Part shown: piece by piece, positions 1 through 64,000 of the stretch | Position numbering within the stretch: the stretch's first letter is position 1 | Layout: every line of letters starts with the position of its first letter | Source of the DNA: Plantactinospora endophytica | Lineage (GTDB): Bacteria; Actinomycetota; Actinomycetes; Mycobacteriales; Micromonosporaceae | Length of the DNA: 64,000 nucleotides | Direction: 5' to 3' | Assembly: GCF_016862915.1 (NCBI RefSeq) | Contig: NZ_BONW01000041.1 | Location: 186,001 to 250,000 of the forward strand | Program-made: the position numbers and the translations under genes | The notes under the pieces: generated by a model | What the model saw: the letters and a program-made list of their open reading frames with translations, nothing else | The model's database searches: none | Told to the model about the DNA's origin: nothing

Positions 1-3
1 CGC

Positions 4-73
4 CGGCGACACGGACGGGCCGGGACAGGCAGGCCGGAGATACGCGGGTCGGCGACACGGACGGGCCGGGACA
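4..73. repeat. Two-copy direct repeat upstream of the SDR gene
   Basis: A 24-bp sequence beginning CGGCGACACGGACGGGCC occurs at 4-27 and again at 50-73, a period of 46 bp. The intervening GC-rich sequence also carries repeated GCGGGCCGGA-like words. No gene is visible in 1-111. It looks like local tandem duplication just upstream of the first gene; a regulatory role is not supported by anything else I see. Confidence 0.6.
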
Positions 74-111
74 CGCGGGCCGGAGACGCGGGCCGGATAC
101 GGGGGAGCGGG

Positions 112-1140
112 ATGCGCGGGCGACCTGCGCCACGGGTGGCGGTGATCACCGGGGCGAGCGCCGGGGTGGGGCGGGCCACCGCCCGGCTGCTGGCCCGCCG
201 GGGCATGCGGATCGCCCTGCTGGCCCGGGGCGGGGCCGGCCTGCGGGGCGCGGCCGAGGACGTACGCGCGGGCGGCGGCGTCGCGCTGCCGATCGAGACG
301 GACGTGTCGGAGTACGCCCAGGTGGAGGCGGCGGCGGAGCGGGCGACCAGCGAACTCGGGCCGATCGACCTGTGGATCAACGACGCCTTCGCCTCGGTGT
401 TCGCGCCGTTCGGGGAGATCGGCCCCGAGGAGTTCCGGCGGGTGACCGAGGTCTGCTATCTCGGCTACGTCTACGGCACCCGGGTGGCGCTGGACCGGAT
501 GCGGACGCGCCGGGCCGGCACCATCGTGCAGGTCGGCTCGGCGCTGGCGTACCGGTCGATCCCGCTCCAGTCCGCGTACTGCGGGGCGAAGCACGCGATC
601 GTCGGCTTCACCGAGGCGCTCCGGTGTGAGCTGCTGCACGACCGCAGCCCGGTCCGGGTCACCATGGTGCACCTGCCGGCGGTGAACACCCCTCAGTTCG
701 ACTGGGTGCTGTCCCGGCTGCGTAACCGGGCCCGACCGGTACCCCCGATCTACCAGCCCGAGATCGCCGCCCGGGCGATCGTGTACGCGGCCGACCACCC
801 CGGCCGGCGGGAGTACTGGGTCGGCGCCTCGACGGTGGGCACGATCCTCGCTAACCGCTGTGTCCCGGGACTGCTCGACCGGTACCTGGCCCGGGCCGGG
901 TACTCCGGCCAGCAGACGGCGCAGTCGGCCGACCGCGACCGACCGGCCAACCTCTGGCACCCGGTCGACGACGGCTCCGGGGCGGACCCGGGTGCACACG
1001 GCTCGTTCGACGCACACGCTCGCACACGGAGTCCGTTACTGTGGCTGTCCCGGTACCGGGGTCCGCTGGCGGCCGGGCTGCTCTCGGCCGGTACGGTCGC
1101 CGGTGTGCTGTTGCGCACAGCGCGCCGGCACCGACGGTAG
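112..1140 (+). CDS. SDR-family oxidoreductase with C-terminal membrane-anchor-like tail
   Basis: Classical short-chain dehydrogenase/reductase of 342 residues. The N-terminal cofactor loop is TGASAGVG (about residues 13-20) and the catalytic YxxxK is YCGAK with Tyr156 and Lys160, preceded by a Ser in VQVGSA. The protein is longer than a minimal SDR (about 250). After about residue 290 it has a hydrophilic linker and a hydrophobic stretch (GPLAAGLLSAGTVAGVLL) ending in basic residues, which could anchor it to the membrane. The cofactor loop would bind NAD(P)H; the substrate is unknown. The ATG follows GGGGAGCGG, an acceptable ribosome binding site. It is monocistronic. Confidence 0.85.
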   Translation: MRGRPAPRVAVITGASAGVGRATARLLARRGMRIALLARGGAGLRGAAEDVRAGGGVALPIETDVSEYAQVEAAAERATSELGPIDLWINDAFASVFAPFGEIGPEEFRRVTEVCYLGYVYGTRVALDRMRTRRAGTIVQVGSALAYRSIPLQSAYCGAKHAIVGFTEALRCELLHDRSPVRVTMVHLPAVNTPQFDWVLSRLRNRARPVPPIYQPEIAARAIVYAADHPGRREYWVGASTVGTILANRCVPGLLDRYLARAGYSGQQTAQSADRDRPANLWHPVDDGSGADPGAHGSFDAHARTRSPLLWLSRYRGPLAAGLLSAGTVAGVLLRTARRHRR

Positions 1141-1325
1141 CCAGGGCCGCACCCGCACCGGCCAATCTGGACGTTTCCGCACGTCGGGCGCTTGGGAACG
1201 CGCTTGGTAAATAGCCGACAGCAGCTAGTTGATAATCGCGGGTCAAAGCATCCCCTTCGATGCGTCCGACACGCCGTGATTACTGATAGTCGTTGCGCGG
1301 CAACGCCTTTACCGGGAATCGGGTG

Positions 1326-1356
1326 TTGCCATTCAGGAAGTGAAACCGGGTATGCT
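1326..1356 (+). promoter_or_regulatory. Candidate promoter of the riboswitch transcript
   Basis: TTGCCA at 1326-1331 and TATGCT at 1351-1356, with a long spacer of 19 bp, lie about 40 bp ahead of the ydaO-type riboswitch. The position is right for the promoter of the leader RNA. The spacing is not ideal, so this is a suggestion only. Confidence 0.3.
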
Positions 1357-1394
1357 GTCTGCCGTTCATAGCCGCCGGATACCGCGTGGTGCCG

Positions 1395-1526
1395 GCGCTG
1401 ATCGCCGCCTAATCGCCGCACGGCGAGCCGGGGACCCACGCACCCCTGGGGTGAATCCGCGACAGCGGTAGGGACCACTTCCATCCCGAACCCGTCAGCT
1501 AACCCGGTCGGCGGCCGACGGAAGGG
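1395..1526 (+). ncRNA. ydaO/yuaA-type cyclic di-AMP riboswitch
   Basis: The leader contains the conserved blocks of the ydaO-yuaA class in order: CCGGGGACCCA (about 1428-1438), GGGGTGAATCC (1449-1459), GGTAGGGACCA, then CCCGAACCCGTCAGCTAACC (1485-1504) followed by a GGCGG-type closing segment. This class senses cyclic di-AMP and in actinobacteria often precedes cell-wall hydrolase genes. Here it ends only a few bases before the ribosome binding site GAAGGGA (1521-1527) of a secreted peptidase-like gene. Control could be by termination or by occlusion of that site. The 5' boundary is approximate. Confidence 0.9.
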
Positions 1527-1532
1527 ATACAT

Positions 1533-2543
1533 GTGAGGGCACCCCTACGCCGAAGGCTGGCGACTGCCCTGGCACTGCTCACCGCCGCAACACTGGTCGC
1601 GGTCCCGTCGGAGGCGTCGGCGGCACCTGCGCCGAAGCCGGCCCCGCAGGAGGAGGCCGACTCGCCGGTTCTCGGCGACGTGCTCGCCAGCGCGGGTAAG
1701 CGGCTCGCCGAGGCGAAGGCCGAGCGCACCAAGTCGCAGCGGCGGCAGCAGCAGCTCGGCAACCAGTTGAAGCAGGCCGAGTCCAAGCTGGCGGCACTCG
1801 CCCCGGAGGCGAGCGAGATCGCCGCCGCCTCCTACCGCAGCGGCAAGCTCAGCGCGATCTCGATGCTGCTGAGCAACGCCGAGTCCGACTCGTTCATGGA
1901 CCGGGCCTCCGCACTCAACGAGCTGAACCTGTTCAACAACAGCAAGCTCCGGGCGCTGAACGAGGCGCGTGACCAGGTGGGCCAGGCCAAGAAGGCGATC
2001 GACGACGAGGTCGCCAAGCAGGCCGCGCAGGAGAAGGTCATCAAGAAGCAGCAGTCGGACGCGGCGAAGGCGCTCGCCCTGGTGGGTGGCAACTCGCGTC
2101 CCGACAAGGGCCTGGTGGCGGCGACCTCGCCGGTTGCCCGGCCGGGGCCGGGTATGGCGGACGGCTTCCCCGGGCTGCCCTGCAACCGGGACGACCCGAC
2201 CACCGGCGGCTGCATCACGGCCCGCACCCTGCACATGTACAACGAGGTGCGGCGGGCCGGCTTCAAGAGGTTCGTCGGCTGCTTCCGTTCCGGGGGGCCG
2301 TTCGAGCACCCCAAGGGGCGGGCGTGCGACTGGTCGCTGCGTAGCTCGGGGTTCAGCCGGGCCGCCAACGACGACCAGATGAAGTACGGCAACGACCTGT
2401 CGGCGTTCCTGATCCGCAACGCGGACCGGCTCGGCATCCTGTACGTGATCTGGTACAAGGAGATCTGGTTCCCGGACCGGGGCTGGAGTTCCTACAGCGG
2501 TCCGAGTGACCACACCGACCACGTGCACGTGTCCATGCTCTAG
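1533..2543 (+). CDS. Secreted coiled-coil protein with M15-like peptidase C-terminal domain
   Basis: A 336-residue exported protein. Residues 1-31 are a Sec signal peptide (RRRLATALALLTAATLVAV, then ASA). Residues about 45-180 are a long charged coiled coil like the regulatory helices of cell-wall hydrolases. The C-terminal domain (about 200-336) has HPKGRACDW (His259, Asp266) and HVHVS (His330, His332), the metal-ligand pattern of M15-type D,D-peptidases and related ARB-07466-like domains. It probably acts on peptidoglycan outside the cell. The start is GTG at 1533; an ATG two bases upstream is closed at once by TGA. The upstream riboswitch links it to cyclic di-AMP. Confidence 0.85.
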   Translation: MRAPLRRRLATALALLTAATLVAVPSEASAAPAPKPAPQEEADSPVLGDVLASAGKRLAEAKAERTKSQRRQQQLGNQLKQAESKLAALAPEASEIAAASYRSGKLSAISMLLSNAESDSFMDRASALNELNLFNNSKLRALNEARDQVGQAKKAIDDEVAKQAAQEKVIKKQQSDAAKALALVGGNSRPDKGLVAATSPVARPGPGMADGFPGLPCNRDDPTTGGCITARTLHMYNEVRRAGFKRFVGCFRSGGPFEHPKGRACDWSLRSSGFSRAANDDQMKYGNDLSAFLIRNADRLGILYVIWYKEIWFPDRGWSSYSGPSDHTDHVHVSML

Positions 2544-2557
2544 CCACGTACGGCGTA

Positions 2558-2600
2558 ACGACCGCCCCGTCACCTGCCGGTCAGGTGGTGGGGCGGTCGT
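2558..2600 (+). terminator. Intrinsic terminator after the riboswitch-controlled gene
   Basis: ACGACCGCCCC (2558-2568) pairs perfectly with GGGGCGGTCGT (2590-2600). The loop itself contains a second pairing, CACCTG with CAGGTG. It lies 15 bp after the stop codon and is followed by GTTGTG. The lack of a long T run is usual in actinomycetes. Confidence 0.8.
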
Positions 2601-2641
2601 GTTGTGCGGTGGGACCGGTGCACGGCTGGCATGATCGGCAG

Positions 2642-3169
2642 ATGGCCACCATCGAGGTCGTCCGGGGCGACATCACCCGCGAGCGTGTCGACGCCGTAGT
2701 CACCGCGGCCAACGAGTCGTTGCTCGGCGGCGGAGGTGTGGACGGTGCGATCCACCGGGCGGCCGGTCCCCGGCTGGCCGAGGCGGGCGGGGCGATCGGC
2801 CCCTGTCCGCCCGGTGCGGCGGTGGTGACTCCGGCGTTCGACCTCGACCCGCCGGTCCGGTACGTCATCCACACGGTCGGCCCGGTCTGGGAGGGCGGCG
2901 GGTACGGCGAGGCGGAGGTGCTGGCCTCCTGCTACCGGTGCTGCCTGGCGGTCGCCGACGAGGTGGGTGCGCGCAGCGTCGCGTTCCCGGCCATCGCCAC
3001 CGGGGTCTACGGGTTCCCCGCCGAGCGGGCGGCGCGGACAGCGGTCGACACGCTCCGGTCCACGCCGTCCGAGGTCGAGCGGATCCGGCTGGTCGCCTTC
3101 GACGAGGAGACCCGGACCCTGTTGCAGGCGGCACTCGACGGCCCGGCCCCGGCCACGCCGGCCGACTGA
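2642..3169 (+). CDS. Macrodomain protein (O-acetyl-ADP-ribose deacetylase type)
   Basis: A single macrodomain of about 175 residues. It has the ADP-ribose-binding loops GDITRERVDAVVTAANESLLG near the N terminus, a GGGGVDGAIHRAAG loop, and the second binding loop SVAFPAIATGVYGFP. These match the MacroD/YmdB group, which hydrolyses O-acetyl-ADP-ribose or removes ADP-ribose from proteins. I chose the ATG at 2642 because the macrodomain begins immediately after it; an earlier in-frame start at 2585 would overlap the terminator hairpin. It stands alone between two terminators. Confidence 0.9.
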   Translation: MATIEVVRGDITRERVDAVVTAANESLLGGGGVDGAIHRAAGPRLAEAGGAIGPCPPGAAVVTPAFDLDPPVRYVIHTVGPVWEGGGYGEAEVLASCYRCCLAVADEVGARSVAFPAIATGVYGFPAERAARTAVDTLRSTPSEVERIRLVAFDEETRTLLQAALDGPAPATPAD

Positions 3170-3219
3170 CCGACCGACCGGGGGTTCTGCCGCCGTCCCG
3201 CTGGCACCCGACGAATCAC

Positions 3220-3255
3220 GCGGCCCCGCATCCTGTCATGCGGGGCCGCCTGCTG
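3220..3255 (+). terminator. Intrinsic terminator after the macrodomain gene
   Basis: GCGGCCCCGCA (3220-3230) and TGCGGGGCCGC (3239-3249) form a perfect 11-bp stem with an 8-base loop, followed by CTGCTGTCTTC. It lies 50 bp after the stop codon. Confidence 0.85.
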
Positions 3256-3389
3256 TCTTCAGTCCTACCGGCCTTGTCTTCCGCCCTACCGCCGGAACCT
3301 GGCCGGTGGGTACGGCGCCCGTGACCACCGGATGACGGACCGGCGACCACCGGTCCGTTGTTGATGTTGTTACGAAACGGCCACGAAAC

Positions 3390-3406
3390 GTTCTGCTAGA
3401 CAGAAC
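3390..3406 (+). promoter_or_regulatory. IclR-type operator, site 1 (perfect palindrome)
   Basis: GTTCTGCTAGACAGAAC, a perfect 6-bp inverted repeat with a 5-bp spacer, lies 182 bp upstream of the first transporter operon. The same half-sites occur perfectly at 37733 and in GTTCCG-N5-CAGAAT form at 25892 and 30387. The rest of the gap 3256-3587 holds a GC-rich leader and a small reading frame at 3547. IclR as the binder is an inference from the recurring motif and the IclR gene at 25087. Confidence 0.6.
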
Positions 3407-3546
3407 CAAGACCGGGGGTCGTTGCTACGAGCGGAATCGAATTGTAGCGTCCGGCTAAGCCTCAGGCCGGGCCTCCCTGGTCACGGGGCGGATCCCGGAC
3501 GGGTCGGGCGGGCACGCGACGACCCCAGAGGGCAAGGGAGTCCAGC

Positions 3547-3600
3547 ATGCTCAGCCGGCCGCGCCGACCCCGACAAGGAACACCGCGATGCTCCGGGTGA
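3547..3600 (+). CDS. Possible 17-residue upstream leader peptide
   Basis: An ATG at 3547 is preceded by AAGGGAG, a good ribosome binding site, and opens a frame for MLSRPRRPRQGTPRCSG. It ends in TGA at 3598-3600, inside the first codons of the permease that starts at 3588. This arrangement could couple translation of the transporter to that of a short Arg-rich peptide. It does not match a leader peptide family I recognise and could be chance. Confidence 0.3.
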   Translation: MLSRPRRPRQGTPRCSG

Positions 3601-4556
3601 TCGGTGCCCGGCTGGTCCAGATGCTGGTCGTCGTGCTCTGCGTGACCGCCCTCGGCTTCGGCCTGGTCAACATCCTCCAGGGCAACGTCGTCTACGCGAT
3701 CCTCGGCGACTTCTACACCCCCGAGGCGGCGGCCGAACTCACCGCGCAGTTGCGGTTGGACGATCCGCTCTACGTCCGCTACCTGGACTGGCTCGCCGCC
3801 GCGGTGCAGGGCGACTTCGGTACCTCGGTGATCACCCACCAGCGGGTCAGCGAGGCGATCTGGCTGGCCCTGCCGCCGACCGTCGAACTGCTGGTCGGTG
3901 CCCAGCTCGTCGGCATCACGCTGGCCCTGCTCACCACCCTGCTCTCGCTGCGGTTCCGCTGGGCGGACCGGTTCGTGACCGTACTCGGACTGATCGGGAA
4001 CTCGGTACCGGCGTTCGTGGTGGCGCTGATGCTGATCGTGGTCTTCGCGACCAGCCTGCGGATGGTCTCCTCGATCGGCTGGGTCGACCCGGCCACCGGC
4101 GGCTGGGGCGCCAACCTGAAGGCGATGATCATCCCGTCGGTCGCGCTGGGCGTGTCGGTCTTCCCCGAGTACATGCGGGTGCTGCGCAGCGAGATCTACG
4201 AGCAGTTGGAGGGCGAGGAGTACGTCACCCTGGCCCGGATGAAGGGCCTGTCCCAGCGCCGGGTGCTGGTCCTGCACGTGGCCCGCAACTCGGTCGGCGG
4301 ACTGATCACACTCATCGCGCTCACCACCGGCTTCCTGCTCTCCGGCGTGGTGATCGTCGAGGAGGTCTTCTCCATCCCCGGCATCGGCCGGCTGGTGCTC
4401 GGCGCCATCAACAACCGCGACGCCACCCTGCTACAGGGCGCGATCGTGCTGATCGCGGTCGGCGTGGTGGTGGCGAACCTGGTCGGCGAACTGATCCAGA
4501 TGCGACTCGACCCCCGGGTACGGCCCGGTGCGCGGCGCCGGGCCAGGGCCGGGTGA
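3588..4556 (+). CDS. Dpp/Opp-type ABC transporter permease, DppB-like (system A)
   Basis: A 322-residue inner-membrane permease with an N-terminal membrane helix, a periplasmic-facing domain (about residues 30-95) and five further helices, as in DppB/OppB. The coupling EAA loop is EEYVTLARMKGL followed by HVARNSVGG near residues 205-230. The start has GGAA ten bases upstream. It is the first gene of a tightly packed operon with DppC-, DppD- and DppF-like genes, a DsbA-fold protein and a binding lipoprotein. The family imports peptides, but also nickel, opines and other small molecules. The IclR-type operator upstream and the catabolic genes nearby make a non-peptide substrate plausible. Confidence 0.88.
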   Translation: MLRVIGARLVQMLVVVLCVTALGFGLVNILQGNVVYAILGDFYTPEAAAELTAQLRLDDPLYVRYLDWLAAAVQGDFGTSVITHQRVSEAIWLALPPTVELLVGAQLVGITLALLTTLLSLRFRWADRFVTVLGLIGNSVPAFVVALMLIVVFATSLRMVSSIGWVDPATGGWGANLKAMIIPSVALGVSVFPEYMRVLRSEIYEQLEGEEYVTLARMKGLSQRRVLVLHVARNSVGGLITLIALTTGFLLSGVVIVEEVFSIPGIGRLVLGAINNRDATLLQGAIVLIAVGVVVANLVGELIQMRLDPRVRPGARRRARAG

Positions 4557-4650
4557 CCGGCGTACGGCGGCGGGACCGCAGGACGGAGTACGCCGCGCGG
4601 GTCGGCCGCGCGGAACAGGCGGGGAACGAGGGCGAGGGAGAGGCGATCCG

Positions 4651-5586
4651 ATGACTGTCGACGTACCACGACGATCCGCACCCGGGCCGGCGGTCGCGGT
4701 CCCCGCCGCCGACGAGGCGTGGATCGCGGCTCCCCGCCGGGACCGGCAGCTCGCCCGGCTGGCCCAGCTCGGCCGGGCGCTCCGGGCCCCGGCGGTGGGC
4801 ATCCCGGCGGCGGTCTTCCTGCTGGTGGTGCTGGCCTGCTTCGCCGGGCCGGCGCTGCTGGGCCTGCCGTCGCCGGTCACCGGCGACCTGGCGGACGCGA
4901 TGGCCCCGATGGGCTCGCCCGGGCACCTGCTCGGCACCAACGAACTCGGCAACGACGTGCTGTCCCGGCTGCTGCACGGCGGCCGGGTGTCGATCGTCGT
5001 CGGGCTCGGCGCCACCGCGATCAGCCTGGCGGCGGGCGCACTGCTCGGGGTGACCGCCGGCTTCTTCGGCGGCTTCTACGAGACCTTCGTGATGCGGCTC
5101 TTCGACACCCTGCTGGCCTTTCCCGGGCTGATCCTGGCCCTGGTGATCGCCGACTACCTCGGCCCGAGCCTGACCAACACCACGCTGGCGATCAGCCTCT
5201 TCGGAGTCTCCCGGTTCGGCCGGCTGGCCTGGTCGCAGACCCTCACCGTCCGGCACCGGGACTTCGTCACCGCCGCGCGCAGCGACGGCGCCGCCGCGCA
5301 CCGGGTGATCTTCGGGCACATCCTGCCGAACGTACTGCCCCCGCTGCTCGGCTTCGCCCTCTTCACCATCGGCACCGCGATGATGATCGAGGCCGGGCTG
5401 AGCTACCTCGGGCTCGGCGTGCCGGAGCCGGAACCCACCTGGGGCAACCTGATCGCCTCCGGCGACGCGTACCTGAGCAGCGATCCCCGGCTGGTCGTGC
5501 TGCCGAGCATGGCGCTGTTCGTCACGGTCCTGTCCCTGAACCTGGTCGCGGACGGGCTCCGCGGCCGGCTGACCGAGGAGCGCTGA
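4651..5586 (+). CDS. Dpp/Opp-type ABC transporter permease, DppC-like (system A)
   Basis: A 311-residue permease. Hydrophobic segments begin at about residue 50, and there is the N-terminal OppC-type motif HLLGTNELGNDVLSRLLHG. The EAA loop is RDFVTAARSDGAAAHRVIF. I chose the ATG at 4651, which follows the strong site GAGGGAGAGG; earlier in-frame codons would overlap the DppB-like gene by an unlikely extension. Its stop TGA shares a base with the ATG of the next gene (TGATGA). It pairs with the DppB-like protein to form the channel of system A. Confidence 0.88.
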   Translation: MTVDVPRRSAPGPAVAVPAADEAWIAAPRRDRQLARLAQLGRALRAPAVGIPAAVFLLVVLACFAGPALLGLPSPVTGDLADAMAPMGSPGHLLGTNELGNDVLSRLLHGGRVSIVVGLGATAISLAAGALLGVTAGFFGGFYETFVMRLFDTLLAFPGLILALVIADYLGPSLTNTTLAISLFGVSRFGRLAWSQTLTVRHRDFVTAARSDGAAAHRVIFGHILPNVLPPLLGFALFTIGTAMMIEAGLSYLGLGVPEPEPTWGNLIASGDAYLSSDPRLVVLPSMALFVTVLSLNLVADGLRGRLTEER

Positions 5587-6677
5587 TGACGGAGAACGGC
5601 ACCGTCCGGGCCCCGGCGGCCGTCCCGGTGGTCGAGGTCGAGGACCTGACCGTACGGGTACGGCGCGGCTCGACCCTGCTGACCCTGGTCGAGGGGCTCT
5701 CCTACCAGGTGGCTCCGGCCCGCTCGTTGGCGATCGTCGGCGAGTCCGGCGCCGGCAAGTCGATCGGCATCCGGGCGGTGCTCGGGCTGCTCGACCCACG
5801 CCGCTTCGAGGTCACCGGCACCGTACGCCTGGCCGGCGTCGACCTGGCCACCCTGCCGAAGGCGAAACGGCGCGGCCTGGTGACGAGCGTGGCGTCGCTG
5901 GTGTTCCAGGACCCGACCCGGTCGCTGAACCCGACGATGCGGGTCGGGCCACAGATCGCCGAGGCGATGCTGGCCGGGTCCGGCCGTCCGGACGAGGCGG
6001 CCGGCGAGCCGGCGGTGGGTCGCGCGGAGGCACGCCGCCGCAGTGTCGAGCTGATGCGCGACGTCGGGATCGCCGCACCGGAGGAGCGGTACTTCGCCTA
6101 TCCGCACGAGCTGTCCGGCGGGATGCGGCAGCGCATCGTGATCGCCATCGCGCTGGCCTGCCAGCCAAAGGTGATCTTCTGCGACGAGCCGACGTCCTCG
6201 CTGGACGTGACCACCCAGGCGGCCATCATTGACCTGCTGGACGGGCTGCGCGAGTCCCGGTCGATCGGCACCGTCGTGGTCACCCACGATCTCGCGCTCG
6301 CCGCCTCCCGGGCCGAACAGGTACTGGTGATGTACGGCGGGCAGGCCGTCGAGACCCTGCCGGCCAAGGGCATCGCCCGGACCTCCCGGATGCCGTACAC
6401 GCAGGCGCTGATCCGGGCGGTGCCGGACGTCGGTACGCCGGGCCGCCCGCCCCGGCCGATCGAGGGCCTGCCGCCGGATCCGCGTACGCCGCCGCCGGGC
6501 TGCGCCTTCGCGCCCAGGTGCGAGCACGTCCGGGACGACTGTGCCGAGGAGCGACCGGCGCTGGTCGAGGTGTCGACCGGTCACTCCGTCCGCTGCTGGC
6601 ACCCGGTGGCGGTGACCGGGCAGGAAACCACGGCGGCGAACCTGCCGGCCGCCCGGCAACCGGAGGTGACCCGATGA
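5586..6677 (+). CDS. Dpp/Opp-type ABC transporter ATPase, DppD-like (system A)
   Basis: A 363-residue ATP-binding subunit. Walker A is GESGAGKS, the signature is [15 protein letters not shown], Walker B is VIFCDEPTSSLD, and the switch His is in VVTHDLAL. The C-terminal oligopeptide-transporter extension carries the Cys cluster [17 protein letters not shown] found in DppD/OppD proteins. Its start overlaps the upstream stop (TGATGA) and its stop overlaps the next start (ATGA), so the four transporter proteins are translationally coupled. Confidence 0.9.
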   Translation: MTENGTVRAPAAVPVVEVEDLTVRVRRGSTLLTLVEGLSYQVAPARSLAIVGESGAGKSIGIRAVLGLLDPRRFEVTGTVRLAGVDLATLPKAKRRGLVTSVASLVFQDPTRSLNPTMRVGPQIAEAMLAGSGRPDEAAGEPAVGRAEARRRSVELMRDVGIAAPEERYFAYPHELSGGMRQRIVIAIALACQPKVIFCDEPTSSLDVTTQAAIIDLLDGLRESRSIGTVVVTHDLALAASRAEQVLVMYGGQAVETLPAKGIARTSRMPYTQALIRAVPDVGTPGRPPRPIEGLPPDPRTPPPGCAFAPRCEHVRDDCAEERPALVEVSTGHSVRCWHPVAVTGQETTAANLPAARQPEVTR

Positions 6678-7852
6678 CGCCCGAGCCGACCCACCCGACG
6701 ACCACGGAGCCGACGGTGCTGGACTGCGCCGACGTGGTGCAGGAGTTCAGGGTGAAGGGGCGCCGGCCGTTCCGACGGGCGACCGTGTCGGCGGTGGCCG
6801 GGGTGAGTTTCAGCATCGCCCGGGGCGAGACGTTCGCCCTGGTCGGCGAGACCGGCTCCGGCAAGTCCACGCTGGCCCGTACGGTGATCGGCGCACCCGG
6901 GCCGGTCAGCGGCCGGATCACCGTCAGCGGTCGTACGGTGGGCCGGCGTCGTCGGGCGGAGCGGGGCGGGCGGCGTACCGGCGGCGTCCAGATGGTGTTC
7001 CAGGACCCGTTCTCCGCGCTCGATCCACGCTGGACGGTGGAGCGGAGCGTGGCGGAGCCGCTGGTCACCGCCGGGGTTCGGTCGGTACCGGAACGCCGTC
7101 GCCGGGTCGCCGAGATCCTGCACCTGGTCGGGCTGAGCGCCAGCCGGTTCGGCGGCCGGCGGCCCCGGGAACTCTCCGGCGGCCAGGCCCAGCGGGTGGC
7201 CATCGCCCGCGCCCTGGTGTCCCGGCCGGATCTGGTCATCCTGGACGAGCCGGTGACCGCGCTCGACGTGTCGGTGCAGGCCCAGGTGTTGAACCTGCTC
7301 TTCGAGCTGAAGCGCCGGCTGTCGCTGACCTGCCTGCTGATCGCGCACGACCTGGCCGTGGTGCGTACCCTCGCGGACCGGACCGGGATCATGTATCTCG
7401 GTCGGCTCTGCGAGACGGCGCCGACGGACGAACTGTTCGCCAACCCGGCGCACCCGTACACCGCCGCGCTGCTCTCGGCGATTCCGCCGGCCCTGGACGC
7501 CGAGACCGTCCGGGAGCGGATCCCGGTGGTCGGCGAGCAGCCCTCGCCGCTGCGGCCACCGTCCGGCTGCCGGTTCCGCACCCGCTGCGTCCACGCCCGG
7601 CAGACCTGCGCCGAGTCGGTGCCGGAGCTGCGCGAGATCGCCCCGGGGCACCGGGTGGCCTGTCACTTCCCGCTCGTCGGCGCCCCGTCGACCGCCGATC
7701 GCCCGGCCGATCGGGGACCGTCGGCCACCGACCTTCCGGCCGATCCCGGACCGTCGCTCACCGGCCTTCCGGTCGACCCCGGACCGTCGGCCGCCCCCGC
7801 CGGGCCGGGGCCCGGTCCCACCTCCCGAACCACTGCCGGAGAACAAGGGTGA
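6674..7852 (+). CDS. Dpp/Opp-type ABC transporter ATPase, DppF-like (system A), with repeat tail
   Basis: The second ATPase of system A, 392 residues. Walker A is GETGSGKST, the signature is [15 protein letters not shown], Walker B is LVILDEPVTALD, and the C-terminal Cys cluster is [18 protein letters not shown]. After the conserved end, near HRVACHFPLVG, it carries an extra tail of about 50 residues built from 11-residue repeats of the type TDLPADPGPSL. DppF proteins normally stop soon after the Cys cluster, so the tail is an addition. The next gene begins within its stop region (GGTGA). Confidence 0.88.
   Translation: MTPEPTHPTTTEPTVLDCADVVQEFRVKGRRPFRRATVSAVAGVSFSIARGETFALVGETGSGKSTLARTVIGAPGPVSGRITVSGRTVGRRRRAERGGRRTGGVQMVFQDPFSALDPRWTVERSVAEPLVTAGVRSVPERRRRVAEILHLVGLSASRFGGRRPRELSGGQAQRVAIARALVSRPDLVILDEPVTALDVSVQAQVLNLLFELKRRLSLTCLLIAHDLAVVRTLADRTGIMYLGRLCETAPTDELFANPAHPYTAALLSAIPPALDAETVRERIPVVGEQPSPLRPPSGCRFRTRCVHARQTCAESVPELREIAPGHRVACHFPLVGAPSTADRPADRGPSATDLPADPGPSLTGLPVDPGPSAAPAGPGPGPTSRTTAGEQG
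7702..7794 (+). repeat. 33-bp tandem repeats in the DppF-like gene tail
   Basis: Three imperfect 33-bp units, each containing GGACCGTCG, encode the 11-residue repeats at the C terminus of the system A DppF-like ATPase. They lie outside the conserved ATPase and probably arose by slipped replication. Confidence 0.65.
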
Positions 7853-7857
7853 TTGCT

Positions 7858-8607
7858 GTGGAATCCGTGAAGATCTATTTCGATCCCAGGTGTCCGTGGT
7901 GCTATCTGACCACCAAGTGGGCCTGGCGACTGGCCGAGCTGGGTGAGATCGAGCTGGACTGGGGCCTGTTCTGCCTGGAGATCCTCAATCTCCCGGAGGG
8001 TGCGGACCCGCTCGAACTGAAGGCGGTCTCCGGTCCGGCACTGCGCTGCGCGGTGGCGATCCGGGAGCGGGCCGGCTCCAAGGCGATCGGTCCGTTCTAC
8101 CGGGCGCTGGCCCGGCGTACCTGGGAATCCCGGCCGCCCGCGCCGGACCTGGTGGTGGCGGTCCGGGAGTCGGTGGTCGAGGCCGGCTTCGAGGCGGACC
8201 TCTTCGACACCGCGCTGGCCGACCCGCAGACCTGGGCGGCGGTGGTCGCCGAGCACCAGGAGCTGTTCGGCCGGGCCCGCAGCATCGGGGTACCCACCAT
8301 CGCGCTGGACGGCGGCGACGGGCCGATGATCTTCGGCCCGGTGCTGAACCGGATGCCCAGCGACGACGAGGCGGTCGAACTCTGGCGGCACGTCTCCTGG
8401 CTGGTCCGCTACGACAACTTCTCCGAGCTGAAGCGCGGCCGGCTCGGCCCGCCGACGCTGCCGGCGGTCTTCTTCGACGACGGCACCCGGACCCCGTGGT
8501 GGCCGTGGGGCCAGCGCCCGTGGGTCGCCCCCGAGCCCGACCCCGATCCCACGAAGCAGCCGGCGGAGTCGACGACCGGAACGACAGAGAACGGAGCGGA
8601 AAGATGA
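7858..8607 (+). CDS. DsbA-fold protein, Rv2466c-like (mycothiol-dependent nitroreductase family), copy 1
   Basis: Thioredoxin-like protein of 249 residues with the active site CPWC (Cys12, Cys15), a helical insertion, the cis-Pro loop GVPT, and the family C-terminal signature IFGPVLNRMP followed by NFSELKR. These features align well with Mycobacterium Rv2466c, a mycothiol-dependent reductase. I prefer the GTG at 7858, since it gives MESVKIYFDPR, matching MEKITFLFDPR and MEKVLFYFDPR of the two other copies; AAGGG lies eight bases upstream. GTG at 7849 is also possible. The stop overlaps the binding-protein ATG (ATGA). The C-terminal 40 residues are Pro/Asp/Thr-rich. An older name for such sequences, HCCA isomerase, is less apt because the CxxC is intact. 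Confidence 0.85.
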   Translation: MESVKIYFDPRCPWCYLTTKWAWRLAELGEIELDWGLFCLEILNLPEGADPLELKAVSGPALRCAVAIRERAGSKAIGPFYRALARRTWESRPPAPDLVVAVRESVVEAGFEADLFDTALADPQTWAAVVAEHQELFGRARSIGVPTIALDGGDGPMIFGPVLNRMPSDDEAVELWRHVSWLVRYDNFSELKRGRLGPPTLPAVFFDDGTRTPWWPWGQRPWVAPEPDPDPTKQPAESTTGTTENGAER

Positions 8608-10175
8608 GACGGCGGAACGTACTCCTCCGGTTGGCCCTGGTCGGATGCGTCGGCCTGGCCACGGCGGCCTGCGGCGGTGGTGGTGGTGGTGCCACCGGCG
8701 CCGGCGGGGCGAACGGGAAGATCACGGTCGGCGGCTACAACTACAAGACCCTGGACCCGGGCGGCACCGGGTACATCAGCAAGTCGGTGCCGATCTCGCT
8801 GGACATCTACGGCTCGCTCTTCGACCCGCCGGAGTCCAAGGACGGCGACTTCGTCCCCGACCTGGCCACCGGGTACAAGTACAGCGACGACCTGAAGACG
8901 CTCACCATCGAGCTGCGCCAGGGGGTGACCTTCTCCGACGGTACGCCGTTCGACGCCGAGGCGGTGGTCTACAACTTCGAGCGGTACAAGCAGGCGGAGT
9001 CGCCGAACGCGCAGTACTTCCGGCAGATGGAGTCGGTCAGGGCGACCGGTACGCACCAGGTCACGATGAACTTCTCCGTGCCGACCGCGACGATGGTCGC
9101 CTTCCTGACCTACACCCCGGCGACGCTGATCGCCTCGCCGACCGCGCACAAGAAGGCGGGCCAGCAGCAGTTCGGGCTGAAGCCGGTCGGGGCCGGACCG
9201 TTCGAGATCGTCAGCCACAAGCCCGGCGAGGAGCTGGTGCTCAAGCCGTTCGAGAAGTACTGGGACCGGGCCAACGTGCACCTGGCCGAGGTGAAGTTCA
9301 TCAACACCAGCCCGGAGGCGCAGGTCTCCTACCAGCACGTCGCCTCCGGCTCGATCGACAGCGTGCAGGTCAGCGGGGTCTCCACCCCGCCGAACGTGCT
9401 GGACGACGCCAAGGCCAACCAGCAGATCGCCACCATCGCCGGTGAGAACACCCTCTACGGCTTCCTGCCGATCAACACCTTCAAACCGCCGTTCAACCGG
9501 CCGGAGGCGCGACAGGCGATCAACTACTGCACCGACCGGGACTCGATCGCCACCAACGTGCAGCGCGGCTGGGTCACCCCGGCGTACGTGCTGGCCGGCG
9601 CGGACAGCCTGTACTACCCGGACGGTGGGGTGTCCGGCGCGAAGGCACAGTTCCCGTACCCGTTCGACCCGGTCAAGGGCAAGGCGCTGGTCGACCAGCT
9701 CGGTGGGCTGGAGTTCACCCTGCTCAACATCGGCGGTCACTCGCAGGTGATCTCGAACGCGCTGGCCCAGCAGTGGCAGCAGTGCGGGATCAAGGCGCAG
9801 GTCAAGGCGGTGCAGGGCCCGCAGCTCAGCGAGGCGTACTCGGACGGCACCTACCAGATGGCGTACGCCTTCAGTGGCGGCATCAACGACCCGCAGTTCT
9901 ACACCTCGTTCCAGTCGCCGAACACCCCGCAGGGCAAGCACGGCTTCGCCCGGGAGCACCCCGAGGTCCCCGAGCTGATCCAGTCGGCGAACCGGACCGT
10001 CGACCCGGAGGTCCGCAAGACCACCTGGCGCAAGGTCTGGACCTCGATGAACGACCTGGCGGTGGACATCCCGATCATCAGCGGGCCGAACTACACCTTC
10101 CAGAACAAGTGCCTGGCCGACGTCGACTTCGCGGCGGTCGGCGCCCAGTTCAAGAGCGCCCGACTGACCTGTTAG
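8604..10175 (+). CDS. Peptide-type substrate-binding lipoprotein (SBP family 5), system A
   Basis: A 523-residue extracellular binding protein of the DppA/OppA family. The signal ends in the lipobox TAAC (Cys at about residue 23) followed by Gly-rich spacer GGGGGGATGAGG. The conserved family segment is LTIELRQGVTFSDGTPFDAEAVVYN around residues 95-120, followed by VGAGPFEIV. It would be lipid-anchored outside the membrane and deliver substrate to the DppBC-type channel. It sits last in the coupled operon, overlapping the DsbA-fold gene by ATGA. Placement of the binding protein after a redox protein is unusual. Confidence 0.9.
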   Translation: MRRRNVLLRLALVGCVGLATAACGGGGGGATGAGGANGKITVGGYNYKTLDPGGTGYISKSVPISLDIYGSLFDPPESKDGDFVPDLATGYKYSDDLKTLTIELRQGVTFSDGTPFDAEAVVYNFERYKQAESPNAQYFRQMESVRATGTHQVTMNFSVPTATMVAFLTYTPATLIASPTAHKKAGQQQFGLKPVGAGPFEIVSHKPGEELVLKPFEKYWDRANVHLAEVKFINTSPEAQVSYQHVASGSIDSVQVSGVSTPPNVLDDAKANQQIATIAGENTLYGFLPINTFKPPFNRPEARQAINYCTDRDSIATNVQRGWVTPAYVLAGADSLYYPDGGVSGAKAQFPYPFDPVKGKALVDQLGGLEFTLLNIGGHSQVISNALAQQWQQCGIKAQVKAVQGPQLSEAYSDGTYQMAYAFSGGINDPQFYTSFQSPNTPQGKHGFAREHPEVPELIQSANRTVDPEVRKTTWRKVWTSMNDLAVDIPIISGPNYTFQNKCLADVDFAAVGAQFKSARLTC

Positions 10176-10281
10176 GAGACCGCGGAGCTGTCCACAGACG
10201 CGGTGCCGTCAGGCGACGGCCCGAGCTGTCAGGTGAGCGCGGTGCCGTCAGGTGAGCGCGGAGCTGTTAGGAGATTGCGGA
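10170..10281 (+). repeat. Partial tandem duplications between the lipoprotein and the DinB-fold gene
   Basis: The end of the lipoprotein gene, CTGTTAGGAGACCGCGGAGCTG, reappears as CTGTTAGGAGATTGCGG just before the next start codon. Between them GCGGTGCCGTCAGG occurs twice, and GCCGTCAGGCGACGGC (10205-10220) forms a small hairpin. The second copy supplies the ribosome binding site TAGGAG of the downstream gene, so the duplication created or preserved its translation signal. Confidence 0.6.
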
Positions 10282-10830
10282 ATGGATCTGCTGGTGGAGC
10301 TGGACAAGGCTCTGGAGACGTTCGGGAAGCGGCTGGCGGCGGTCGGCCCGGACCAGTGGACGGCGGGTACCCCGTGCACCGAGTGGGACGTGTCGGCGCT
10401 GGTCCGGCACGTGATCGAGGGCAACGCGCACTGCGGCCAGCTGCTGCGCGGTGAGGAGGTGGACCGGACCCCGGTCGGCGACGACCTGACCGGGACCTGG
10501 TCGGCCAGCATCGAGGTGATCCGCTCGGCGTTCCGTGAGCCGGGCGCGATGACCGCCGAGGTACGGCTGCCGAAGCGCACGGTCAGCGGCGAGCAGTTCC
10601 TGATCATGCGGATCAGCGGGCTGGTGGTGCACAGCTGGGACCTGGCTCGGGCGATCGGGGCCGCCGAGGAGATGGACGAGGGCCTGGTCCGGCTGGCGTA
10701 CGGGTTCTTCGCCCCGGCGGCGGCCGAGGGCAGTCTGCCGGCGGACCGGTTCGGGGCGCCGTTGCCGGCGGCCGAGCCCGAGGCCGACCTGTTGACCCGG
10801 CTGCTGCTCGCCTGCGGGCGCAACCCGTGA
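10282..10830 (+). CDS. TIGR03086-type DinB-fold protein (mycothiol-dependent isomerase relative)
   Basis: A 182-residue protein of the actinobacterial DinB/maleylpyruvate-isomerase N-terminal superfamily. The hallmark segments are TPCTEWDVSALVRHVIEGN (about residues 31-49) and VVHSWDLARAIG (about 119-130), whose His residues are the usual metal ligands. In this superfamily the metal activates mycothiol; the Corynebacterium maleylpyruvate isomerase of gentisate breakdown is a member. The ATG at 10282 has AGGAG upstream. It lies between two peptide-type transporter operons and 20 kb from a gentisate-like operon that lacks its own isomerase, so it could fill that role. That is inference. Confidence 0.75.
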   Translation: MDLLVELDKALETFGKRLAAVGPDQWTAGTPCTEWDVSALVRHVIEGNAHCGQLLRGEEVDRTPVGDDLTGTWSASIEVIRSAFREPGAMTAEVRLPKRTVSGEQFLIMRISGLVVHSWDLARAIGAAEEMDEGLVRLAYGFFAPAAAEGSLPADRFGAPLPAAEPEADLLTRLLLACGRNP

Positions 10831-10885
10831 CACCCCGGCCTGGATGTGTTAGGAATTCTCGTGGACGAAACGTGGATAGGTCTCG

Positions 10886-10902
10886 TTTCTGCTCTCCAAA
10901 AC
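10886..10902 (+). promoter_or_regulatory. IclR-type operator, site 2 (weak match)
   Basis: TTTCTG-CTCTC-CAAAAC has one mismatch in each half relative to GTTCTG-N5-CAGAAC. It lies 59 bp upstream of the second transporter operon, in the only sizeable gap between the two systems (10831-10960). Alone it would not be convincing; its position ahead of another transporter of the same family makes it worth listing. Confidence 0.35.
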
Positions 10903-10960
10903 TCGGTACCGGAATCATCGGTGCCGATGCCCGGGTCTGCCCTGGAATGTGCGGTGATCG

Positions 10961-12010
10961 ATGTCTGACACCCTGACCCGCTCGCCGGGCCGCTCCGACC
11001 GCCCTGCGGTCCGGCCGCCCCGCGCGGCCGGCCTGCTGAACCGCTCACCGGCGGTACGCGTCGCGATCAAGCGGGTACTCCAGGCCGTCCCGGTCGTCTG
11101 GGGCGCCACCTTCATCACGTTCTGCCTGATGAACCTGCTGCCCGGCAACGCCGCCGTCGCACTGCTCGGCGACGACGCCACCCCGGAGCAGGTGGCGGCG
11201 CTCTCGGCCCGGCTCAACCTGGACGAACCGTTCCTGGTCCGCTACCTCCAGTGGCTGGGCAACGCGCTCACCGGCGATCTGGGCAACTCGTTGCAGAACA
11301 ACGAGCCGGTCACCGCCATCCTCGGCCGGGCCCTGCCGGTCTCGCTGGAGCTGGTGGTGCTGGCCTTCGCGCTGGCGCTGCTGGTCGCGGTACCGACCGC
11401 CGTGGTCGCGGCGAAGCGCCCCGGCGGCTTCGCCGACCGGATCGGGATGCAGATCAGCATGTTCGGACTCTCGGTGCCGAACTTCGTCTTCGCCCTGGTC
11501 CTGGTGCTGGTCTTCGCGGTCGGCCTGCGGGTACTGCCCGCCGTCGGGTACGTCCCGATCGGGCAGGGGCTCGGGCCGAACCTGCGGGCGATGATCCTGC
11601 CGGCCACCGCGATCGCGTTCGCGCTGTTCTGCGAGTACACCCGGGTGCTCCGGGCCGACATCGTCGACCAGATGCTCCGGGAGGACTACATCACCACCGC
11701 CCGGGCCAAGGGGGTCGGGAGCTGGCAGGTGCTGGTCCGGCACGCGCTGCGCAACTCGGTGTTCAGCCTGCTGACCATCGTCGGGCTCCAGTTCGGCGCG
11801 CTGATCGGCAGCACCGTGATCATCGAGCAGATGTTCGGGCTGCCGGGCATGGGGCAGGGGCTGCTCCAGGGGATCAACAACCGGGACATCCCGGTCGTCC
11901 AGGCGTACGTGGTGGTGATGGCCTGCTTCGTCGTCGGCGCCAACCTCGTCACCGACCTGCTCTACGCCGTCCTCGACCCAAGGATCCGCCATGGCCGTCC
12001 AGCCGCCTGA
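10961..12010 (+). CDS. Dpp/Opp-type ABC transporter permease, DppB-like (system B)
   Basis: A 349-residue permease with about 30 extra N-terminal residues before the first membrane helix (VLQAVPVVWGATFITFCLM). The family extracellular segment is LNLDEPFLVRYLQWLGNALTGDLGNS, here read in two parts. The EAA loop is EDYITTARAKGVG followed by HALRNSVF. It overlaps the following DppC-like gene by 20 bp. System B is arranged like system A, but has no binding protein of its own; it must share one of the two peptide-type lipoproteins in this window or one elsewhere. Confidence 0.88.
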   Translation: MSDTLTRSPGRSDRPAVRPPRAAGLLNRSPAVRVAIKRVLQAVPVVWGATFITFCLMNLLPGNAAVALLGDDATPEQVAALSARLNLDEPFLVRYLQWLGNALTGDLGNSLQNNEPVTAILGRALPVSLELVVLAFALALLVAVPTAVVAAKRPGGFADRIGMQISMFGLSVPNFVFALVLVLVFAVGLRVLPAVGYVPIGQGLGPNLRAMILPATAIAFALFCEYTRVLRADIVDQMLREDYITTARAKGVGSWQVLVRHALRNSVFSLLTIVGLQFGALIGSTVIIEQMFGLPGMGQGLLQGINNRDIPVVQAYVVVMACFVVGANLVTDLLYAVLDPRIRHGRPAA

Positions 12011-12911
12011 CCTCGCCACCGTCCGCCCCGGTGCCGACCCGGCCGCCGACCCGCTCGACGCCGGACCGCGCCCACGCGGCCGGACCGGCCGACGCGCGCG
12101 GCGGCGTACCGGCAAGGGGCTCTGGATTCCCGGGACCATCCTCGGGCTGATCGTGCTGGCCTGCTTCGTCTGGCCGCTGGTCTACCGGGACCTGCCGTCA
12201 CCGACCGCCGGCTCGCTGCTCCAGGCGAACCTGCCGCCGTTCTCGCCCGGACACCTGCTCGGCACCGACCCGCTCGGCAACGACATCGTCTCCCGGCTGC
12301 TGCACGGCGGCCGGGTGTCGCTGGAGGTCGGACTCACCTCCAACGCCATCGGCCTGCTGCTCGGCGGCTCGCTCGGGATGTTCGCCGCGTTCCGGGGCGG
12401 CTGGCTGGAGACGGTCACCATGCGGCTGCTGGACATGCTGATCGCGTTCCCGTCCCTGGTGCTGGTGCTGGTCGTCTCGACCTACCTCACGCCGAGCAAG
12501 CTGAACGTGATCTGGGCGATCTCGTTCTTCTCCATCCCGACCTTCGCCCGGCTGGCCCGGGCCGCCACGCTCCGGCTCCGCGAGCAGGTGTACGTCGTCG
12601 CCGCCCGGCTCGCCGGAGCGCGGGACTCGGCGATCCTGCTCCGGCACATCGCCCCGAACGTGCTGCCCCAACTGCTCACCTACAGCCTGCTCTGGGTGGC
12701 CGCCGCGATCGCCATCGAGGCGTCGCTGAGCTTCCTCGGGTTCGGCGTACCGGCGTCGGAGCCGAGCTGGGGGATGATGATCTCGCGCGGTCAGGCGTAC
12801 ATCTCCAGCAATCCGGAACTGGTGCTGATCCCGAGCGCCTGCCTCTTCCTCACCATCGTCTGCCTCAACACCCTCGGCGACGCCCTGCGAGCCCGGACCG
12901 GTGCGCCATGA
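11991..12911 (+). CDS. Dpp/Opp-type ABC transporter permease, DppC-like (system B)
   Basis: A 306-residue permease with a long cytoplasmic N terminus rich in Arg/Pro, then membrane segments from about residue 45. The OppC motif is HLLGTDPLGNDIVSRLLHG and the EAA loop is EQVYVVAARLAGARDSAIL. The ATG at 11991 lies within the end of the DppB-like gene, and its stop overlaps the next ATG (ATGA), which points to coupled translation of the whole transporter. Confidence 0.88.
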   Translation: MAVQPPDLATVRPGADPAADPLDAGPRPRGRTGRRARRRTGKGLWIPGTILGLIVLACFVWPLVYRDLPSPTAGSLLQANLPPFSPGHLLGTDPLGNDIVSRLLHGGRVSLEVGLTSNAIGLLLGGSLGMFAAFRGGWLETVTMRLLDMLIAFPSLVLVLVVSTYLTPSKLNVIWAISFFSIPTFARLARAATLRLREQVYVVAARLAGARDSAILLRHIAPNVLPQLLTYSLLWVAAAIAIEASLSFLGFGVPASEPSWGMMISRGQAYISSNPELVLIPSACLFLTIVCLNTLGDALRARTGAP

Positions 12912-13951
12912 CGACCCAGATCCAGCCGGACGCCGCCGCCCGGACGGGCGACCCGGACGCGCCACTGCTGACCATCGAGAACCTGGAGGTCACCTTCCGG
13001 ACCCGGGACGCCCCGGTGCACGCGGTACGCGGGGTCGACCTCACCGTGTACGCCGGGCAGACGCTCGCGGTGATCGGCGAGTCCGGCTCCGGCAAGACCG
13101 TCACCTCCCGGGCCGTCATGGGCCTGCTGCCCCGGACCGCCAGCGTGCGCGGCTCGATCCGGCTCGGCGACCGCCAGATGGTCGGGCTCGGCGAGAAGGA
13201 ACTGCGGAAGTGCCTGGGCCGCGAGGTCGGGATGATCTTCCAGGACCCGGCCCGGTCGCTGAACCCGACGATGCGGATCGGCAGCCAGCTCACCGAGGCG
13301 ATCCGGGTGCACCTGCCGCTGGACCGCCGCCAGGCCCGGGAGCGCGCGGTCGAACTGCTGGCGATGGTACGGCTGCCCGCGCCGGCCCGGCGCTTCCACG
13401 AGTACCCGCACCAGCTCTCCGGCGGAATGCGTCAACGGGTGATGATCGCCATCGCGCTGGCCTGCCAGCCGAGGCTGCTGATCGCCGACGAGGCGACCAC
13501 CGCGCTGGACGTCACCACCCAGGCGCAGATCATGGACCTGCTGCTCGACCTGCAACAGCGGTTCGCGATGGGGCTCGTACTGATCAGCCACGACATGGGG
13601 CTGGCCGCCTCGTACGCCGACCAGGTCGCCGTGATGTACGCCGGCCGGGTGGTCGAACGCGCCCCGACCCGGGAGATGATCGCGCACGTCCGGATGCCGT
13701 ACACCCGGGCCCTGCTGGACGCGACACCGAGGCTGGAACGCCCGCCGCACGCCCCGCTGCCGGTGATCTCCGGCCGGCCGCCGGACCTGCGGGCACTCGA
13801 CCCCGGCTGCGCCTTCGCCCCGCGCTGCTCACGCGTGCGGGAGCGCTGCCGGCAGGAGCGGCCGGAGCTGGCCGAGCACCAACCCCGGCACGAGTGGGCC
13901 TGCTTCTTCCCCTGCGCGGACGACACCATCCCCGGTGAGGACGAGAGATGA
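12908..13951 (+). CDS. Dpp/Opp-type ABC transporter ATPase, DppD-like (system B)
   Basis: A 347-residue ATPase. Walker A is GESGSGKT, signature [15 protein letters not shown], Walker [13 protein letters not shown] (Glu followed by Ala rather than the usual Pro), and the Cys cluster is [17 protein letters not shown] near the C terminus. Both ends overlap neighbours by ATGA. Confidence 0.88.
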
Positions 13952-14997
13952 CGACGGGAAACGGGACCGGCCGGCCCCTGCTGGAGGTCCGCAACCTGGT
14001 CCAGGAGTTCGTGGTACGCGCCCACGGCGGGGTACGCGGTGGAGTGGTGCACGCCGTCTCCGACGTTTCCTTCGAGGTACGCGCGGGGGAGACCCTGGGC
14101 GTTGTCGGGGAGACCGGTTCCGGCAAGTCGACGATGGTCCGTTCGGTGCTCCAGGCGCCGCCGCCGAAGTCGGGCGAGGTGTGGTTCCAGGGTGTCGACC
14201 TGGCCACCGCCCGCCGAAGGCGGGACCTGGTCGCGGCCCGCCGGCAGATGCAGGCGGTCTTCCAGGACCCGTACGGCTCACTGGATCCGAAGTGGACGGT
14301 CTTCTCGATCGTGGAGGAGCCGCTGGCCGCGTACCGGACCGGGGACCGGCGGCAGCGGCGGGCCCGGGTCGAGGAGGTGCTCGATCTCGTCGGGCTCGAC
14401 CCGTCGGTCTTCGGCGACCGGAAGCCGGGGCAACTCTCCGGCGGCCAGTGTCAACGGGTGGCGATCGCCCGGGCGCTGACCCTCGCCCCGGCACTCATCG
14501 TCTGCGACGAGGCGGTCTCCTCGCTGGACGTGCTGAGCCAGGCGCAGGTGCTCAACCTCTTCGAGCGGCTGCGTACCGAACTCGGGCTCTCCTATCTCTT
14601 CATCGCGCACGACCTGGCCCTGGTGAAGCAGGTCAGCGACCGGGTCGCGGTGATGTACCTGGGTACGCTCTGCGAGGTCGGTCCGGCCGAGGAACTGTAC
14701 CGGAACCCGCTGCACCCGTACACGAAGGCGCTGCTCGACTCGATTCCCAGCCCGGACCCGGAGCGGCCCCGGCCGAGGGTGCCGGACGAGCTCGCCGGCG
14801 AGCCGCCGTCCCCGCTCGACCCGCCGAGCGGCTGCCGCTTCCGGACCCGCTGCCCCCGGGCGGCCGACATCTGCGCCGCCGAGGCGCCGCCGGTCCGGGC
14901 CGCCCGACCGGACCACACCGTGGCCTGCCACTTCCCGCTCTCCCCGGTCGCCCCGGTCTCCCCGGCGCGGCACGGCGGCGACGGCGCGGCCGACTAG
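13948..14997 (+). CDS. Dpp/Opp-type ABC transporter ATPase, DppF-like (system B)
   Basis: A 349-residue ATPase. Walker A is GETGSGKST, signature [15 protein letters not shown], Walker [13 protein letters not shown], and the C-terminal Cys cluster is [17 protein letters not shown]. Unlike the system A counterpart it has no long repeat tail. It is followed 15 bp later by the second Rv2466c-like gene. Confidence 0.88.
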
Positions 14998-15012
14998 AGA
15001 CGAGGTACCCGC

Positions 15013-15786
15013 ATGGAGAAGATCACCTTCCTGTTCGACCCGCGCAGCCCGTGGTGCTACCAGACGTCCCGTTGGGCCCGCCGGCTCGAGGCGCTCGGCG
15101 AGATCGAACTGGACTGGGGGCTGTTCTCCCTGGAGGTCGTCAACCTGGCCGCCGACGAGGACCCGGCCGCGCTCGACGCGGAGTACGGCGCGGCGCTGCG
15201 TACCGCGATCCTGCTGCGCGACCGGCACGGCCGGGCCGAGATGGGCCGGTTCTACGCCGCGCTCGGTGCGCTGATGTGGGAGCAGGAACCACCGGCCGCC
15301 GGCCCGGACGGCCCCGCCCCGGCACCGTCCAGCGCGGAGAGTTCCCGGGCGGCACTGGCGGCGCTCGGCCACGATCCGGCGCTGGTCGACGCGGCGACCG
15401 CCGACCCGGCCACCTGGACCGCCGTGCTCGCCGAGCATCGGAGCTGGCTCGACCGGGTACGCGGCTTCGGTGTGCCGACCCTGGTCTTCGACGGCGGTGC
15501 GGGGCCGGCGGTCTTCGGACCGGTGATCCGGGAACTGCCCGACGACGAGACCTGTGTCGAGCTGTGGCGACACTTCTCCGGCCTGGCCCGCTACGACTAC
15601 CTATTCGAGGTGAAGCGCCGCAAGGAGTTGACCCTGCGGGCCGAACTGCCCGCCGCCGTGTGGCGGGCCGACCTGCGGGTCCAGGCGATGCGCGCCGCCC
15701 GGGAGGCGCAACGGCCGGGTGGCCCGTACGAGGGGTCCAGCCTGGAGTGGGCGATGGCCGGCCTCCGCCAGGACTCCACCTCCTGA
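15013..15786 (+). CDS. DsbA-fold protein, Rv2466c-like, copy 2 with Ser replacing the first active-site Cys
   Basis: A 257-residue paralogue of the proteins at 7858 and 41217. The N terminus is MEKITFLFDPRSPWCY, so the CPWC active site is SPWC (Ser12, Cys15). The cis-Pro loop GVPT and the C-terminal FGPVIRELP and FEVKRRK segments are retained. It also has an internal Ala/Pro-rich insertion near residue 95-120. Loss of the N-terminal Cys removes the residue expected to attack the substrate or mixed disulfide in a CxxC enzyme, so the mechanism must differ or the protein may be a binding paralogue. It closes the system B operon. Confidence 0.85.
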   Translation: MEKITFLFDPRSPWCYQTSRWARRLEALGEIELDWGLFSLEVVNLAADEDPAALDAEYGAALRTAILLRDRHGRAEMGRFYAALGALMWEQEPPAAGPDGPAPAPSSAESSRAALAALGHDPALVDAATADPATWTAVLAEHRSWLDRVRGFGVPTLVFDGGAGPAVFGPVIRELPDDETCVELWRHFSGLARYDYLFEVKRRKELTLRAELPAAVWRADLRVQAMRAAREAQRPGGPYEGSSLEWAMAGLRQDSTS

Positions 15787-15881
15787 CCTCGATACTGCTC
15801 TAGTTCCGCCGGACTGACCAGGTCGGCCTCCGGGGCTCGCGCGGTTCCGGCGGCATTGACCAGCCTCGCTACCCTTCTGGC

Positions 15882-16166
15882 ATGTCGCTCGGCGTGCTCC
15901 GGGCCGCCGCCCTGGCGCTCGGCATCGTTGCCTTCCTGAGCCGGTTCGCGGTGACCTGGTGGCTGGAACCGGTGACCGATCGGGTCGAACCCTCCGACCT
16001 GGGCCTGCTGGTCCAACTGCTGGCGCTGGCCGGCACCGTCGTGGCACCGCTCGTCGTCCTGACCCGGGTCGTCGCGCCGCTGCGCCGGCGTCCCGCCACC
16101 TTCCAGGTCGACACTGCGGCCCGCCGGTTCATGTCGGGGCGTTCCCCCGCTTCCAGGGGGCACTGA
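15882..16166 (+). CDS. Membrane protein, N-terminal part (likely frameshifted with 16172-16693)
   Basis: A 94-residue frame with two hydrophobic helices (VLRAAALALGIVAFL and LLVQLLALAGTVVAPLVVL), reading into SPASRGH and a TGA at 16164. The frame at 16172-16693 continues with two more helices and a soluble domain, as if one protein of about 265 residues had been split. The likely slip point is the C run in GTTCCCCCG at 16141-16149: one base change there joins MSGRSP to RFQGALTIVFLW. The family is not recognised. Confidence 0.5.
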   Translation: MSLGVLRAAALALGIVAFLSRFAVTWWLEPVTDRVEPSDLGLLVQLLALAGTVVAPLVVLTRVVAPLRRRPATFQVDTAARRFMSGRSPASRGH

Positions 16167-16171
16167 CGATC

Positions 16172-16693
16172 GTGTTTCTCTGGGCTGCCGCAGGGCTCGT
16201 CGTGGTCGAGCGTGGACCGGAGCGGGACGTGCTCGGCTTCAACGACTGGCCGTCCGAGACGTACCACGGAGTCCTGTTCGCCGTCGTCGTCGGGTCCGCG
16301 CTGGCCGCGCCGTTCCTCCGGCGGGCGGGCATCGTGTTGGAACCGATCGGGATCACCGTGTACGGGCCCAGGGGCGACACCACCATCGACTGGGACGAGC
16401 TGGCGCCCGGCGGGCCACCGCCACCGGCACCGGTCAGCCCTCGCGTCACGCTCTACCGCCGGGATCGGCATCCAGGGGCGGGTCGCCGACCGCGTACCGA
16501 CGAACTGCCGGTCGGGTTCCTGAACGTGCAACCCGACTTCCTCGCCTCGGCGATCCGGGAGTACGTCGCGCATCCGTCGTTCCGGGTCGGGATCGGTACC
16601 GTCACCGAGCTGGCCCGGCTGCACGCCGACCTCCCGACCCGACCCGGCGGCCAGTCTCCGGCGAGCGGCCCGCCGCACCGTGGGCTCACCTGA
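16172..16693 (+). CDS. Membrane protein, C-terminal part with PH-like soluble domain
   Basis: From GTG at 16172 this frame gives two hydrophobic helices (FLWAAAGLVVV and YHGVLFAVVVGSALAAPFL) and then a soluble region starting GIVLEPIGITVYGPRGDTTIDWDEL, which resembles bacterial PH-like domains that follow membrane helices. No ribosome binding site is evident before the GTG and the codon pattern extends upstream past it to about 16141, so it is better explained as the second half of the split gene at 15882. It may be a real frameshift, programmed slippage or a sequencing error. Confidence 0.5.
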   Translation: MFLWAAAGLVVVERGPERDVLGFNDWPSETYHGVLFAVVVGSALAAPFLRRAGIVLEPIGITVYGPRGDTTIDWDELAPGGPPPPAPVSPRVTLYRRDRHPGAGRRPRTDELPVGFLNVQPDFLASAIREYVAHPSFRVGIGTVTELARLHADLPTRPGGQSPASGPPHRGLT

Positions 16694-16735
16694 GGCCGAG
16701 GCCGGCCAGGCTGACGGCGGTGGCGGCGGCGGTAC
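16686..16735 (-). pseudogene. Remnant of an M28 peptidase 3' end
   Basis: On the minus strand this stretch reads TAAATAVSLAGLGLR and a stop, nearly the same as ATAVSLAHLGLR plus stop at the end of the intact M28 peptidase gene 2.2 kb away (18854-19861). The DNA matches at roughly 39 of 45 positions. No more of the gene is visible upstream on this strand. It is probably the relic of a duplication or rearrangement. The rest of the gap to 16895 shows no gene. Confidence 0.6.
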
Positions 16736-16895
16736 TACTCTCAAACCCACCAACAGCACAAACACCCGGCGTTGCAACGACCAGTTGAATCCGCCCGGGT
16801 CGTAGCGCCTCTGTTGTCCAGGTCGATGCGGGCGGCGGCTCGGCCGGCGGGTACCCGGGTGGGGCGGGGACGTCAGGTGCGGCGGGTGGCCGGCG

Positions 16896-17951
16896 TCAGT
16901 ACGTCGCCAGCTCCGCCGGGGTGACGAGTTCCGTGCCCGGTACGTCGACCAGGTCGAGCGCGCTGTCGTAGCGAAGACCGTGCCGGGCCGGCGTACCGGA
17001 GCGGCCGGCGGCGGTACCGGCACCGAGCTGCCGGGCGACCTCGGCCAGCACGATCGCCGCGACCAGCCGGTAGCGGTACCCGAATCCGACGGCCGGCACC
17101 TCGACCCGGGCGTACTCCACCCGTGGCCCGAGCCGCCGCAAGTCCTCGTCCAGCCCGGGGGAGCGCTCGTCCGGGATCACCAGCAGGGTGTCCGGCCCGC
17201 CGGTCAGCGCCACCCGGTGCAGCGCGGGACCGTCCACGTCGAGCCCGGCGACCACCACCCGGCGGTACGGCACCGGCCCGTCCGCCGGGACGGGTACCAC
17301 CCGCAACGGGTTGCGGTGGCTGCGCGCCGCTGCCCGGGCCTCGGCGCGTACCGGACGTGGGGTGTCCCACCACACCTTCGCCCGGTCGTCCAGCCCCACC
17401 GTCTGCCAGCCGAAGGCGGCGGCCGAGCGCAGCGTGCTGCCCGCCTCCACATGGTCGTCGGGGCCGAGCAGCAGCACGGCCGGCCGCCGCGACCCGGGTT
17501 GGCCGCCCCGCACCGGACGCCGACCGGTGGCGCCGAGCAGGTAGTGCAGGGCGACTGCGGCGGCGGAGGCGACGTTCAGGGTGTTCACCCCGCGACCCGG
17601 CATCGGGATCTGTACGCAGCGGGCGGCGGCGCGCAGCGCGTCGGGCCGTACCCCGAGACGTTCGTTGCCGACCACGACGGAGGGGTGCCCGGCGGGCAGC
17701 GCGGTATCGAAGACGGACGTCGCGCCGGGGGCGTTCTCGACCGCGACGATCGGGGTCACGCCGTCCATCAGTTCTGCGGTGTCGAGCAGGTCCAACTGGC
17801 CGCCGGCCCGCTCGGCGGACCACTGCGCGGCCAGCCCCCGGCTGTCCCGGAACAGGCACGGTACGCCGAACATGGCCGCCGCGTCCCGCAGCGCGTACGC
17901 GTTGGCCGGGTTCCCCACGCCGTCGCCGACCAGCCGGGCGGGTCCGCTCAC
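16896..17951 (-). CDS. SpoU/TrmH-family RNA 2'-O-methyltransferase-like protein
   Basis: A protein of 351 residues with the SPOUT signature motifs: GNPANAYALRDAAAMFG (motif 1 region), VVVGNERLGV (motif 2) and VQIPMPGRGVNTLNVASAAAVALHYL (motif 3, the knotted SAM site). A second half with LLLGPDDHVEAGSTLRSAAAFGWQTVGL resembles another degenerate SPOUT unit, making it longer than a minimal TrmH. It would transfer a methyl group to ribose in tRNA or rRNA, but the target cannot be told. The GTG start at 17951 overlaps the stop of the upstream HExxH gene (GTGA), so the two are co-translated. Confidence 0.75.
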   Translation of the reverse strand: MSGPARLVGDGVGNPANAYALRDAAAMFGVPCLFRDSRGLAAQWSAERAGGQLDLLDTAELMDGVTPIVAVENAPGATSVFDTALPAGHPSVVVGNERLGVRPDALRAAARCVQIPMPGRGVNTLNVASAAAVALHYLLGATGRRPVRGGQPGSRRPAVLLLGPDDHVEAGSTLRSAAAFGWQTVGLDDRAKVWWDTPRPVRAEARAAARSHRNPLRVVPVPADGPVPYRRVVVAGLDVDGPALHRVALTGGPDTLLVIPDERSPGLDEDLRRLGPRVEYARVEVPAVGFGYRYRLVAAIVLAEVARQLGAGTAAGRSGTPARHGLRYDSALDLVDVPGTELVTPAELATY

Positions 17952-18673
17952 CGGGCCGCCGTACCGGTCGACCGCGCAGCCGTACCGGTCACCTCGGCCG
18001 CTGCCGTCCAGCGCAGTCGGCAGCGCGCGGCGAAGTCGTCGGCGTACCGCTCGTGGTCGGCCGTACGGCGGATCCGGGCGGTCCGCTTGCCGGTCATCTG
18101 CTGCACCTGGTGGTGGCCGATCTCGTGCAGCAGACCGTCGAAGAGCACGAAGTCGCGCAGCGTCGTACCGGGCCAGTCGATCCGGGTCAGTGTGGCGGCC
18201 GACTCGACCCGGGCACCGGCCCGGACCAGGCGGGACTCGGAACGTGGCCGGAGCCGCCCGGGCACCGTCCACGGTGGTCGGGGCTGCTCGTGCAGCAGCA
18301 CCACACCCGGCACCAGCAGCGTCGCCAGGACCGGACCGAGGTGACCAGCGGCGACGGACTGCCGCAACTCGACGGCACGCAGGCCGTACCGGACGGTGGG
18401 ACCGAAGAAGTCGAGCAGCCGCGCGATGTCGGCGACCGTCGCCGGATGGACGAAGCCCGGTCGGGCCGGGACCGACCGGATCGGCAACCGGATCAGTGCA
18501 CCGTCGACCGGGGTGAATTCGAGCGGGTAGGCGGGCTCGCAGCGCTGGGCGGCGGTCGACCGGCGGAGCCGGCGGCGACGTACTCTCGGCTCGGCCGCGC
18601 GTCGGGCCCAGGGCGCGGCGAGTCGCCGGGGCGCCCGGATCGGGTACGGGTCAGTATGCAGGCTACGGCTCAC
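17948..18673 (-). CDS. Hypothetical HExxH protein (zincin-like) coupled to the RNA methyltransferase
   Basis: A 241-residue protein with no family I recognise. Its C-terminal third has LLHEIGHHQVQQMTG and, about 20 residues later, DHERYADDFA. That is the HExxH plus downstream Glu arrangement of zinc peptidases. The N-terminal half is Arg-rich and then has LLDFFGPTVRYGLRAVELR and a hydrophobic run (ATLLVPGVVLL). I chose the GTG at 18673, which has GGAGGA upstream; a GTG at 18736 has no such site. Overlap with the next gene is GTGA. The motif and coupling are seen; peptidase activity is inferred. Confidence 0.6.
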   Translation of the reverse strand: MSRSLHTDPYPIRAPRRLAAPWARRAAEPRVRRRRLRRSTAAQRCEPAYPLEFTPVDGALIRLPIRSVPARPGFVHPATVADIARLLDFFGPTVRYGLRAVELRQSVAAGHLGPVLATLLVPGVVLLHEQPRPPWTVPGRLRPRSESRLVRAGARVESAATLTRIDWPGTTLRDFVLFDGLLHEIGHHQVQQMTGKRTARIRRTADHERYADDFAARCRLRWTAAAEVTGTAARSTGTAAR

Positions 18674-18853
18674 GCGGCGCGGGTCCTCCGAGTTGGCAAC
18701 GCCTGTTGGTACCAGGATCCGGCCGGACGGCTCCACCGATTTCCGCCGCCGGGCAGGTCAGCTCCACCGGATTCCCGGCCCAGCGGCCGCCGTCGGGCTG
18801 ACCGGTTCTCGGCCCCGTCCGGTCGCGGTCGGGCTGACCGGTCGGCACCGGGT

Positions 18854-19861
18854 TCAACGGAGGCCGAGGTGGGCCAGGCTGACGGCGGTGGCAGCGGCGA
18901 TGTCGGCGATCCGCCGGTAGTCGAGGGTCTCCGGGGTGTCGCTCGGCTGGTGGTAGTGCGGGTTGCGGAAGTCGGCGGTGTCGGTGATCTGGATCGCGGG
19001 TACTCCGACGTCCCAGAACGGCTGGTGGTCGCTGCGGGCGAAGTGCTCGGTCGCCGGCACGTACCGGCGGAGCAGCGGGCCGGCGAGCCGGAGGTCGAGC
19101 GCGTCCCGGGCCAGTAGCGCCGTACCGGGACCGGCGAGGTGGGTCAGGCACTCGCCGAACAGCCGGGCCAACCGCCCCGCCGACTGCCGGTACGCCACCA
19201 GCGTCCAGTCGCCGCGCCAGTCGCGCTGCCGGATCCGGCGCCGCTGCGCGGGATAGACCACACCGGCGCCCGGCGGCAGTACCTGGCTGCACGGCAGGGT
19301 CGAGTAGAACCCGATGCACTCGAAGACCACCACCGCAGCCGGCCGGTCTGCCGGACCCAACTCGCCGGCCATCGCCCGGGAGCCGTGCAGCCCGGTCTCC
19401 TCCTCGTCGAAGACGGCCAGCCGGACGTGCCGGTCCAGCCCGTACGCCGGCAGCACCCGGGCAAGTTCCAGCAGGCAGGCCACGCCGGAGGCGTTGTCGT
19501 CGGCACCGGGACTGCCCGGCACGGTGTCCAGGTGTGCGCCGATCAGCACGACCGGGCCGGGCCGGGTGCGGGTTCCGTCCTCGCCCGGCGGGTCGGCCAG
19601 CAGGTTGACCCCGGCCACCGAGTCGCCCGGCACGGTGAACTTCCGTCGGCCGACCCGCCAGCCGGCCCGCTCCAACTCCTCGGCCACGTACGACTCGGCC
19701 CTGGTCATCGCCGGTGCCGCGTGGTACCGGCCGCGGGGCACCGCCAGCCGCTCCACGTGCCGGCGCAGCCGTTCCTCGTCGACACCGCCGCGCACCGTGG
19801 TCAACCGCTCGACGACGGCGGGTGGCAGGGGACGTAGCCGTGGCTGGGCGGTGAGGACCAT
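18854..19861 (-). CDS. M28-family zinc aminopeptidase
   Basis: A 335-residue protein of the M28 family. Zinc ligands and catalytic residues are in IGAHLDTVPGSPGADDNASG (His, Asp), DEEETGLHG (catalytic Glu followed by ligand Glu) and NPHYHQPSDT (final His). There is no signal peptide, so it probably acts in the cytoplasm on peptides. The ATG at 19861 has GGAGG at the right spacing. It is divergent from the GNAT gene. A relic of a second copy of its 3' end lies at 16686. Confidence 0.85.
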   Translation of the reverse strand: MVLTAQPRLRPLPPAVVERLTTVRGGVDEERLRRHVERLAVPRGRYHAAPAMTRAESYVAEELERAGWRVGRRKFTVPGDSVAGVNLLADPPGEDGTRTRPGPVVLIGAHLDTVPGSPGADDNASGVACLLELARVLPAYGLDRHVRLAVFDEEETGLHGSRAMAGELGPADRPAAVVVFECIGFYSTLPCSQVLPPGAGVVYPAQRRRIRQRDWRGDWTLVAYRQSAGRLARLFGECLTHLAGPGTALLARDALDLRLAGPLLRRYVPATEHFARSDHQPFWDVGVPAIQITDTADFRNPHYHQPSDTPETLDYRRIADIAAATAVSLAHLGLR

Positions 19862-20150
19862 CCATGCCTCCGTACGCGGATCGCGGACACCGTTCCTGCG
19901 ATCATGGCCGGTCCCCGCAACCTCGATCGATCCCTGCTCTGGCCCGCCCCGCGCCCGTGCCGGCGCCGTACCCATGTCCCGCCGGTGCCGGCGCCGCACC
20001 CGCGTCCAACCCGTGCCCGCGCGAAAGTCGGGCCGGCTCCCGTGTCGGTGCACCCTGTTACGTTGCCGCCGAACCACCGACGAGCAGGCTCGGGTTCGCC
20101 GGTTCGCCGGATCGGCGGGGGCCACCCGACCGGGAAGTGGAGGTACCGCC

Positions 20151-20624
20151 ATGGGCATTGTCGCGCTGCGGCCGGTGCGGGACGCTGACCTCGCCGCGCT
20201 GTTCGCGCAGTGGCGCGATCCGGTGGCGGTCCGGATGGCGGCCTTCACGGTCGCGGATCCGGACGACCGGGCGGCGTTCGACGCCAAACTGGCCCGGCTG
20301 CGCAGCTCCGCCGACGTCGTGCTGCGGGCCGTCACCTGGAACGGCGCGCTCGTCGGCAGCGTCGGCAGCTTCGTCGTCGACGGCGACACCGAGATCACCT
20401 ACTGGATCGACCGCGCGGCCTGGGGGCGCGGCATTGCGACTGCGGCGCTGGCCCTGCTGCTCGACCTGGTCACCGTCCGGCCGCTGCACGCCCGGGTGGC
20501 CAGCGACAACGCCGGTTCGCTGCGGGTACTCCGGAAGGCCGGCTTCGAGGCGGTGGGCGTCGAGACCTCGTTCGCCAACGGCCGACAGGCCGAGATCGAG
20601 GAGACCGTACTCCGGCTGGGCTGA
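20151..20624 (+). CDS. GNAT-family N-acetyltransferase
   Basis: A 157-residue acetyltransferase of the RimJ/RimL-like GNAT group. The acetyl-CoA motif is WGRGIATAALALLLD (about residues 92-106), preceded by TYWIDRA and followed by SDNAGSLRVLRKAGFEAVG, typical of motif B. The ATG at 20151 follows GGAGG. The acceptor (protein N terminus, antibiotic or metabolite) is unknown. The 289-bp gap to the M28 gene must hold both promoters; none is clear. Confidence 0.85.
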   Translation: MGIVALRPVRDADLAALFAQWRDPVAVRMAAFTVADPDDRAAFDAKLARLRSSADVVLRAVTWNGALVGSVGSFVVDGDTEITYWIDRAAWGRGIATAALALLLDLVTVRPLHARVASDNAGSLRVLRKAGFEAVGVETSFANGRQAEIEETVLRLG

Positions 20625-20729
20625 CCCGAGCTGCCCGTCCGGTGCCGGGTTCGGTCACCCCACAGCATCGTCGGATCGACGGTTCCATGGCCCGCGAGGT
20701 CGTCACCGGGGCCGGTGGTGCCCGGCGAC

Positions 20730-21935
20730 CTAACGGGGCTGGTTCGCCTGGTCGGCGCCCGGCACCACCGGCCAGCGTCGCCAGACGGCGACGTGCAGCA
20801 CGACACCGAGCGCGAGGAAGTTCAGCGCCGACAGCGCGACCCAGGCGTCGGCGGACGCCCGCCGCCAGTGGATCTGCGTCGCATAGCTCGACAGGGCCGC
20901 ATAGAGCACGGCGGCGACCAGGACGATCAGCAGCAGCGTGACCAGCCGGCCCGGACCGGGGTGCAGCCGACTCGCCGGCCATCCGTCGAAGAGCATCGAC
21001 ACCAGCAACGCGCTGGCGATCACCGTACCGCCGACCGCGTTGATCCGGTCCGGACCGACTCCGGCCAGCGACCAGACGAGCAGGAAGCTGGCGGCGGCGC
21101 TGGCGGCGATCGTGGCGTTGCCGGCGGCCAGCCGTACGGCGGGGTGGCGCAGCAGCGTGAACGGCCAGCCGCGCAGCGCCACGAAGAACATCACCTGCCA
21201 GACCCCGAGGATCAGCAGCAGCGCGCTGTACGCGGCGGCCGGCAGCGGCCCCTGCGGATTGCGCAGTCGCTCGGCGGTACGCAGCGCGGCCGGCACGTCG
21301 TCCAGGTTGACCAGCAGCAGGTAGGCGGCGACGGAGATCGCGAGCGACAGCAGCAGCGCGGCCGTACCGCCCCAGAACCAGCCGAGCCGGCGGATGGGCC
21401 GGCCCTCGCAGACCAGGGTCAGGTGCAGCAGCACCGTGAACGCCCCGGCGCCGAGCGCGAGGGTGACCGGAAAGGTGGGCGGATGACCGGGGCCCGGATC
21501 GGCGCTGAACACGCCGTGCAGGTCGACCTGGCTGGTGACGGCCTGGCCGAGGAGTGTCAGGGCGATCGCGCTGGCGGCGATGACCAGGGTGTCGGTCAGC
21601 CCCGACCAGCCTGGCCGGAGCCGGCTGCCCGGCCAGTCCTGCCACCAGAAGGCGACGGTGGCGATCACCGGCAGGGCGAAGGTGGTCAGCGGGCCGAGGA
21701 CCAGCAGCGACCTCTCCGCCGAGCCGAGCGCGAAGGCGAAGAGGAAGAAGAACGGTACGACGAACGTCAGCCCGGCCAGCCCGAGGGTCGGCTGGCTCCC
21801 CGGCGGCTGTGTGGGCAGGTGCGGACCGATGTGCCGGGCGACGCCCGGACCAGGGGTGGGTGTCGTACGCCGACGCCAGCCGCCGTACGGTCGCACCGGC
21901 CCGTCCCGGTCGTCCGGTTGCTGCGATGAAGTCAT
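20730..21935 (-). CDS. Polytopic membrane protein of unknown function
   Basis: A 401-residue protein. The first 48 residues are polar and Pro/Arg-rich, followed by about nine or ten hydrophobic helices (for example GLAGLTFVVPFFFLFAFAL, LVIAASAIALTLLG, ALLLSLAISVAAYLLLV, LLIVLVAAVLYAAL). No motif I can link to a transporter or enzyme family is visible. It starts with ATG and has a plausible upstream purine stretch. Its neighbours are unrelated. Confidence 0.7.
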   Translation of the reverse strand: MTSSQQPDDRDGPVRPYGGWRRRTTPTPGPGVARHIGPHLPTQPPGSQPTLGLAGLTFVVPFFFLFAFALGSAERSLLVLGPLTTFALPVIATVAFWWQDWPGSRLRPGWSGLTDTLVIAASAIALTLLGQAVTSQVDLHGVFSADPGPGHPPTFPVTLALGAGAFTVLLHLTLVCEGRPIRRLGWFWGGTAALLLSLAISVAAYLLLVNLDDVPAALRTAERLRNPQGPLPAAAYSALLLILGVWQVMFFVALRGWPFTLLRHPAVRLAAGNATIAASAAASFLLVWSLAGVGPDRINAVGGTVIASALLVSMLFDGWPASRLHPGPGRLVTLLLIVLVAAVLYAALSSYATQIHWRRASADAWVALSALNFLALGVVLHVAVWRRWPVVPGADQANQPR

Positions 21936-22236
21936 GGACCGCCGACCACCAGATCCTGGCGCGTGCCGCGACGCGCGCTCGTGCTTCCCCGCACTCCGCG
22001 CCCCGGTCCAGCCCTTGTCGGCGGTGCACCGGCCCGGCCGATCCGGAAGTGGTGCGGGCCGCGTCGAGCGCCAACATTACGCAGGTCAGACCCGTCGTGT
22101 CGGGGTTCGTGGGGATTCGGCCCGGACGTGCGCTCGCCGAGGACGCCGTCGTCTCGCTCTGACGAAGCTGGTCAGGCTCCAGGTCAGCTCCTGGCGCGAC
22201 CGGGCTGCCGGGTCGCTCTCCGGCCCGCCGAGCGGC
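21936..22236. other. 301-bp gap without recognised gene
   Basis: This lies between the start of the membrane protein gene (minus strand) and the end of the ferredoxin reductase gene (minus strand). I see no convincing coding frame, repeat or strong hairpin. It should hold the promoter of the membrane protein gene and the terminator of the P450 operon, but neither is clear. Confidence 0.4.
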
Positions 22237-23493
22237 TCAGCCGAACAGGGCGGTCGCCTCGGCGAGGGTGGCGCCGGACCGGACCGCGGTACGCAGCTTC
22301 GGCAGCGTCTCCGGCATGCCGAAGGCGAGTGCGGCGCTGACCCGCCCACCGGCATGGCGTACGGCGACGAAGCGTTCGCCGTCCGGTGACCGGTGCAGCA
22401 CGGTGCTCTCGTCGTCGGGCCCGGCCAGCCCGACGAGCTGTACCTTCAGCCCGTAGTGGTCGGTCCAGACGTACGGCGTCTGGGCGGTGACCCGGCGGTC
22501 GGCGGGCGGCCGGAGCAGGTTGTACGCGACGACTCCGGCCTGCTCGACCGCGCTGGTCCAGTGCTCGACCCGCCGTGGCTCGACGTGCCCGGCGACCGGC
22601 CAGCGGGCCACGTCGCCGACGGCCCAGACCGCCGGGTCGGTGCTGGTGACCCCGGTGCCGTCGCAGCGAACCCCGTCGGTCAGCTCCAGCGAGCTGCCCC
22701 GCAGCCAGCCGGTGTTCGGCAGTACGCCGATCCCGACCACCACCAGGTCGGCGTCGAGCAGCGTGCCGTCGTCGAGTTCGACGGTGGTCACCCGGTCGGC
22801 GCCGTGCACGGCGCGGACCGCCCGTCCGGTGTGGAACCGGACGCCGTGCCGGCGGTGCAGGTCGAGCAGGGCGGTGCCGGCGAGCGTACCGAGTTGCGCG
22901 GCGAGCGGGTCGGGGCGTGGCTCGACGACGGTGACCGGCAGGCCGCGCCGGGCGGCGGCCGAGGCGAGTTCGGTGCCGATGAAACCCGCCCCGACCACCA
23001 CCACCCGGGGTGCGGTGTCGAAGGCGTCCCGGATCGCCGTCGCGTCGTCGAGCCGGCGCAGGTCGTAGACGCCGGTGTCGGGGGTCGGGAACGGCCACGG
23101 GCGGGGTGCCGCCCCGGTCGCCACCACCAGGGCGTCGAAGTCGATCCGGGCGCCGGAGCGGAGTACCACCGCCCGGCCCGGCTGGTCGAGGGCCTCGGCC
23201 GGGTCGCCGAGCCGGACCTCGATGCCCTGCTCGGCGAGCTGTTCCGGGCTGGCCAGCCGGGTCCGGTCCGGCGTCCACTCGCCGAGGAGTACCTGCTTGG
23301 AGAGCGGCGGGCGGTCGTACGGCAGCCAGGGCTCGGCACCGACCAGCGTTATCGTCCCGGCGAACCCGTTGCGGCGCAGGCCCAGCGCGGTGCGTACCCC
23401 GGCCAGCGACGCGCCGACCACGACGACCCGGTCCGGCGGTCGATGGTCCGGGGCGACGGCCTGCCCGCCGGTCACGCCGGCAACGTCGGTCAC
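22237..23493 (-). CDS. NAD(P)H-dependent ferredoxin reductase of a P450 system
   Basis: A 418-residue flavoprotein of the putidaredoxin-reductase type. The FAD-binding loop is VVVGASLAGVRTALGLRR near the N terminus, the NAD(P)H loop is VVVVGAGFIGTELASAA (about residues 140-156), and the second FAD motif is VWAVGDVARWP. It passes electrons from NAD(P)H to the adjacent ferredoxin. The GTG start overlaps the ferredoxin stop (GTGA). Third gene of the operon P450, ferredoxin, reductase. Confidence 0.88.
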   Translation of the reverse strand: MTDVAGVTGGQAVAPDHRPPDRVVVVGASLAGVRTALGLRRNGFAGTITLVGAEPWLPYDRPPLSKQVLLGEWTPDRTRLASPEQLAEQGIEVRLGDPAEALDQPGRAVVLRSGARIDFDALVVATGAAPRPWPFPTPDTGVYDLRRLDDATAIRDAFDTAPRVVVVGAGFIGTELASAAARRGLPVTVVEPRPDPLAAQLGTLAGTALLDLHRRHGVRFHTGRAVRAVHGADRVTTVELDDGTLLDADLVVVGIGVLPNTGWLRGSSLELTDGVRCDGTGVTSTDPAVWAVGDVARWPVAGHVEPRRVEHWTSAVEQAGVVAYNLLRPPADRRVTAQTPYVWTDHYGLKVQLVGLAGPDDESTVLHRSPDGERFVAVRHAGGRVSAALAFGMPETLPKLRTAVRSGATLAEATALFG

Positions 23494-23687
23494 GCCGGGC
23501 CGACCTCGATGGCCTGGGCCGGGCAGAGGAACTGGGCGTCGGAGAGGTCGTCGGCGAGGTCGTCGTCGGCCTCGGTCAGGTGGTCGAGGTCGCCGTCGTC
23601 GGTGAACCGGAACACCGAGGGGACCCGTTCGACGCACTGGCCGTGCAGCTCGCAGTGCGCCCGGTCCACCGCCACCCGCAGGCTCAC
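23490..23687 (-). CDS. P450-associated [3Fe-4S]-type ferredoxin
   Basis: A 65-residue ferredoxin with the cysteine spacing of P450 partner ferredoxins: HCELHGQC (Cys12, His15, Cys18) and a distant LCPAQAI (Cys55). His at the place of the second cluster Cys suggests a three-iron cluster or an atypical four-iron cluster. The GTG start is within the P450 stop (GTGA), and the stop overlaps the reductase start. The middle is very acidic, suited to docking with partners. Confidence 0.88.
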   Translation of the reverse strand: MSLRVAVDRAHCELHGQCVERVPSVFRFTDDGDLDHLTEADDDLADDLSDAQFLCPAQAIEVGPA

Positions 23688-24898
23688 GCCGGCACCTCCC
23701 CGGTCGGCCGGAACACCAGCCGGGCCGGCAGCGAGGTCGGACCGTGGTTGATGAAGCTGGCCAGGTACGGCACCTCGTCCGGCGGGGTGAGCGGGGTGAT
23801 CTCGGTGACCCGGTCGAGCAGGGTCTCGACCACCACGACTCCTTCCAGCCGGGCCAGCGAGGAGCCGATGCAGGCGTGCGGTCCCTTGCCGAAGGCCAGG
23901 TGTGCGGCGGCGTTGGGCCGGTCGAGCTTGAGGTGCGGGCACTGTTCCCAGGCGGCGGGGTCGCGGTTGGCGGCCTGGTAGAGCACCAGCAGCCGGGAGC
24001 CGGCCGGGATCTCGGTGCCGCCGACCACCGAGTCTTCCAGCGCGAGCCGGTAGAAGCCCTGGATCGGCGATTCGAGCCGCAGCGACTCCTCGATGAACCG
24101 GGGGATCAGCGCCGGCTCGGCCCGGAGCCGGTCGGCGATCCCGGGGTTCTCGGCGAGCAGCTTCATGCTGCTGGCCAGGTGGTGGGTGGTGGTGATGTTG
24201 CCGGCGATCAGCAGCTCGATGGTGAAGCTGACCGCCTCGCGCCGGGTCAGTTCGCCGGCCCGGTCCGCCGCGACGATGGTGGAGAGGACGTCGTCGCCGG
24301 CCCGGCCGTCGTGTCGGTTCATCAGGGCGTCCATGTACCCGGTGAACTCGCGCTGCACCCGGTCCCGCTTCTCCGGGTCGGCGGCGTGTCCGCCGAGCGA
24401 TCCGGTGATCTCCTCGGACCAGGCCCGGAACTTGTCCACGTCGTCGGCGGGTACCCCGAGCAGGGCGCTGATCACGCGTACCGGGAGCGGGGCGGCGATC
24501 CGTTCGACCAGGTCGACGGGGTCGATGCCGCGTAGCGCGTCGACGTGTTGCTCGGCGATCCGCCGCACCACCGGCTCCCAACTCCGTACCTGGGACGGGG
24601 TGAAGGCGCGGTTGACGATCGAGCGCCGGGTGGCGTGCACCGGGTCGTCGGAGAGCAGCAGCAGCGGGCGGAGCCGGTTCGGGTCGTCGTTCGGCGACGG
24701 TGGCGGGTTTCCGACAGTGATGGTCGAGGAGAACCGCTTGGCGTCCCGGAGTACCCGGCTGACGTCCTCGTGGCCGGAGACCACGTACGCGCTCACCTCG
24801 GGGGCGAAATGCACGCCTTTCGCCCGTAGCTCGTCGTAGACGGAACCCGGGTCGCGCAACGCCTCCGGGGCGAGTCCTACCAGGTCGGCCAGTGACAT
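23684..24898 (-). CDS. Cytochrome P450
   Basis: A 404-residue bacterial P450. The I-helix motif is AGNITTTHH, the K-helix ExxR is ESLRLESP, and the haem loop is AFGKGPHACIGSSLAR with the Cys ligand. It would hydroxylate a small organic molecule using the coupled ferredoxin and reductase. I chose the ATG at 24898, which has GGGAGA eight bases upstream; longer frames lack a site. It is divergent from the IclR regulator gene (188-bp gap), which suggests but does not prove shared control with the aromatic catabolic island. Confidence 0.9.
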   Translation of the reverse strand: MSLADLVGLAPEALRDPGSVYDELRAKGVHFAPEVSAYVVSGHEDVSRVLRDAKRFSSTITVGNPPPSPNDDPNRLRPLLLLSDDPVHATRRSIVNRAFTPSQVRSWEPVVRRIAEQHVDALRGIDPVDLVERIAAPLPVRVISALLGVPADDVDKFRAWSEEITGSLGGHAADPEKRDRVQREFTGYMDALMNRHDGRAGDDVLSTIVAADRAGELTRREAVSFTIELLIAGNITTTHHLASSMKLLAENPGIADRLRAEPALIPRFIEESLRLESPIQGFYRLALEDSVVGGTEIPAGSRLLVLYQAANRDPAAWEQCPHLKLDRPNAAAHLAFGKGPHACIGSSLARLEGVVVVETLLDRVTEITPLTPPDEVPYLASFINHGPTSLPARLVFRPTGEVPA

Positions 24899-25051
24899 GG
24901 AACAATCTCCCATCGACCAGCGGCGCGATGCCCAGGGATCTGCGCCTTCCAGTGGCGGAGCACCCCGGTGCTGGCGCTCGAAACGCGTCGTCGCCCGGTC
25001 GTGGGTAGCGCGGGTGGTCGGTGCTCTCGGGCAGAAACCTACGTCGGGAGT

Positions 25052-25080
25052 CTGCACAGTAGCAAGACCCTGGCTATCAT
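25052..25080 (+). promoter_or_regulatory. Candidate promoter of the IclR gene (near-leaderless)
   Basis: CTGCAC at 25052-25057 and TATCAT at 25075-25080 are separated by 17 bp. The ATG at 25087 is only seven bases past the -10 element and has no ribosome binding site, so the transcript would be leaderless, which is common in actinomycetes. Confidence 0.45.
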
Positions 25081-25086
25081 TCCGCC

Positions 25087-25860
25087 ATGAAGAATGAGCC
25101 GGCCGTTCCGCCGTATCACATCGCATCGGTCGACCACGCCCTGCGGCTCCTGCTGCTGCTGAAGACCAAGCCGAGCATCCGGGTCGCGGAGGCGGCCGAC
25201 GAACTGAACGTCGCCCGCTCCACCGCACACCGGCTGCTGGCGATGCTCGTCTACCGCGGTTTCGCGGCGCAGAATCCGACCACCCGGGCGTACCACCCCG
25301 GGCCGGTGCTGATCGAGGTCGGGATGGGCGCGCTGTCCAAGCTCGACGTCCGGCGCAAGGCCCGGCCGTACCTGGAACGCCTGGTGGCGACGACCGGGGA
25401 GACCGCGAGCCTGCAGATTCTGGAGGGCAGCCACGTCCGGTTCGTCGACTCGGTCGAGTCCGCCAACGCCGTCCGGGTCGCCAGTCGGGCCGGGGTCAGC
25501 CTGCCGGCGCACGCCTCGTCCGGCGGCAAGGTGCTGCTCGCCGGCATGTCGTTGGAGGCGGTGCAGCGGCTCTATCCGCACGAGAAGCTGGAGCAGGTGA
25601 CCGAGGCGACCAACACCGAGCGGAGCACCCTGTTCGAGGAGTTGGCCGAGGCCAGGGCGCAGGGGTACTCGGTCAACCACGGGGAGAGCGAGCCGGGGCT
25701 GGTCGCGGTGGGCGTACCGTTGCCGGATCGCAGCGGTGCCCCGGTCGCCTCGCTGACCATCGCCGGCCCGACCGCCCGGATGGGGCCGGAAGGGGTGAAC
25801 CGGGCGGTGGAGGCGCTCCGGGAGGCGGCCCGGGAGTTGAGCGAGAGCCTCTACCGCTGA
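25087..25860 (+). CDS. IclR-family transcriptional regulator
   Basis: A 257-residue regulator. The N-terminal winged helix-turn-helix is at about residues 12-75 (ALRLLLLL, AEAADELNVARSTAHRLLAML), and the C-terminal IclR effector domain includes SLPAHASSGGKVLLAG and GESEPGLVAVGVPL. IclR proteins often control aromatic or acetate catabolism and bind palindromes. It lies divergent from the P450 operon and just ahead of the meta-cleavage operon, and the palindrome GTTCYG-N5-CAGAAY recurs ahead of several operons around it. It is the natural candidate for their regulator. Confidence 0.9.
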   Translation: MKNEPAVPPYHIASVDHALRLLLLLKTKPSIRVAEAADELNVARSTAHRLLAMLVYRGFAAQNPTTRAYHPGPVLIEVGMGALSKLDVRRKARPYLERLVATTGETASLQILEGSHVRFVDSVESANAVRVASRAGVSLPAHASSGGKVLLAGMSLEAVQRLYPHEKLEQVTEATNTERSTLFEELAEARAQGYSVNHGESEPGLVAVGVPLPDRSGAPVASLTIAGPTARMGPEGVNRAVEALREAARELSESLYR

Positions 25861-25891
25861 CCAGGCACGTTCTGTCGGCACCTAGCAGGCT

Positions 25892-25908
25892 GTTCCGCTG
25901 ATCAGAAT
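25892..25908 (+). promoter_or_regulatory. IclR-type operator, site 3
   Basis: GTTCCG-CTGAT-CAGAAT lies in the 219-bp gap between the IclR gene and the LigJ-like gene. Its two halves are the same as those of the site at 30387, although the five-base spacers differ. Confidence 0.55.
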
Positions 25909-26079
25909 AACTGAGCCTGCTATTCCCTAGAGCGATGCACCGGGGCTAGCGTGTGGGCACTGCGTGGTCGCACCCGGCGTCGTCGCCGCCGTGACCGGGC
26001 CTGCGCCCGGATGCGCCGTCGACGAGGCCGGGGGCGACCGCCCCTCCACCGCGGTCACCACCAGCCCCGGGAGCGGCAC

Positions 26080-27081
26080 ATGTTCATCGACGTCCACGGC
26101 CACGTCAGCGCGCCGAGCGAGCTGTACGCGTACAAGGCCGGCCTGCTGTCGCACCGCGGCGCGCACGGCCGGGGCGGCGCGGGAATCAGCGACGACCGGC
26201 TCCGGGCCGCGCTGCACGAGCCGAACCCGAGCTTCGGCGGCGAGTCGCACCTGGCCCACCTGGCCGCCGCCGGCATCGACCTCCAGCTCATCTCCCCCCG
26301 GCCGTACCAGTCGATGCACAGCGAGTCGCCGGCCTTCCTGGTCGACTGGTTCACCGCCGAGACCAACGACGTCATCCACCGGGTCTGCCAACTCGAACCC
26401 GGGCTGTTCCGAGGCGTCGCCGGACTGCCGCAGAGCATGGAGACCGACCCGGCCACCTGGACCCGCGAGCTGCGCCGCTGCGTCCAGGAACTCGGCTTCG
26501 TCGGCGCGATGCTCAACCCCGACCCGTACGAGGGGACGCGCCAGCCGCCCGGACTCGGCGACCGGTTCTGGTACCCGGTCTGGGAGGCGCTCTGCGAACT
26601 CGACGTACCGGCGCTGATCCACTCGGCCGGCTGCCGCGCCCCGGCCCGGGAGAGCTACTCGCTGCACTTCATCCAGGAGGAGACGCTCGCCGTTATCGGC
26701 CTGTTGCAGTCCAGCGTCTTCACCGACTTTCCCGACCTGAAGATCATCGTCTCGCACGGCGGCGGGGCGATCCCGTACCAGCGGGGTCGGTTCGCCCCGG
26801 GTGCGCTGCGCAAGGGCCAGCGCTTCGAGGACAACCTGCGCAAACTCTGGTACGACACCTGCCTCTACACCCGCGACTCGATCGAGCTGCTGTTGAAGGC
26901 CGTCGGGGTGGACCGCTGCCTGTTCGGCACCGAGAAGCCGGGCACCGGCTCGATGCGTGACCCGGAGACCGGGCGCTGGATCGACGACATCCACCTGCTG
27001 ATCAACGACATCGAGTGGCTGGACGACAAGCAGCGTACCCAGCTCTTCGAGACCAACGCCCGCGAGCTGTTCCGGCTGTAG
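26080..27081 (+). CDS. LigJ-like amidohydrolase (4-oxalomesaconate hydratase family)
   Basis: A 333-residue amidohydrolase-superfamily protein. The N terminus MFIDVHGHVSAP matches the HxH zinc site, and later segments FVGAMLNPDPYEG, VPALIHSAG, IIVSHGGGAIPYQRGRF and CLFGTEK place the other metal ligands (His, His, Glu). The order and wording agree with LigJ, the hydratase that converts 4-oxalomesaconate to 4-carboxy-4-hydroxy-2-oxoadipate in the protocatechuate/gallate 4,5-cleavage pathway. The ATG at 26080 follows GGGAG. The next genes encode an extradiol dioxygenase and RraA/LigK-type aldolase candidates, the steps just before and after this one. Confidence 0.8.
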   Translation: MFIDVHGHVSAPSELYAYKAGLLSHRGAHGRGGAGISDDRLRAALHEPNPSFGGESHLAHLAAAGIDLQLISPRPYQSMHSESPAFLVDWFTAETNDVIHRVCQLEPGLFRGVAGLPQSMETDPATWTRELRRCVQELGFVGAMLNPDPYEGTRQPPGLGDRFWYPVWEALCELDVPALIHSAGCRAPARESYSLHFIQEETLAVIGLLQSSVFTDFPDLKIIVSHGGGAIPYQRGRFAPGALRKGQRFEDNLRKLWYDTCLYTRDSIELLLKAVGVDRCLFGTEKPGTGSMRDPETGRWIDDIHLLINDIEWLDDKQRTQLFETNARELFRL

Positions 27082-27118
27082 CGGATCGAGACCAGCGCCC
27101 GCGAGCCGTTCCGGCGGT
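27048..27118 (+). repeat. Duplicated 3' end of the LigJ-like gene
   Basis: The last 32 bp before the stop region (27048-27079) are repeated at 27087-27118 with 29 of 32 bases identical, an offset of 39 bp. The second copy lies in the intergenic gap and is untranslated. It appears to be a tandem duplication of the gene end. Confidence 0.75.
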
Positions 27119-27150
27119 GGCCGGGACGGGCGCGGGGGAGAGGAGCAGCC

Positions 27151-28182
27151 ATGGCAGAGATCGTGGTGGGAATCGGCACCTCGCACGGGCCGCTGCTGAA
27201 CACCCCGCCGGACCAGTGGGGGCAGCGGGCCGCCGCCGACCGGCGCAACCCGGCGCTGGCGTTCCGGGGCGAGGACTACACCTTCGACCAGCTCGCCGAG
27301 CTGCGCGAGGACTTCACCGCCGAGAACACCCCGGAGGAACGCCGGCAGCGGCATCAGCGCTGCCGGGAGGCGATCGACGCGCTCGGCGACGTGGTACGCA
27401 CCGCCGCGCCGGACGTGCTGGTGGTGGTGAGCAGCGACCACAAGGAGACCTTCACCGACGAACTGTTGCCGCGGTTCGCCTTCTACTACGGCGCCACGAT
27501 GCGGCACGAGCCGTTCAAGCCGGAGCACCTGGCCGAGATGCCGCCCGGACTGGCCATTGCCGAGGTGGCGAACGTGCCGACCGAGAGCACCGTCCGGCAG
27601 TGCCACCCCGAGCTGGCCGTACACCTGATCCGCTCGACCAGCGAGCAGGGCTTCGACCCGAGCGCGTCGAAGGAACTGCCGGCCGGCAAGTACGGCGACC
27701 ACGGCATCCCGCACGGCTGGGGTTTCGTCTACCAGAACATCCTCGGCGGCTCCGGCGACATCCCGTTCGTACCGCTCTTCGTCAACACGTTCTGGGAGCC
27801 GAACCCGCCGAGCGCGGCCCGGTGCTGGCAGTTCGGCCTGGCGCTGGGCCGGGCCATCGCCTCGTTCCCCGGTGACCTCCGGGTCGGGCTGGCCGCCTCC
27901 GGTGGGCTGAGCCACTTCGTCGTGGACGAGGAGCTGGACCGGGCCTTCCTCGACGCGCTGCTCCGGGACGACGGCGAACACCTCGCCGGACTGTCCGCGT
28001 CGCTGCTCCGCTCCGGTACCTCCGAACTGCGCAACTGGATCGTGGTGGCCGGTGCGATGCGGGGCAGCGGGCTGGTCCCCCGGTTGGTCGACTACCAGCC
28101 CTGCTACCGCTCCGAGGCGGGCACCGGCAACGCGATGGGCTTCGTGGCCTGGGAACCCGCCACCCCGGCGAGTGCGGCATGA
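27151..28182 (+). CDS. Class III extradiol ring-cleavage dioxygenase (LigB type)
   Basis: A 343-residue non-haem iron dioxygenase of the LigB superfamily. The N-terminal iron ligand is His12 in GIGTSHGPLL, the second His is in VVVSSDHKETF, and the C-terminal segment ASGGLSHFVVDEELDRAF holds the region of the catalytic Glu. It would open a catechol-type ring between a hydroxylated and a non-hydroxylated carbon. No LigA-type small alpha subunit is encoded nearby and none is fused, unlike protocatechuate and gallate 4,5-dioxygenases. The ATG follows GGGGGAGAGGAG. It overlaps the next gene by ATGA. Confidence 0.85.
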   Translation: MAEIVVGIGTSHGPLLNTPPDQWGQRAAADRRNPALAFRGEDYTFDQLAELREDFTAENTPEERRQRHQRCREAIDALGDVVRTAAPDVLVVVSSDHKETFTDELLPRFAFYYGATMRHEPFKPEHLAEMPPGLAIAEVANVPTESTVRQCHPELAVHLIRSTSEQGFDPSASKELPAGKYGDHGIPHGWGFVYQNILGGSGDIPFVPLFVNTFWEPNPPSAARCWQFGLALGRAIASFPGDLRVGLAASGGLSHFVVDEELDRAFLDALLRDDGEHLAGLSASLLRSGTSELRNWIVVAGAMRGSGLVPRLVDYQPCYRSEAGTGNAMGFVAWEPATPASAA

Positions 28183-28847
28183 CCGGGCCGGACGACACCG
28201 CGTTGCGGGACCGGATCGCCCGGCTGGACAGTTGTGCGCTCTCCGACGCGCTGGACACCCTGGGGCTGGCCGGCGCGACGACCGGGATCCGTCCACTCTG
28301 GCCGGTCCGGGAGGCGGTGCTGGGTACGGTCCGGACCGTACGCGCCGGACCCCGCCGGGACGGGCAGCCGGCCGCGCACATCGCGGCGGCGGCGGTCGAC
28401 TCCTCCGGCCCCGGCCAGGTACTCGTGATCGCCAACGAGGGCCGGCTCGACGTCTCCTGCTGGGGCGGCATCCTGGCGCTGGCCGCCACCGGGCGCGGGA
28501 TCGGCGGCGTGGTGATCGACGGGGCGTGCCGGGACATCGCCGAGAGCGAGCAACTCGACTTCCCGGTCTTCGGCCGGGCGGTGGTGCCGGTCAGCGCCCG
28601 GGGCCGGATCGTGCAGCTCGGCATGGACGAGCGGATCGAGGTGGCCGGCGTCTCCGTGCACAGCGGGGACTGGGTCCTCGCCGACCGCAACGGGGTGGTC
28701 TTCGTTCCCGCCGCCGAGGCGGAGCGGGTGGTCGCGCTGGCCGAGCGGATCGTGCGGCGCGAGGAGGGCATGGCCGAGGCGGTACGGGCCGGCCAGCCGG
28801 TCGACCAGGTGATGCACGACAGCAAGTTCCCCTCGGTGGAGGAGTGA
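28179..28847 (+). CDS. RraA-family protein, LigK/HMG aldolase type, copy 1
   Basis: A 222-residue member of the RraA/class II pyruvate aldolase family. The core has VSCWGGILALAA and GVVIDGACRDIAE, with the Arg-Asp pair that binds pyruvate enolate and the metal in 4-carboxy-4-hydroxy-2-oxoadipate aldolases. LigK follows LigJ in the pathway and yields pyruvate and oxaloacetate. It starts inside the stop of the dioxygenase gene (ATGA). It is one of three family members encoded in a row. Confidence 0.8.
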   Translation: MTGPDDTALRDRIARLDSCALSDALDTLGLAGATTGIRPLWPVREAVLGTVRTVRAGPRRDGQPAAHIAAAAVDSSGPGQVLVIANEGRLDVSCWGGILALAATGRGIGGVVIDGACRDIAESEQLDFPVFGRAVVPVSARGRIVQLGMDERIEVAGVSVHSGDWVLADRNGVVFVPAAEAERVVALAERIVRREEGMAEAVRAGQPVDQVMHDSKFPSVEE

Positions 28848-28849
28848 CG

Positions 28850-28993
28850 ATGAGCGGGACGGATCGGTCCGGACGGGTGGCCGTCGCGGGCATCTCGGCG
28901 TTCGGGAGGGGTCGACACGTGCCGTCGGCGACGGGTCGGTTCGGGCGGGTGGCCGTACCGGGCACCGGGCGACGGAGCGGGGTCGGGGCATGA
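28850..28993 (+). CDS. Possible 47-residue small protein built on a direct repeat
   Basis: The gap between the first two RraA-family genes has an ATG frame (MSGTDRSGRVAVAGISAF and so on) that ends with a TGA overlapping the next ATG. GGAGTGACG lies just upstream of the start. The frame contains a 37-bp direct repeat (28858-28894 and 28930-28966) encoding two similar segments, GRVAVAGI and GRVAVPGT. The repeat may be only a duplicated spacer that happens to be open; no function can be proposed. Confidence 0.25.
   Translation: MSGTDRSGRVAVAGISAFGRGRHVPSATGRFGRVAVPGTGRRSGVGA
28858..28966 (+). repeat. 37-bp direct repeat between RraA-family genes
   Basis: Sequences starting GACGGATCGGTCCGGACGGG (28858) and GACGGGTCGGTTCGGGCGGG (28930) are about 31/37 identical with a period of 72 bp. 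They fill most of the 142-bp gap between two RraA-family genes. Confidence 0.6.
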
Positions 28994-29634
28994 ACCACCC
29001 GCTGGCGGCGTACTCGACCGCGACGGTCTCCGACGCGCTCGACCGGTTGGGCCGCCCCGGCAGCCTGCTCGGCATCGCGCCACTCACCGACGGCGTACGG
29101 CTGTGCGGGCGGGCCTTCACGGTCCGGTACGTCACCGCCGGTCATCCGGCCGGCAGCGTCGGCGACTACCTCGACGACGTACCGGCCGGGCAGGTGGTGG
29201 TGCTCGACAACGGCGGGCGTACCGACTGCACCGTCTGGGGCGACATCCTCACCGCCATGGCGCACGACCGGGGGGTGGCCGGCACCGTCATCGACGGGGT
29301 CTGCCGGGACGTCGCCCGGGCGCTCGGCGTCGGCTATCCGCTCTACTCCCGGGGTCGGTTCATGCGGACCGGCAAGGACCGGGTCGAGGTCTCCGACGTG
29401 GGCCGACCGGTCACCGTCGGCGGGGTGCAGGTCGCGGCCGGGCAACTGCTGCTCGGCGACGCGGACGGGGTGCTGGCGGTACCGCCGGACGTCGAGGACG
29501 AGGTGCTCGCGCTGGCCGAACGGATCCACACCAGCGAGGAGGCGATCGTGGCCGAGATCCTGGTCGGGACCAGCCTGGCCGAGGCCCGCCGCCGACACGG
29601 CTACCACCAGCTACAACGCCGGGTGGAGGAGTGA
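28990..29634 (+). CDS. RraA-family protein, copy 2
   Basis: A 214-residue RraA/aldolase-family protein. Key segments are DNGGRTDCTVWGDILTAMA and GTVIDGVCRDVARALG, with the Arg-Asp pair retained. It is not a close copy of its neighbours: loop wording and termini differ, so the three genes are old paralogues, not a recent triplication. Its stop overlaps the third copy's ATG (TGATG). Possible roles are aldolase or oxaloacetate decarboxylase activity. Confidence 0.8.
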   Translation: MNHPLAAYSTATVSDALDRLGRPGSLLGIAPLTDGVRLCGRAFTVRYVTAGHPAGSVGDYLDDVPAGQVVVLDNGGRTDCTVWGDILTAMAHDRGVAGTVIDGVCRDVARALGVGYPLYSRGRFMRTGKDRVEVSDVGRPVTVGGVQVAAGQLLLGDADGVLAVPPDVEDEVLALAERIHTSEEAIVAEILVGTSLAEARRRHGYHQLQRRVEE

Positions 29635-30278
29635 TGACGGCACCGGGCGCACCGTCGAGCGCCGCGGTGGCGGCGGAGCTGCTGGACCTCGGCACCGCCA
29701 CGGTCTACGAGGCGTCGCGGCAGGAGTGCTTCCTGCCGTACACCCTGCGGCCGGCCTGGCCCGGCGCCCGGGTGGCCGGTCCGGCGCTGCCGGTGCGGAC
29801 GGCGCCGGCCGACAACCTGCCGCTGCACATCGCCGTCGAGGCGGCCCGGCCGGGTCAGGTGCTGGTGGTGGCCGCGCAGGGCGAGCCGTGCGGCTACTGG
29901 GGCGAGGTGCTCACCGTCGCCGCCCAGCAGCGCGGCATCCGCGGACTGGTGATCGACGGCGGGGTCCGGGACACCGCCGCGCTGGCCGCCCTGGACTTTC
30001 CGACGTTCAGCACGTCGGTCGCGGTGCGCGGCACGGTCAAGGACGATCCGGGTACGGTCGGCGCGCCGATCCTGCTCGGCGGGGTTCCGGTGCGCGACGG
30101 CGACCTGGTGCTGGCCGACCCCGACGGCGTACTGGTGCTGCCGGCCGAGCGGGTCGACGCGGTACTCGCCGCAGCCCGGCAGCGTCAGGCCGACGAGCGG
30201 CGCTATCTCGACCGGATCCGGCAGGGCGAACTGACCCTGGACATCTACCGACTGCGTGACCGGTACGCCGCCACCTGA
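29634..30278 (+). CDS. RraA-family protein, copy 3
   Basis: A 214-residue RraA/aldolase-family protein with CGYWGEVLTVAAQQRG and GLVIDGGVRDTAALAAL, again keeping Arg-Asp. The ATG at 29634 shares a base with the previous stop and has GGAGGAG just upstream. It is the last gene of the meta-cleavage operon; the next operon starts after a 156-bp regulatory gap. Confidence 0.8.
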   Translation: MTAPGAPSSAAVAAELLDLGTATVYEASRQECFLPYTLRPAWPGARVAGPALPVRTAPADNLPLHIAVEAARPGQVLVVAAQGEPCGYWGEVLTVAAQQRGIRGLVIDGGVRDTAALAALDFPTFSTSVAVRGTVKDDPGTVGAPILLGGVPVRDGDLVLADPDGVLVLPAERVDAVLAAARQRQADERRYLDRIRQGELTLDIYRLRDRYAAT

Positions 30279-30386
30279 GCCGTACACCTGCGCCCCTCCC
30301 GGTCGACCGTGGGTCGGCCGGGCGGTGCCGGTTGGCCGGCCGACCGAGCACAGTGGTCGGTCGCTCGGTGACCGCGCTGGGCAAGT

Positions 30387-30403
30387 GTTCCGGTTTGCAG
30401 AAT
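30387..30403 (+). promoter_or_regulatory. IclR-type operator, site 4a
   Basis: GTTCCG-GTTTG-CAGAAT lies 48 bp upstream of the flavin monooxygenase start. Its half-sites are the same as those of the site at 25892. Confidence 0.55.
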
Positions 30404-30416
30404 CTCTACTCCATCT

Positions 30417-30433
30417 CTTCCGGTAATAAGAAT
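30417..30433 (+). promoter_or_regulatory. IclR-type operator, site 4b, overlapping the likely -10 region
   Basis: CTTCCG-GTAAT-AAGAAT is a weaker copy exactly 30 bp downstream of site 4a, that is, about three helical turns, on the same face. TAATAAGAAT within it is the most promoter-like AT-rich sequence before the monooxygenase gene. Paired sites on one face fit cooperative binding. Confidence 0.4.
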
Positions 30434-30434
30434 C

Positions 30435-31721
30435 GTGGCTACGATGACACACATGTCCATGACGATTCCGACCGACGCCACGGCGCCGGTGCTCGTCGTC
30501 GGGGCCGGCCCGGTCGGCGTGACCGCCGCCGCGGAGTTGGTACGCCACGGTGTGCCGGTCGTGCTGGTCGAGGCCGAACCCGAGCCGAAGACCGACTGGC
30601 GGGCGTCGACCTTCCATCCGCCGACCCTGGAACTCCTCGGTGAACTCGGCATCGTCGACCGGATGATCGCCGAGGGCCTGGTGGTGCCCCGGTTCCAGCA
30701 CCGGGACCGGGACGCGGGCCTGGTCGCCGAGTTCGACTTCGGGCTGCTCCGGGACGAGACCGCCTACCCGTACCGGTTGCAGCTCAACCAGCAGCACCTG
30801 GTCCGGATGCTGGTCGAGCGGCTGCGGTCGGCGGAGTCGACCCCGCTGGCCCGGCTCGTCTTCGGCGCCCGGGTGCTCGGCGTACGCGAGACCGGCGACG
30901 GAGTGGCGGTGACCGTCCGGACCGACGACGGCGAGACCGAACTCCACGGGTCGCACCTGATCGGCGCCGACGGCGCGAACAGCACCGTCCGGCAGACCCT
31001 CGGCATCGGCTTCGAGGGGCACACCTATCCCGAGCGGTTCCTCATCGTCAGCACCTCGACCGACCTGCGGGAGATGATCCCCGGCCTGGCCGACGTCAAC
31101 TACGTGGCCGACCCGCGCGAGTGGCTGTTCCTGTTGCACACCAGGGAATCCTGGCGGGCGGTCTATCCGGTGCCGGTCGACCAGCCGCGCGAGGTCGCAC
31201 TCGACCCGGCCACCCTCCAGGCGCAGCTCCAGAAGATCGCGCCCCGGGCCGACGGCTATCCGATCGTCGACCGGCAGATCTACAACGTGCACCAGCGGGT
31301 CGCCTCGACGTTCCGGCTGGGCAACGTGGTGATCGTCGGAGACGCCGCGCACATCAACAGCCCGGTCGGCGGGGTCGGCCTGAACAGCGGGATCCACGAC
31401 GCGATGGACGTGGTCCGCCGGATCGTCCGGATCAGGGCCGGCGCGGACGCCGATGCCGAGCTGACCGCGTTCGCGACGGTGCGCCGTCGGGTCGCGCTCG
31501 ACTACGTGCAGGCGGACACGCACCGCAACACCGAGCGGCTGAAGGAGACCGACCCGGCCCGCCGGCAGGCCAACCAGGACGAGCTGCGGGCCATCGTCGC
31601 CGATCCGGACCGGCACCGGAGCTGGGTCCGCCGGGCGTCGCTGCTGGAGAGCGTACGACGGTTCGGCATCGCCCGCGCCCCGGAGCCCACCGACACCTCG
31701 GAACCGGCCGGCGCCGCATGA
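30435..31721 (+). CDS. FAD-dependent aromatic hydroxylase-like monooxygenase
   Basis: A 428-residue group A flavin monooxygenase. It shows the FAD loop VLVVGAGPVGVTAAAELVR, the DG motif LIGADGANSTVRQ, and the GD motif VVIVGDAAHINSPVGGVGLNSG, as in p-hydroxybenzoate or 3-hydroxybenzoate hydroxylases. It would add a hydroxyl to an aromatic acid, preparing the ring for the dioxygenase encoded next. GTG at 30435 and ATGs at 30444 and 30453 are possible starts; none has a ribosome binding site and an AT-rich element ends at 30433, so translation may be leaderless. Its stop overlaps a possible start of the next gene (ATGA). Confidence 0.88.
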   Translation: MATMTHMSMTIPTDATAPVLVVGAGPVGVTAAAELVRHGVPVVLVEAEPEPKTDWRASTFHPPTLELLGELGIVDRMIAEGLVVPRFQHRDRDAGLVAEFDFGLLRDETAYPYRLQLNQQHLVRMLVERLRSAESTPLARLVFGARVLGVRETGDGVAVTVRTDDGETELHGSHLIGADGANSTVRQTLGIGFEGHTYPERFLIVSTSTDLREMIPGLADVNYVADPREWLFLLHTRESWRAVYPVPVDQPREVALDPATLQAQLQKIAPRADGYPIVDRQIYNVHQRVASTFRLGNVVIVGDAAHINSPVGGVGLNSGIHDAMDVVRRIVRIRAGADADAELTAFATVRRRVALDYVQADTHRNTERLKETDPARRQANQDELRAIVADPDRHRSWVRRASLLESVRRFGIARAPEPTDTSEPAGAA

Positions 31722-31789
31722 CGTACACCGACCACACCGACTCCGGTGCCGTCCGGGACATCCCTGGGGAAGGGGACGAGGGATCCACC

Positions 31790-32950
31790 ATGATCTCTGA
31801 CAACTCCGCTGGCGTGCAGGACGCCACCGACGAGGAGCTGGCGCGGCTCTACCGCGACCTCGCCGCGCTCGACCTGCATCCACTGTGGAACATCACCGGC
31901 GAGCTGCTGACCGAGACGCCCCGCCCCAAGGCGGTGCCGTGGCTCTGGAACGGCGCACAGCTCCGGGCCCTCGGCGAACGGGCGATCGACCTGGTACCCG
32001 TCGAACGCGGCGGCGAACGCCGGGTGCTCAGCCTCGGCAACCCGGGCCTCGGCGGCCGGCCGTACGCCGTCGGCACGCTCTGGGGCGCGATCCAGTGCCT
32101 GGGCCCGCGCGAGACCGCCCCGGCGCACCGGCACTCGCCCGGCGCCATCCGGTTCGTACTGGCCGGCAGCGGAGTCTGGACCACCGTCGACGGCGACGCC
32201 TGCGACATGCACCCCGGCGACCTGATCCTGACCCCGAGCATGCACTGGCACGACCACACCAACGGCGGTACCGAGTCGATGGTCTGGTTCGACGGGCTCG
32301 ACCTGCCGATGATCGAGGCGCTCGACGGGGTGTTCTTCGAGGAGTACCCGGAGTTCGCCCAGCCGCAGCCGGCCGACCGCAACGTCTCCGAGGCCGCGCA
32401 CGCCGCGCATCCCGGGCGGTTCCGGACCGGCGCGGTCACCGACGAGCTGGACCCCCGGTCGTCGCGGCTGCTGGTCTACCGCTGGACCGACACCGATGCC
32501 GAGCTGACCAGGCTGGCCGCCGAGGCCGACCAGGCGCCGGTCAGCATCGAGTTCACCAACCCGGAGTCGGGGGCGAGTGTGCTGCCGACGCTGAGTTGCA
32601 GCATGCACCGCGTACCGGCCGGCCGGGCGACCGAGCCCCGGCAGCAGACCGGCAACGCGATCTGGGTGGTCTTCCGGGGCGAGGGACACAGCGTGATCGG
32701 CGGCCAGCGCTTCGACTGGGCGCCCGGCGACATGTTCGTGGTGCCGTCCTGGGTACCGGTCGAGCACCACGCCGCCACCCCGACCGACCTGTTCCGGCTC
32801 ACCGACGCGCCGGTACTGCGTGCGCTCGGCATCTACCGGGAACGCGCGCTCGACGACCCGCAGCCGGTCACCGGCACCTTCACCGCCCGCGCCGTCGCGG
32901 GCGACGACCAGGCCGTCCCCACCACCGTCCCCGTCGGGGAGGCCCGGTGA
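31790..32950 (+). CDS. Bicupin ring-cleavage dioxygenase, gentisate 1,2-dioxygenase type
   Basis: A 386-residue bicupin. The N-terminal cupin carries the iron site TAPAHRHSPGAIRFVLAG and a later His in PSMHWHDHTN. The start of the domain (LYRDLAALDLHPLW) is typical of gentisate and 1-hydroxy-2-naphthoate dioxygenases. The second cupin (AIWVVFRGEGHSVIGG, WVPVEHHAA) is also conserved. The expected product from gentisate is maleylpyruvate. I prefer the ATG at 31790 with GACGAGGGA upstream; an in-frame ATG at 31718 overlaps the previous stop (ATGA) and would add 24 residues. Confidence 0.85.
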   Translation: MISDNSAGVQDATDEELARLYRDLAALDLHPLWNITGELLTETPRPKAVPWLWNGAQLRALGERAIDLVPVERGGERRVLSLGNPGLGGRPYAVGTLWGAIQCLGPRETAPAHRHSPGAIRFVLAGSGVWTTVDGDACDMHPGDLILTPSMHWHDHTNGGTESMVWFDGLDLPMIEALDGVFFEEYPEFAQPQPADRNVSEAAHAAHPGRFRTGAVTDELDPRSSRLLVYRWTDTDAELTRLAAEADQAPVSIEFTNPESGASVLPTLSCSMHRVPAGRATEPRQQTGNAIWVVFRGEGHSVIGGQRFDWAPGDMFVVPSWVPVEHHAATPTDLFRLTDAPVLRALGIYRERALDDPQPVTGTFTARAVAGDDQAVPTTVPVGEAR

Positions 32951-33008
32951 GTCTGCGGAACAGGCCGGTTCTGCGAGCCAGGCAGTCACGAACGGAAGGC
33001 CGGCACCG

Positions 33009-33893
33009 ATGAAGCTCTGTCTCTTCGACGACCACCGGATCGGCGCCGTCCGGGACGGCGGTGTGGTCGACCTGACCGCCGCGCTGCCGTGGCCGCACGA
33101 CCCCGACCCGGAGACGGCCGGCGGTTGGCGCCGGCTCTGCCGGGACCACGCCGAGCTGGCCGACCGGCTGGCCGAGGCGGTCGCCGCCGGCCCGGTCGTC
33201 CCGCTGGACGCGGTACGACTGCGCGCCCCGGCGCTGAACCCCTCCAAGATCATCGCTGCGGCCAGCAACTACGCCGAGCACGTGCACGAGATGCACGCGG
33301 TGCAGGAGCGGACCCTCGGCAAGGTCGAGGAGTGGATGATGTCCTTCGACGTCTTCCTCAAGGCGCCCTCGTCGCTGGCCGGCCCCGGAGAGCCGATCGT
33401 GCTGCCGGCCGAGATCCTGGCCGCCGGGCACGAGGTGCACCACGAGTCGGAGTTGGTGGTGGTGCTCGGCCGGGGTGGTCGGGACATCCCCGTCGACCGG
33501 GCGCTGGAGCACGTCGTCGGCTACAGCATCGGGCTGGACATCACCGTACGCAGCCCGGGGGACCGGTCGCGGCGGAAGAGCTACGACACGTTCAGTCCGC
33601 TCGGGCCGTGGTTGACCACCGCCGACGAGGCCGGCCCGCCGGACGAGTTCGAGATCGAGCTACTGGTGAACGGCGAGCAGCGGCAGCGGGTGAGCACCGC
33701 CGACCTGCTGGTTCCGGTGCCGGAGATCGTCGCGTACGCCTCCCGGGTGATGACGCTGCGACCCGGCGATCTGATCTTCACCGGGGCACCGCCGGGCGTC
33801 GGCCCGATCCGGCCCGGCGACGAACTGGTGGCCGGCATCAGTGGCCTCGGCGAACTGCGGACCAGCGTGACCGCCGGAGGCGAGCCCCGATGA
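33009..33893 (+). CDS. Fumarylacetoacetate hydrolase-family protein (acylpyruvate hydrolase)
   Basis: A 294-residue FAH-family hydrolase. The catalytic domain has AASNYAEHVHEM, the metal-ligand EVHHESELVVVLG (two Glu), GLDITVR, and the C-terminal TGAPPGVGPIRPGDELVA. After gentisate cleavage such an enzyme splits maleylpyruvate or fumarylpyruvate to pyruvate plus maleate or fumarate. No isomerase gene is present in this operon, so it may act directly on maleylpyruvate or use an isomerase encoded elsewhere, such as the DinB-fold protein at 10282. It overlaps the next gene by ATGA. Confidence 0.85.
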   Translation: MKLCLFDDHRIGAVRDGGVVDLTAALPWPHDPDPETAGGWRRLCRDHAELADRLAEAVAAGPVVPLDAVRLRAPALNPSKIIAAASNYAEHVHEMHAVQERTLGKVEEWMMSFDVFLKAPSSLAGPGEPIVLPAEILAAGHEVHHESELVVVLGRGGRDIPVDRALEHVVGYSIGLDITVRSPGDRSRRKSYDTFSPLGPWLTTADEAGPPDEFEIELLVNGEQRQRVSTADLLVPVPEIVAYASRVMTLRPGDLIFTGAPPGVGPIRPGDELVAGISGLGELRTSVTAGGEPR

Positions 33894-35368
33894 CCGGCGT
33901 CGATCGCGTGGTCGAGTCGGAACTCGACGAGCCGGCGACGACACCGGTCGGGGAACGGTCGCTGCTGGACGTACTGCTGCATCCGGAGAGCCTGGCCATC
34001 GTCGGCGCCTCGGACAATCCGGTGAGTCTGGGTGGCCGGCCGCTCGGTCTGCTCGCCGCCGCCGGCTACGCCGGCCGGGTCTATCCGGTCAACCCCACCC
34101 GCGCCACCGTGCAGGGCCGACCGGCGTACCCGTCGGTGCGGGAGCTGCCCGAGCAGGTCGAGGTGGCGATGGTGATGGTGAAGGCCAAACTGGTCCCGGC
34201 GGTGCTGCGCGACTGCGCCGCCGCCGGGGTACGGGTGGCCATCGTGCTCAGCTCCGGCTTCGGCGAGGGCACCGGACACGGCGCCGAACTGCGGGACGAG
34301 ATCGCCGCGATCGTGCCGACCACCTCGATGCGGATCCTCGGCCCGAACTGCGAGGGCCTGGCCAGCCTGCCGGCCTCGGCACCGCTGACGTTCAGCCCGG
34401 TGCTCGACGCGGCCCGTACCGGCCAGGTGGTGCTGCCCGGCAAGGTGGCGGTGCTGTCGCACAGCGGCGGGCTCGGCTTCGCGGTGGCGCAGTGGGGTTC
34501 CCGGGCCGGGATCGGCTTCAACTACCTGATCAGCACCGGCAACGAGGGCGACCTCGACGTGCTGGAACTGGCCGACCGACTGCTGGTCGAGACGGACACC
34601 GAGCTGGCGGTGCTGGTGCTGGAGGGGGTGGCCGAGCCGGACCGGCTCGCCGCGCTGGCCCGGCAGGCCCGGCAGCTCGGCAAACGGCTGCTGGTGGCCC
34701 GGCTCGGGCGTTCCGACGCGGGTGCCCGGGGCAGCCTGGCGCACACCCGGCACGACGCGACCAGCCTGGACGGGCTGACCGCGCTCTGCGCCACCGAGGG
34801 CATCACGCAGGCCGGCGGCGAGCGGGAGCTGATCGACGTACTCCAGGCGTTGGACAAGGTGCCGACGCTGGGCGGGCGCCGGGTCGGCATCCTGGCCACC
34901 TCCGGCGGTGCCGGGGTGTGGCTGGCCGACGCCTGCCGGGACGCCGGGCTGGAGGTACCGGAACTCTCGCCCGAGCTGCAACGACGGCTCGCCGGCTTCA
35001 TGCCGGAGTACGGCTCCCCGGTGAACCCGGTCGACCTGACCGCGCAGTTCATCGCCACCGGCTCGTTCGCACCGGCGATCGAGGCGCTGGCCGGCTCCGG
35101 CGAGGTCGACGCGGTGGTACTGGCCACCTCGCTGGCGTCCTCGGGACGGCTGGAGCAGGACCGGGAGGCACTGGCCGACCTGCTCCGGCGGGACCTGCCG
35201 CCGCTGGTCGTCTACACCTACACCCACCCGGCCGAGTCCTGCGTACGCATCCTCGAAGGGCTCGGCCTGGCCTGGTACACCAGCTCGACGGGGGTGGCCC
35301 GTGGGCTCGCCGCCGTCGCCCCAGCCCCGGCCGACCTGGCCGGGACACGGACTCGACGTCCGCGGTGA
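33890..35368 (+). CDS. NDP-forming acyl-CoA synthetase, alpha-subunit type only
   Basis: A 492-residue protein with a CoA-binding Rossmann domain (SLAIVGASDNPVSLGGRPLG, about residues 35-54) and two succinyl-CoA-ligase-like flavodoxin domains. It has the phosphohistidine-region motif VAVLSHSGGLGFAVAQWG and GYSPVNPVD-like ending GSPVNPVDLTA. The ATP-grasp domain that binds nucleotide is missing, and no beta-subunit gene follows. It could pair with an unlinked beta chain or work as a CoA-transferase-like protein. In the operon it could activate or release an acyl acid. It starts within the preceding stop (ATGA). Confidence 0.8.
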   Translation: MTGVDRVVESELDEPATTPVGERSLLDVLLHPESLAIVGASDNPVSLGGRPLGLLAAAGYAGRVYPVNPTRATVQGRPAYPSVRELPEQVEVAMVMVKAKLVPAVLRDCAAAGVRVAIVLSSGFGEGTGHGAELRDEIAAIVPTTSMRILGPNCEGLASLPASAPLTFSPVLDAARTGQVVLPGKVAVLSHSGGLGFAVAQWGSRAGIGFNYLISTGNEGDLDVLELADRLLVETDTELAVLVLEGVAEPDRLAALARQARQLGKRLLVARLGRSDAGARGSLAHTRHDATSLDGLTALCATEGITQAGGERELIDVLQALDKVPTLGGRRVGILATSGGAGVWLADACRDAGLEVPELSPELQRRLAGFMPEYGSPVNPVDLTAQFIATGSFAPAIEALAGSGEVDAVVLATSLASSGRLEQDREALADLLRRDLPPLVVYTYTHPAESCVRILEGLGLAWYTSSTGVARGLAAVAPAPADLAGTRTRRPR

Positions 35369-35396
35369 CGCCGATGCACATCCGGCGGGAGGAACG

Positions 35397-36893
35397 TTGA
35401 GCACGGCAATCGGAAATGTGATCACCTCCAGGATCTCGGACCGGAGCCTGCTGCGCTCCGACGCGTTCGTCGACGGCGAATGGGTCGGAGCGGAGAACGG
35501 CGCCCGGTTCCCGGTGCACGACCCGGGCACCGGCGAGCTGCTGGCCGAGGTACCCCGGTTCGGTCGGACCGAGACGGCCCGGGCGGTCGACGCGGCCCGG
35601 CGGGCCCTGCCGGGCTGGCGGCGGCGTACCGCGATCGACCGGTCCGGCATCCTGCGCCGCTGGGCCGAGCTGATCCGGTCGCATGTGGACGACCTCGCCA
35701 CGGTGCTCACCGCCGAGCAGGGCAAACCGTTCCCGGAGGCGCGCGGCGAGGTGCTCTACAGCGCCGCGTTCCTGGACTGGTTCGCCGAGGAGGGACGGCG
35801 GGTCTACGGCGACGTGATCCCGTCGCACTCGCCGACCGAGCGGATCCTGGTCTGGAAGCAGTCGGTCGGGGTGGTCGCCGGGATCACCCCGTGGAACCTG
35901 CCGGCCGCGATGATCACCCGGAAGGCGGCCCCGGCGCTGGCCGCCGGCTGCGCGCTGGTGCTGAAACCGGCCGAGCAGACCCCGCTGACCGCGCTGGCCC
36001 TGGCCGAGCTGGGCCGGCGGGCCGGAGTGCCGCCGGGGGTACTGAACATCGTCACCGGCTCCGCGCAGGATGCCCCGGAGATCGGCCGCGAGCTGACCGG
36101 CAACCCGGTGGTCCGCAAGCTCAGCTTCACCGGCTCGACCGAGGTGGGCCGGCTGCTGATGCGGCAGTGCGCGGACGGGATCAAGAAGGTCTCCCTGGAA
36201 CTCGGCGGCAACGCCGCGTTCGTGGTCTTCGACGACGCCGACCCGGAGCTGGCGGTCGAGGGGATCTTCTCCGCCAAGTACCGCAACGCCGGGCAGATCT
36301 GCACGGCGGCGAACCGGATCCTGGTGCAGGAGGGGATCCGGGAGCGGTTCACCGAGGCGCTGCTGCGGCGTACCGAGGCGGTGCGGGTCGGCACCGGCTT
36401 CACCGAGGGCGTGGAGATGGGCCCGCTGATCGACGGACCGGGGCTGGACAAGGTGCAGCGGCACGTCGCCGACCTGGTGGACCGGGGCGGTCGGGTGCTC
36501 ACCGGCGGGCGCCCGCACGAACTGGGCGGCACCTTCTTCCAGCCGACCGTGGTGGACGGGCTCTCCGACGAGTCGCTGGCCTGGCGGGAGGAGACCTTCG
36601 GCCCGGTGGCGGCGATCCGCAGCTTCGGTACGGAGGAGGAGGCGATCGCGCTGGCCAACGACTCCGAGTACGGGCTGGTCGCCTATCTCTACGGACACAA
36701 CCTCGGGCAGATCTGGCGTACGGCGGAGGCGATCGAGACCGGCATGATCGCGGTCAACACCGGTCGGGTCTCCGGTGAACAGGCACCGTTCGGCGGGATC
36801 AAGCAGTCCGGCATCGGCCGGGAGGGCTCGAAGTACGGCCTCGACGAGTGGCTGGAGCTGAAGTACGTCAACCTGGCCGGGCTGGACCGATGA
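35397..36893 (+). CDS. NAD(P)-dependent aldehyde dehydrogenase (succinate-semialdehyde dehydrogenase type)
   Basis: A 498-residue aldehyde dehydrogenase. It has the GITPWNLPAAMITRKAAPAL segment, the Glu motif LELGGNAAF and the catalytic Cys in NAGQICTAANRI, with the C-terminal IKQSGIGREGSKYGL characteristic of GabD-like enzymes. It oxidises an aldehyde intermediate to the acid. The preferred start is TTG at 35397, directly after the strong site GGGAGGA; no ATG or GTG fits better. It follows the acyl-CoA ligase by 28 bp and overlaps the SDR gene by ATGA. Confidence 0.87.
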   Translation: MSTAIGNVITSRISDRSLLRSDAFVDGEWVGAENGARFPVHDPGTGELLAEVPRFGRTETARAVDAARRALPGWRRRTAIDRSGILRRWAELIRSHVDDLATVLTAEQGKPFPEARGEVLYSAAFLDWFAEEGRRVYGDVIPSHSPTERILVWKQSVGVVAGITPWNLPAAMITRKAAPALAAGCALVLKPAEQTPLTALALAELGRRAGVPPGVLNIVTGSAQDAPEIGRELTGNPVVRKLSFTGSTEVGRLLMRQCADGIKKVSLELGGNAAFVVFDDADPELAVEGIFSAKYRNAGQICTAANRILVQEGIRERFTEALLRRTEAVRVGTGFTEGVEMGPLIDGPGLDKVQRHVADLVDRGGRVLTGGRPHELGGTFFQPTVVDGLSDESLAWREETFGPVAAIRSFGTEEEAIALANDSEYGLVAYLYGHNLGQIWRTAEAIETGMIAVNTGRVSGEQAPFGGIKQSGIGREGSKYGLDEWLELKYVNLAGLDR

Positions 36894-37690
36894 GCACCGC
36901 CCGGGACCGGCCGGCGAACCTGCTGCCCGGGGCGACCGAGCTGACCGGTCAGGTGGCGATCGTGACCGGCGGGGCGATCGGGATCGGCCGGGCGATCGCC
37001 GAGGACCTCGGCAGTGCCGGGGCGAAGGTGGTGGTCGCCGACCGGGCCGGCGCGGCGGAGACCGCCGTCGAGCTGCGGGCGGTCGGGATCGACGCGCTCG
37101 GGTTACCGGTCGACGTCTCGTCCGAGGCGGCGACCCGGGAGTTGGCCGCCGAGGTGCTGCGGGCGTACGGCGGGATCGACATCCTGGTCAACAACGCCGG
37201 GATCTTCACCACGCTCCGGCCGGGGCCGTTGGAGGAGATCGACGTCGCCGAGTGGCAGCGGGTGATGGATGTCAACGTGCTCGGGTCGTACCTCTGCATC
37301 CGGGCCGTGGTCGGGCCGATGCGGGACCGGGGCGGCGGGCGGATCGTCAACATCGCCTCCACCACCGCGTTCAAGGGTGTCGCGCACCTGCTGCACTACG
37401 TCGCCAGCAAGGGTGCGGTGATCGCGATGACCCGGGCCACCGCCCGGGAGCTGGGCGACGACAACATCCTGGTCAACGCCGTGGCGCCCGGTTTCACGGT
37501 GAGCGACGGCATCCTGGACGGCGGCGCCGACCTGGCCGAGCTGCGCCGGGCGGCGCCGGGCAAGCGGGTACTGGCCCGCGAGCAGCGCCCCCGGGACGTG
37601 GTCGGGGCCGTGCGGTTCCTGGCCGGGCCGATGTCGAGCTTCGTCACCGGCCAGACCGTCGTGGTCGACGGCGGCGCGTTCTTCCACTGA
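36890..37690 (+). CDS. SDR-family oxidoreductase
   Basis: A 266-residue classical SDR. The cofactor loop is TGGAIGIG, the structural NNAG is present, and the catalytic site is YVASK, preceded by Ser in NIASTTA. It ends with TVVVDGGAFFH as in FabG-like enzymes. It would reduce or oxidise a carbonyl/alcohol in the same route as the aldehyde dehydrogenase. It is last in the operon of 30435-37690. Confidence 0.88.
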   Translation: MSTARDRPANLLPGATELTGQVAIVTGGAIGIGRAIAEDLGSAGAKVVVADRAGAAETAVELRAVGIDALGLPVDVSSEAATRELAAEVLRAYGGIDILVNNAGIFTTLRPGPLEEIDVAEWQRVMDVNVLGSYLCIRAVVGPMRDRGGGRIVNIASTTAFKGVAHLLHYVASKGAVIAMTRATARELGDDNILVNAVAPGFTVSDGILDGGADLAELRRAAPGKRVLAREQRPRDVVGAVRFLAGPMSSFVTGQTVVVDGGAFFH

Positions 37691-37732
37691 CCCACTCAGC
37701 ACCGCCCCGAGGCACCAGCAGCATTCGCAATC

Positions 37733-37749
37733 GTTCTGCAATACAGAAC
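37733..37749 (+). promoter_or_regulatory. IclR-type operator, site 5 (perfect palindrome)
   Basis: GTTCTG-CAATA-CAGAAC matches site 1 at 3390 in both halves. It lies in the 250-bp gap ahead of the SDR/crotonase/lipoprotein operon. Further on, TCGTA-ATG-TACGA (near 37785) is another small palindrome, and AAAGATCC and other AT-rich words follow; the leader to 37940 shows no gene. Confidence 0.6.
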
Positions 37750-37940
37750 TAGACGAGCAGATCTAGCGCCACGAGAAATCCGTTCGTAATGTACGAGCCA
37801 CCGAGAGGGAAAGATCCTCTCCCCGAAGCCATCCTATGACCCGGTACCGCCCGCAACGTTTCCGCAGCTAGAAGGCTTGGCCGACCGGCCCGCCCGCTGC
37901 GCGGCGGCGGTCCGATGGAACAGGAAAGAAGACCGAACTC

Positions 37941-38732
37941 ATGGATCTGGGCCTGGCAGGCAAGACAGCTCTCGTCACCGGCGGCAGCGCGGGCATCGGC
38001 AAGGCGATCGCCCGCGCCCTGGTGGCCGAGGGCGTGCACTGCGCCGTCTCCAGCCGCAGTCTCGACCGGGCCCGCGCCGTCACCGCCGAGCTGTCCGGTC
38101 CCGGCCGGACCCTGCCGGTACAGGCCGAACTGCGGGACGCCGACGCGGTCGAGTCGATGGTCCGGCAGGTCACCGAGGAGTTCGGCGGAGTCGACATCCT
38201 GGTCAACAACGGCGCGGTGGTCAGCGGCAACCAGGCCGAGGACTTCGACCACGTCAGCGACGAACTGATCCTCACCTCGTTCGAGGAGAAGTTCCTCGGC
38301 ACGATGCGCTGCTGCCGGGCGGTGGTACCGGGAATGCGGGCCCGGGGCTTCGGCCGGATCATCAACATCGCCGGGCACAAGGCCCGGGAGGGCGGCGCCA
38401 TCTCGGCCGGCGCCCGCAACGCGGCGATCGTGCACCTGACCCGGTCGCTCGCCCTGGAACTCGGCCGGGACGGCATCACGGTCAACGCCGTACACCCGTT
38501 CACCACCGTCACCGAGACGCTGGAGTCCCGGATGGCGGAGGTGGCCAAGCGGCGCGGGGTGACCCTGGCGGAACACCTGGCGCACGTGGCCGGGCGTACC
38601 GCACTGGGTCGGCTGGTCACCGCCGAGGAGATCGCCGCGTTCGTCGCCTTCCTCGCCTCGCCGCTGTCGGTGGCGATGACCGGCGAGGTCGTGGCGCTGA
38701 CCGGCGGCGTGGATCGAGCCGTCCATGGCTGA
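37941..38732 (+). CDS. SDR-like protein without the canonical Tyr-Lys pair
   Basis: A 263-residue SDR fold. TGGSAGIGKAIARAL is the cofactor loop and NNGA the structural motif. At the catalytic site, where Y-x3-K is expected before AAV-type helix residues, it reads SAGARNAAIVHLTRSLA, so the Tyr position is Ala156 and the Lys position is Asn160; the usual Ser is also replaced (NIAGHK). It may use other residues, as in divergent SDR branches, or bind without classical chemistry. The ATG lies after AGGAAAGAAG. It overlaps the crotonase gene by 8 bp. Confidence 0.82.
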   Translation: MDLGLAGKTALVTGGSAGIGKAIARALVAEGVHCAVSSRSLDRARAVTAELSGPGRTLPVQAELRDADAVESMVRQVTEEFGGVDILVNNGAVVSGNQAEDFDHVSDELILTSFEEKFLGTMRCCRAVVPGMRARGFGRIINIAGHKAREGGAISAGARNAAIVHLTRSLALELGRDGITVNAVHPFTTVTETLESRMAEVAKRRGVTLAEHLAHVAGRTALGRLVTAEEIAAFVAFLASPLSVAMTGEVVALTGGVDRAVHG

Positions 38733-39585
38733 GCCGCAGACCCCCGAGCCGGTACTGGTGGCGGTGGACGGACCGGTCGCCACGGTCACCCTCAACCGCC
38801 CGGCGGTACGCAACGCGATCGACGACGCCACCCGGGCCGCGCTGATCGGGGCGCTGGCCCGGGTCGGCGAGGAGCCCGAGGTCCGGGTGGTGATCCTGAC
38901 CGGCGCCGGTACGGCGTTCTGCGCCGGTGGCGACATCCGGGCCATGGAGCAGCGGCTGGCCGCCCCGCCCGGCGAGGTGGCGATCCGGGGCTGGCAGCGC
39001 CAGCACGGCACGTACGCGTTGACCGCCGGCCTGCACCGGTTGGACCAGGTGACCATCGCAGCGGTGAACGGGCCGGCCGCCGGACTCGGCATGGACCTCG
39101 CGCTGGCCTGCGACTTCATCGTCGCCGACTCGGCCGCGTCGTTCGTGGCCAGCTTCGTGCTCCGCGGCCTGATCCCGGACGGCGGCAGCATGTACCACCT
39201 GCCCCGCCGGGTCGGCCCGCAGCGGGCCAAGGAACTGCTGCTCTCCGGCCGTAGGGTGGACGCCGCCGAGGCGCTGGAGATCGGCCTGGTCGACCAGCTC
39301 TCCGCCCCGGGCGCCGCGCTCGGGCACGCCGTCGACTATGCGGCCCGGTTCACCGGCCGTTCCCGGCCCGCCCTGATGCTGGCCAAGTCGATCATCAACC
39401 GCAGCTTCGAATCCTCGCTCGACCAGATCGCCAGCCTCGGCAGCCAGGCGCAGGCCATCTGTTACACCACCGATGCACATCGCGACTCTGTGCGCTCCTT
39501 CCTCGACAGCAGGCGAGGCGGAGCGGCTGCCGGCGGGGCCCCGACGGGCTCGACAGATCCACCGCCTGTACCACCCAGAGAATGA
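38725..39585 (+). CDS. Enoyl-CoA hydratase/isomerase (crotonase) family protein
   Basis: A 286-residue crotonase. The oxyanion-hole segments are AFCAGGDIRAME and NGPAAGLGMDLALACDF. The positions of the two hydratase Glu residues appear as GMDLA and LIPDGG, that is with Asp rather than Glu, closer to isomerase-type members such as PaaG. The C-terminal 25 residues are a Gly/Ala/Pro-rich tail. It acts on an acyl-CoA, in keeping with the acyl-CoA ligase-type protein of the previous operon. Confidence 0.85.
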   Translation: MAEPQTPEPVLVAVDGPVATVTLNRPAVRNAIDDATRAALIGALARVGEEPEVRVVILTGAGTAFCAGGDIRAMEQRLAAPPGEVAIRGWQRQHGTYALTAGLHRLDQVTIAAVNGPAAGLGMDLALACDFIVADSAASFVASFVLRGLIPDGGSMYHLPRRVGPQRAKELLLSGRRVDAAEALEIGLVDQLSAPGAALGHAVDYAARFTGRSRPALMLAKSIINRSFESSLDQIASLGSQAQAICYTTDAHRDSVRSFLDSRRGGAAAGGAPTGSTDPPPVPPRE

Positions 39586-39594
39586 GGAACCACC

Positions 39595-41151
39595 ATGAAT
39601 AGGCGAAGGAAAGGTGTCGTCGTCGCGCTGGTCGCCGCGTTGGCGCTGGCCTCGGCCGCCTGCGGCTCGGGCGGTGCGCCCGGCGCCGCCGCGACCGGAG
39701 CGGCGGTGCGCGGCGGCGAGCTGACCGTGCTGGTCTCGGAGGGCGGTCTCGCCCGGTGGCCGACCCTGGACCCGGTCGCCTCCGGTGTCGCCAACCACGA
39801 GTACCGGAACGCCATCTTCGGCCAGCTCTTCACGCAGGGGCCGAACAACAAGATCGAACCGTCCCTGGCCACCGGCTACACCTTCGCCGAGGACCAGCTC
39901 TCGGTGACCATCACCCTCCGCGAGGGGGTCAGCTTCTCCGACGGTACGCCGTTCAACGCCGCCGCCGTGAAGGCCAACCTCGACCGTTCGCTCGACCCGA
40001 AGAACGCCTGCCGCTGCGTGCAGTTGTTCAAGCCGGTGAAGTCGGTGGAGACGGACGGCGACAGCAAGGTCGTACTCACGTTCTCCCGGCCGTTCCCGCT
40101 GGTCATCGCGTCGTTCCTGAACGAGGCGCCGAACTGGGTACCGTCGCCGGCCGCGTTGGCGTCGATGGGCGTGGACGCGTTCGGGCAGAAGCCGGTCGGC
40201 GCCGGGCCGTTCGCGGTGGTTAGCAACGTGGCCAACCAGGAACTCGTGCTCAAGCGCAACGAGAAGTACTACGACACCCAGGCGCCGTACCTGGACAAGC
40301 TCACCTTCAAGACCATCGGCTCGGACCAGACGGCGTACGCGGCGTTGCAGTCCGGCTCGGCGGACGTGCTGGAGGGGATCACCACCGTTCCGCTGCTGAC
40401 CCAGGCGAAGCAGCAGTTCACCCTGGCGCCGGTGGCGGCGGTCTCGGTGTGGCAGTTGCAGTACAACACCCTGAAGGCGCCGCTGAACGACCAGCGGGCC
40501 CGGGAGGCGCTGTCGTACGCGACCGACGCCGAGACCATCAACAAGGTGCTGTTCGGCGGCCTGAACGAGAAGGCGGAGACGCCGACCGCGCCCGGTGGGC
40601 TCTTCTACCAGGCCAGCATCGACGGCTACCGGGGCTTCGACCAGGCCAAGGCGAAGGAGCTGGTGCAGCAGCTCGGCGGCCTGGAGGTCGAGATCATGCT
40701 CGGCGGTGCCCAGGAGGAGATGCAGGTCGCCGAGGCGATCAAGACGATGTGGGGCGAGGCGGGGATCACCGTCAAGGCGATCAACCAGGAGCCGTTGCAG
40801 ACCCGTAACGACAACTTCGCCTCGAACAACTGGGTGCTGGACTTCGCCTTCGTCGGCAACTACGACCCGGCGCTCGGGCTGAGCATCGACCGGTACTTCG
40901 GGTCGGACGGGCTGAACAGCGGGGTCAAGGACCCGGCCCTGGACGCCGTACTGGAACGGGGTCGGCAGGGGAAGGACGAGGCGACCCGCGCCGCGGCGTA
41001 CCAGGAAGCGTTCAAGATCCTCAACGACAAGGCGTACAACAAGATCCTCTTCACCCGGCAGACGTTCAACGTGGCGGCGAAGACGGTCCAGGGGCTCGAC
41101 CAGGGAGTTCCCTGGGTGGCCTGGGAGAAGGTCTCCCGCGCGGCCAGCTAG
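39595..41151 (+). CDS. Peptide-type substrate-binding lipoprotein (SBP family 5), orphan
   Basis: A 518-residue extracellular binding protein. The lipobox is ASAAC near residue 22, followed by GSGGAPGAAA. The family segment is LSVTITLREGVSFSDGTPFNAAAV, here in parts, and VGAGPFAVV. It resembles the lipoprotein at 8604 but is not nearly identical. No permease or ATPase gene accompanies it; it may feed transporter system B, which lacks a binding protein. AGAATGAGGAACC precedes the ATG. A strong hairpin follows its stop. Confidence 0.88.
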   Translation: MNRRRKGVVVALVAALALASAACGSGGAPGAAATGAAVRGGELTVLVSEGGLARWPTLDPVASGVANHEYRNAIFGQLFTQGPNNKIEPSLATGYTFAEDQLSVTITLREGVSFSDGTPFNAAAVKANLDRSLDPKNACRCVQLFKPVKSVETDGDSKVVLTFSRPFPLVIASFLNEAPNWVPSPAALASMGVDAFGQKPVGAGPFAVVSNVANQELVLKRNEKYYDTQAPYLDKLTFKTIGSDQTAYAALQSGSADVLEGITTVPLLTQAKQQFTLAPVAAVSVWQLQYNTLKAPLNDQRAREALSYATDAETINKVLFGGLNEKAETPTAPGGLFYQASIDGYRGFDQAKAKELVQQLGGLEVEIMLGGAQEEMQVAEAIKTMWGEAGITVKAINQEPLQTRNDNFASNNWVLDFAFVGNYDPALGLSIDRYFGSDGLNSGVKDPALDAVLERGRQGKDEATRAAAYQEAFKILNDKAYNKILFTRQTFNVAAKTVQGLDQGVPWVAWEKVSRAAS

Positions 41152-41160
41152 CGGCGTGCG

Positions 41161-41192
41161 GTCGCGCCGGACCGGTCCAGGTCCGGCGCGAC
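41161..41192 (+). terminator. Perfect 13-bp hairpin between the lipoprotein and the Rv2466c-like gene
   Basis: GTCGCGCCGGACC (41161-41173) pairs perfectly with GGTCCGGCGCGAC (41180-41192) around a 6-base loop, nine bases after the lipoprotein stop. It could terminate most transcripts, or protect the 3' end of the lipoprotein message so that the binding protein is made in excess of the next gene. Confidence 0.7.
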
Positions 41193-41216
41193 CGTCGACG
41201 GAGGAGAGGAAGCCAG

Positions 41217-41930
41217 ATGGAGAAGGTGCTGTTCTACTTCGACCCGCGCTGCCCGTGGTGTTACCAGGCCAGCCGCTGGGCGCGGCGGCTGGAGGCGCTC
41301 GGCGAGATCGAACTCGACTGGGCGCTGTACTGCCTGGAGGTGGCGAACCTGCCCGAGGGCGCTGACCCGGTACCGCTCGGCGAGACCGCCCGCTCCGCGA
41401 CCGCGCTGCGGGCCGCCGCCGCGATCGGCCGGAAGGAGAACTCGAAGGCGATCGGGCGGTTCTACCGGGCCCTCGGCGACCGGGTCTGGGAGACCAGCGA
41501 GCCGGCCAAGGACCGGGACCTCGCGGTGGCGGAGTCGGTCGAGGCGGCCGGCTTCGACCGCTCGCTCTTCACCGAGGCGCTCGCCGACCCGCAGACCTGG
41601 CTGGACGTACTCGAACAGCACCGGCACCTGGTCGTCGACAAGGGCGGGATCGGCCTGCCCACGCTGGTGCTGGACGGCGGCGCCGGCCCGGCCATCTTCG
41701 GGCCGGTACTCAGTCAACTGCCCGACGACGAGGACGCGGTCAAGATCTGGCGGCACCTGTCCTGGCTCGCCCGGTACGACAACTTCTTCGAGTTGAAGCG
41801 GCACCGCACCGAACAGCCGAACCTGCCGGGCTGGCGGGTCCAGCCGTCCAAACTGACCTTCGGGTCGCGGCCGTGGCTGCCGCCCGTACCCGATCGGCCG
41901 GAACCGTCGGCGCGGCCGGCGCCGGCCTGA
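41217..41930 (+). CDS. DsbA-fold protein, Rv2466c-like, copy 3
   Basis: A 237-residue paralogue with intact CPWC (Cys12, Cys15) in MEKVLFYFDPRCPWCY, the loop GLPT, and the C-terminal IFGPVLSQLP and FFELKRH. It is closest to copy 1 in active site. Its ATG has GGAGGAGAGGAAG upstream. It again directly follows a peptide-type transport gene, the third such pairing in the window. A mycothiol-dependent reductase activity is expected from the family, but its substrate is unknown. Confidence 0.85.
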   Translation: MEKVLFYFDPRCPWCYQASRWARRLEALGEIELDWALYCLEVANLPEGADPVPLGETARSATALRAAAAIGRKENSKAIGRFYRALGDRVWETSEPAKDRDLAVAESVEAAGFDRSLFTEALADPQTWLDVLEQHRHLVVDKGGIGLPTLVLDGGAGPAIFGPVLSQLPDDEDAVKIWRHLSWLARYDNFFELKRHRTEQPNLPGWRVQPSKLTFGSRPWLPPVPDRPEPSARPAPA

Positions 41931-42020
41931 CCCGCCGCTCCACCCCGCAGTACCGGTGTCGATTCCACTGGGGAATTTCGACAACTGTCGCAATCATGGT
42001 CGGCCATGTCTCTGGTTGAA

Positions 42021-42034
42021 TGTGAGCGATCACA
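42021..42034 (+). promoter_or_regulatory. LacI-type operator upstream of the GH127 gene
   Basis: TGTGAGCGATCACA has perfect TGTGA/TCACA arms and the TGTGAGCG core of LacI-family operators in actinomycetes. It lies 83 bp before the glycosidase start. A second palindrome, CGACA-AC-TGTCG, is at 41979-41990. No LacI-type gene is in the window, so the regulator would be encoded elsewhere. Confidence 0.55.
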
Positions 42035-42116
42035 TCGGCACCGACCTGCCGAAGGGTGACGAGGCGTCAGCGTGCGCCCCGGGATGGCAGGCGGAGCCAC
42101 CACCCGAGGAGGTTCA

Positions 42117-44381
42117 GTGGTCGCAGACCAGCACGCACTCGACCGTCGTCGTTTCCTGCGTACCGTCGGAGCGGTGACCGCCGGCACCGTCGCCGCCACC
42201 GGACTGCCCGGCGCGGCGGCATCGGCCGCACCAGCCGAAACGGCACCGCTCGCCGGCCCGGCTCCGGTCGCCGCACCGGACGGGGCCGCGGTGACCGCCG
42301 CCGCGACGCTGTCCCAGGGCGACTTCTACGACCGCAACCCGCGCTGGACGGTGAAGCCGTTCGGGCTGGACCAGGTCGAGTTGCTCGACGGCAGCCTCTT
42401 CGCCGAGAAGCGGGACCGGATTCTGAACCTGCTCCGGACCTATCCGGCCGACCGGGTGCTGCACAACTTCCGGGTCACCGCCGGGCTGACGCTGCCGGAG
42501 GGCTCCACCCCGCCCGGCGGCTGGGACGACGCCACCGGCAACCTGCGCGGGCACTACAGCGGACACCTGATCACCGCCTTCGCCCAGGCGTACGCCTCCA
42601 CCGGCGACTCGGTCTACGGGGACAAGGTGGACTACATCGTCGCCGAGTTGGTCGCCTGCCAGGCGGCGATGGCGGCCAGCGGCCGGTTCAGCCACCCCGG
42701 GTTCCTGGCCGCCTATCCGGAGGACCAGTTCGTCCGGCTGGAGTCGTTCGCCACGTACCCGACGATCTGGGCGCCGTACTACACCTGTCACAAGATCATG
42801 CGGGGGTTGCTGGACGCGTACCTGCTGGCCGGGAACGCGCAGGCGCTGACCGTGGTCACCGCGATGGGCGACTGGGTGCACAGCCGGCTCTCGGTGCTGC
42901 CCCGGGAGACCCTGAACCGGATGTGGGCCATCTACATCGCCGGCGAGTACGGCGGGATGAACGAGGTGATGGCCGACCTGCACGCCCTCACCGGGGATGC
43001 GAAGTATCTCGCCACCGCGAAGTGCTTCGACAACCGGCAGTCGCTCTTCGACGCCTGTGTGGAGGACCGGGACACCATCACCCGGCTGCACGCCAACACC
43101 CACGTACCGCAGTTCGTCGGCTACCTGCGGGTCTTCGACCAGGGGGCCGAGCAGACGTACCACGCGGCGACGGAGAACTTCTGGCACATGGTGGTGCCAC
43201 ACCGGATGTACGCGCACGGCGGCACCAGCGGCACCTGGCCGGCCACCCCGGACCTGCCGGCGAACACCAACGCCGAACTGTTCCAGCCGCGCGGCAACAT
43301 CGCCAACTCGATCGCCGGGAACGGCGCCGAGACATGTACGTCGTACAACCTGCTCAAGGTCGCCCGGAACCTGTTCTTCCACGACCCGGACCCGGTCTAC
43401 ATGGAGTACTACGAGCGCACCCTGCTCAACCACATCCTCGGGTCCAAGCGGGACAACGAGTCCGCCACCACCCCGAACGTCACCTACTTCCTGCCGCTGA
43501 CCCCGGGCAGCACCCGTGGCTACGGCAACACCGGCACCTGCTGCGGGGGCTCGGGCCTGGAGAACCACACCAAATACCAGGAATCCGTCTACTTCCGGTC
43601 GGCGGACAACTCGACGCTCTACGTCAACCTCTACGTCGCCTCGGTGCTGACCTGGGAGGCGAACGGGTTCATCGTCCGGCAGGAGACCGACTATCCGCGC
43701 AGCGAGCAGAGCAAACTGACGGTGCAGGGCCGGGGCCGGCTGGACATCCGGCTGCGGGTGCCGGGCTGGGCGAAGGACTTCTCGGTCAAGGTCAACGGGG
43801 TGGCCCGGAAGGGCAGGGTGACCCCGGGCAGCTACCTGAGCATCCAACGGAACTGGAAGCCCGGCGACACCATCGAGGTGACGATCCCGTTCGTACTCCG
43901 GCTGGAGAAGGCGCTGGACGACCCGGACGTACAGGCCATCTTCAACGGTCCGGTGCTGCTCCCGGCACTCGGCACCGGCAACACGTTCAAGGAGTTCTCG
44001 TTCTACCGGCACTTCACCCTGGCCGGTGACCTGTCCCGGGCGGTCGTACCGGTCGGCGACGGCACCTTCACCACCAACGCGCACACCCTGCGCCCGCTCC
44101 ACGTCGGCGACACCCAGGCGCAGCACGTCTACTTCCGGCGCTCCGAACCGGCGATCGCCTTCGGCTCGCACGACTCCGGCGTCCCCAACCGGAAGCGTCC
44201 GGACGGTACGTCGTTCCTCGACGAGGTCTGGGCGGCGGCACCGTTCAAGTCGCACAGTCAGTTCATGACCAAGGTCTCCCGGACCTCGAACGAGTGGGTG
44301 CAGGCCGGCCTGCTCACCCGGGACGAGCGCTGGGACATCATCACCGCCGCCGGCAACGCCGAGGACGAACTGGAATCCTGA
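42117..44381 (+). CDS. Tat-exported GH127 beta-L-arabinofuranosidase
   Basis: A 754-residue secreted glycosidase. The N terminus has a Tat signal, DRRRFLRTVGAVTAGTVAATG, with cleavage near ASAAP. The catalytic barrel of GH127 (formerly DUF1680) is recognised by ETCTSYNLLKVARNLF, containing the Glu and Cys zinc ligands, and by GTCCGGSGLENHTK, containing the nucleophilic and zinc-binding Cys residues. It would release L-arabinofuranose from plant polysaccharide or glycoprotein side chains. I chose the GTG at 42117 with GAGGAGG four bases upstream, which puts the twin Arg at the expected distance; GTG at 42072 is an alternative. Confidence 0.9.
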   Translation: MVADQHALDRRRFLRTVGAVTAGTVAATGLPGAAASAAPAETAPLAGPAPVAAPDGAAVTAAATLSQGDFYDRNPRWTVKPFGLDQVELLDGSLFAEKRDRILNLLRTYPADRVLHNFRVTAGLTLPEGSTPPGGWDDATGNLRGHYSGHLITAFAQAYASTGDSVYGDKVDYIVAELVACQAAMAASGRFSHPGFLAAYPEDQFVRLESFATYPTIWAPYYTCHKIMRGLLDAYLLAGNAQALTVVTAMGDWVHSRLSVLPRETLNRMWAIYIAGEYGGMNEVMADLHALTGDAKYLATAKCFDNRQSLFDACVEDRDTITRLHANTHVPQFVGYLRVFDQGAEQTYHAATENFWHMVVPHRMYAHGGTSGTWPATPDLPANTNAELFQPRGNIANSIAGNGAETCTSYNLLKVARNLFFHDPDPVYMEYYERTLLNHILGSKRDNESATTPNVTYFLPLTPGSTRGYGNTGTCCGGSGLENHTKYQESVYFRSADNSTLYVNLYVASVLTWEANGFIVRQETDYPRSEQSKLTVQGRGRLDIRLRVPGWAKDFSVKVNGVARKGRVTPGSYLSIQRNWKPGDTIEVTIPFVLRLEKALDDPDVQAIFNGPVLLPALGTGNTFKEFSFYRHFTLAGDLSRAVVPVGDGTFTTNAHTLRPLHVGDTQAQHVYFRRSEPAIAFGSHDSGVPNRKRPDGTSFLDEVWAAAPFKSHSQFMTKVSRTSNEWVQAGLLTRDERWDIITAAGNAEDELES

Positions 44382-44393
44382 CCGGTACGCCGA

Positions 44394-44430
44394 CGACCTG
44401 GCGCCATGCCCGGGGTGTGGCGCCAGGTCG
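44394..44430 (+). terminator. Intrinsic terminator after the GH127 gene
   Basis: CGACCTGGCGCCA (44394-44406) and TGGCGCCAGGTCG (44418-44430) form a perfect 13-bp stem with an 11-base loop, 12 bp after the stop codon. Confidence 0.85.
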
Positions 44431-44823
44431 CCGGAGTCAGCCGTTCGGACGCGGTGCCGGAAGCCTTGTCGGTGATGCCGTGACCAACCACGATCGAAAC
44501 GGATATCGCCTCCGGTGGGTGGGGCGGGTTCTCTTTTTACGCCGGGCTGTGGTCGGCGTTGCGACAGTTGATCTGATAATCGGAGATGGCGCGAGCCGTC
44601 AAGCGATTATCCGCGCTTGCGGGAATTGGCATTCGGCCTTGATTGGTGAACTGTTCCCGAGCAGGGCATCTGCCGGTCGCGCGGTCGACGGATCCTGCGG
44701 CAACGGCCGTGGTAGCTACTACTCTGATTTCAAGTCGAGCACCGGGGCGTCGGCGGCGTCGTCGCGCGCCACGCGCTGCTGACTCCACCACGAGTCCCAC
44801 TACGACAAGGGCAAGAGGTTTGA
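44431..44823. other. 393-bp gap with AT-richer segment and inverted repeat
   Basis: The stretch between the GH127 terminator and the small membrane protein is less GC-rich than its surroundings, with TTCTCTTTTTACG near 44530 and GATAATCG (44575-44582) repeated inverted as CGATTATC (44604-44611). It should contain the promoter of the next gene. I see no convincing coding frame. Confidence 0.4.
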
Positions 44824-45273
44824 GTGACCGGGATCGTCGAGGTTCGAACACGGTTCGACGGCCGCGAACTCACCGCCCGACCGTCGGCCCGACTCGGGCA
44901 CCTGGCCTACTCCATGGCCACCCTCGCCGCACCGGTGGCCGTCCTGACGATCTGGTACTGGACGATCACCGCAGCTCACCCTGACGAACAGTTTCCGCCC
45001 CTGCAAGGGCTGATCGGCAACGTGGCCGCCTTCTCGTGCGTCGGTACCATGCTGTGCCTGGCTCTCGGCCCGCTGGCCTCCGCCGTGGTTACCCCGGCAC
45101 TCTTCGCGGGCTTCGTGGTCGCCCAGCACGCGGTACCCCACTCGGTTCTCACCGACGAGTTCGCCACCGGCCGTTCCTGGCACACCAATTACTGGATCAC
45201 CATTACCCTGGCACTCCTGACTCTGGCCCTCAGTTGGCGCCTACGAGGCATCCCCTGGCCTGACCGCCCTTGA
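44824..45273 (+). CDS. Small four-helix membrane protein of unknown function
   Basis: A 149-residue protein with four hydrophobic helices (MATLAAPVAVLTIWYW, GNVAAFSCVGTMLCLALG, AVVTPALFAGFVVAQHAV, YWITITLALLTLALSW) and a short polar N terminus. The start is GTG at 44824 with AAGAGG upstream. It resembles no family I can name. A weak hairpin, TCGCCC-N7-GGGCGA at 45277-45295, follows the stop. Confidence 0.6.
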   Translation: MTGIVEVRTRFDGRELTARPSARLGHLAYSMATLAAPVAVLTIWYWTITAAHPDEQFPPLQGLIGNVAAFSCVGTMLCLALGPLASAVVTPALFAGFVVAQHAVPHSVLTDEFATGRSWHTNYWITITLALLTLALSWRLRGIPWPDRP

Positions 45274-45346
45274 CCATCGCCCATTCAGCGGGCGACGCAA
45301 GCCCGAGTCCGGCGAGTACGCCATCCACGGCGAGTCTGGAGCAGCC

Positions 45347-45364
45347 TGTTATCCTCTCATGACA
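45347..45364 (+). promoter_or_regulatory. Candidate autoregulatory site at the GntR gene start
   Basis: TGTTAT-N6-ATGACA is an inverted repeat with one mismatch, its right arm running into the ATG at 45364. It shares TGACA with the palindrome before the cupin gene at 46435. It may be where the GntR protein represses its own gene. Confidence 0.35.
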
Positions 45365-46155
45365 TGCAGGCAGGGGACCGGATCGACCGCGGCTCGCCGC
45401 TGCCGATGTATTACCAGCTCAAGCAGTTGATCGTCCGTGACATCGAGGGTCGTCGCCTCCAGCCCGGCGCCCGCCTCCTCGGCGACCACGAGCTGTGCGC
45501 CAAATACGACGTCTCGCGTACGGTCGTCCGGCAGGCCCTCACCGACCTGGAGAACGAGGGCGTGATCGAGCGGGTCAAGGGCCGGGGTACCTTCGTGGCC
45601 CATCCGAAGACCGCCGAAGGGCTGGTGCAGTCGCTCACCGGGCTCTTCGAGGACGTCGCCGCCCGAGGTGGCCACCTGCGCAGCGAGGTACGCCGGGCCG
45701 AGGTGCTGCCGGCCGACGCCGCCGTCGCCGCCGACCTGGAGATCGACCCGGGTGAGCAGGTGATCCACCTGGAACGGCTGCGTTTCGTCGACGACGAGCC
45801 GTGGGTCTGGACCGTCACGCACCTGCCGGCCGGTCTCGCCCCCGGGCTGGTCGACGAGGACCTCACCGACCGCTCCCTCTACCAGGTTCTGGAGTCGTCC
45901 TACGGGGTGCGGCTGGTCCGGGGCGTGCGTTCGGTCGAGGCCGCAGTGGCCAGTGCCGCCCAGGCGAGGCTGCTCGGCATCCGACGTGGTGATCCGGTGC
46001 TGGCGTTGCGCAGCATCAGCATCGGGGAGTCCGGTCGCCCGGTGGAGAGCTTCCTCGCGCTGCACCGGGGCGACCGCAGTCGCTTCCAGGTGGAGCTGAC
46101 CCGAGCGACGGCCAGCGGCCGGCCCGGCACTCCGCTGGTACTCGTAAAAGCCTGA
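45364..46155 (+). CDS. GntR-family regulator with UTRA domain (HutC subfamily)
   Basis: A 263-residue regulator. The N-terminal winged helix is at about residues 13-78, with ELCAKYDVSRTVVRQALTDLENEGVIERVKGRGTF, here in parts, typical of GntR proteins. The C-terminal UTRA ligand domain (about 90-255) has LERLRFVDDEPWVWTVTHLP and ends with HRGDRSRFQVEL. The HutC group senses sugars, sugar phosphates or related ligands. It lies directly upstream of, and in the same direction as, the sugar uptake and catabolic module, which it likely represses. Confidence 0.88.
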   Translation: MQAGDRIDRGSPLPMYYQLKQLIVRDIEGRRLQPGARLLGDHELCAKYDVSRTVVRQALTDLENEGVIERVKGRGTFVAHPKTAEGLVQSLTGLFEDVAARGGHLRSEVRRAEVLPADAAVAADLEIDPGEQVIHLERLRFVDDEPWVWTVTHLPAGLAPGLVDEDLTDRSLYQVLESSYGVRLVRGVRSVEAAVASAAQARLLGIRRGDPVLALRSISIGESGRPVESFLALHRGDRSRFQVELTRATASGRPGTPLVLVKA

Positions 46156-46278
46156 CGCGTCCCCCGCCCGGGCCGCGATCGGAACGCGCCGAGCGGTCTG
46201 GCCGCCAGCGGTGTTGCCATCCGCGCTGCGGGCGGGCCGGGGCGGGCGGCGGCGCGGGGAAGGCATCCGTCCGCGCGG

Positions 46279-46354
46279 CTGTCGAGCTGCCCCGTCTGTG
46301 CGCCCACGAAACCGCCCGAAATGTCCCGCCCCGTCTGTGCGCCCAGCTCGACAG
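46279..46354 (+). repeat. Nested direct and inverted repeats between GntR and cupin genes
   Basis: GCCCCGTCTGTGCGCCCA occurs at 46289-46306 and 46328-46345. Flanking it, CTGTCGAGCTG (46279-46289) is the exact reverse complement of CAGCTCGACAG (46344-46354). The 421-bp gap 46156-46576 holds no recognised gene; besides these repeats it contains the promoter and operator at 46429-46459. Confidence 0.7.
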
Positions 46355-46428
46355 TGTGCACGAGAGATAGCGGCTGGCCGGCCGCGCCGCGAGGACGTGC
46401 CCTGCTCCGCCGATCTCCGGCTCACCTC

Positions 46429-46459
46429 TTGACATCCTGTAATGACAGGACGACAGTAT
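46429..46459 (+). promoter_or_regulatory. Promoter and palindromic operator of the sugar module
   Basis: TTGACA (46429-46434), a consensus -35, is followed at once by the perfect palindrome TCCTGT-AATG-ACAGGA (46435-46450) and then a -10-like CAGTAT (46454-46459; 19-bp spacing). An operator between -35 and -10 is the classical position for repression, and the GntR protein encoded just upstream is the likely ligand. Confidence 0.6.
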
Positions 46460-46471
46460 CCCGAAACACGG

Positions 46472-46566
46472 CCGAAACGAGAACCCGAAGCCGTAGAACC
46501 GAGAGCCTACGAACCGCGAGCGCAAGAACCCGAGAACGTAAGAACCGAGCACGTGAGAACCGAGAC
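46472..46566 (+). repeat. 15-bp tandem repeats in the cupin gene leader
   Basis: Five to six degenerate 15-bp units of the type GTAAGAACCGAGCAC fill the leader. In the frame of the downstream gene they would encode pentapeptides of the kind EPRAY, EPRAQ, RTEHV. Because they begin after a likely promoter whose -10 is at 46454-46459, they are probably transcribed; whether they are translated is uncertain. Confidence 0.6.
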
Positions 46567-46576
46567 GGGAGACGAC

Positions 46577-47188
46577 GTGAGCATCAGCGCCACCCCGCCG
46601 ATCCAGCCGTTCGCGATCACCTTCGGCGCGGACAACGCCACGCTGGAACCGCAGGGCCAGGTCCTGACCCGGCGGATGTCCGACCTCGAAGGGCTCTTCG
46701 CCGACGCCGACGCCTGGGCGCGGGCGGTCGCCGACGGCGATCCGGTGGTCTACACCGTCGTCTCGTCACCCGTGCCCGAGGTGCCCCGGGAGCTGCCGCA
46801 GTCGATCACCACGATCCAGCCGGGCCTCACCGCCGGCGAGTTCTGGATGACCAAGGGACACCAGCACCCCGACCCGCAGGGCGAGATCTACCTCGGCCTG
46901 GCCGGGCACGGCGGCCTGCTGCTCTTCGACGGCGAGCGGGCCGAGTGGCTGGACATGAGTCCGGGAGTGATCGGCTACATCCCGCCCGGCTGGGCGCACC
47001 GCAGCGTCAACGTCGGCGACGAGCCGTACAAGTTCCTCGCCGTCTATCCCGGCAGCGCCGGCCACGACTACGGCTGGGTGCTCGAACACGGCATGGGCCT
47101 GCGGGCCCGCCGGGCCGCCGACTCCGGCGACCTCGACCTCGTCCCGTTCGGCACGCCAGCGGGCAGACACCGCACCGGCAAGCCCTGA
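46577..47188 (+). CDS. Cupin-type phosphoglucose isomerase-like protein
   Basis: A 203-residue cupin of the archaeal-type glucose-6-phosphate isomerase family. The metal site is in KGHQHPDPQGEIYLGLAG (His, His, Glu) and IPPGWAHRS (His), and the phosphate-binding region includes TTIQPGLTAGEFWMTKGH, read in parts. It would interconvert an aldose and ketose phosphate. I chose GTG at 46577 (GGGAG five bases upstream). An ATG at 46442 would add 45 repeat residues, but lies inside the operator, upstream of any transcript start. First gene of the sugar module. Confidence 0.82.
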   Translation: MSISATPPIQPFAITFGADNATLEPQGQVLTRRMSDLEGLFADADAWARAVADGDPVVYTVVSSPVPEVPRELPQSITTIQPGLTAGEFWMTKGHQHPDPQGEIYLGLAGHGGLLLFDGERAEWLDMSPGVIGYIPPGWAHRSVNVGDEPYKFLAVYPGSAGHDYGWVLEHGMGLRARRAADSGDLDLVPFGTPAGRHRTGKP

Positions 47189-47219
47189 CCCACCGCCCGC
47201 TCCACGGATAGGAGACCCC

Positions 47220-48257
47220 ATGGCAACGAAGAGCGTCTCACTCGGCGCGGCCGGGCTCGCCGCGGTCGTCACCCTGGCCGTCGGCGTCGTCGCCGGCCGG
47301 GCTTTCGCCGGCGGCTCGGACGACGACGGCGGCGGCGGAAACGCCGGTACGGCGGCGATCGCCGGTACGAAGATCGACGTCATCGTCAAGGCGACCGAGT
47401 CCGAGTTCTGGCAGTCGATGCTGGCCGGCGCCAAGAAGGCCGGCACCGACCTCGGCGTCGAACTCGACCTGTTCGGCCCCACCTCGGAGGCCGACATCGA
47501 ACCGCAGGTACGGCTGGTCGAGGATGCGATCTCGCGTGGCGCCAAGGCGATCGTGCTGGCCCCGAACTCGTCCACCGCGCTGAACGGGGTGATCGACCGG
47601 GCCCGGTCCGGCGGAATCAAGGTGATCGTCGTCGACAACGCGGTACAGACCAAGAGCGACGGCTTCATCGGTACGGACAACGTGAAGGCGGGCGCCCAGG
47701 CGGGGCAGCGGCTCTGTGAACTGATCACCCAGGCCGGCAAGCCGAACGGCAAGGTGCTGCACGAGTCGGCGGTCTCCGGCGTACAGGTGTTGATCGACCG
47801 GTTCGAGGGGTTCAAGCAGGGGCTCGCGGAGAAGTGCCCGCAGGCGACGATCGTGCAGACCCTGGTCAACGACAACGACCTGAACAAGGCGGTCGGGCAG
47901 GTCAACGACGCGCTGACCCGGGTACCGGACCTGGCCGGGATCTTCGCCGACAACAACACCTCGGGCGTGGGTACCGCCAAGGCGGTGCAGGAGAAGGGTG
48001 CCGCCGACCGGGTCGCGGTGGTGGCGTTCGACTCCGACCCGGCCGAGGTGGAGGCGGTACGGTCCGGCGGGATCGACGCGATCGTCGTACAGAACCCGTT
48101 CTTCTTCGGGTACCAGGGCGTGGTGGAGGCGGCGATGGCGGTTGCCGGCAGCAACGCACCGCAGCGGCTGGACCCGGGCGCCGTACTCGTGGACAAGTCC
48201 AACGTGGACGCCGAGGAACTTCAGGCGCTGCTCAACCCGCCGAAGACCAAGGGCTGA
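47220..48257 (+). CDS. Sugar ABC transporter substrate-binding protein, RbsB-like
   Basis: A 345-residue periplasmic-binding-protein-like type I protein. After a hydrophobic N-terminal signal (VTLAVGVVAGRAFA) it has the two-lobe pattern of ribose-type binding proteins: VKATESEFWQSMLAGAKKAG, AIVLAPNSSTALNGVIDRA, VVDNAV, and GIFADNNTSGVGTAKAV. There is no lipobox Cys, which is unusual for a Gram-positive binding protein; it may stay anchored by an uncleaved signal. ATAGGAGA precedes the ATG. It delivers a pentose, polyol or similar sugar to the transporter encoded next. Confidence 0.87.
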   Translation: MATKSVSLGAAGLAAVVTLAVGVVAGRAFAGGSDDDGGGGNAGTAAIAGTKIDVIVKATESEFWQSMLAGAKKAGTDLGVELDLFGPTSEADIEPQVRLVEDAISRGAKAIVLAPNSSTALNGVIDRARSGGIKVIVVDNAVQTKSDGFIGTDNVKAGAQAGQRLCELITQAGKPNGKVLHESAVSGVQVLIDRFEGFKQGLAEKCPQATIVQTLVNDNDLNKAVGQVNDALTRVPDLAGIFADNNTSGVGTAKAVQEKGAADRVAVVAFDSDPAEVEAVRSGGIDAIVVQNPFFFGYQGVVEAAMAVAGSNAPQRLDPGAVLVDKSNVDAEELQALLNPPKTKG

Positions 48258-48284
48258 CCTGGCAGGTATCCGCGAGGAGGTGTG

Positions 48285-49853
48285 ATGAGCGACGAGCCGG
48301 TGGTACGGCTGCGCGGGGTCACCAAGACGTACGGGCCGGTGACGGCGCTCGGCGACGTCGACCTGGACCTGCTTCCCGGCGAGGTGCACTGCCTCGCCGG
48401 GGAGAACGGGGCCGGCAAGTCGACTCTGATCAAGGTGTTGACCGGTGCGGTGGCCCGGGACCGGGGCGACTATTCGGTTGCCGGGGTGCCGCTCGGGCCA
48501 CGCCCGTCCCCGGTCGAGACCCGGGACGCCGGGATCGGCGTGGTCTACCAGGAGCTGAGTCTGCTGCCCGACCTCAGCGTGCTGGACAACCTGACCATGG
48601 GCCGGTTCCCGCGCCGGCTCTTCGGCATCGTGGACCGGGCGGCGCAGCGGCGTACCGCGCTGGACCACCTGGACCGGGTCGGGCTGGCCGATCTCGACCT
48701 GGACCAGCCGGTACGCGCCCTGCCGACCGCCACCCGCCAACTCGTCGAGATCGCCCGCGTGCTCGGTACCCGGGCCAAGCTGGTGATCTTCGACGAGCCG
48801 ACCACCGCACTCTCGGAACGGGAGGCGGCGGCGCTGCTGGACCGGGTCGCCGCACTGCGGGACGCCGGCCACACCGTGCTCTACGTGACCCACCGACTCG
48901 AAGAGATGTTCGAGGTCGGGGACCGGGTCACCGTGCTGCGCGACGGCCGGCTGGTGGCGACCCGGCCGATCGGGGAGTACGACCACGACTCGCTGATCCA
49001 GGCGATGGTGGGCCGCCCGGTGCAGAACCTCTATCCCGGTGAGCGGCACGAGATCGGCCCGCCCCGACTGGAGGTACGCGACCTGCGTATTCCCGGCTTC
49101 GCCGCACCGGTCGAGCTGACCGTGCACCGGGGCGAGATCGTCGGGCTGGCCGGACTGCTCGGCGCCGGCCGTTCCGAGATCGTCCGGGCGGTCTTCGGCG
49201 CCGATCCCGTCGACGGCGGGCAGGTCCGGGTCGACGGCACGCCGATCCCGGCCGGCTCGCCCCGGGCGGCGGCCCGACACGGGATCGCGCTGCTCACCGA
49301 GGACCGCAAGGAATCCGGGCTGCTGCTGGAACTCTCCATCGAGGCGAACGTCTCGATCGCCAGCCTCGGCCGGGTCGCCAGCGGGCCGGTGCTGCGCGGC
49401 GCCCGGGAACGCCGGCACGTCCGGCAGGCCGTCGAAGGGCTGCGCCTCAAGTACGGCTCCTTCGACGACCCGGTCACCTCGCTCTCCGGCGGCAACCAGC
49501 AGAAGGTGCTGCTGGCCCGCTGGCTCGGCACCGGTGCCAAGGTGCTGCTGCTGGACGAGCCGACCAAGGGCGTCGACGTCGGCGCCAAGGCCGACATCTA
49601 CCAGGCGATCGCCGAGATGGCCCGCAACGGGATCGCCGTACTGGTGGTCTCGTCGTACCTGCCCGAACTGCTCGGGCTCTGCGACCGGATCGTGGTCGTA
49701 CGCGAGCGCCGGGTCGTCGGCGAGCTGCCGGCGGCCGAGGCGACCGAGGAGGGCATCCTCCGGCTCACCAGTCCGGCCAGCTCCGCCGCCGACCTGTCGG
49801 CCCCGGCGGCCCCGATGTCCCCGACGACCTCGCCAGCCCCTCTGGAGTCCTGA
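48285..49853 (+). CDS. Sugar ABC transporter ATPase, RbsA-like (two fused ATP-binding domains)
   Basis: A 522-residue double ATPase. Domain 1 has Walker A GENGAGKST and Walker B LVIFDEPTTAL, with an altered signature TATRQLVEIARV. Domain 2 has the degenerate Walker A GLLGAGRSE typical of RbsA-type second halves, signature LSGGNQQKVLLARWL and Walker B VLLLDEPTKGVDVGAK. The ATG at 48285 follows GAGGAGG. It ends in an Ala/Pro/Ser-rich tail and overlaps the permease start (TGATGA). Confidence 0.9.
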   Translation: MSDEPVVRLRGVTKTYGPVTALGDVDLDLLPGEVHCLAGENGAGKSTLIKVLTGAVARDRGDYSVAGVPLGPRPSPVETRDAGIGVVYQELSLLPDLSVLDNLTMGRFPRRLFGIVDRAAQRRTALDHLDRVGLADLDLDQPVRALPTATRQLVEIARVLGTRAKLVIFDEPTTALSEREAAALLDRVAALRDAGHTVLYVTHRLEEMFEVGDRVTVLRDGRLVATRPIGEYDHDSLIQAMVGRPVQNLYPGERHEIGPPRLEVRDLRIPGFAAPVELTVHRGEIVGLAGLLGAGRSEIVRAVFGADPVDGGQVRVDGTPIPAGSPRAAARHGIALLTEDRKESGLLLELSIEANVSIASLGRVASGPVLRGARERRHVRQAVEGLRLKYGSFDDPVTSLSGGNQQKVLLARWLGTGAKVLLLDEPTKGVDVGAKADIYQAIAEMARNGIAVLVVSSYLPELLGLCDRIVVVRERRVVGELPAAEATEEGILRLTSPASSAADLSAPAAPMSPTTSPAPLES

Positions 49854-50956
49854 TGACCACCCACGACAGAGAAGTGACCGAGCCCGCCGCCGGACCCGAG
49901 TCCCCGACGGAGACCGAAGCCGGGACGAGTACAGCAGGGACGAGCGCAGCCGGAGAGGGCGCGGCCGGGAAGGGCACTGCGGCCGAGCCGGAGGTACTCG
50001 GGCTGGGCAGTCTGCTCGGCCGGGGTTTCGGCGGACTTCCCGTACTCGTGCTCCTGGTGTTGGGGTTGAGCCTGGCCACCGACACCTTCCTGACCGGCAC
50101 CAACCTGGACAACCTCGGACGCCAGGTCTCGATCTACGCGATCATCGCGATCGGGCAGCTCCTGGTGATCCTCACCGCCGGCATCGACCTCTCGGTCGGC
50201 TCGGTGGTCGGCCTGTCCGGAGTGATCGCCGCGAAGGCGGTCTTCGACACCGCCGGCAGCGGATCGGTGCTGCTCGCCGTGCTGCTGGCGCTGCTGGCCG
50301 GAGCGGCGATCGGGCTGGTCAACGGGATACTCGTGGCGATCCTGAAGATGCCGCCGTTCATCGTCACCCTCGGCACCCTGGGCATGGCCCGGGGACTCAC
50401 CCTGCTCTACACCGACGGCCGGACCATCCAGCCGTTGCCGTCCTCGTTCACCTCGATCGCCGGGGGCGAGTTCCTCGGCATCGCCAACCTGATCTGGCTG
50501 ACCGTGCTGATCGCGCTGCTGGTCGGCTTCGGGCTGCGCCGGACGATCTGGGGCCGCTACATCTACGCGGTCGGCTCCAACCCGGAGTCGGCCCGGCTGA
50601 CCGGGGTACCGGTCCGGGCGGTGCTGCTCAGCGTCTATGCGCTGGCCGGCACGCTGGCCGCACTCGGCGGGATTCTGCTCGCCTCCCGGCTCGGCAACGG
50701 GGTGCCGACCGCCGGCACCGGCTACGAACTCCAGGCCATCGCCGCCTGTGTGATCGGCGGGGCGAGCCTCTTCGGTGCCCGGGGCTCCGCCCTCGGCGCC
50801 CTGGTCGGAGCGCTGATCGTCGGACTGCTCAACAACGGCGGCACGCTGCTCGGCATCGACCCGTTCTGGTTGCAGGTGGCGATCGGGGCGTTGATCCTGG
50901 TAGCGGTGGGGGTCGACCAGTTGCAGGGTCGGCGGCGCGTACGTCGGGGAGCGTGA
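49853..50956 (+). CDS. Sugar ABC transporter permease, RbsC-like
   Basis: A 367-residue permease with about 50 polar N-terminal residues and eight to ten membrane helices. Family motifs include IYAIIAIGQLLVILTAGIDLSVGSVVGLSG and AVGSNPESARLTGVPV, then ACVIGGASLFGARGSALGA. It forms the channel for the RbsB/RbsA-like proteins. It is followed 7 bp later by the kinase gene. Confidence 0.9.
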   Translation: MTTHDREVTEPAAGPESPTETEAGTSTAGTSAAGEGAAGKGTAAEPEVLGLGSLLGRGFGGLPVLVLLVLGLSLATDTFLTGTNLDNLGRQVSIYAIIAIGQLLVILTAGIDLSVGSVVGLSGVIAAKAVFDTAGSGSVLLAVLLALLAGAAIGLVNGILVAILKMPPFIVTLGTLGMARGLTLLYTDGRTIQPLPSSFTSIAGGEFLGIANLIWLTVLIALLVGFGLRRTIWGRYIYAVGSNPESARLTGVPVRAVLLSVYALAGTLAALGGILLASRLGNGVPTAGTGYELQAIAACVIGGASLFGARGSALGALVGALIVGLLNNGGTLLGIDPFWLQVAIGALILVAVGVDQLQGRRRVRRGA

Positions 50957-50963
50957 GCGAGCG

Positions 50964-52565
50964 ATGCTGATCGCACACGATCTCGGTACGACCGGCGACA
51001 AGGCGTCGCTGCACACCGACACCGGCGCCCTGGTCGGCGCGGTCACCGTCACCTATCCGACCCGGTACGCCCCCGGCGGGATCGCCGAACAGGATCCGGC
51101 GCACTGGTGGACGGCGCTGGCCGAGGCGACCCGGCAACTGCTGGCCCGGCACGACGTGCAGCCCGCCGAGGTGCGGGGGCTGGCGATCTCGGGTCAGATG
51201 ATGGGCGCGGTGCTGCTCGACTCGGCGTACGAGCCGGTGCGGCCGTCGATCATCTGGGCGGACACCCGGAGCGGGGCGCAGTGCGCCGAGCTGGTCGAGC
51301 GGATCGGGGCGGAGCGGGCGTACGAGCTGCTGGGGCATCGGCTGAACCCGACGTATTCGCTGACCAAGGTGATGTGGGTACGCGACCACGAGCCGGAGGT
51401 GTTCGGGCGGGTGCGGCACGTCTGCCTCGCCAAGGACTACGCCGTTTACCGGCTCACGGGTCGACTCGCCACCGACCCGTCCGACGCCTCGTCCACGAAC
51501 GCGTACGACCAGGAGCGGGGGACCTGGTCGGACGTGGTGCTCGGCGCCGCCGGGCTGGATCCGGCACTGTTGCCGGAGATCGTCCCCGCCACCGCCGTGG
51601 TCGGCACCGTGACTGCGGCGGCGGCGGAGGCGACCGGGCTGCAGGCCGGTACCCCGGTGCTGATGGGCGGCGGGGACGGGCCACTGGCGGCAGTCGGCGC
51701 CGGAGTGGTGTCGCCGGCCGACGGCGCGTACTGCTATCTCGGCTCGTCGTCCTGGGTCTCGCTGGCCGCGCCGCGCCCGCTGCACGATCCGGCCATGCGG
51801 ACGATGACCTTCGACCACGTGGTACCAGGGCACTACGTGCCGACCGCCACCATGCAGGCCGGCGGGGCATCGCTGGAGTGGATCGCCGACGTGCTGGAGC
51901 CAGCCGGTGACGGGGACCGGTTCGACCGGTTGGTCGAGGCGGCCGACACCGCCACGGCGGCCGGGGACGGGCTCTACTTCCTGCCACACCTGCTCGGCGA
52001 GCGGTCGCCGTACTGGGACCCGGAGGCGGCCGGGGCGTTCGTCGGGCTCCGCCGGCACCACGACCGGGCGCACCTGGTCCGGGCGGTGTTGGAGGGGGTG
52101 GCGTTCAACCTGCTCACCTGCGTCGACGCGTTCCGGGAGCATGGATTGCCGGTGGATCGGGTGGACGCGATCGGGGGTGGTGCGGCCAGTGACGTGTGGC
52201 TGCGGATCCTCGCCGACGTCTGGGGCGCCACCGTCCGCCGACGTTCCATAGTGGAGGAGGCGAACAGTCTCGGGGCGGCGGTGACGGCGGCGGTCGGGCT
52301 CGGCCTGGTCGACGACTTCGGCGCCGCCGGGAAACTCTCCGAGGTCACCGCCGAGTTCACCCCTGATCCGGGGCGACACGCCGACTACCGGCGCCGGCAC
52401 GCGATCTTCCTCGACGCGTACCGGCGGTTGGAACCGTGGAACGCGGCCCGGGGCGGAGAGCCGGCGGTCGGGTCGGCAGGCGGCGGGTCGGCGGGCGGGT
52501 CGGCGGGCGGCGAGTCGGCGGGCGGGTCGGATGGTGGCGGGTCGACGGGCGGTGGGTCGGCGTGA
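50964..52565 (+). CDS. FGGY-family carbohydrate kinase (xylulokinase-like)
   Basis: A 533-residue kinase. The first domain has HDLGTTGDKASLH (phosphate loop) and AISGQMMGAVLLD, followed by IIWADTRSG. The second has the GGGDGPLAAVGAGVV and AIGGGAASDVWLRILADV nucleotide-binding segments. It phosphorylates the imported sugar or polyol; the substrate cannot be told from sequence. The last 35 residues are Gly/Ser/Ala repeats (GGSAGGS type) absent from the family. Its stop overlaps the next GTG (GTGA). Confidence 0.88.
   Translation: MLIAHDLGTTGDKASLHTDTGALVGAVTVTYPTRYAPGGIAEQDPAHWWTALAEATRQLLARHDVQPAEVRGLAISGQMMGAVLLDSAYEPVRPSIIWADTRSGAQCAELVERIGAERAYELLGHRLNPTYSLTKVMWVRDHEPEVFGRVRHVCLAKDYAVYRLTGRLATDPSDASSTNAYDQERGTWSDVVLGAAGLDPALLPEIVPATAVVGTVTAAAAEATGLQAGTPVLMGGGDGPLAAVGAGVVSPADGAYCYLGSSSWVSLAAPRPLHDPAMRTMTFDHVVPGHYVPTATMQAGGASLEWIADVLEPAGDGDRFDRLVEAADTATAAGDGLYFLPHLLGERSPYWDPEAAGAFVGLRRHHDRAHLVRAVLEGVAFNLLTCVDAFREHGLPVDRVDAIGGGAASDVWLRILADVWGATVRRRSIVEEANSLGAAVTAAVGLGLVDDFGAAGKLSEVTAEFTPDPGRHADYRRRHAIFLDAYRRLEPWNAARGGEPAVGSAGGGSAGGSAGGESAGGSDGGGSTGGGSA
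52462..52564 (+). repeat. GGCGGGTCG-type tandem repeats at the FGGY kinase 3' end
   Basis: About ten imperfect units of 9-12 bp built on GGCGGGTCG encode the Gly/Ser tail of the kinase. They end exactly at its stop codon, which is also the start of the following dehydrogenase gene. Confidence 0.75.
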
Positions 52566-53620
52566 GCGGGCGGAACGTGCTGGTCACCTCGCGGTCGTTC
52601 TCGTCCGGCTCCCGGGACCTGCTCGGCGAGCTGCACGCCGCCGGCCTGACGGTGGTACGCGGCCCGACCGACCACCGGCTCGACGCGCTGCGTCCACTGC
52701 TGGCCGACTCTGTCGGCTGGATCGCCGGCACCGCCCCGGTGACCGAGGCACACCTCGCCGCCGCCCCCCGACTTGCGATCCTGGCCCGGTACGGCGTCGG
52801 GGTCGACGCGGTGGACCTGACCTCGGCGGCGGCACACGGTGTCGTGGTGACCAACACCCCGGGGGCGAACACCGAGGCGGTGGCCGACCTGACCATCGGA
52901 CTGCTGCTCGCCGTACTGCGCGGCATCCCGGCCGGGGACCGTCGGGTTCGGGCGGGGGAGTGGAGCGTGTCCCGGGGCCGGGAACTCGGCGCGTCGACGG
53001 TCGGGCTCGTCGGGTACGGCCGGATCGGGCGGGCGGTGGCGGCGCGGCTGCGCGGGTTCGGGGCCGAGCTGTTGGCGTACGACCCGATGTTGGACGCGGC
53101 GGCGATCCGGGCGGCGGGTGCCGAACCGGCGGACCTGGCCGACCTGCCCCGCCGCTGTAGCGTGGTTTCGCTGCACGCCCCCGGCGGCAGCCGGCCGCTG
53201 GTCGACGCCGACTGGCTGGCCGGGGCCGGGGACGGGCTGATCCTGGTCAACACCGCCCGCGCCGACCTCGTCGACGAGCCGGCTCTTGTGGAGGCACTGC
53301 GTAGCGGCACGATTGCCGGGTACGCCGCCGACACCCTCGACACGGAGTCGACCGGTGCCGGTTCGCCGCTGCTCGCCGAGGATCTGGCCGACCGGGTTGT
53401 CCTGACCCCGCACCTCGGGGCGCAGACCGTGGAGGCTATCGACCGGATGGGCTCGCTCGCCGTGGCCGACCTGCTGGCGGTGCTCGGCGGCGACACTCCG
53501 AAGCATCCCGTCCGGACGGCCGACGGGCCAGGCTCGGATTCGGATTCGGATTCGGGCTCGGGCTTGGGTTCGGGCTCGGGCTCGGGCTGGGGTTCGGGCC
53601 TGGGTTCGGGCTCGGGGTGA
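52562..53620 (+). CDS. D-2-hydroxyacid dehydrogenase (phosphoglycerate dehydrogenase-like)
   Basis: A 352-residue NAD-dependent dehydrogenase. The Rossmann loop is GLVGYGRIGRAVAARLRGFG; the catalytic Arg is in NTARADLVDEPAL and the catalytic His in LTPHLGAQT. It would oxidise or reduce a 2-hydroxy acid, possibly a phosphorylated sugar acid. It lacks the ACT-type serine-sensing domain of SerA. The C terminus is an abnormal tail of about 30 Ser/Gly/Asp residues. The GTG start lies in the kinase stop. Confidence 0.85.
   Translation: MSGRNVLVTSRSFSSGSRDLLGELHAAGLTVVRGPTDHRLDALRPLLADSVGWIAGTAPVTEAHLAAAPRLAILARYGVGVDAVDLTSAAAHGVVVTNTPGANTEAVADLTIGLLLAVLRGIPAGDRRVRAGEWSVSRGRELGASTVGLVGYGRIGRAVAARLRGFGAELLAYDPMLDAAAIRAAGAEPADLADLPRRCSVVSLHAPGGSRPLVDADWLAGAGDGLILVNTARADLVDEPALVEALRSGTIAGYAADTLDTESTGAGSPLLAEDLADRVVLTPHLGAQTVEAIDRMGSLAVADLLAVLGGDTPKHPVRTADGPGSDSDSDSGSGLGSGSGSGWGSGLGSGSG
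53529..53617 (+). repeat. Hexanucleotide GGCTCG-type tandem repeat at the dehydrogenase 3' end
   Basis: Some 14 imperfect units of GGNTCG (GGATTCG, GGCTCG, GGTTCG) run to the stop codon and encode the Ser/Gly/Asp tail. Such a tract should vary in length between strains. Confidence 0.8.
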
Positions 53621-53683
53621 GCGGCTGGCGGCGGCTACCGGGTGTGGGCGAGGACCAGGGCAAGGGCAAGAGGGGGATCAGTG

Positions 53684-54658
53684 GTGGACTCGGCGGGGAC
53701 CGACGGCGGCGGACGTACCGGATCGGCTGACGGGGGGTCGGACGGCGCCGGCTACATGGGTTTCGTCGGGGTGACCACCGGCGGCTCGTCGATCAACCGG
53801 GTCTTTCCGAGGTGGGCGGAGATCCTCGGGCTGCCGACCGACCGGCTGGTCGGGCACGACCTGCCGCTGGACGCCGACGACGCGCAGTATCGGGACCTGG
53901 TCAAGCGGATCCGCGACGACCCGGCGCACCTGGGCGCGCTGGTGACCACCCACAAGCTGCGGCTCTATCAGGCGGCGCACGACCTCTTCGACGAGGTGGA
54001 CGAGTTCGCGCAGCTCTGCGGCGAGATCTCCAGCATCGCGAAGCGGGACGGCAAGCTGGTCGGGGGCGCCAAGGACCCGATAACCGCCGGCCTCGCCGTG
54101 CAGGACTTCCTGCCGGATGGTTATTTCGGGGCGACCGGGGCCGAGGTGGTCTGCCTGGGTGCGGGTGGCGCCGGGACGGCGCTGGTCTGGTATCTCGGCC
54201 AGCGGGCCGACCGGCCGCGCCGGATCGTCTGCACCGACACCGACCCGAGCCGGCTCGCCCACCTGCGCGGCGTTGTCGAGCGGGGCGGCCTGCCGACCGA
54301 CCTCGTCGGGTACCGGCTGGTTGCCGATTCCGGCGATATCGGCGCGCTGCTCGACGCGCTTCCGGACGGCAGCCTGGTGGTCAACGCGACCGGCCTCGGC
54401 AAAGATCGGCCCGGTACGCCGCTGCCGCCCGGCGCCCGACTGCCCCGGGACGGCTACGCCTGGGACTTCAACTACCGGGGCAGCCTGGAGTTCCTGCACC
54501 AGGCTGTCGCGCAACGGGACGAGCGTGGGCTGACCGTGGTCGACGGCTGGCGGTACTTCATCCACGGCTGGAGCCAGGCGATCGCCGAGATCTTCGGCGT
54601 ACCCGTGGATCCGCCGACGGTCCGGCGGCTGTCGGCGGCGGCCGAGGCGGTGCGGTGA
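53684..54658 (+). CDS. Shikimate dehydrogenase-like (AroE-family) protein
   Basis: A 324-residue AroE-family protein. The N-terminal domain has VGVTTGGSSINRVFPRW, the catalytic-Lys segment VTTHKLRLYQ and GGAKDPITAGLA, where Asp takes the place of the NTD motif Asp. The cofactor loop is VVCLGAGGAGTALVWYLG. It is longer and more divergent than biosynthetic AroE and lies in a catabolic operon, so it probably oxidises another cyclic or linear polyol derivative. GTGs at 53681 and 53684 are both possible after AGGGGG. The first 25 residues are Gly/Ser/Asp-rich. The next gene starts 13 bp downstream. Confidence 0.8.
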   Translation: MDSAGTDGGGRTGSADGGSDGAGYMGFVGVTTGGSSINRVFPRWAEILGLPTDRLVGHDLPLDADDAQYRDLVKRIRDDPAHLGALVTTHKLRLYQAAHDLFDEVDEFAQLCGEISSIAKRDGKLVGGAKDPITAGLAVQDFLPDGYFGATGAEVVCLGAGGAGTALVWYLGQRADRPRRIVCTDTDPSRLAHLRGVVERGGLPTDLVGYRLVADSGDIGALLDALPDGSLVVNATGLGKDRPGTPLPPGARLPRDGYAWDFNYRGSLEFLHQAVAQRDERGLTVVDGWRYFIHGWSQAIAEIFGVPVDPPTVRRLSAAAEAVR

Positions 54659-54671
54659 GCGGGGTCAGCTC

Positions 54672-55679
54672 GTGAGTTTCGTTCGGACCGTGCTCGGCGA
54701 CGTGCCGCCGGAACTGCTCGGTCCGACCGACTACCACGAGCACCTGTTCCAGGTCACCCCGCTGCTGCCCGGCGACGAACTGGACGACGAGCCGGCCAGT
54801 CGGACGGAGACCGGATTGTTGTTCGCCGCCGGCATCACCGCGATGGTCGAGGCGACGCCGGTCGGGCTGGGGCGGGATCCGGTGGCGGTGGCCAGGATCA
54901 GCGCCGCGACCGGGATGCGGGTGGTGGCGACGACGGGCGCGCACCGGGAGGCGCACTACGGGCCGGACCATCCGCTGGTCACGGCCGCCGAGGCAGACCT
55001 GGCCGCCCGATTCCACGCCGACCTCGTGGACGGCTGCCCGGTCCGCGACATCGGATCAAAATCTGCGGGTACGACGGGCGCGTTGGACGCTTTCGGTGGT
55101 GCGGGTGTGGCGCTGGGTCCGGAGGGGCGGCCGGTGCGGGCCGGGCTGTTGAAGGCGGGAATCGGGTACTGGTCGATCAGCACGTTCGAGCGTCGGGTGC
55201 TGGGGGCGGTGGCTGCCGCACACCGGTTGACGGGTGCTGCGGTGATGGTGCACCTGGAGCATGGGAGTGCTGCTCACGAGGTGCTTGATCTGCTGGGGGC
55301 GGATGGTGTCGAGGCGGGGCGGGTGGTGTTGGCGCACGCGGATCGGAACCCGGATCCGGGGCTACACGTGGAACTCGCCCAGCGCGGTGCGTACCTCGGC
55401 TATGACGGGATGGCCCGGCATCGGGAGCGGCCGGACAGTGCGCTTATCGAGTTGATCGAGGCGGTGTGCGGGGAGGGGATGGCCGGTCACCTGCTGCTCG
55501 GCGGCGACGTCGCCCGCCGCAGCCGGTACGTCGGGTACGGCGGAATGCCGGGGCTGGCCTACCTCCCGAACCGCTTCCTACCCCGCCTGCGCACGCACCT
55601 CGGCCCGGACGTCCTACGCCGGATCATGGTCGACGCGCCGGCTCGGGCGTTCACCTGGAGCAAAGGCCCTGCTGTTTAA
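54672..55679 (+). CDS. Phosphotriesterase-family lactonase-like protein
   Basis: A 335-residue metal-dependent hydrolase of the PTE family. Metal ligands are in DYHEHLF (HxH), the bridging Lys region is GLLKAGIGYW, the His ligands are in VHLEHG and VLAHADRN, and the Asp ligand is in LLLGGDVARRSR. Several cog1735 members hydrolyse sugar lactones or lactone phosphates, which would fit a route with a kinase and dehydrogenases. It is the last gene of the sugar module. No clear terminator follows. Confidence 0.82.
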   Translation: MSFVRTVLGDVPPELLGPTDYHEHLFQVTPLLPGDELDDEPASRTETGLLFAAGITAMVEATPVGLGRDPVAVARISAATGMRVVATTGAHREAHYGPDHPLVTAAEADLAARFHADLVDGCPVRDIGSKSAGTTGALDAFGGAGVALGPEGRPVRAGLLKAGIGYWSISTFERRVLGAVAAAHRLTGAAVMVHLEHGSAAHEVLDLLGADGVEAGRVVLAHADRNPDPGLHVELAQRGAYLGYDGMARHRERPDSALIELIEAVCGEGMAGHLLLGGDVARRSRYVGYGGMPGLAYLPNRFLPRLRTHLGPDVLRRIMVDAPARAFTWSKGPAV

Positions 55680-55826
55680 GGGAAATAGTGCCTTCCCGAT
55701 GGGGCGGTAGGAACTGTTTCGCTGAACTAGCACGATCTCCAGGTGCCCCGGCCGCCCGCGCAACCCTGGTGGTGGGCGATTCGTTGGTGCCCACGGGGGA
55801 GGGGACAGGGGCGGACAGGGCGGGCG

Positions 55827-57062
55827 ATGGTGGCGGGAGGCGGTGCCGGGCTGTTGCGCTCGGCGACGAGTTCGGGTCGCGCCTCGTTCTTGGAACTCTT
55901 CTTCGACCTGGCGTTCGTCTTTGCCCTCACCCGGGTCTCGCAACGGTTCGCCGACCTCGGCAACGAGGCCGGCTGGGCGCTCGTCACCGGGCTCGGTCGT
56001 ACCCTGCTGCTGTTCCTCGCGCTCTGGTTGGTCTGGTCGCACACCACCTGGATCACCAGTCGCTACGAGCCGGAGCGGTCGATGATCCAGGTGATCGTGG
56101 TCGGCACCATGTTCGCCAGCCTGGTGATGGCGGTGGCGCTGCCGCGCGCGATGGAGGAGCGGGCGTTGCCGTTCGCGGTCGCGTACCTGGTGGTGATGGT
56201 GATCCGGCCCCTGGTGATCGCCGCCGCGCTGCGGGGCCATCCGCGCCGACGGGTGGCGCTCCGGCTCGCCCCGTGGGCGGCGGCGACCGCGCCGCTCTGG
56301 CTGGTCGGCGCGCTGGGCCCGGACGAGCTCCGCCTGCCGCTCTGGGCTGCCGCGCTCGCCGTGGACTACCTCGGCTGGACTCTGGGCTGGCCGCTGCCGT
56401 GGCTGGGAGCGGCGACGGTGGGTGGTTGGCGGATCGCCGGGGAGCATCTGGCCGAACGTCACCAGCAGATGTTCCTTATCGCGCTCGGCGAATCGATCTG
56501 GGTCATCGGCATCATCTTCAGCGGCGTGGGCTATTCCGCAGGGCGGGCCGCCGCCTTCACGGTCGCCTTCATCACCAGCGTGCTGCTGTGGCGGATCTAC
56601 TTCTACCGCGCGGGCCTGTTGCTGACCCAGGCGTTGGAGCGGTCACGTTCACCCGGCCGGTTGGGTGCGGCGTCACAACGGACGCACGCGGTGCTCGTGC
56701 TCAGCGTGCTCGTCACTGCGGTCTCCTACGAGCTGGTGATCGGCCAGCCGTACGGGGAGGCGCGGCCGACGTGGCTTCTGTTCGTGGTGGGTGGTCCGGC
56801 GCTATTCCTCGTCGCCCGGTTGCGGCTGGAGTACGAGATCTTCGGCCGGGTTTCCCGCTCGCAGATGATCGGCCTGGTAGTCCTGCTGCTGGCCGTCGCG
56901 GGGTTGGTGCGCTGGCCGCCGATGGTCGGGCTGAGCGCGGCGGCCGGGGTGCTGGCCCTTGTCGCGCTGCTCGAAGCGTTGCGAAGTCGGCATCGGCCGC
57001 TGGAGGAATCCGCCTCGCCGATCGGGCGGGAGAAGCCTGGCAATCACGGATCCGAGGCGTGA
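55827..57062 (+). CDS. ltrA: Low-temperature-requirement A (LtrA)-family membrane protein
   Basis: A 411-residue polytopic membrane protein. The LtrA hallmark near the N terminus is SFLELFFDLAFVFALTR (about residues 21-37), followed by about ten hydrophobic helices and HQQMFLIALGESIWVIG, a conserved family segment. The biochemical role is not established. I chose the ATG at 55827 since the conserved part starts just after it; earlier in-frame codons lack support. Confidence 0.85.
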   Translation: MVAGGGAGLLRSATSSGRASFLELFFDLAFVFALTRVSQRFADLGNEAGWALVTGLGRTLLLFLALWLVWSHTTWITSRYEPERSMIQVIVVGTMFASLVMAVALPRAMEERALPFAVAYLVVMVIRPLVIAAALRGHPRRRVALRLAPWAAATAPLWLVGALGPDELRLPLWAAALAVDYLGWTLGWPLPWLGAATVGGWRIAGEHLAERHQQMFLIALGESIWVIGIIFSGVGYSAGRAAAFTVAFITSVLLWRIYFYRAGLLLTQALERSRSPGRLGAASQRTHAVLVLSVLVTAVSYELVIGQPYGEARPTWLLFVVGGPALFLVARLRLEYEIFGRVSRSQMIGLVVLLLAVAGLVRWPPMVGLSAAAGVLALVALLEALRSRHRPLEESASPIGREKPGNHGSEA

Positions 57063-57130
57063 TCGCGCGAGCTACTGAAGCGCTCCGTCGTCCCCGAAGC
57101 TGTGCCAACTCACCTGTCTTGTGGGCGGGA

Positions 57131-57742
57131 TCAGGCATCCGCCGGGTTGGCAGGATTGGACGCGGCATGAGCCCGCAGCAGTCCCTCGACGCCGTCTAGG
57201 AAGGTGTCGCAGACCAGCGTCGAGTCGAACAGGCAGCCGGCGGCCATGGCGCCGTCGCGCAGCATGACGAAGTGTCGGGCGGCGGCCTCGGCGGGCGCTT
57301 CGTGGATGCGTGCCAGCAGTTCCGTGACGGTTTCCAGGAACCACTGGCGGTGGGCGAGCACCGCCCGGTGCGCCGGGTGATCGGGGTCGGGATACTCGGC
57401 AGCGGCGTTGAGGAAGGCGCAGCCGCGGAAACCGGGAGACTGGATGCCCTGGGCGATCGACTCGCTGAGAGCCCGGAGGGTGTCGGCCGCCGATAGCGCG
57501 CCGTCGGCAGCCCTGTCCGCCTGGGCGCGCATGGCCTGGTCGACCTGGCTCAGGTAGGCCAGAACGAGATCCTCCTTGCCGGGGAAGTGCCGATAGAGGG
57601 TGGACCGGGTCACCTGCGCTTCGGCGACGATGCGGTCGATGCCGACCGAGTGGATGCCCTCTCCGTAAAAGATCCTTGTCGCCGTGTTGAGCAGCCGGGA
57701 CCGGGCTTCGGACGGCTGGCCTCCGGATTCTCCACGCGCCAT
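57131..57742 (-). CDS. TetR-family transcriptional regulator
   Basis: About 203 residues. The N-terminal HTH spans residues about 10-55 (SRLLNTATRIFYGEGIHSVGIDRI, VTRSTLYRHFPGKEDLVLAYL, read in parts). The C-terminal domain has FRGCAFLNAAAEYPDPDHPAH, like regulators of the YxaF/LmrA type. Starts at 57742 and 57751 (both ATG) are possible. It is divergent from the membrane protein at 57952, with two palindromic operators between them. Confidence 0.88.
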   Translation of the reverse strand: MARGESGGQPSEARSRLLNTATRIFYGEGIHSVGIDRIVAEAQVTRSTLYRHFPGKEDLVLAYLSQVDQAMRAQADRAADGALSAADTLRALSESIAQGIQSPGFRGCAFLNAAAEYPDPDHPAHRAVLAHRQWFLETVTELLARIHEAPAEAAARHFVMLRDGAMAAGCLFDSTLVCDTFLDGVEGLLRAHAASNPANPADA

Positions 57743-57761
57743 GGCTCCCATAGTAGCGGAT

Positions 57762-57775
57762 AGAACGTTCGGTCT
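57762..57775. promoter_or_regulatory. TetR operator A
   Basis: AGAACG-TT-CGGTCT, a palindrome with one mismatch, lies just upstream of the TetR gene and matches operator B at 57814. Followed by TTGACG, a -35-like word for the rightward promoter. Confidence 0.6.
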
Positions 57776-57813
57776 TGACGCCGTCCGGTCGCGGTGTCAT
57801 CGTTGCCCAAGAC

Positions 57814-57827
57814 AGAACGTTCGTTCT
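57814..57827. promoter_or_regulatory. TetR operator B
   Basis: AGAACG-TT-CGTTCT is a perfect palindrome, 52 bp (about five helical turns) from operator A. Two same-face sites in a divergent gap suggest that the TetR protein represses both itself and the membrane protein gene. Confidence 0.65.
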
Positions 57828-57951
57828 TGTTGACGGGGCATGCGGCTTCGTGCAGGCAGGGTCGAATTCGCCGCAGGAGGGCTGTTCACCCGATTCGTCT
57901 GTGGAGTCCGTTGACCGCAGGCCCGAACCGAGCAATATCGGAAGGATCACC

Positions 57952-58509
57952 GTGACCCCTCTTGCTGCACCTGCCATCCCGGCAGCGGCATCCGCCCTGC
58001 GGCGGCTGTACCTCGTCCGCTTTGCGTTCGCCGTCGTCTGGGCCGTCGTGATGTTCGCGACCGCGTCGCACCTCGGTCCGCTCGCTGTCACGCTGCTCGT
58101 GCTGTATCCGCTGTTCGACGTCTTCGCCGCGCTCGTCGACGCTCGTTCGTCGCGCGCCACCGGACCGGTGCTCGGTCTTCACGTGAACGTCGCTGTCAGC
58201 CTGCTCACCGCTGTCGGCGTGGCCATCGCCTCCGCGTCCGGAATCCCCGCGGTCCTGCGCGTCTGGGGCGCCTGGGCGATCGTGGCCGGGGTGGTACAGC
58301 TGATCGTGGCCATCAACCGCCGCAAGATGGGCGGCCAGTGGCCAATGATCATCAGTGGCGCCATCTCCGCGCTCGCCGGCACCTCGTTCATCGTGATGGC
58401 CGGAGCGGACGGTGCCACGCTGACCAACGTGGCCGGATACGCCATCCCCGGCGGCATCTTCTTCCTTGTCTCGGCGCTCCGCCTCGGCCGCGTCGCCAAG
58501 GAGAACTGA
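57952..58509 (+). CDS. DUF308/HdeD-like small membrane protein
   Basis: A 185-residue protein with six hydrophobic helices arranged as three hairpins (FAFAVVWAVVMFAT, LAVTLLVLYPLFDVFAAL, VNVAVSLLTAVGVAIA, VWGAWAIVAGVVQLIV, and so on), resembling the HdeD/DUF308 group. The start is GTG at 57952 with GGAAGG upstream. Probably controlled by the divergent TetR protein. Function unknown; HdeD in Escherichia coli is linked to acid stress. Confidence 0.7.
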   Translation: MTPLAAPAIPAAASALRRLYLVRFAFAVVWAVVMFATASHLGPLAVTLLVLYPLFDVFAALVDARSSRATGPVLGLHVNVAVSLLTAVGVAIASASGIPAVLRVWGAWAIVAGVVQLIVAINRRKMGGQWPMIISGAISALAGTSFIVMAGADGATLTNVAGYAIPGGIFFLVSALRLGRVAKEN

Positions 58510-58583
58510 GCAGTGGGAAGCGGAGGATGCGTTCGGGTGCCCCGGCTGCGGGAGCCCTCGATCTGAGCAAGGGCCATCCCGAG

Positions 58584-58862
58584 CTACAAGATGGGTAGAT
58601 CGGCCCCGAGATCGCGGAGCCGGTCCGGCTGGACGTACAGGGCTGCTCGGACGGCGGCGAAGGAGACGGCTGGGGCACGTCTGGTTCGGTCGGCGTCTTG
58701 GACGATCCGGCTGATCATGCCGAGCCGGACCTTGGCCTCGGTCAGCCGTGCCTCAAGGAGGCGGAGGGCCTGCTGGCAGGAGGCAAGTTCGGCTTGCAGG
58801 CGCTCGTTCTGTTGTTTCAGCCTCGTCGGGGGTGGCGGGTCGGGGTACTCGTCCAGTCGCAC
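58584..58862 (-). CDS. Small coiled-coil protein of unknown function
   Basis: A 92-residue protein. The middle is a clear coiled coil (LKQQNERLQAELASCQQALR, then LLEARLTEAKVRL). The N terminus is Pro-rich (DEYPDPPPPT). The GTG start at 58862 has GAGGAGAG upstream, which supports it as a real gene. It is divergent from the HTH gene at 59080. Confidence 0.55.
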   Translation of the reverse strand: MRLDEYPDPPPPTRLKQQNERLQAELASCQQALRLLEARLTEAKVRLGMISRIVQDADRTRRAPAVSFAAVRAALYVQPDRLRDLGADLPIL

Positions 58863-59079
58863 GGGCTTGCTCTCCTCGGCAGGTGGGCGGGTGGGGCTGC
58901 CGCCGGGCGCCGGAGGACTGGAAGAGGACCGGCGGCAGCTCCCGTTCAGCGCCCCGCCCGACCGCTCGCAATGGCTACCCGGACGGGGGCCCTGCCCGAT
59001 CGTCCCGCGAAGGCACGCCCCTGCGCAAGTGTGTAGAGCAATGTGTCAGATGAATCTACCGGAGAAGATTGGGTAGGCC

Positions 59080-59328
59080 ATGCTGGTGAGTACGGTCGCG
59101 CCCATGGCCAAGTTGCCCGGTCCGCTCGTCGGACCTGCGGAGATACAGGCGATGCTGGGCGTTGGCAGGTCGCGGGCACGGCAGATCATCAACCAGCGGA
59201 ATTTCCCGGAGCCCTACCAGACGCTTATCGGCGGGTCCGTCTGGGTCCGTGCCGAGGTCGAGGCTTGGATCAAGAAGCACCGCCAGCCTCGACCGCCAGT
59301 CAGCGACGACGAGGACGAGCCGGGCTGA
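59080..59328 (+). CDS. Small AlpA/excisionase-like helix-turn-helix protein
   Basis: An 82-residue protein with a MerR/AlpA-type DNA-binding core: VGPAEIQAMLGVGRSRARQIINQRNFPEPY, then GGSVWVRAEVEAWIKKH, read in parts. Such proteins act as excisionases or local regulators of mobile or accessory genes. ATG at 59080 or 59104 could be the start; the core begins right after the second. No integrase or other mobile-element gene is nearby. Confidence 0.7.
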   Translation: MLVSTVAPMAKLPGPLVGPAEIQAMLGVGRSRARQIINQRNFPEPYQTLIGGSVWVRAEVEAWIKKHRQPRPPVSDDEDEPG

Positions 59329-59389
59329 GGAAACAGACCCGATGACCGGTTCCAGCGATTATCAGGAGCGCCTCGGGCACGGGCAGGCA

Positions 59390-60193
59390 CTAGAGGTGCT
59401 CGGGCAGCCGACGGCCGACTACGGCCCGCTCGTCCGTCCGGCCCCGGGTCTCGCAGAGCAGTCGTAGGGCAAGCACGGTGATCCAGGTCCAGTCGACGGC
59501 GATCATCGCTCGTTGGATCAGGCCGGTCGACGGGTGGTCGGCCTCCCACGCCGTACCGAAGATGCCGAACAGGGCTAGGCCGGCGAGTCCGGTCAGGAGG
59601 TCGTACCCGACCCAGGCGCGACCGGTCGGACGGCCGGCGGAGCGGCGGGCCAGTACGAAGCAGGCGACCGGCACGGACACGAACACCACGATGCCGAAGT
59701 TGTCGTGCAGTACGCCCGGCCAACTGCTCATGTCACCGTCCACCGGTGCACCGGGCGGATAGCCGCGCGCCGGATCCATCACGAAGACGCCGGAGAGCAG
59801 CAGCGTGAGCCCGAACACGCCAACCGCGAACGGCCCCCAGACCCCGGCCCGCCCCGGATGCAGAACACGGCGCAGCCCGACGGCGAAGCCGAGCACCAGC
59901 AGCCCGGTCAGTACGAAATTGGTGATCTGGATCCACCCACGCGACCCGAGACTCAACGCGCTCACCGGGTGGTACGTCGGGTCGTAGTTGGCCCGGGTAG
60001 CACCGTCGAACAGGAGCACCAGCACGAACAGCGGCGGGCCGACCACTCCACACCAGAGCAACACTCGGGTCGATCGACGCGGTGACAATCTTCCTCCAGA
60101 GCAGGCACGGTCGACGGGTGGACGGAAGTTCGGGTCGGGGTCCGGTTCCGGGGTGGTCGGTGGTGGGCCGGTACGCGACTGCTGCTGTCCCAT
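59390..60193 (-). CDS. DUF998-family membrane protein
   Basis: A membrane protein of about 267 residues with six helices after a polar N terminus: VLLWCGVVGPPLFVLVLLFDG, NFVLTGLLVLGFAVGL, FGLTLLLSGVFVMDP, GIVVFVSVPVACFVLA and others, in the DUF998 pattern (YDPTYHPVSALSLGSRGW near the first extracellular loop). ATGs at 60193, 60211 and 60244 are possible; none has a strong ribosome binding site. It is divergent from the histidine kinase gene, which may regulate it. Confidence 0.75.
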   Translation of the reverse strand: MGQQQSRTGPPPTTPEPDPDPNFRPPVDRACSGGRLSPRRSTRVLLWCGVVGPPLFVLVLLFDGATRANYDPTYHPVSALSLGSRGWIQITNFVLTGLLVLGFAVGLRRVLHPGRAGVWGPFAVGVFGLTLLLSGVFVMDPARGYPPGAPVDGDMSSWPGVLHDNFGIVVFVSVPVACFVLARRSAGRPTGRAWVGYDLLTGLAGLALFGIFGTAWEADHPSTGLIQRAMIAVDWTWITVLALRLLCETRGRTDERAVVGRRLPEHL

Positions 60194-60321
60194 CCTTGGA
60201 CGTTGCGGCATGGATCGCGCCGGGCACCGCTGCCGGTCGGCCATCGGTTCTGGTCGGCTGGCCAGCGCTGTTGGCCGGTCGACCAGATCGGCGGCGGGCG
60301 GTCCGTTTGTACTCTCGGCGC

Positions 60322-61674
60322 ATGGAGCTGGCTCGACGCCTTCGCCTGCCCAGCCGAGGCCGGACCGACACCGCCGCGCCACCCGGGACCGCCGCCGACG
60401 ACAGCAGCGGACGTACCCTCCGGGACTGGGTTGTGGATTCCGTGCTGTTCGGCCTGGCGGTGCTCTACTGGGCGTGGACCTGGCACAGTGCACCGCTGCA
60501 CTACGTCGACACGATCCCCGGCTGGATGGTCACGATCGACCCCTGGATCGGTGCGCTCGGCTGCCTCGCCCTGTGGTGGCGGCGGCGCTTCCCGATCATC
60601 CTCGGCGTCGCGACGGTGCTGGTGCTGGCGCTGGCGGCGACCGGGCTCGGTGCGGCCCTGGTCATGGTGCTCACCGTCGCGGTGCACCGCAACTGGCTGC
60701 CGGCGACCCTGGTCACCGTGCTGCACCTGGTGCCCTCGCTGATGTTCGGCTACGAGAACCCGCCGCCCGGGGTGACCCGGTGGGCGTACCTCACGCTGAT
60801 CCTGCTGATGTATCTGGTGCCGCTCGGCTGGGGGATCGCGGTCCGGGCCCGGCGGGAACTCATCGCCAACCTGCGCCGCGAGGTCGACCGGGAGCGCGGC
60901 GAGCAGCAGCGCCGGCTGGCCGGGGCCCGTCGGGCGGAGCGGGAACGGATCGCCAGGGAGATGCACGACGTACTCGCGCACCGGATCTCGCTGATCTCGG
61001 TGCACGCGGGCGCGTTGGCGTACCGGACGACCCAGGCCGATGCGGGGGCGGGTGCCCCGCTCAAGCCGGGTGAGGTCGGCGGGGCGATCGAGGTGATCCG
61101 GGACAACGCCCGGCAGGCCCTGGTCGAGCTGGGCGACGTACTCGCCGTACTGCGGCCGGAGCTGGGGGAGCGGAACGGCGGCGGCGGGCCGGACCCGGAC
61201 GCCGGTACGGCCGAACCGGCGGCACCGCACCGGTCGGCGCCGCAGCCGAGGCTGGCCGACATCTTCCGACTGGTGCAGGAGGCACAGGCGGCCGGTCAGC
61301 GGGTGGCGTTCGAGATGGTCTGCGCACCCGGTGCGGCCGAGTCACTCCGGCCGGCAGTGCAGCGTACGGTCTATCGCACCGTCCAGGAAGGACTCACCAA
61401 CGCCCGGAAGCACGCCGGTCAGGCCGAGGTGACGGTACGGGTGGAGGTCGATCCCGGCGTCGGCGTCGTCGCCACCGTCACCAACCCGATGCCGCCCGCC
61501 GATGCTCGCCGACGGATGGCGGATTCGTCCCCGCAGGCGGCCGGTGACCTGCCCGGGGCCGGTGCCGGGCTGACCGGGCTCGCCGAGCGGCTGGCCCTGG
61601 ACGGCGGGACCATCGAGCACGGCGTGGTCGGCGGGACGTTCCGGCTCTGCACCCGGCTACCCTGGCCGGCATGA
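60322..61674 (+). CDS. Two-component sensor histidine kinase (NarL/DesK type)
   Basis: A 450-residue kinase. Residues about 35-175 form five or six membrane helices without a large extracellular domain. The HisKA_3 box is REMHDVLAHRIS with His215, and the ATPase domain has EGLTNARKHAG (N box) and GAGAGLTGLAERLALDGG (G box). The ATG follows a TACTCT -10-like word with little leader, so it may be leaderless. Its stop overlaps the response regulator start (ATGA). Confidence 0.9.
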   Translation: MELARRLRLPSRGRTDTAAPPGTAADDSSGRTLRDWVVDSVLFGLAVLYWAWTWHSAPLHYVDTIPGWMVTIDPWIGALGCLALWWRRRFPIILGVATVLVLALAATGLGAALVMVLTVAVHRNWLPATLVTVLHLVPSLMFGYENPPPGVTRWAYLTLILLMYLVPLGWGIAVRARRELIANLRREVDRERGEQQRRLAGARRAERERIAREMHDVLAHRISLISVHAGALAYRTTQADAGAGAPLKPGEVGGAIEVIRDNARQALVELGDVLAVLRPELGERNGGGGPDPDAGTAEPAAPHRSAPQPRLADIFRLVQEAQAAGQRVAFEMVCAPGAAESLRPAVQRTVYRTVQEGLTNARKHAGQAEVTVRVEVDPGVGVVATVTNPMPPADARRRMADSSPQAAGDLPGAGAGLTGLAERLALDGGTIEHGVVGGTFRLCTRLPWPA

Positions 61675-62504
61675 TTCCGCGCGGCGCGACTCCGGGCGGC
61701 GCGACTCCGGGCGGCACGGCGTCGGGCGGCTTGGCGTCGGGCGGCTTGGCGTCGGGCGACGTGCCGGAGGGCCAGTCGGCCGCGCCGGAGCGGCAGTCGA
61801 CCGCGCAGGGTGTCGAGCGGGCCATCCGGGTTCTGCTGGTGGACGACGACGCGCTGGTCCGGACCGGGCTGCGGTTGATGCTCGGCGGGGCGCCCGACAT
61901 CGAGGTCGTCGGCGAGGCGGCGGACGGTGCCGACGTCGCCGACGCGGTGACCCGGCTGCGCCCGGACGTGGTACTGATGGACGTCCGGATGCCGTTGCTG
62001 GACGGGATCGCGGCGACCCGGGCGATCACCGCCCGGTCGGGGCAGCGTCCCGAGGTCATCGTGCTGACCACCTTCGACGCCGACGCGACGATCCTCGACG
62101 CGCTCCGCAACGGCGCTGCCGGGTTCCTGGTCAAGCACACCCCGCCGGAGCAGATCGTCGACGCGGTACGCCGGGCCGCCGCCGGTGAGCCGGTGCTCTC
62201 GCCGACGGTCGCCCGTACCCTGATCGACCACGTGGCGGGCGTCGCCCCGCACCGTCGCCCCGACGGGCGCCGCCAACAGGCCCGGGAACGGTTCGGGCAG
62301 CTCTCCGAACGGGAACGGGCGGTCGCCGTCGCGGTGGCGGAGGGGCTGTCGAACGGCGAGATCGCCGACCGGCTGTTCCTCTCCGTCGGCACGGTCAAGG
62401 CGTACGTCTCCAGCGCGCTGGCCAAGCTCGACCTGGACAACCGGATCCAGCTCGCGCTGCTCGCACACGATGCCCACGATGCCCACGACGCGGGCGACGA
62501 GTAG
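61671..62504 (+). CDS. NarL/FixJ-family response regulator
   Basis: A 277-residue regulator. The receiver has LVDDDALVRTGLRLML and the phosphoryl-accepting Asp104 in VVLMDVRMP; the LuxR-type HTH is LSERERAVAVAVAEGLSNGEIADRLFLSVGTVKAYV, read in parts. Before the receiver it has about 45 extra residues of GGATP and GGLAS pentapeptide repeats, and the C terminus ends in AHDAHDAHDA. Paired with the upstream kinase. Confidence 0.88.
   Translation: MIPRGATPGGATPGGTASGGLASGGLASGDVPEGQSAAPERQSTAQGVERAIRVLLVDDDALVRTGLRLMLGGAPDIEVVGEAADGADVADAVTRLRPDVVLMDVRMPLLDGIAATRAITARSGQRPEVIVLTTFDADATILDALRNGAAGFLVKHTPPEQIVDAVRRAAAGEPVLSPTVARTLIDHVAGVAPHRRPDGRRQQARERFGQLSERERAVAVAVAEGLSNGEIADRLFLSVGTVKAYVSSALAKLDLDNRIQLALLAHDAHDAHDAGDE
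61677..61765 (+). repeat. 15-bp tandem repeats at the response regulator 5' end
   Basis: Units such as GGCGGCGCGACTCCG (twice) and GGCGGCTTGGCGTCG (twice), with one intermediate, are in frame and encode pentapeptides. They precede the conserved receiver domain. Confidence 0.75.
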
Positions 62505-62551
62505 TCGGCACCCGTGCCCGAGCATTCGGCGCGGGAACGGACAGGAAGGTG

Positions 62552-63277
62552 ATGGTGGGCAGCGGTGTGCGGTGGCCGGACTGGCGGCGGGACGTGTTCG
62601 GCGATCCGTACCTGGTCTGGCACGACGGTCCGGACTTCACCCGGCTGCTGACCGTCGCCCGGGACGAGCACGAGCACGAGGGCGGGGGCGAGCACGAGGG
62701 CGAGGGCGAGGGCGGGCGGGCGACCGTGGCCCGGATGCTCGCTGCCGGGATCGCCGAAGCTGACCCGCTGGCCGCCGAGTCGATCGCCGTACTGGCCGAC
62801 GACGGACTGGCCCCGCCCGATGCGGAAGTGCTGCTCAGGGCCGTGCTGCCGACTGCCTCGGGCACGTTCCTGGTCCGGGTGGCCCAGGCCCTGCACGTGC
62901 TGACCGGCGACGAGGCGTGGGCCGAACAGATCGCGTCGGTACTCGCCGAAGGGGCGCACTGGGGTGACCGGATCGATGCCGGGATGGCGCTCGTCGGCTT
63001 CGCCCCGACCCCGCGACTCGTCGACGCGCTGGCCCTGGCGGTCCGGGAGCGCCACTACCTGGTCCGCTACCACGCCGCCAACACCCTGCTCCGGTACGCC
63101 GGCCGCCGTCCCGACGTCGCCACCCACCCGGCTCTCTTCGCCCTGATCAGCGCCGGGGACGACGACACGGAGCCCGACGCCGAGGTGACGGCGCAGCGTG
63201 CCGAGGCGGCCCGCCAACTCGCCACCGCCACCGCCGCCGCGCTGTCCCGAAAGTCGGTCGATCTCGGCGACAGTTGA
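62552..63277 (+). CDS. HEAT-like repeat protein of unknown function
   Basis: A 241-residue mostly helical protein. A His/Glu/Gly-rich insertion (DEHEHEGGGEHEGEGEGG, about residues 38-55) interrupts the start. Later segments such as RIDAGMALVGFAPTPRLVDAL and YLVRYHAANTLLRYAG look like HEAT or PBS-lyase repeats, which usually mediate protein contacts. GTG at 62549 and ATG at 62552 are both preceded by AGGAA. No partner can be named. Confidence 0.65.
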   Translation: MVGSGVRWPDWRRDVFGDPYLVWHDGPDFTRLLTVARDEHEHEGGGEHEGEGEGGRATVARMLAAGIAEADPLAAESIAVLADDGLAPPDAEVLLRAVLPTASGTFLVRVAQALHVLTGDEAWAEQIASVLAEGAHWGDRIDAGMALVGFAPTPRLVDALALAVRERHYLVRYHAANTLLRYAGRRPDVATHPALFALISAGDDDTEPDAEVTAQRAEAARQLATATAAALSRKSVDLGDS

Positions 63278-63368
63278 ACCCGTCGATCCGCCCGTGCGTG
63301 TCTTCTCCCGCGAACAGTGCCCTCCGGCACTGCGACACACCCTCAGGAGTACGGATGGAGACACGCCC

Positions 63369-64000
63369 ATGATCCGACGTAATGTCCTGACCGGCTTCGC
63401 CGCGCTGGGGATCGCCGCCGCAGTCGGCACCCCGGAGAAGGCGAGCGCACATCCCGCAGGCCCAGGTGGCAAGAAACTCTTCCCCGACACGTTCGACCTG
63501 CCGAACGGCTGGATGCCGGAGGGGATCACGATCGGCGCGCTGCCGTTCGCGTACTTCGGTTCCCGGGCCGACGGTTCGATCTACCGGGTCAACCTGGCCA
63601 GCGGTGAGGGTCGGGTGCTCAGCCAGGGGCCGGGCGCGGGCTTCCCGTCGATCGGGTTGAAGCTGGACGGCAAGGGACGGCTCTTCGTCGCCGGTGGCGG
63701 GGCCGGCACCGGCCGGATCGTGGACGCCTGGAGCGGCAAACTACTGACCGACCTCAGCTTCACCACCGGTACGAGCTTCGTCAACGACGTGGTGCTCACC
63801 CCGGGATCGGCGTACTTCACCGACTCGCTGAACCCGGTGCTCTACGTCGTGTCGACCGGCCGCCGCGCGACCGTCCGCAATCTGCCGTTGACCGGCGACA
63901 TCGTCTACACCACCGGCAACAACGCCAACGGCATCTGCCGTACGCCGGACGGCCGGGCCCTGCTGGTGGTGCAGTCCAACACCGGTCTGCTGTTCCGGGT
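63369..64000 (+). CDS. Tat-exported beta-propeller-like protein (SMP-30/NHL-like), cut by the window end
   Basis: The frame opens at ATG 63369 and runs off the window after 210 residues. A Tat-type signal, MIRRNVLTGFAALGIAAAVG, is followed by EKASAHPAG with a likely cleavage site. The mature part has repeats such as GSRADGSIYRVNLASGEGRV and VLTPGSAYFTDSLNPVLYVV, typical of SMP-30/gluconolactonase-like or NHL-type propellers. It is probably a secreted binding or lactonase-type protein. The C terminus is outside the window. Confidence 0.7.
   Translation, partial: MIRRNVLTGFAALGIAAAVGTPEKASAHPAGPGGKKLFPDTFDLPNGWMPEGITIGALPFAYFGSRADGSIYRVNLASGEGRVLSQGPGAGFPSIGLKLDGKGRLFVAGGGAGTGRIVDAWSGKLLTDLSFTTGTSFVNDVVLTPGSAYFTDSLNPVLYVVSTGRRATVRNLPLTGDIVYTTGNNANGICRTPDGRALLVVQSNTGLLFR

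Follow-up and report, generated by a model that had tools for sequence, protein, structure and literature searches.

In M. tuberculosis, the mycothiol-dependent nitroreductase Rv2466c (Mrx2), a member of the PF22234 family, uses Cys19 as its attacking residue, according to the accessible part of the source (PMC11841060). NCgl2478 of C. glutamicum, a mycothiol-dependent DsbA-like reductase of the DsbA-Mrx1 group, has the first Cys of its motif as the nucleophile; the available sections report that its C21S mutant is inactive on mycothiol mixed disulfide and that the second-Cys mutant is slightly faster than the wild type (PMC8280269). Both enzymes bear out the statement, made in a first-pass annotation of the DNA studied here, that the first Cys acts as the nucleophile. 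In kappa-class glutathione transferases (GSTs), the role ascribed to the active-site Ser is stabilisation of the thiol cofactor, not nucleophilic attack, and 2-hydroxychromene-2-carboxylate (HCCA) isomerase is a glutathione-using enzyme of aromatic catabolism. The kappa GST GSTK1, with the motif S16xxS19, is described in the accessible text of PMC10295636 as having a glutaredoxin-like activity dependent on Ser16 and as supporting roGFP2 recovery in cells, for which Ser16 is also needed. A Ser at this site therefore neither excludes a redox role nor proves a transferase, and by analogy a Ser enzyme can be a transferase or a reductase that works through the thiol of its cofactor. LigE, LigF, LigP and LigG are glutathione enzymes annotated as GSTs (available part of PMC12997858), and work on actinobacterial GSTs is called scarce in the portion of PMC8552685 at hand. 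Thiol transferases are central to organisms that use glutathione, and mycothiol users have few characterised counterparts. Among the titles listed in literature searches on Rv2466c, mycothiol-dependent enzymes and related transferases and isomerases, none names a Ser variant of the PF22234 family. A natural, fixed and constrained Cys-to-Ser switch in the Rv2466c family, beside an importer and aromatic-catabolism locus, lets one ask whether the Rv2466c fold took up transfer in place of reduction in organisms that use mycothiol; such a move would parallel the branch of this fold that holds kappa GST and HCCA isomerase.

The switch lies in RvB (15013-15786, + strand; a 257-aa open reading frame with an ATG start), one of three Rv2466c-like proteins in the window, the 64,000-nucleotide stretch of DNA from the soil actinomycete Plantactinospora endophytica analysed here. 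RvB reads FDPRSPWCY: Ser12 (codon AGC, 15046-15048) replaces the first Cys of the family, and the second residue of the resulting SxxC motif, Cys15 (TGC, 15055-15057), is retained. Its only other cysteine is Cys181 (15553-15555). PF22234 is the sole Pfam family above cut-off (65.4 bits against 27, profile positions 2-180 of 180); DSBA falls just below its cut-off, and no GST family, the type to which LigE, LigF, LigP and LigG belong, is listed in the Pfam search. RvB thus has Ser where kappa GSTs have it, reads S-P-W-C instead of the cysteine-free SxxS, and lacks the nucleophilic first Cys of the CP[W/F]C motif of the DsbA-Mrx1 reductases Rv2466c, NCgl2339 and NCgl2478.

The other two copies in the window, RvA (7849-8607, +; PF22234 75.3 bits) and RvC (41217-41930, +; 84.2 bits), both read CPWC in the alignment, as the first-pass annotation had reported. 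Its count of three holds for the window, but the whole genome has seven PF22234 copies, and the four beyond the trio read CPWA, CPWA, CPYT and CYWS (L001-L004). One CPWA copy (C41:178552; L117:12537-13166; 285 bits), about 7 kb before the start of the window, has an M1 peptidase gene on one side and rpiB on the other, accompanied by a DUF1015 gene. These flanks match the M. tuberculosis gene order pepN-Rv2466c-rpiB, and this copy is therefore likely the true Rv2466c orthologue and RvA, RvB and RvC extra paralogues. The second Cys is missing even in this likely orthologue.

The RvA-RvB-RvC trio occurs in three of seven Plantactinospora genomes. Orthologues of RvB are found in P. mayteni (L008, 95% identity) and in genome G058 (84%), with pairwise identities among the three of 82-94%. 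All three carry Ser12, each time as AGC, so the orthologue alignment proposed in the first-pass annotation gives a fixed Ser, and the Cys that would have pointed to a sequence error or private mutation is found in none of the Plantactinospora genomes that have the gene. Among the matches listed from a search of 300 genomes of the bacterial family, the best-scoring one outside the trio genomes is 38% identical. A family alignment (A2) was built from 55 rows picked from 77 different PF22234-family domain sequences; 22 were dropped, mainly near-duplicates, and one fragment without the motif (L041) was excluded from the comparison. The first motif position is Ser in all three RvB rows and Cys in the other 52, and the second is Ala in 30 of the 55 rows, Cys in 19, and Ser and Thr in 3 each. 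The first Cys is a family constant and the second position is free to vary. In the tree, RvB forms one group (support 100/100) that is sister to RvA plus RvC (99/93); the trio (99/94) is nested in a group of same-phylum proteins reading CPWC, CPWS or CPWA, so Ser is the derived state. A few branches of the tree are long, none of them within the group that holds the trio.

Genomes were also scanned at the DNA level for the patterns FDPxSP[WFY] or FDxxSPW, both of which require the FD..SP context, with TCN Ser codons on a class sample only and AGY codons on family and phylum samples only. The TCN pattern matched in six of 394 class genomes, the AGY pattern in four of 300 family genomes and a looser AGY pattern in two of 316 phylum genomes. 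Of the ten class and family loci, just the three that hold RvB were recognised by the A2 profile, which also gave no hit for the other match of the phylum scan (L142). These scans of 394, 300 and 316 genomes yielded no further Ser member of PF22234 and gave no sign that Ser recurs in the family beyond the RvB loci. The Ser switch is real, fixed and unusual within its family.

Nineteen alignment columns are near-invariant (one residue in at least 95% of the 48 rows that are not from the trio), and RvB keeps 17 of them, in line with the earlier remark that the rest of the family signature is preserved. The two that differ are C12S and A181C; position 181 is Ala in 51 of the 52 other rows and Cys in 3/3 RvB orthologues. 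RvA is altered in three near-invariant columns (S19T, S39C, G85A/S) and RvC in one (S39C). The Cys39 common to RvA and RvC, where 51 of 55 rows have Ser, is absent from the SPWC copy and was gained near the expected edge of the active site. Pairwise dS among the RvB orthologues is 0.29-0.41, and pairwise dN/dS is 0.12, 0.24 and 0.26, comparable to the CPWC sisters (RvA 0.22-0.28; RvC 0.13-0.19). RvB therefore gives no sign of decay, and by these ratios is under purifying selection. In the same run, comparisons with P. mayteni (G078) for a mycothiol maleylpyruvate-isomerase-family protein of the locus covered four codons only and were discarded.

An AlphaFold2 model of RvB built from the 55-row alignment (mean pLDDT 86.7, pTM 0.79) is weaker over residues 201-257 (pLDDT 55-72). 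Much of this part is a C-terminal extension of RvB's own (residues 206-257, low to moderate model confidence). Ranked by VIA-align, the model is nearest to Rv2466c (Z 20.3 for chains 5xur_C and 4zil_B, 19.5-20.3 over all Rv2466c chains), followed by Deinococcus DR2335 (17.7), kappa GST (14.7; chains 13.7-14.7) and an HCCA-isomerase candidate (14.2; HCCA isomerase chains 13.6-14.2 at 14-20% identity), with DsbA proteins behind these at 13.1 and below. Kappa GST is thus not the nearest of the DsbA-fold families, and in the Foldseek order many disulfide oxidoreductases precede kappa GST and HCCA isomerase, which appear from ranks 27 and 33 onward. The structure prediction suggested in the first-pass annotation accordingly puts kappa GST and HCCA isomerase among related folds, with Rv2466c clearly nearer, and the predicted RvB fold stays Rv2466c-like. 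Residue 181 falls in the first turn of a predicted helix (178-192), and the equivalent helix of thioredoxin folds starts near the edge of the active site.

RvB is the last gene of a closely spaced + strand run that holds two OppBCDF-type importers, RvA and a mycothiol maleylpyruvate-isomerase-family protein. Judged from gene spacing, the run (3588-15786) is one apparent operon. The first importer comprises two Opp/Dpp-type permeases (3588-4556 and 4528-5586; PF00528) and two ATPases (PF00005 and oligo_HPY; 5583-6677, with the start chosen in the analysis, and 6518-7852, whose true start is probably later than that of the open reading frame). RvA is followed by a family 5 solute-binding protein (8604-10175, +; PF00496; the longest open reading frame starts at 8496 and the start was chosen in the analysis) and by the mycothiol maleylpyruvate-isomerase-family protein (10252-10830, +; PF11716 46.1 bits; TIGR03086 134.4 against 83; TIGR03083 75.8 against 50). 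The second importer has permeases at 10961-12010 and 11991-12911 (PF00528) and ATPases at 12908-13951 and 13948-14997 (PF00005 and oligo_HPY), the last ending 15 bp before RvB; all genes of both importers are on the + strand. A macro-domain protein (2585-3169) precedes the first importer gene and is present in G058 and absent from the P. mayteni stretch read. Synteny is conserved: each of the other two species has 35 of the 37 window genes tested, among them 12/12 genes of the RvB run and 13/13 of the run from the IclR gene to RvC.

That second run, also on the + strand, lies about 10 kb from RvB, with minus-strand genes between. It starts with an IclR-type regulator (25087-25860; PF01614, PF09339), followed by a LigY-like amidohydrolase homologous to meta-cleavage C-C hydrolases (25951-27081; PF04909; phmmer 365 bits, E 5e-108 to chains 6e6i/5vn5, the biphenyl meta-cleavage hydrolase LigY of SYK-6), a LigB-type extradiol dioxygenase (27151-28182; PF02900; 49.8 bits to protocatechuate 4,5-dioxygenase beta) and two RraA-like aldolases (28179-28847 and 28990-29634; PF03737). 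Further along are an FAD monooxygenase (30435-31721; PF01494), an FAA hydrolase (32820-33893; PF01557; 185 bits to maleylpyruvate hydrolase 6jvv), an aldehyde dehydrogenase (35301-36893; PF00171), two short-chain dehydrogenases (SDRs; 36848-37690 and 37941-38732; PF13561), an enoyl-CoA hydratase family protein (38725-39585; PF00378) and a family 5 solute-binding protein (39595-41151; PF00496) directly before RvC. Among the matches listed, NCBIfam gave none over cut-off for the LigY homologue or the other ring-cleavage genes, so the putative pathway roles rest on Pfam and on similarity to LigY. SDRs were considered as LigD/L/N dehydrogenases, an assignment that found no support: the one at 112-1140 had no solved-structure match at E <= 1e-26, and the two matches of the one at 37941-38732 at E <= 1e-33 were both unspecific SDRs. 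Beside the IclR gene, on the minus strand (22237-25228), a cytochrome P450 and a ferredoxin-reductase-type gene possibly form an O-demethylase or hydroxylase pair. After RvC, the stretch 42072-52565 holds a GH127 beta-L-arabinofuranosidase, a GntR regulator, a sugar ABC transporter and an FGGY kinase, genes of a locus for plant cell-wall sugars that adjoins the aromatic one.

Homologues of LigY, LigB and the two RraA proteins occur together in all eight further regions compared (37-60 kb each, from five actinobacterial genomes and plasmids of Polymorphobacter, Aminobacter and Rhodococcus koreensis), and the aldehyde dehydrogenase in five. The recurrence of this set (25951-28182 in the window) in actinobacteria and alphaproteobacteria suggests a widespread ring-cleavage route. 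No Rv2466c-like gene was detected near it in any of the eight (A2 profile, E <= 1e-3, over the 37-60 kb read), and the idea that core ring cleavage requires such proteins is therefore not supported. Permease and binding-protein homologues are found only in Aminobacter, where an Opp-like transporter adjoins the LigY-LigB-RraA set, so the set can use such an importer and does not need Rv2466c-like proteins. Nor is there support for the idea that Rv2466c-like genes generally stand beside Opp importers. Fourteen regions around distant relatives of the trio, in one of which (L088) the gene caller missed the relative itself, gave only SDR and ABC-ATPase similarities, and 86 loci of Rv2466c-like relatives, mostly with short flanks and some overlapping one another, gave only SDR or ABC-ATPase matches, in six loci; in these samples the distant relatives have neither importers nor ring-cleavage genes as neighbours. 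Because the module elsewhere and the distant relatives both lack the association, the trio looks like a Plantactinospora-specific addition, whose role most likely concerns uptake or an initial, peripheral reaction.

Because the available part of PMC8280269 reports the equivalent NCgl2478 mutant as inactive, the classic Rv2466c chemistry is probably lost in RvB, and its long retention argues for another use. The "nitroreductase" label of PF22234 is then probably wrong for this protein, whose conserved Ser and setting suggest a change of chemistry. Our preferred proposal, with a probability of about 0.4, is that RvB works on an imported compound as a transferase, lyase or isomerase that depends on mycothiol. 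As a derived paralogue, RvB would no longer attack through a Cys, as in disulfide/nitro reduction, and mycothiol itself would serve as the nucleophile. The thiolate of mycothiol would be positioned and activated by Ser12, which stands where the active-site helix begins, much as glutathione is by the Ser of kappa GST. It could then attack an electrophilic aromatic or unsaturated compound brought in by the adjacent Opp-type importers, to yield a conjugate with mycothiol, the product of a lyase reaction or a cis-trans isomer. RvA and RvC, the copies with CPWC, may keep thiol-disulfide chemistry and, for example, remove the mycothiol again.

Several observations favour such a transferase, lyase or isomerase: Ser12 is fixed in three species under low dN/dS and is one of only two changes in the 19 near-invariant columns; kappa GST depends on Ser at the same site (PMC10295636, in the text available); and chains of kappa GST and the HCCA-isomerase candidate rank directly after Rv2466c and DR2335 in the fold comparison. 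The genome encodes MshA (638 bits against a cut-off of 462.5), and GST_N (PF02798), the only GST model searched, has no match in it. A protein of a mycothiol-enzyme family shares the gene run of RvB, genes for aromatic ring cleavage are found close by, and two further species retain both segments. Against it, Ser-type kappa GST retains its glutaredoxin-like activity, Cys15 is kept, many disulfide oxidoreductases stand ahead in the Foldseek order, and the ring-cleavage genes are separated from RvB and manage without an Rv2466c-like neighbour in 8/8 other genomes, from which it follows that no core ring-cleavage step needs RvB. The suggestion of the first-pass annotation that this paralogue moved away from reductase chemistry is thus strengthened by a fixed, constrained replacement of the nucleophile, with loss of the classic reaction likely by analogy with NCgl2478. 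Its direct step from Ser to kappa GST or HCCA isomerase has the Ser at the first motif position on its side, but is weakened by the redox activity of GSTK1, the retained SxxC and the Rv2466c-nearest fold.

An alternative that we consider unlikely, though the nearest fold is that of a reductase, is that RvB reduces disulfides or nitro compounds with mycothiol and independently of any cysteine. A mycothiol thiolate held by Ser12 would then attack a disulfide, a mechanism put forward for YfcG and for GSTK1 in its glutaredoxin-like role, and the need of GSTK1 (SxxS) for Ser16 in roGFP2 recovery fits this (PMC10295636, accessible text). NCgl2478 C21S, altered at the same site of the same family, is inactive with the mycothiol system in the sections available of PMC8280269, so Ser alone does not give reductase activity in this scaffold.

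It is likewise doubtful that RvB is non-catalytic, for instance an inactive subunit that pairs with RvA or RvC in a heterodimer, or a binder of mycothiol conjugates at the importer. The catalytic Cys is lost while the rest of the fold is kept, three co-conserved paralogues sit in one locus, and RvB has the C-terminal extension of its own, all of which would suit a partner protein. The near-invariant active-site positions are nevertheless kept except for C12 and A181, and dN/dS is similar to that of the CPWC sisters, with constraint showing no relaxation, though both would also be compatible with a binding role. More improbable still is a relocated redox cysteine, by which Cys181 would act with or instead of Cys15 and RvB would still be a thiol enzyme. 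A181C is the only other RvB-specific change in the 19 columns and is fixed in all three orthologues, Cys15 and Cys181 are the protein's only cysteines, and position 181 is within the initial turn of its predicted helix; Cys181 could also be structural or neutral.

A more specific idea, to which we give very little credence, is that RvA, RvB and RvC together with the mycothiol maleylpyruvate-isomerase-family protein form a mycothiol counterpart of the glutathione LigE/LigF/LigG system. An imported lignin-type dimer would be conjugated to mycothiol by the Ser-type RvB, with opening of an ether or comparable bond, and RvA and RvC, which have the Cys, would take the mycothiol off again reductively. 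This arrangement fits the LigY setting and the absence of any hit to GST_N, the GST model searched, but no ether-type dehydrogenase was identified among the SDRs searched. A sequence error or private decay of one copy is practically dismissed, since the same codon stands in three genomes at dS 0.29-0.41 with dN/dS of 0.12-0.26, and no support for it was found.

Returning to transfer, lyase or isomerase chemistry as the preferred reading, RvB can be set beside its described relatives. The LigE/LigF/LigP beta-etherases and LigG of Sphingobium SYK-6 are thiol-cofactor transferases for lignin-dimer catabolism, and the window shares a LigY homologue with that setting; they are glutathione GSTs by the available account, whereas RvA-C are PF22234 proteins. 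HCCA isomerase (2imd, and the candidate 3fz5) has a related fold (Z 13.6 and 14.2) but only 14-20% identity and a different catabolic context. GSTK1 resembles RvB in its DsbA-like fold and active-site Ser (Z 14.7 to 3rpp) and differs in using glutathione, in reading SxxS and not SxxC, and in its identity of only 13-17%. NCgl2478 needs, as far as the accessible sections go, the very Cys that RvB lacks. Rv2466c is the best sequence match among solved structures and the best fold match (rmsd 2.8-3.0 over 187-188 residues), and compared with it RvB has Ser for the first Cys, Cys for Ala181, about 50 extra C-terminal residues and a gene that stands beside importers.
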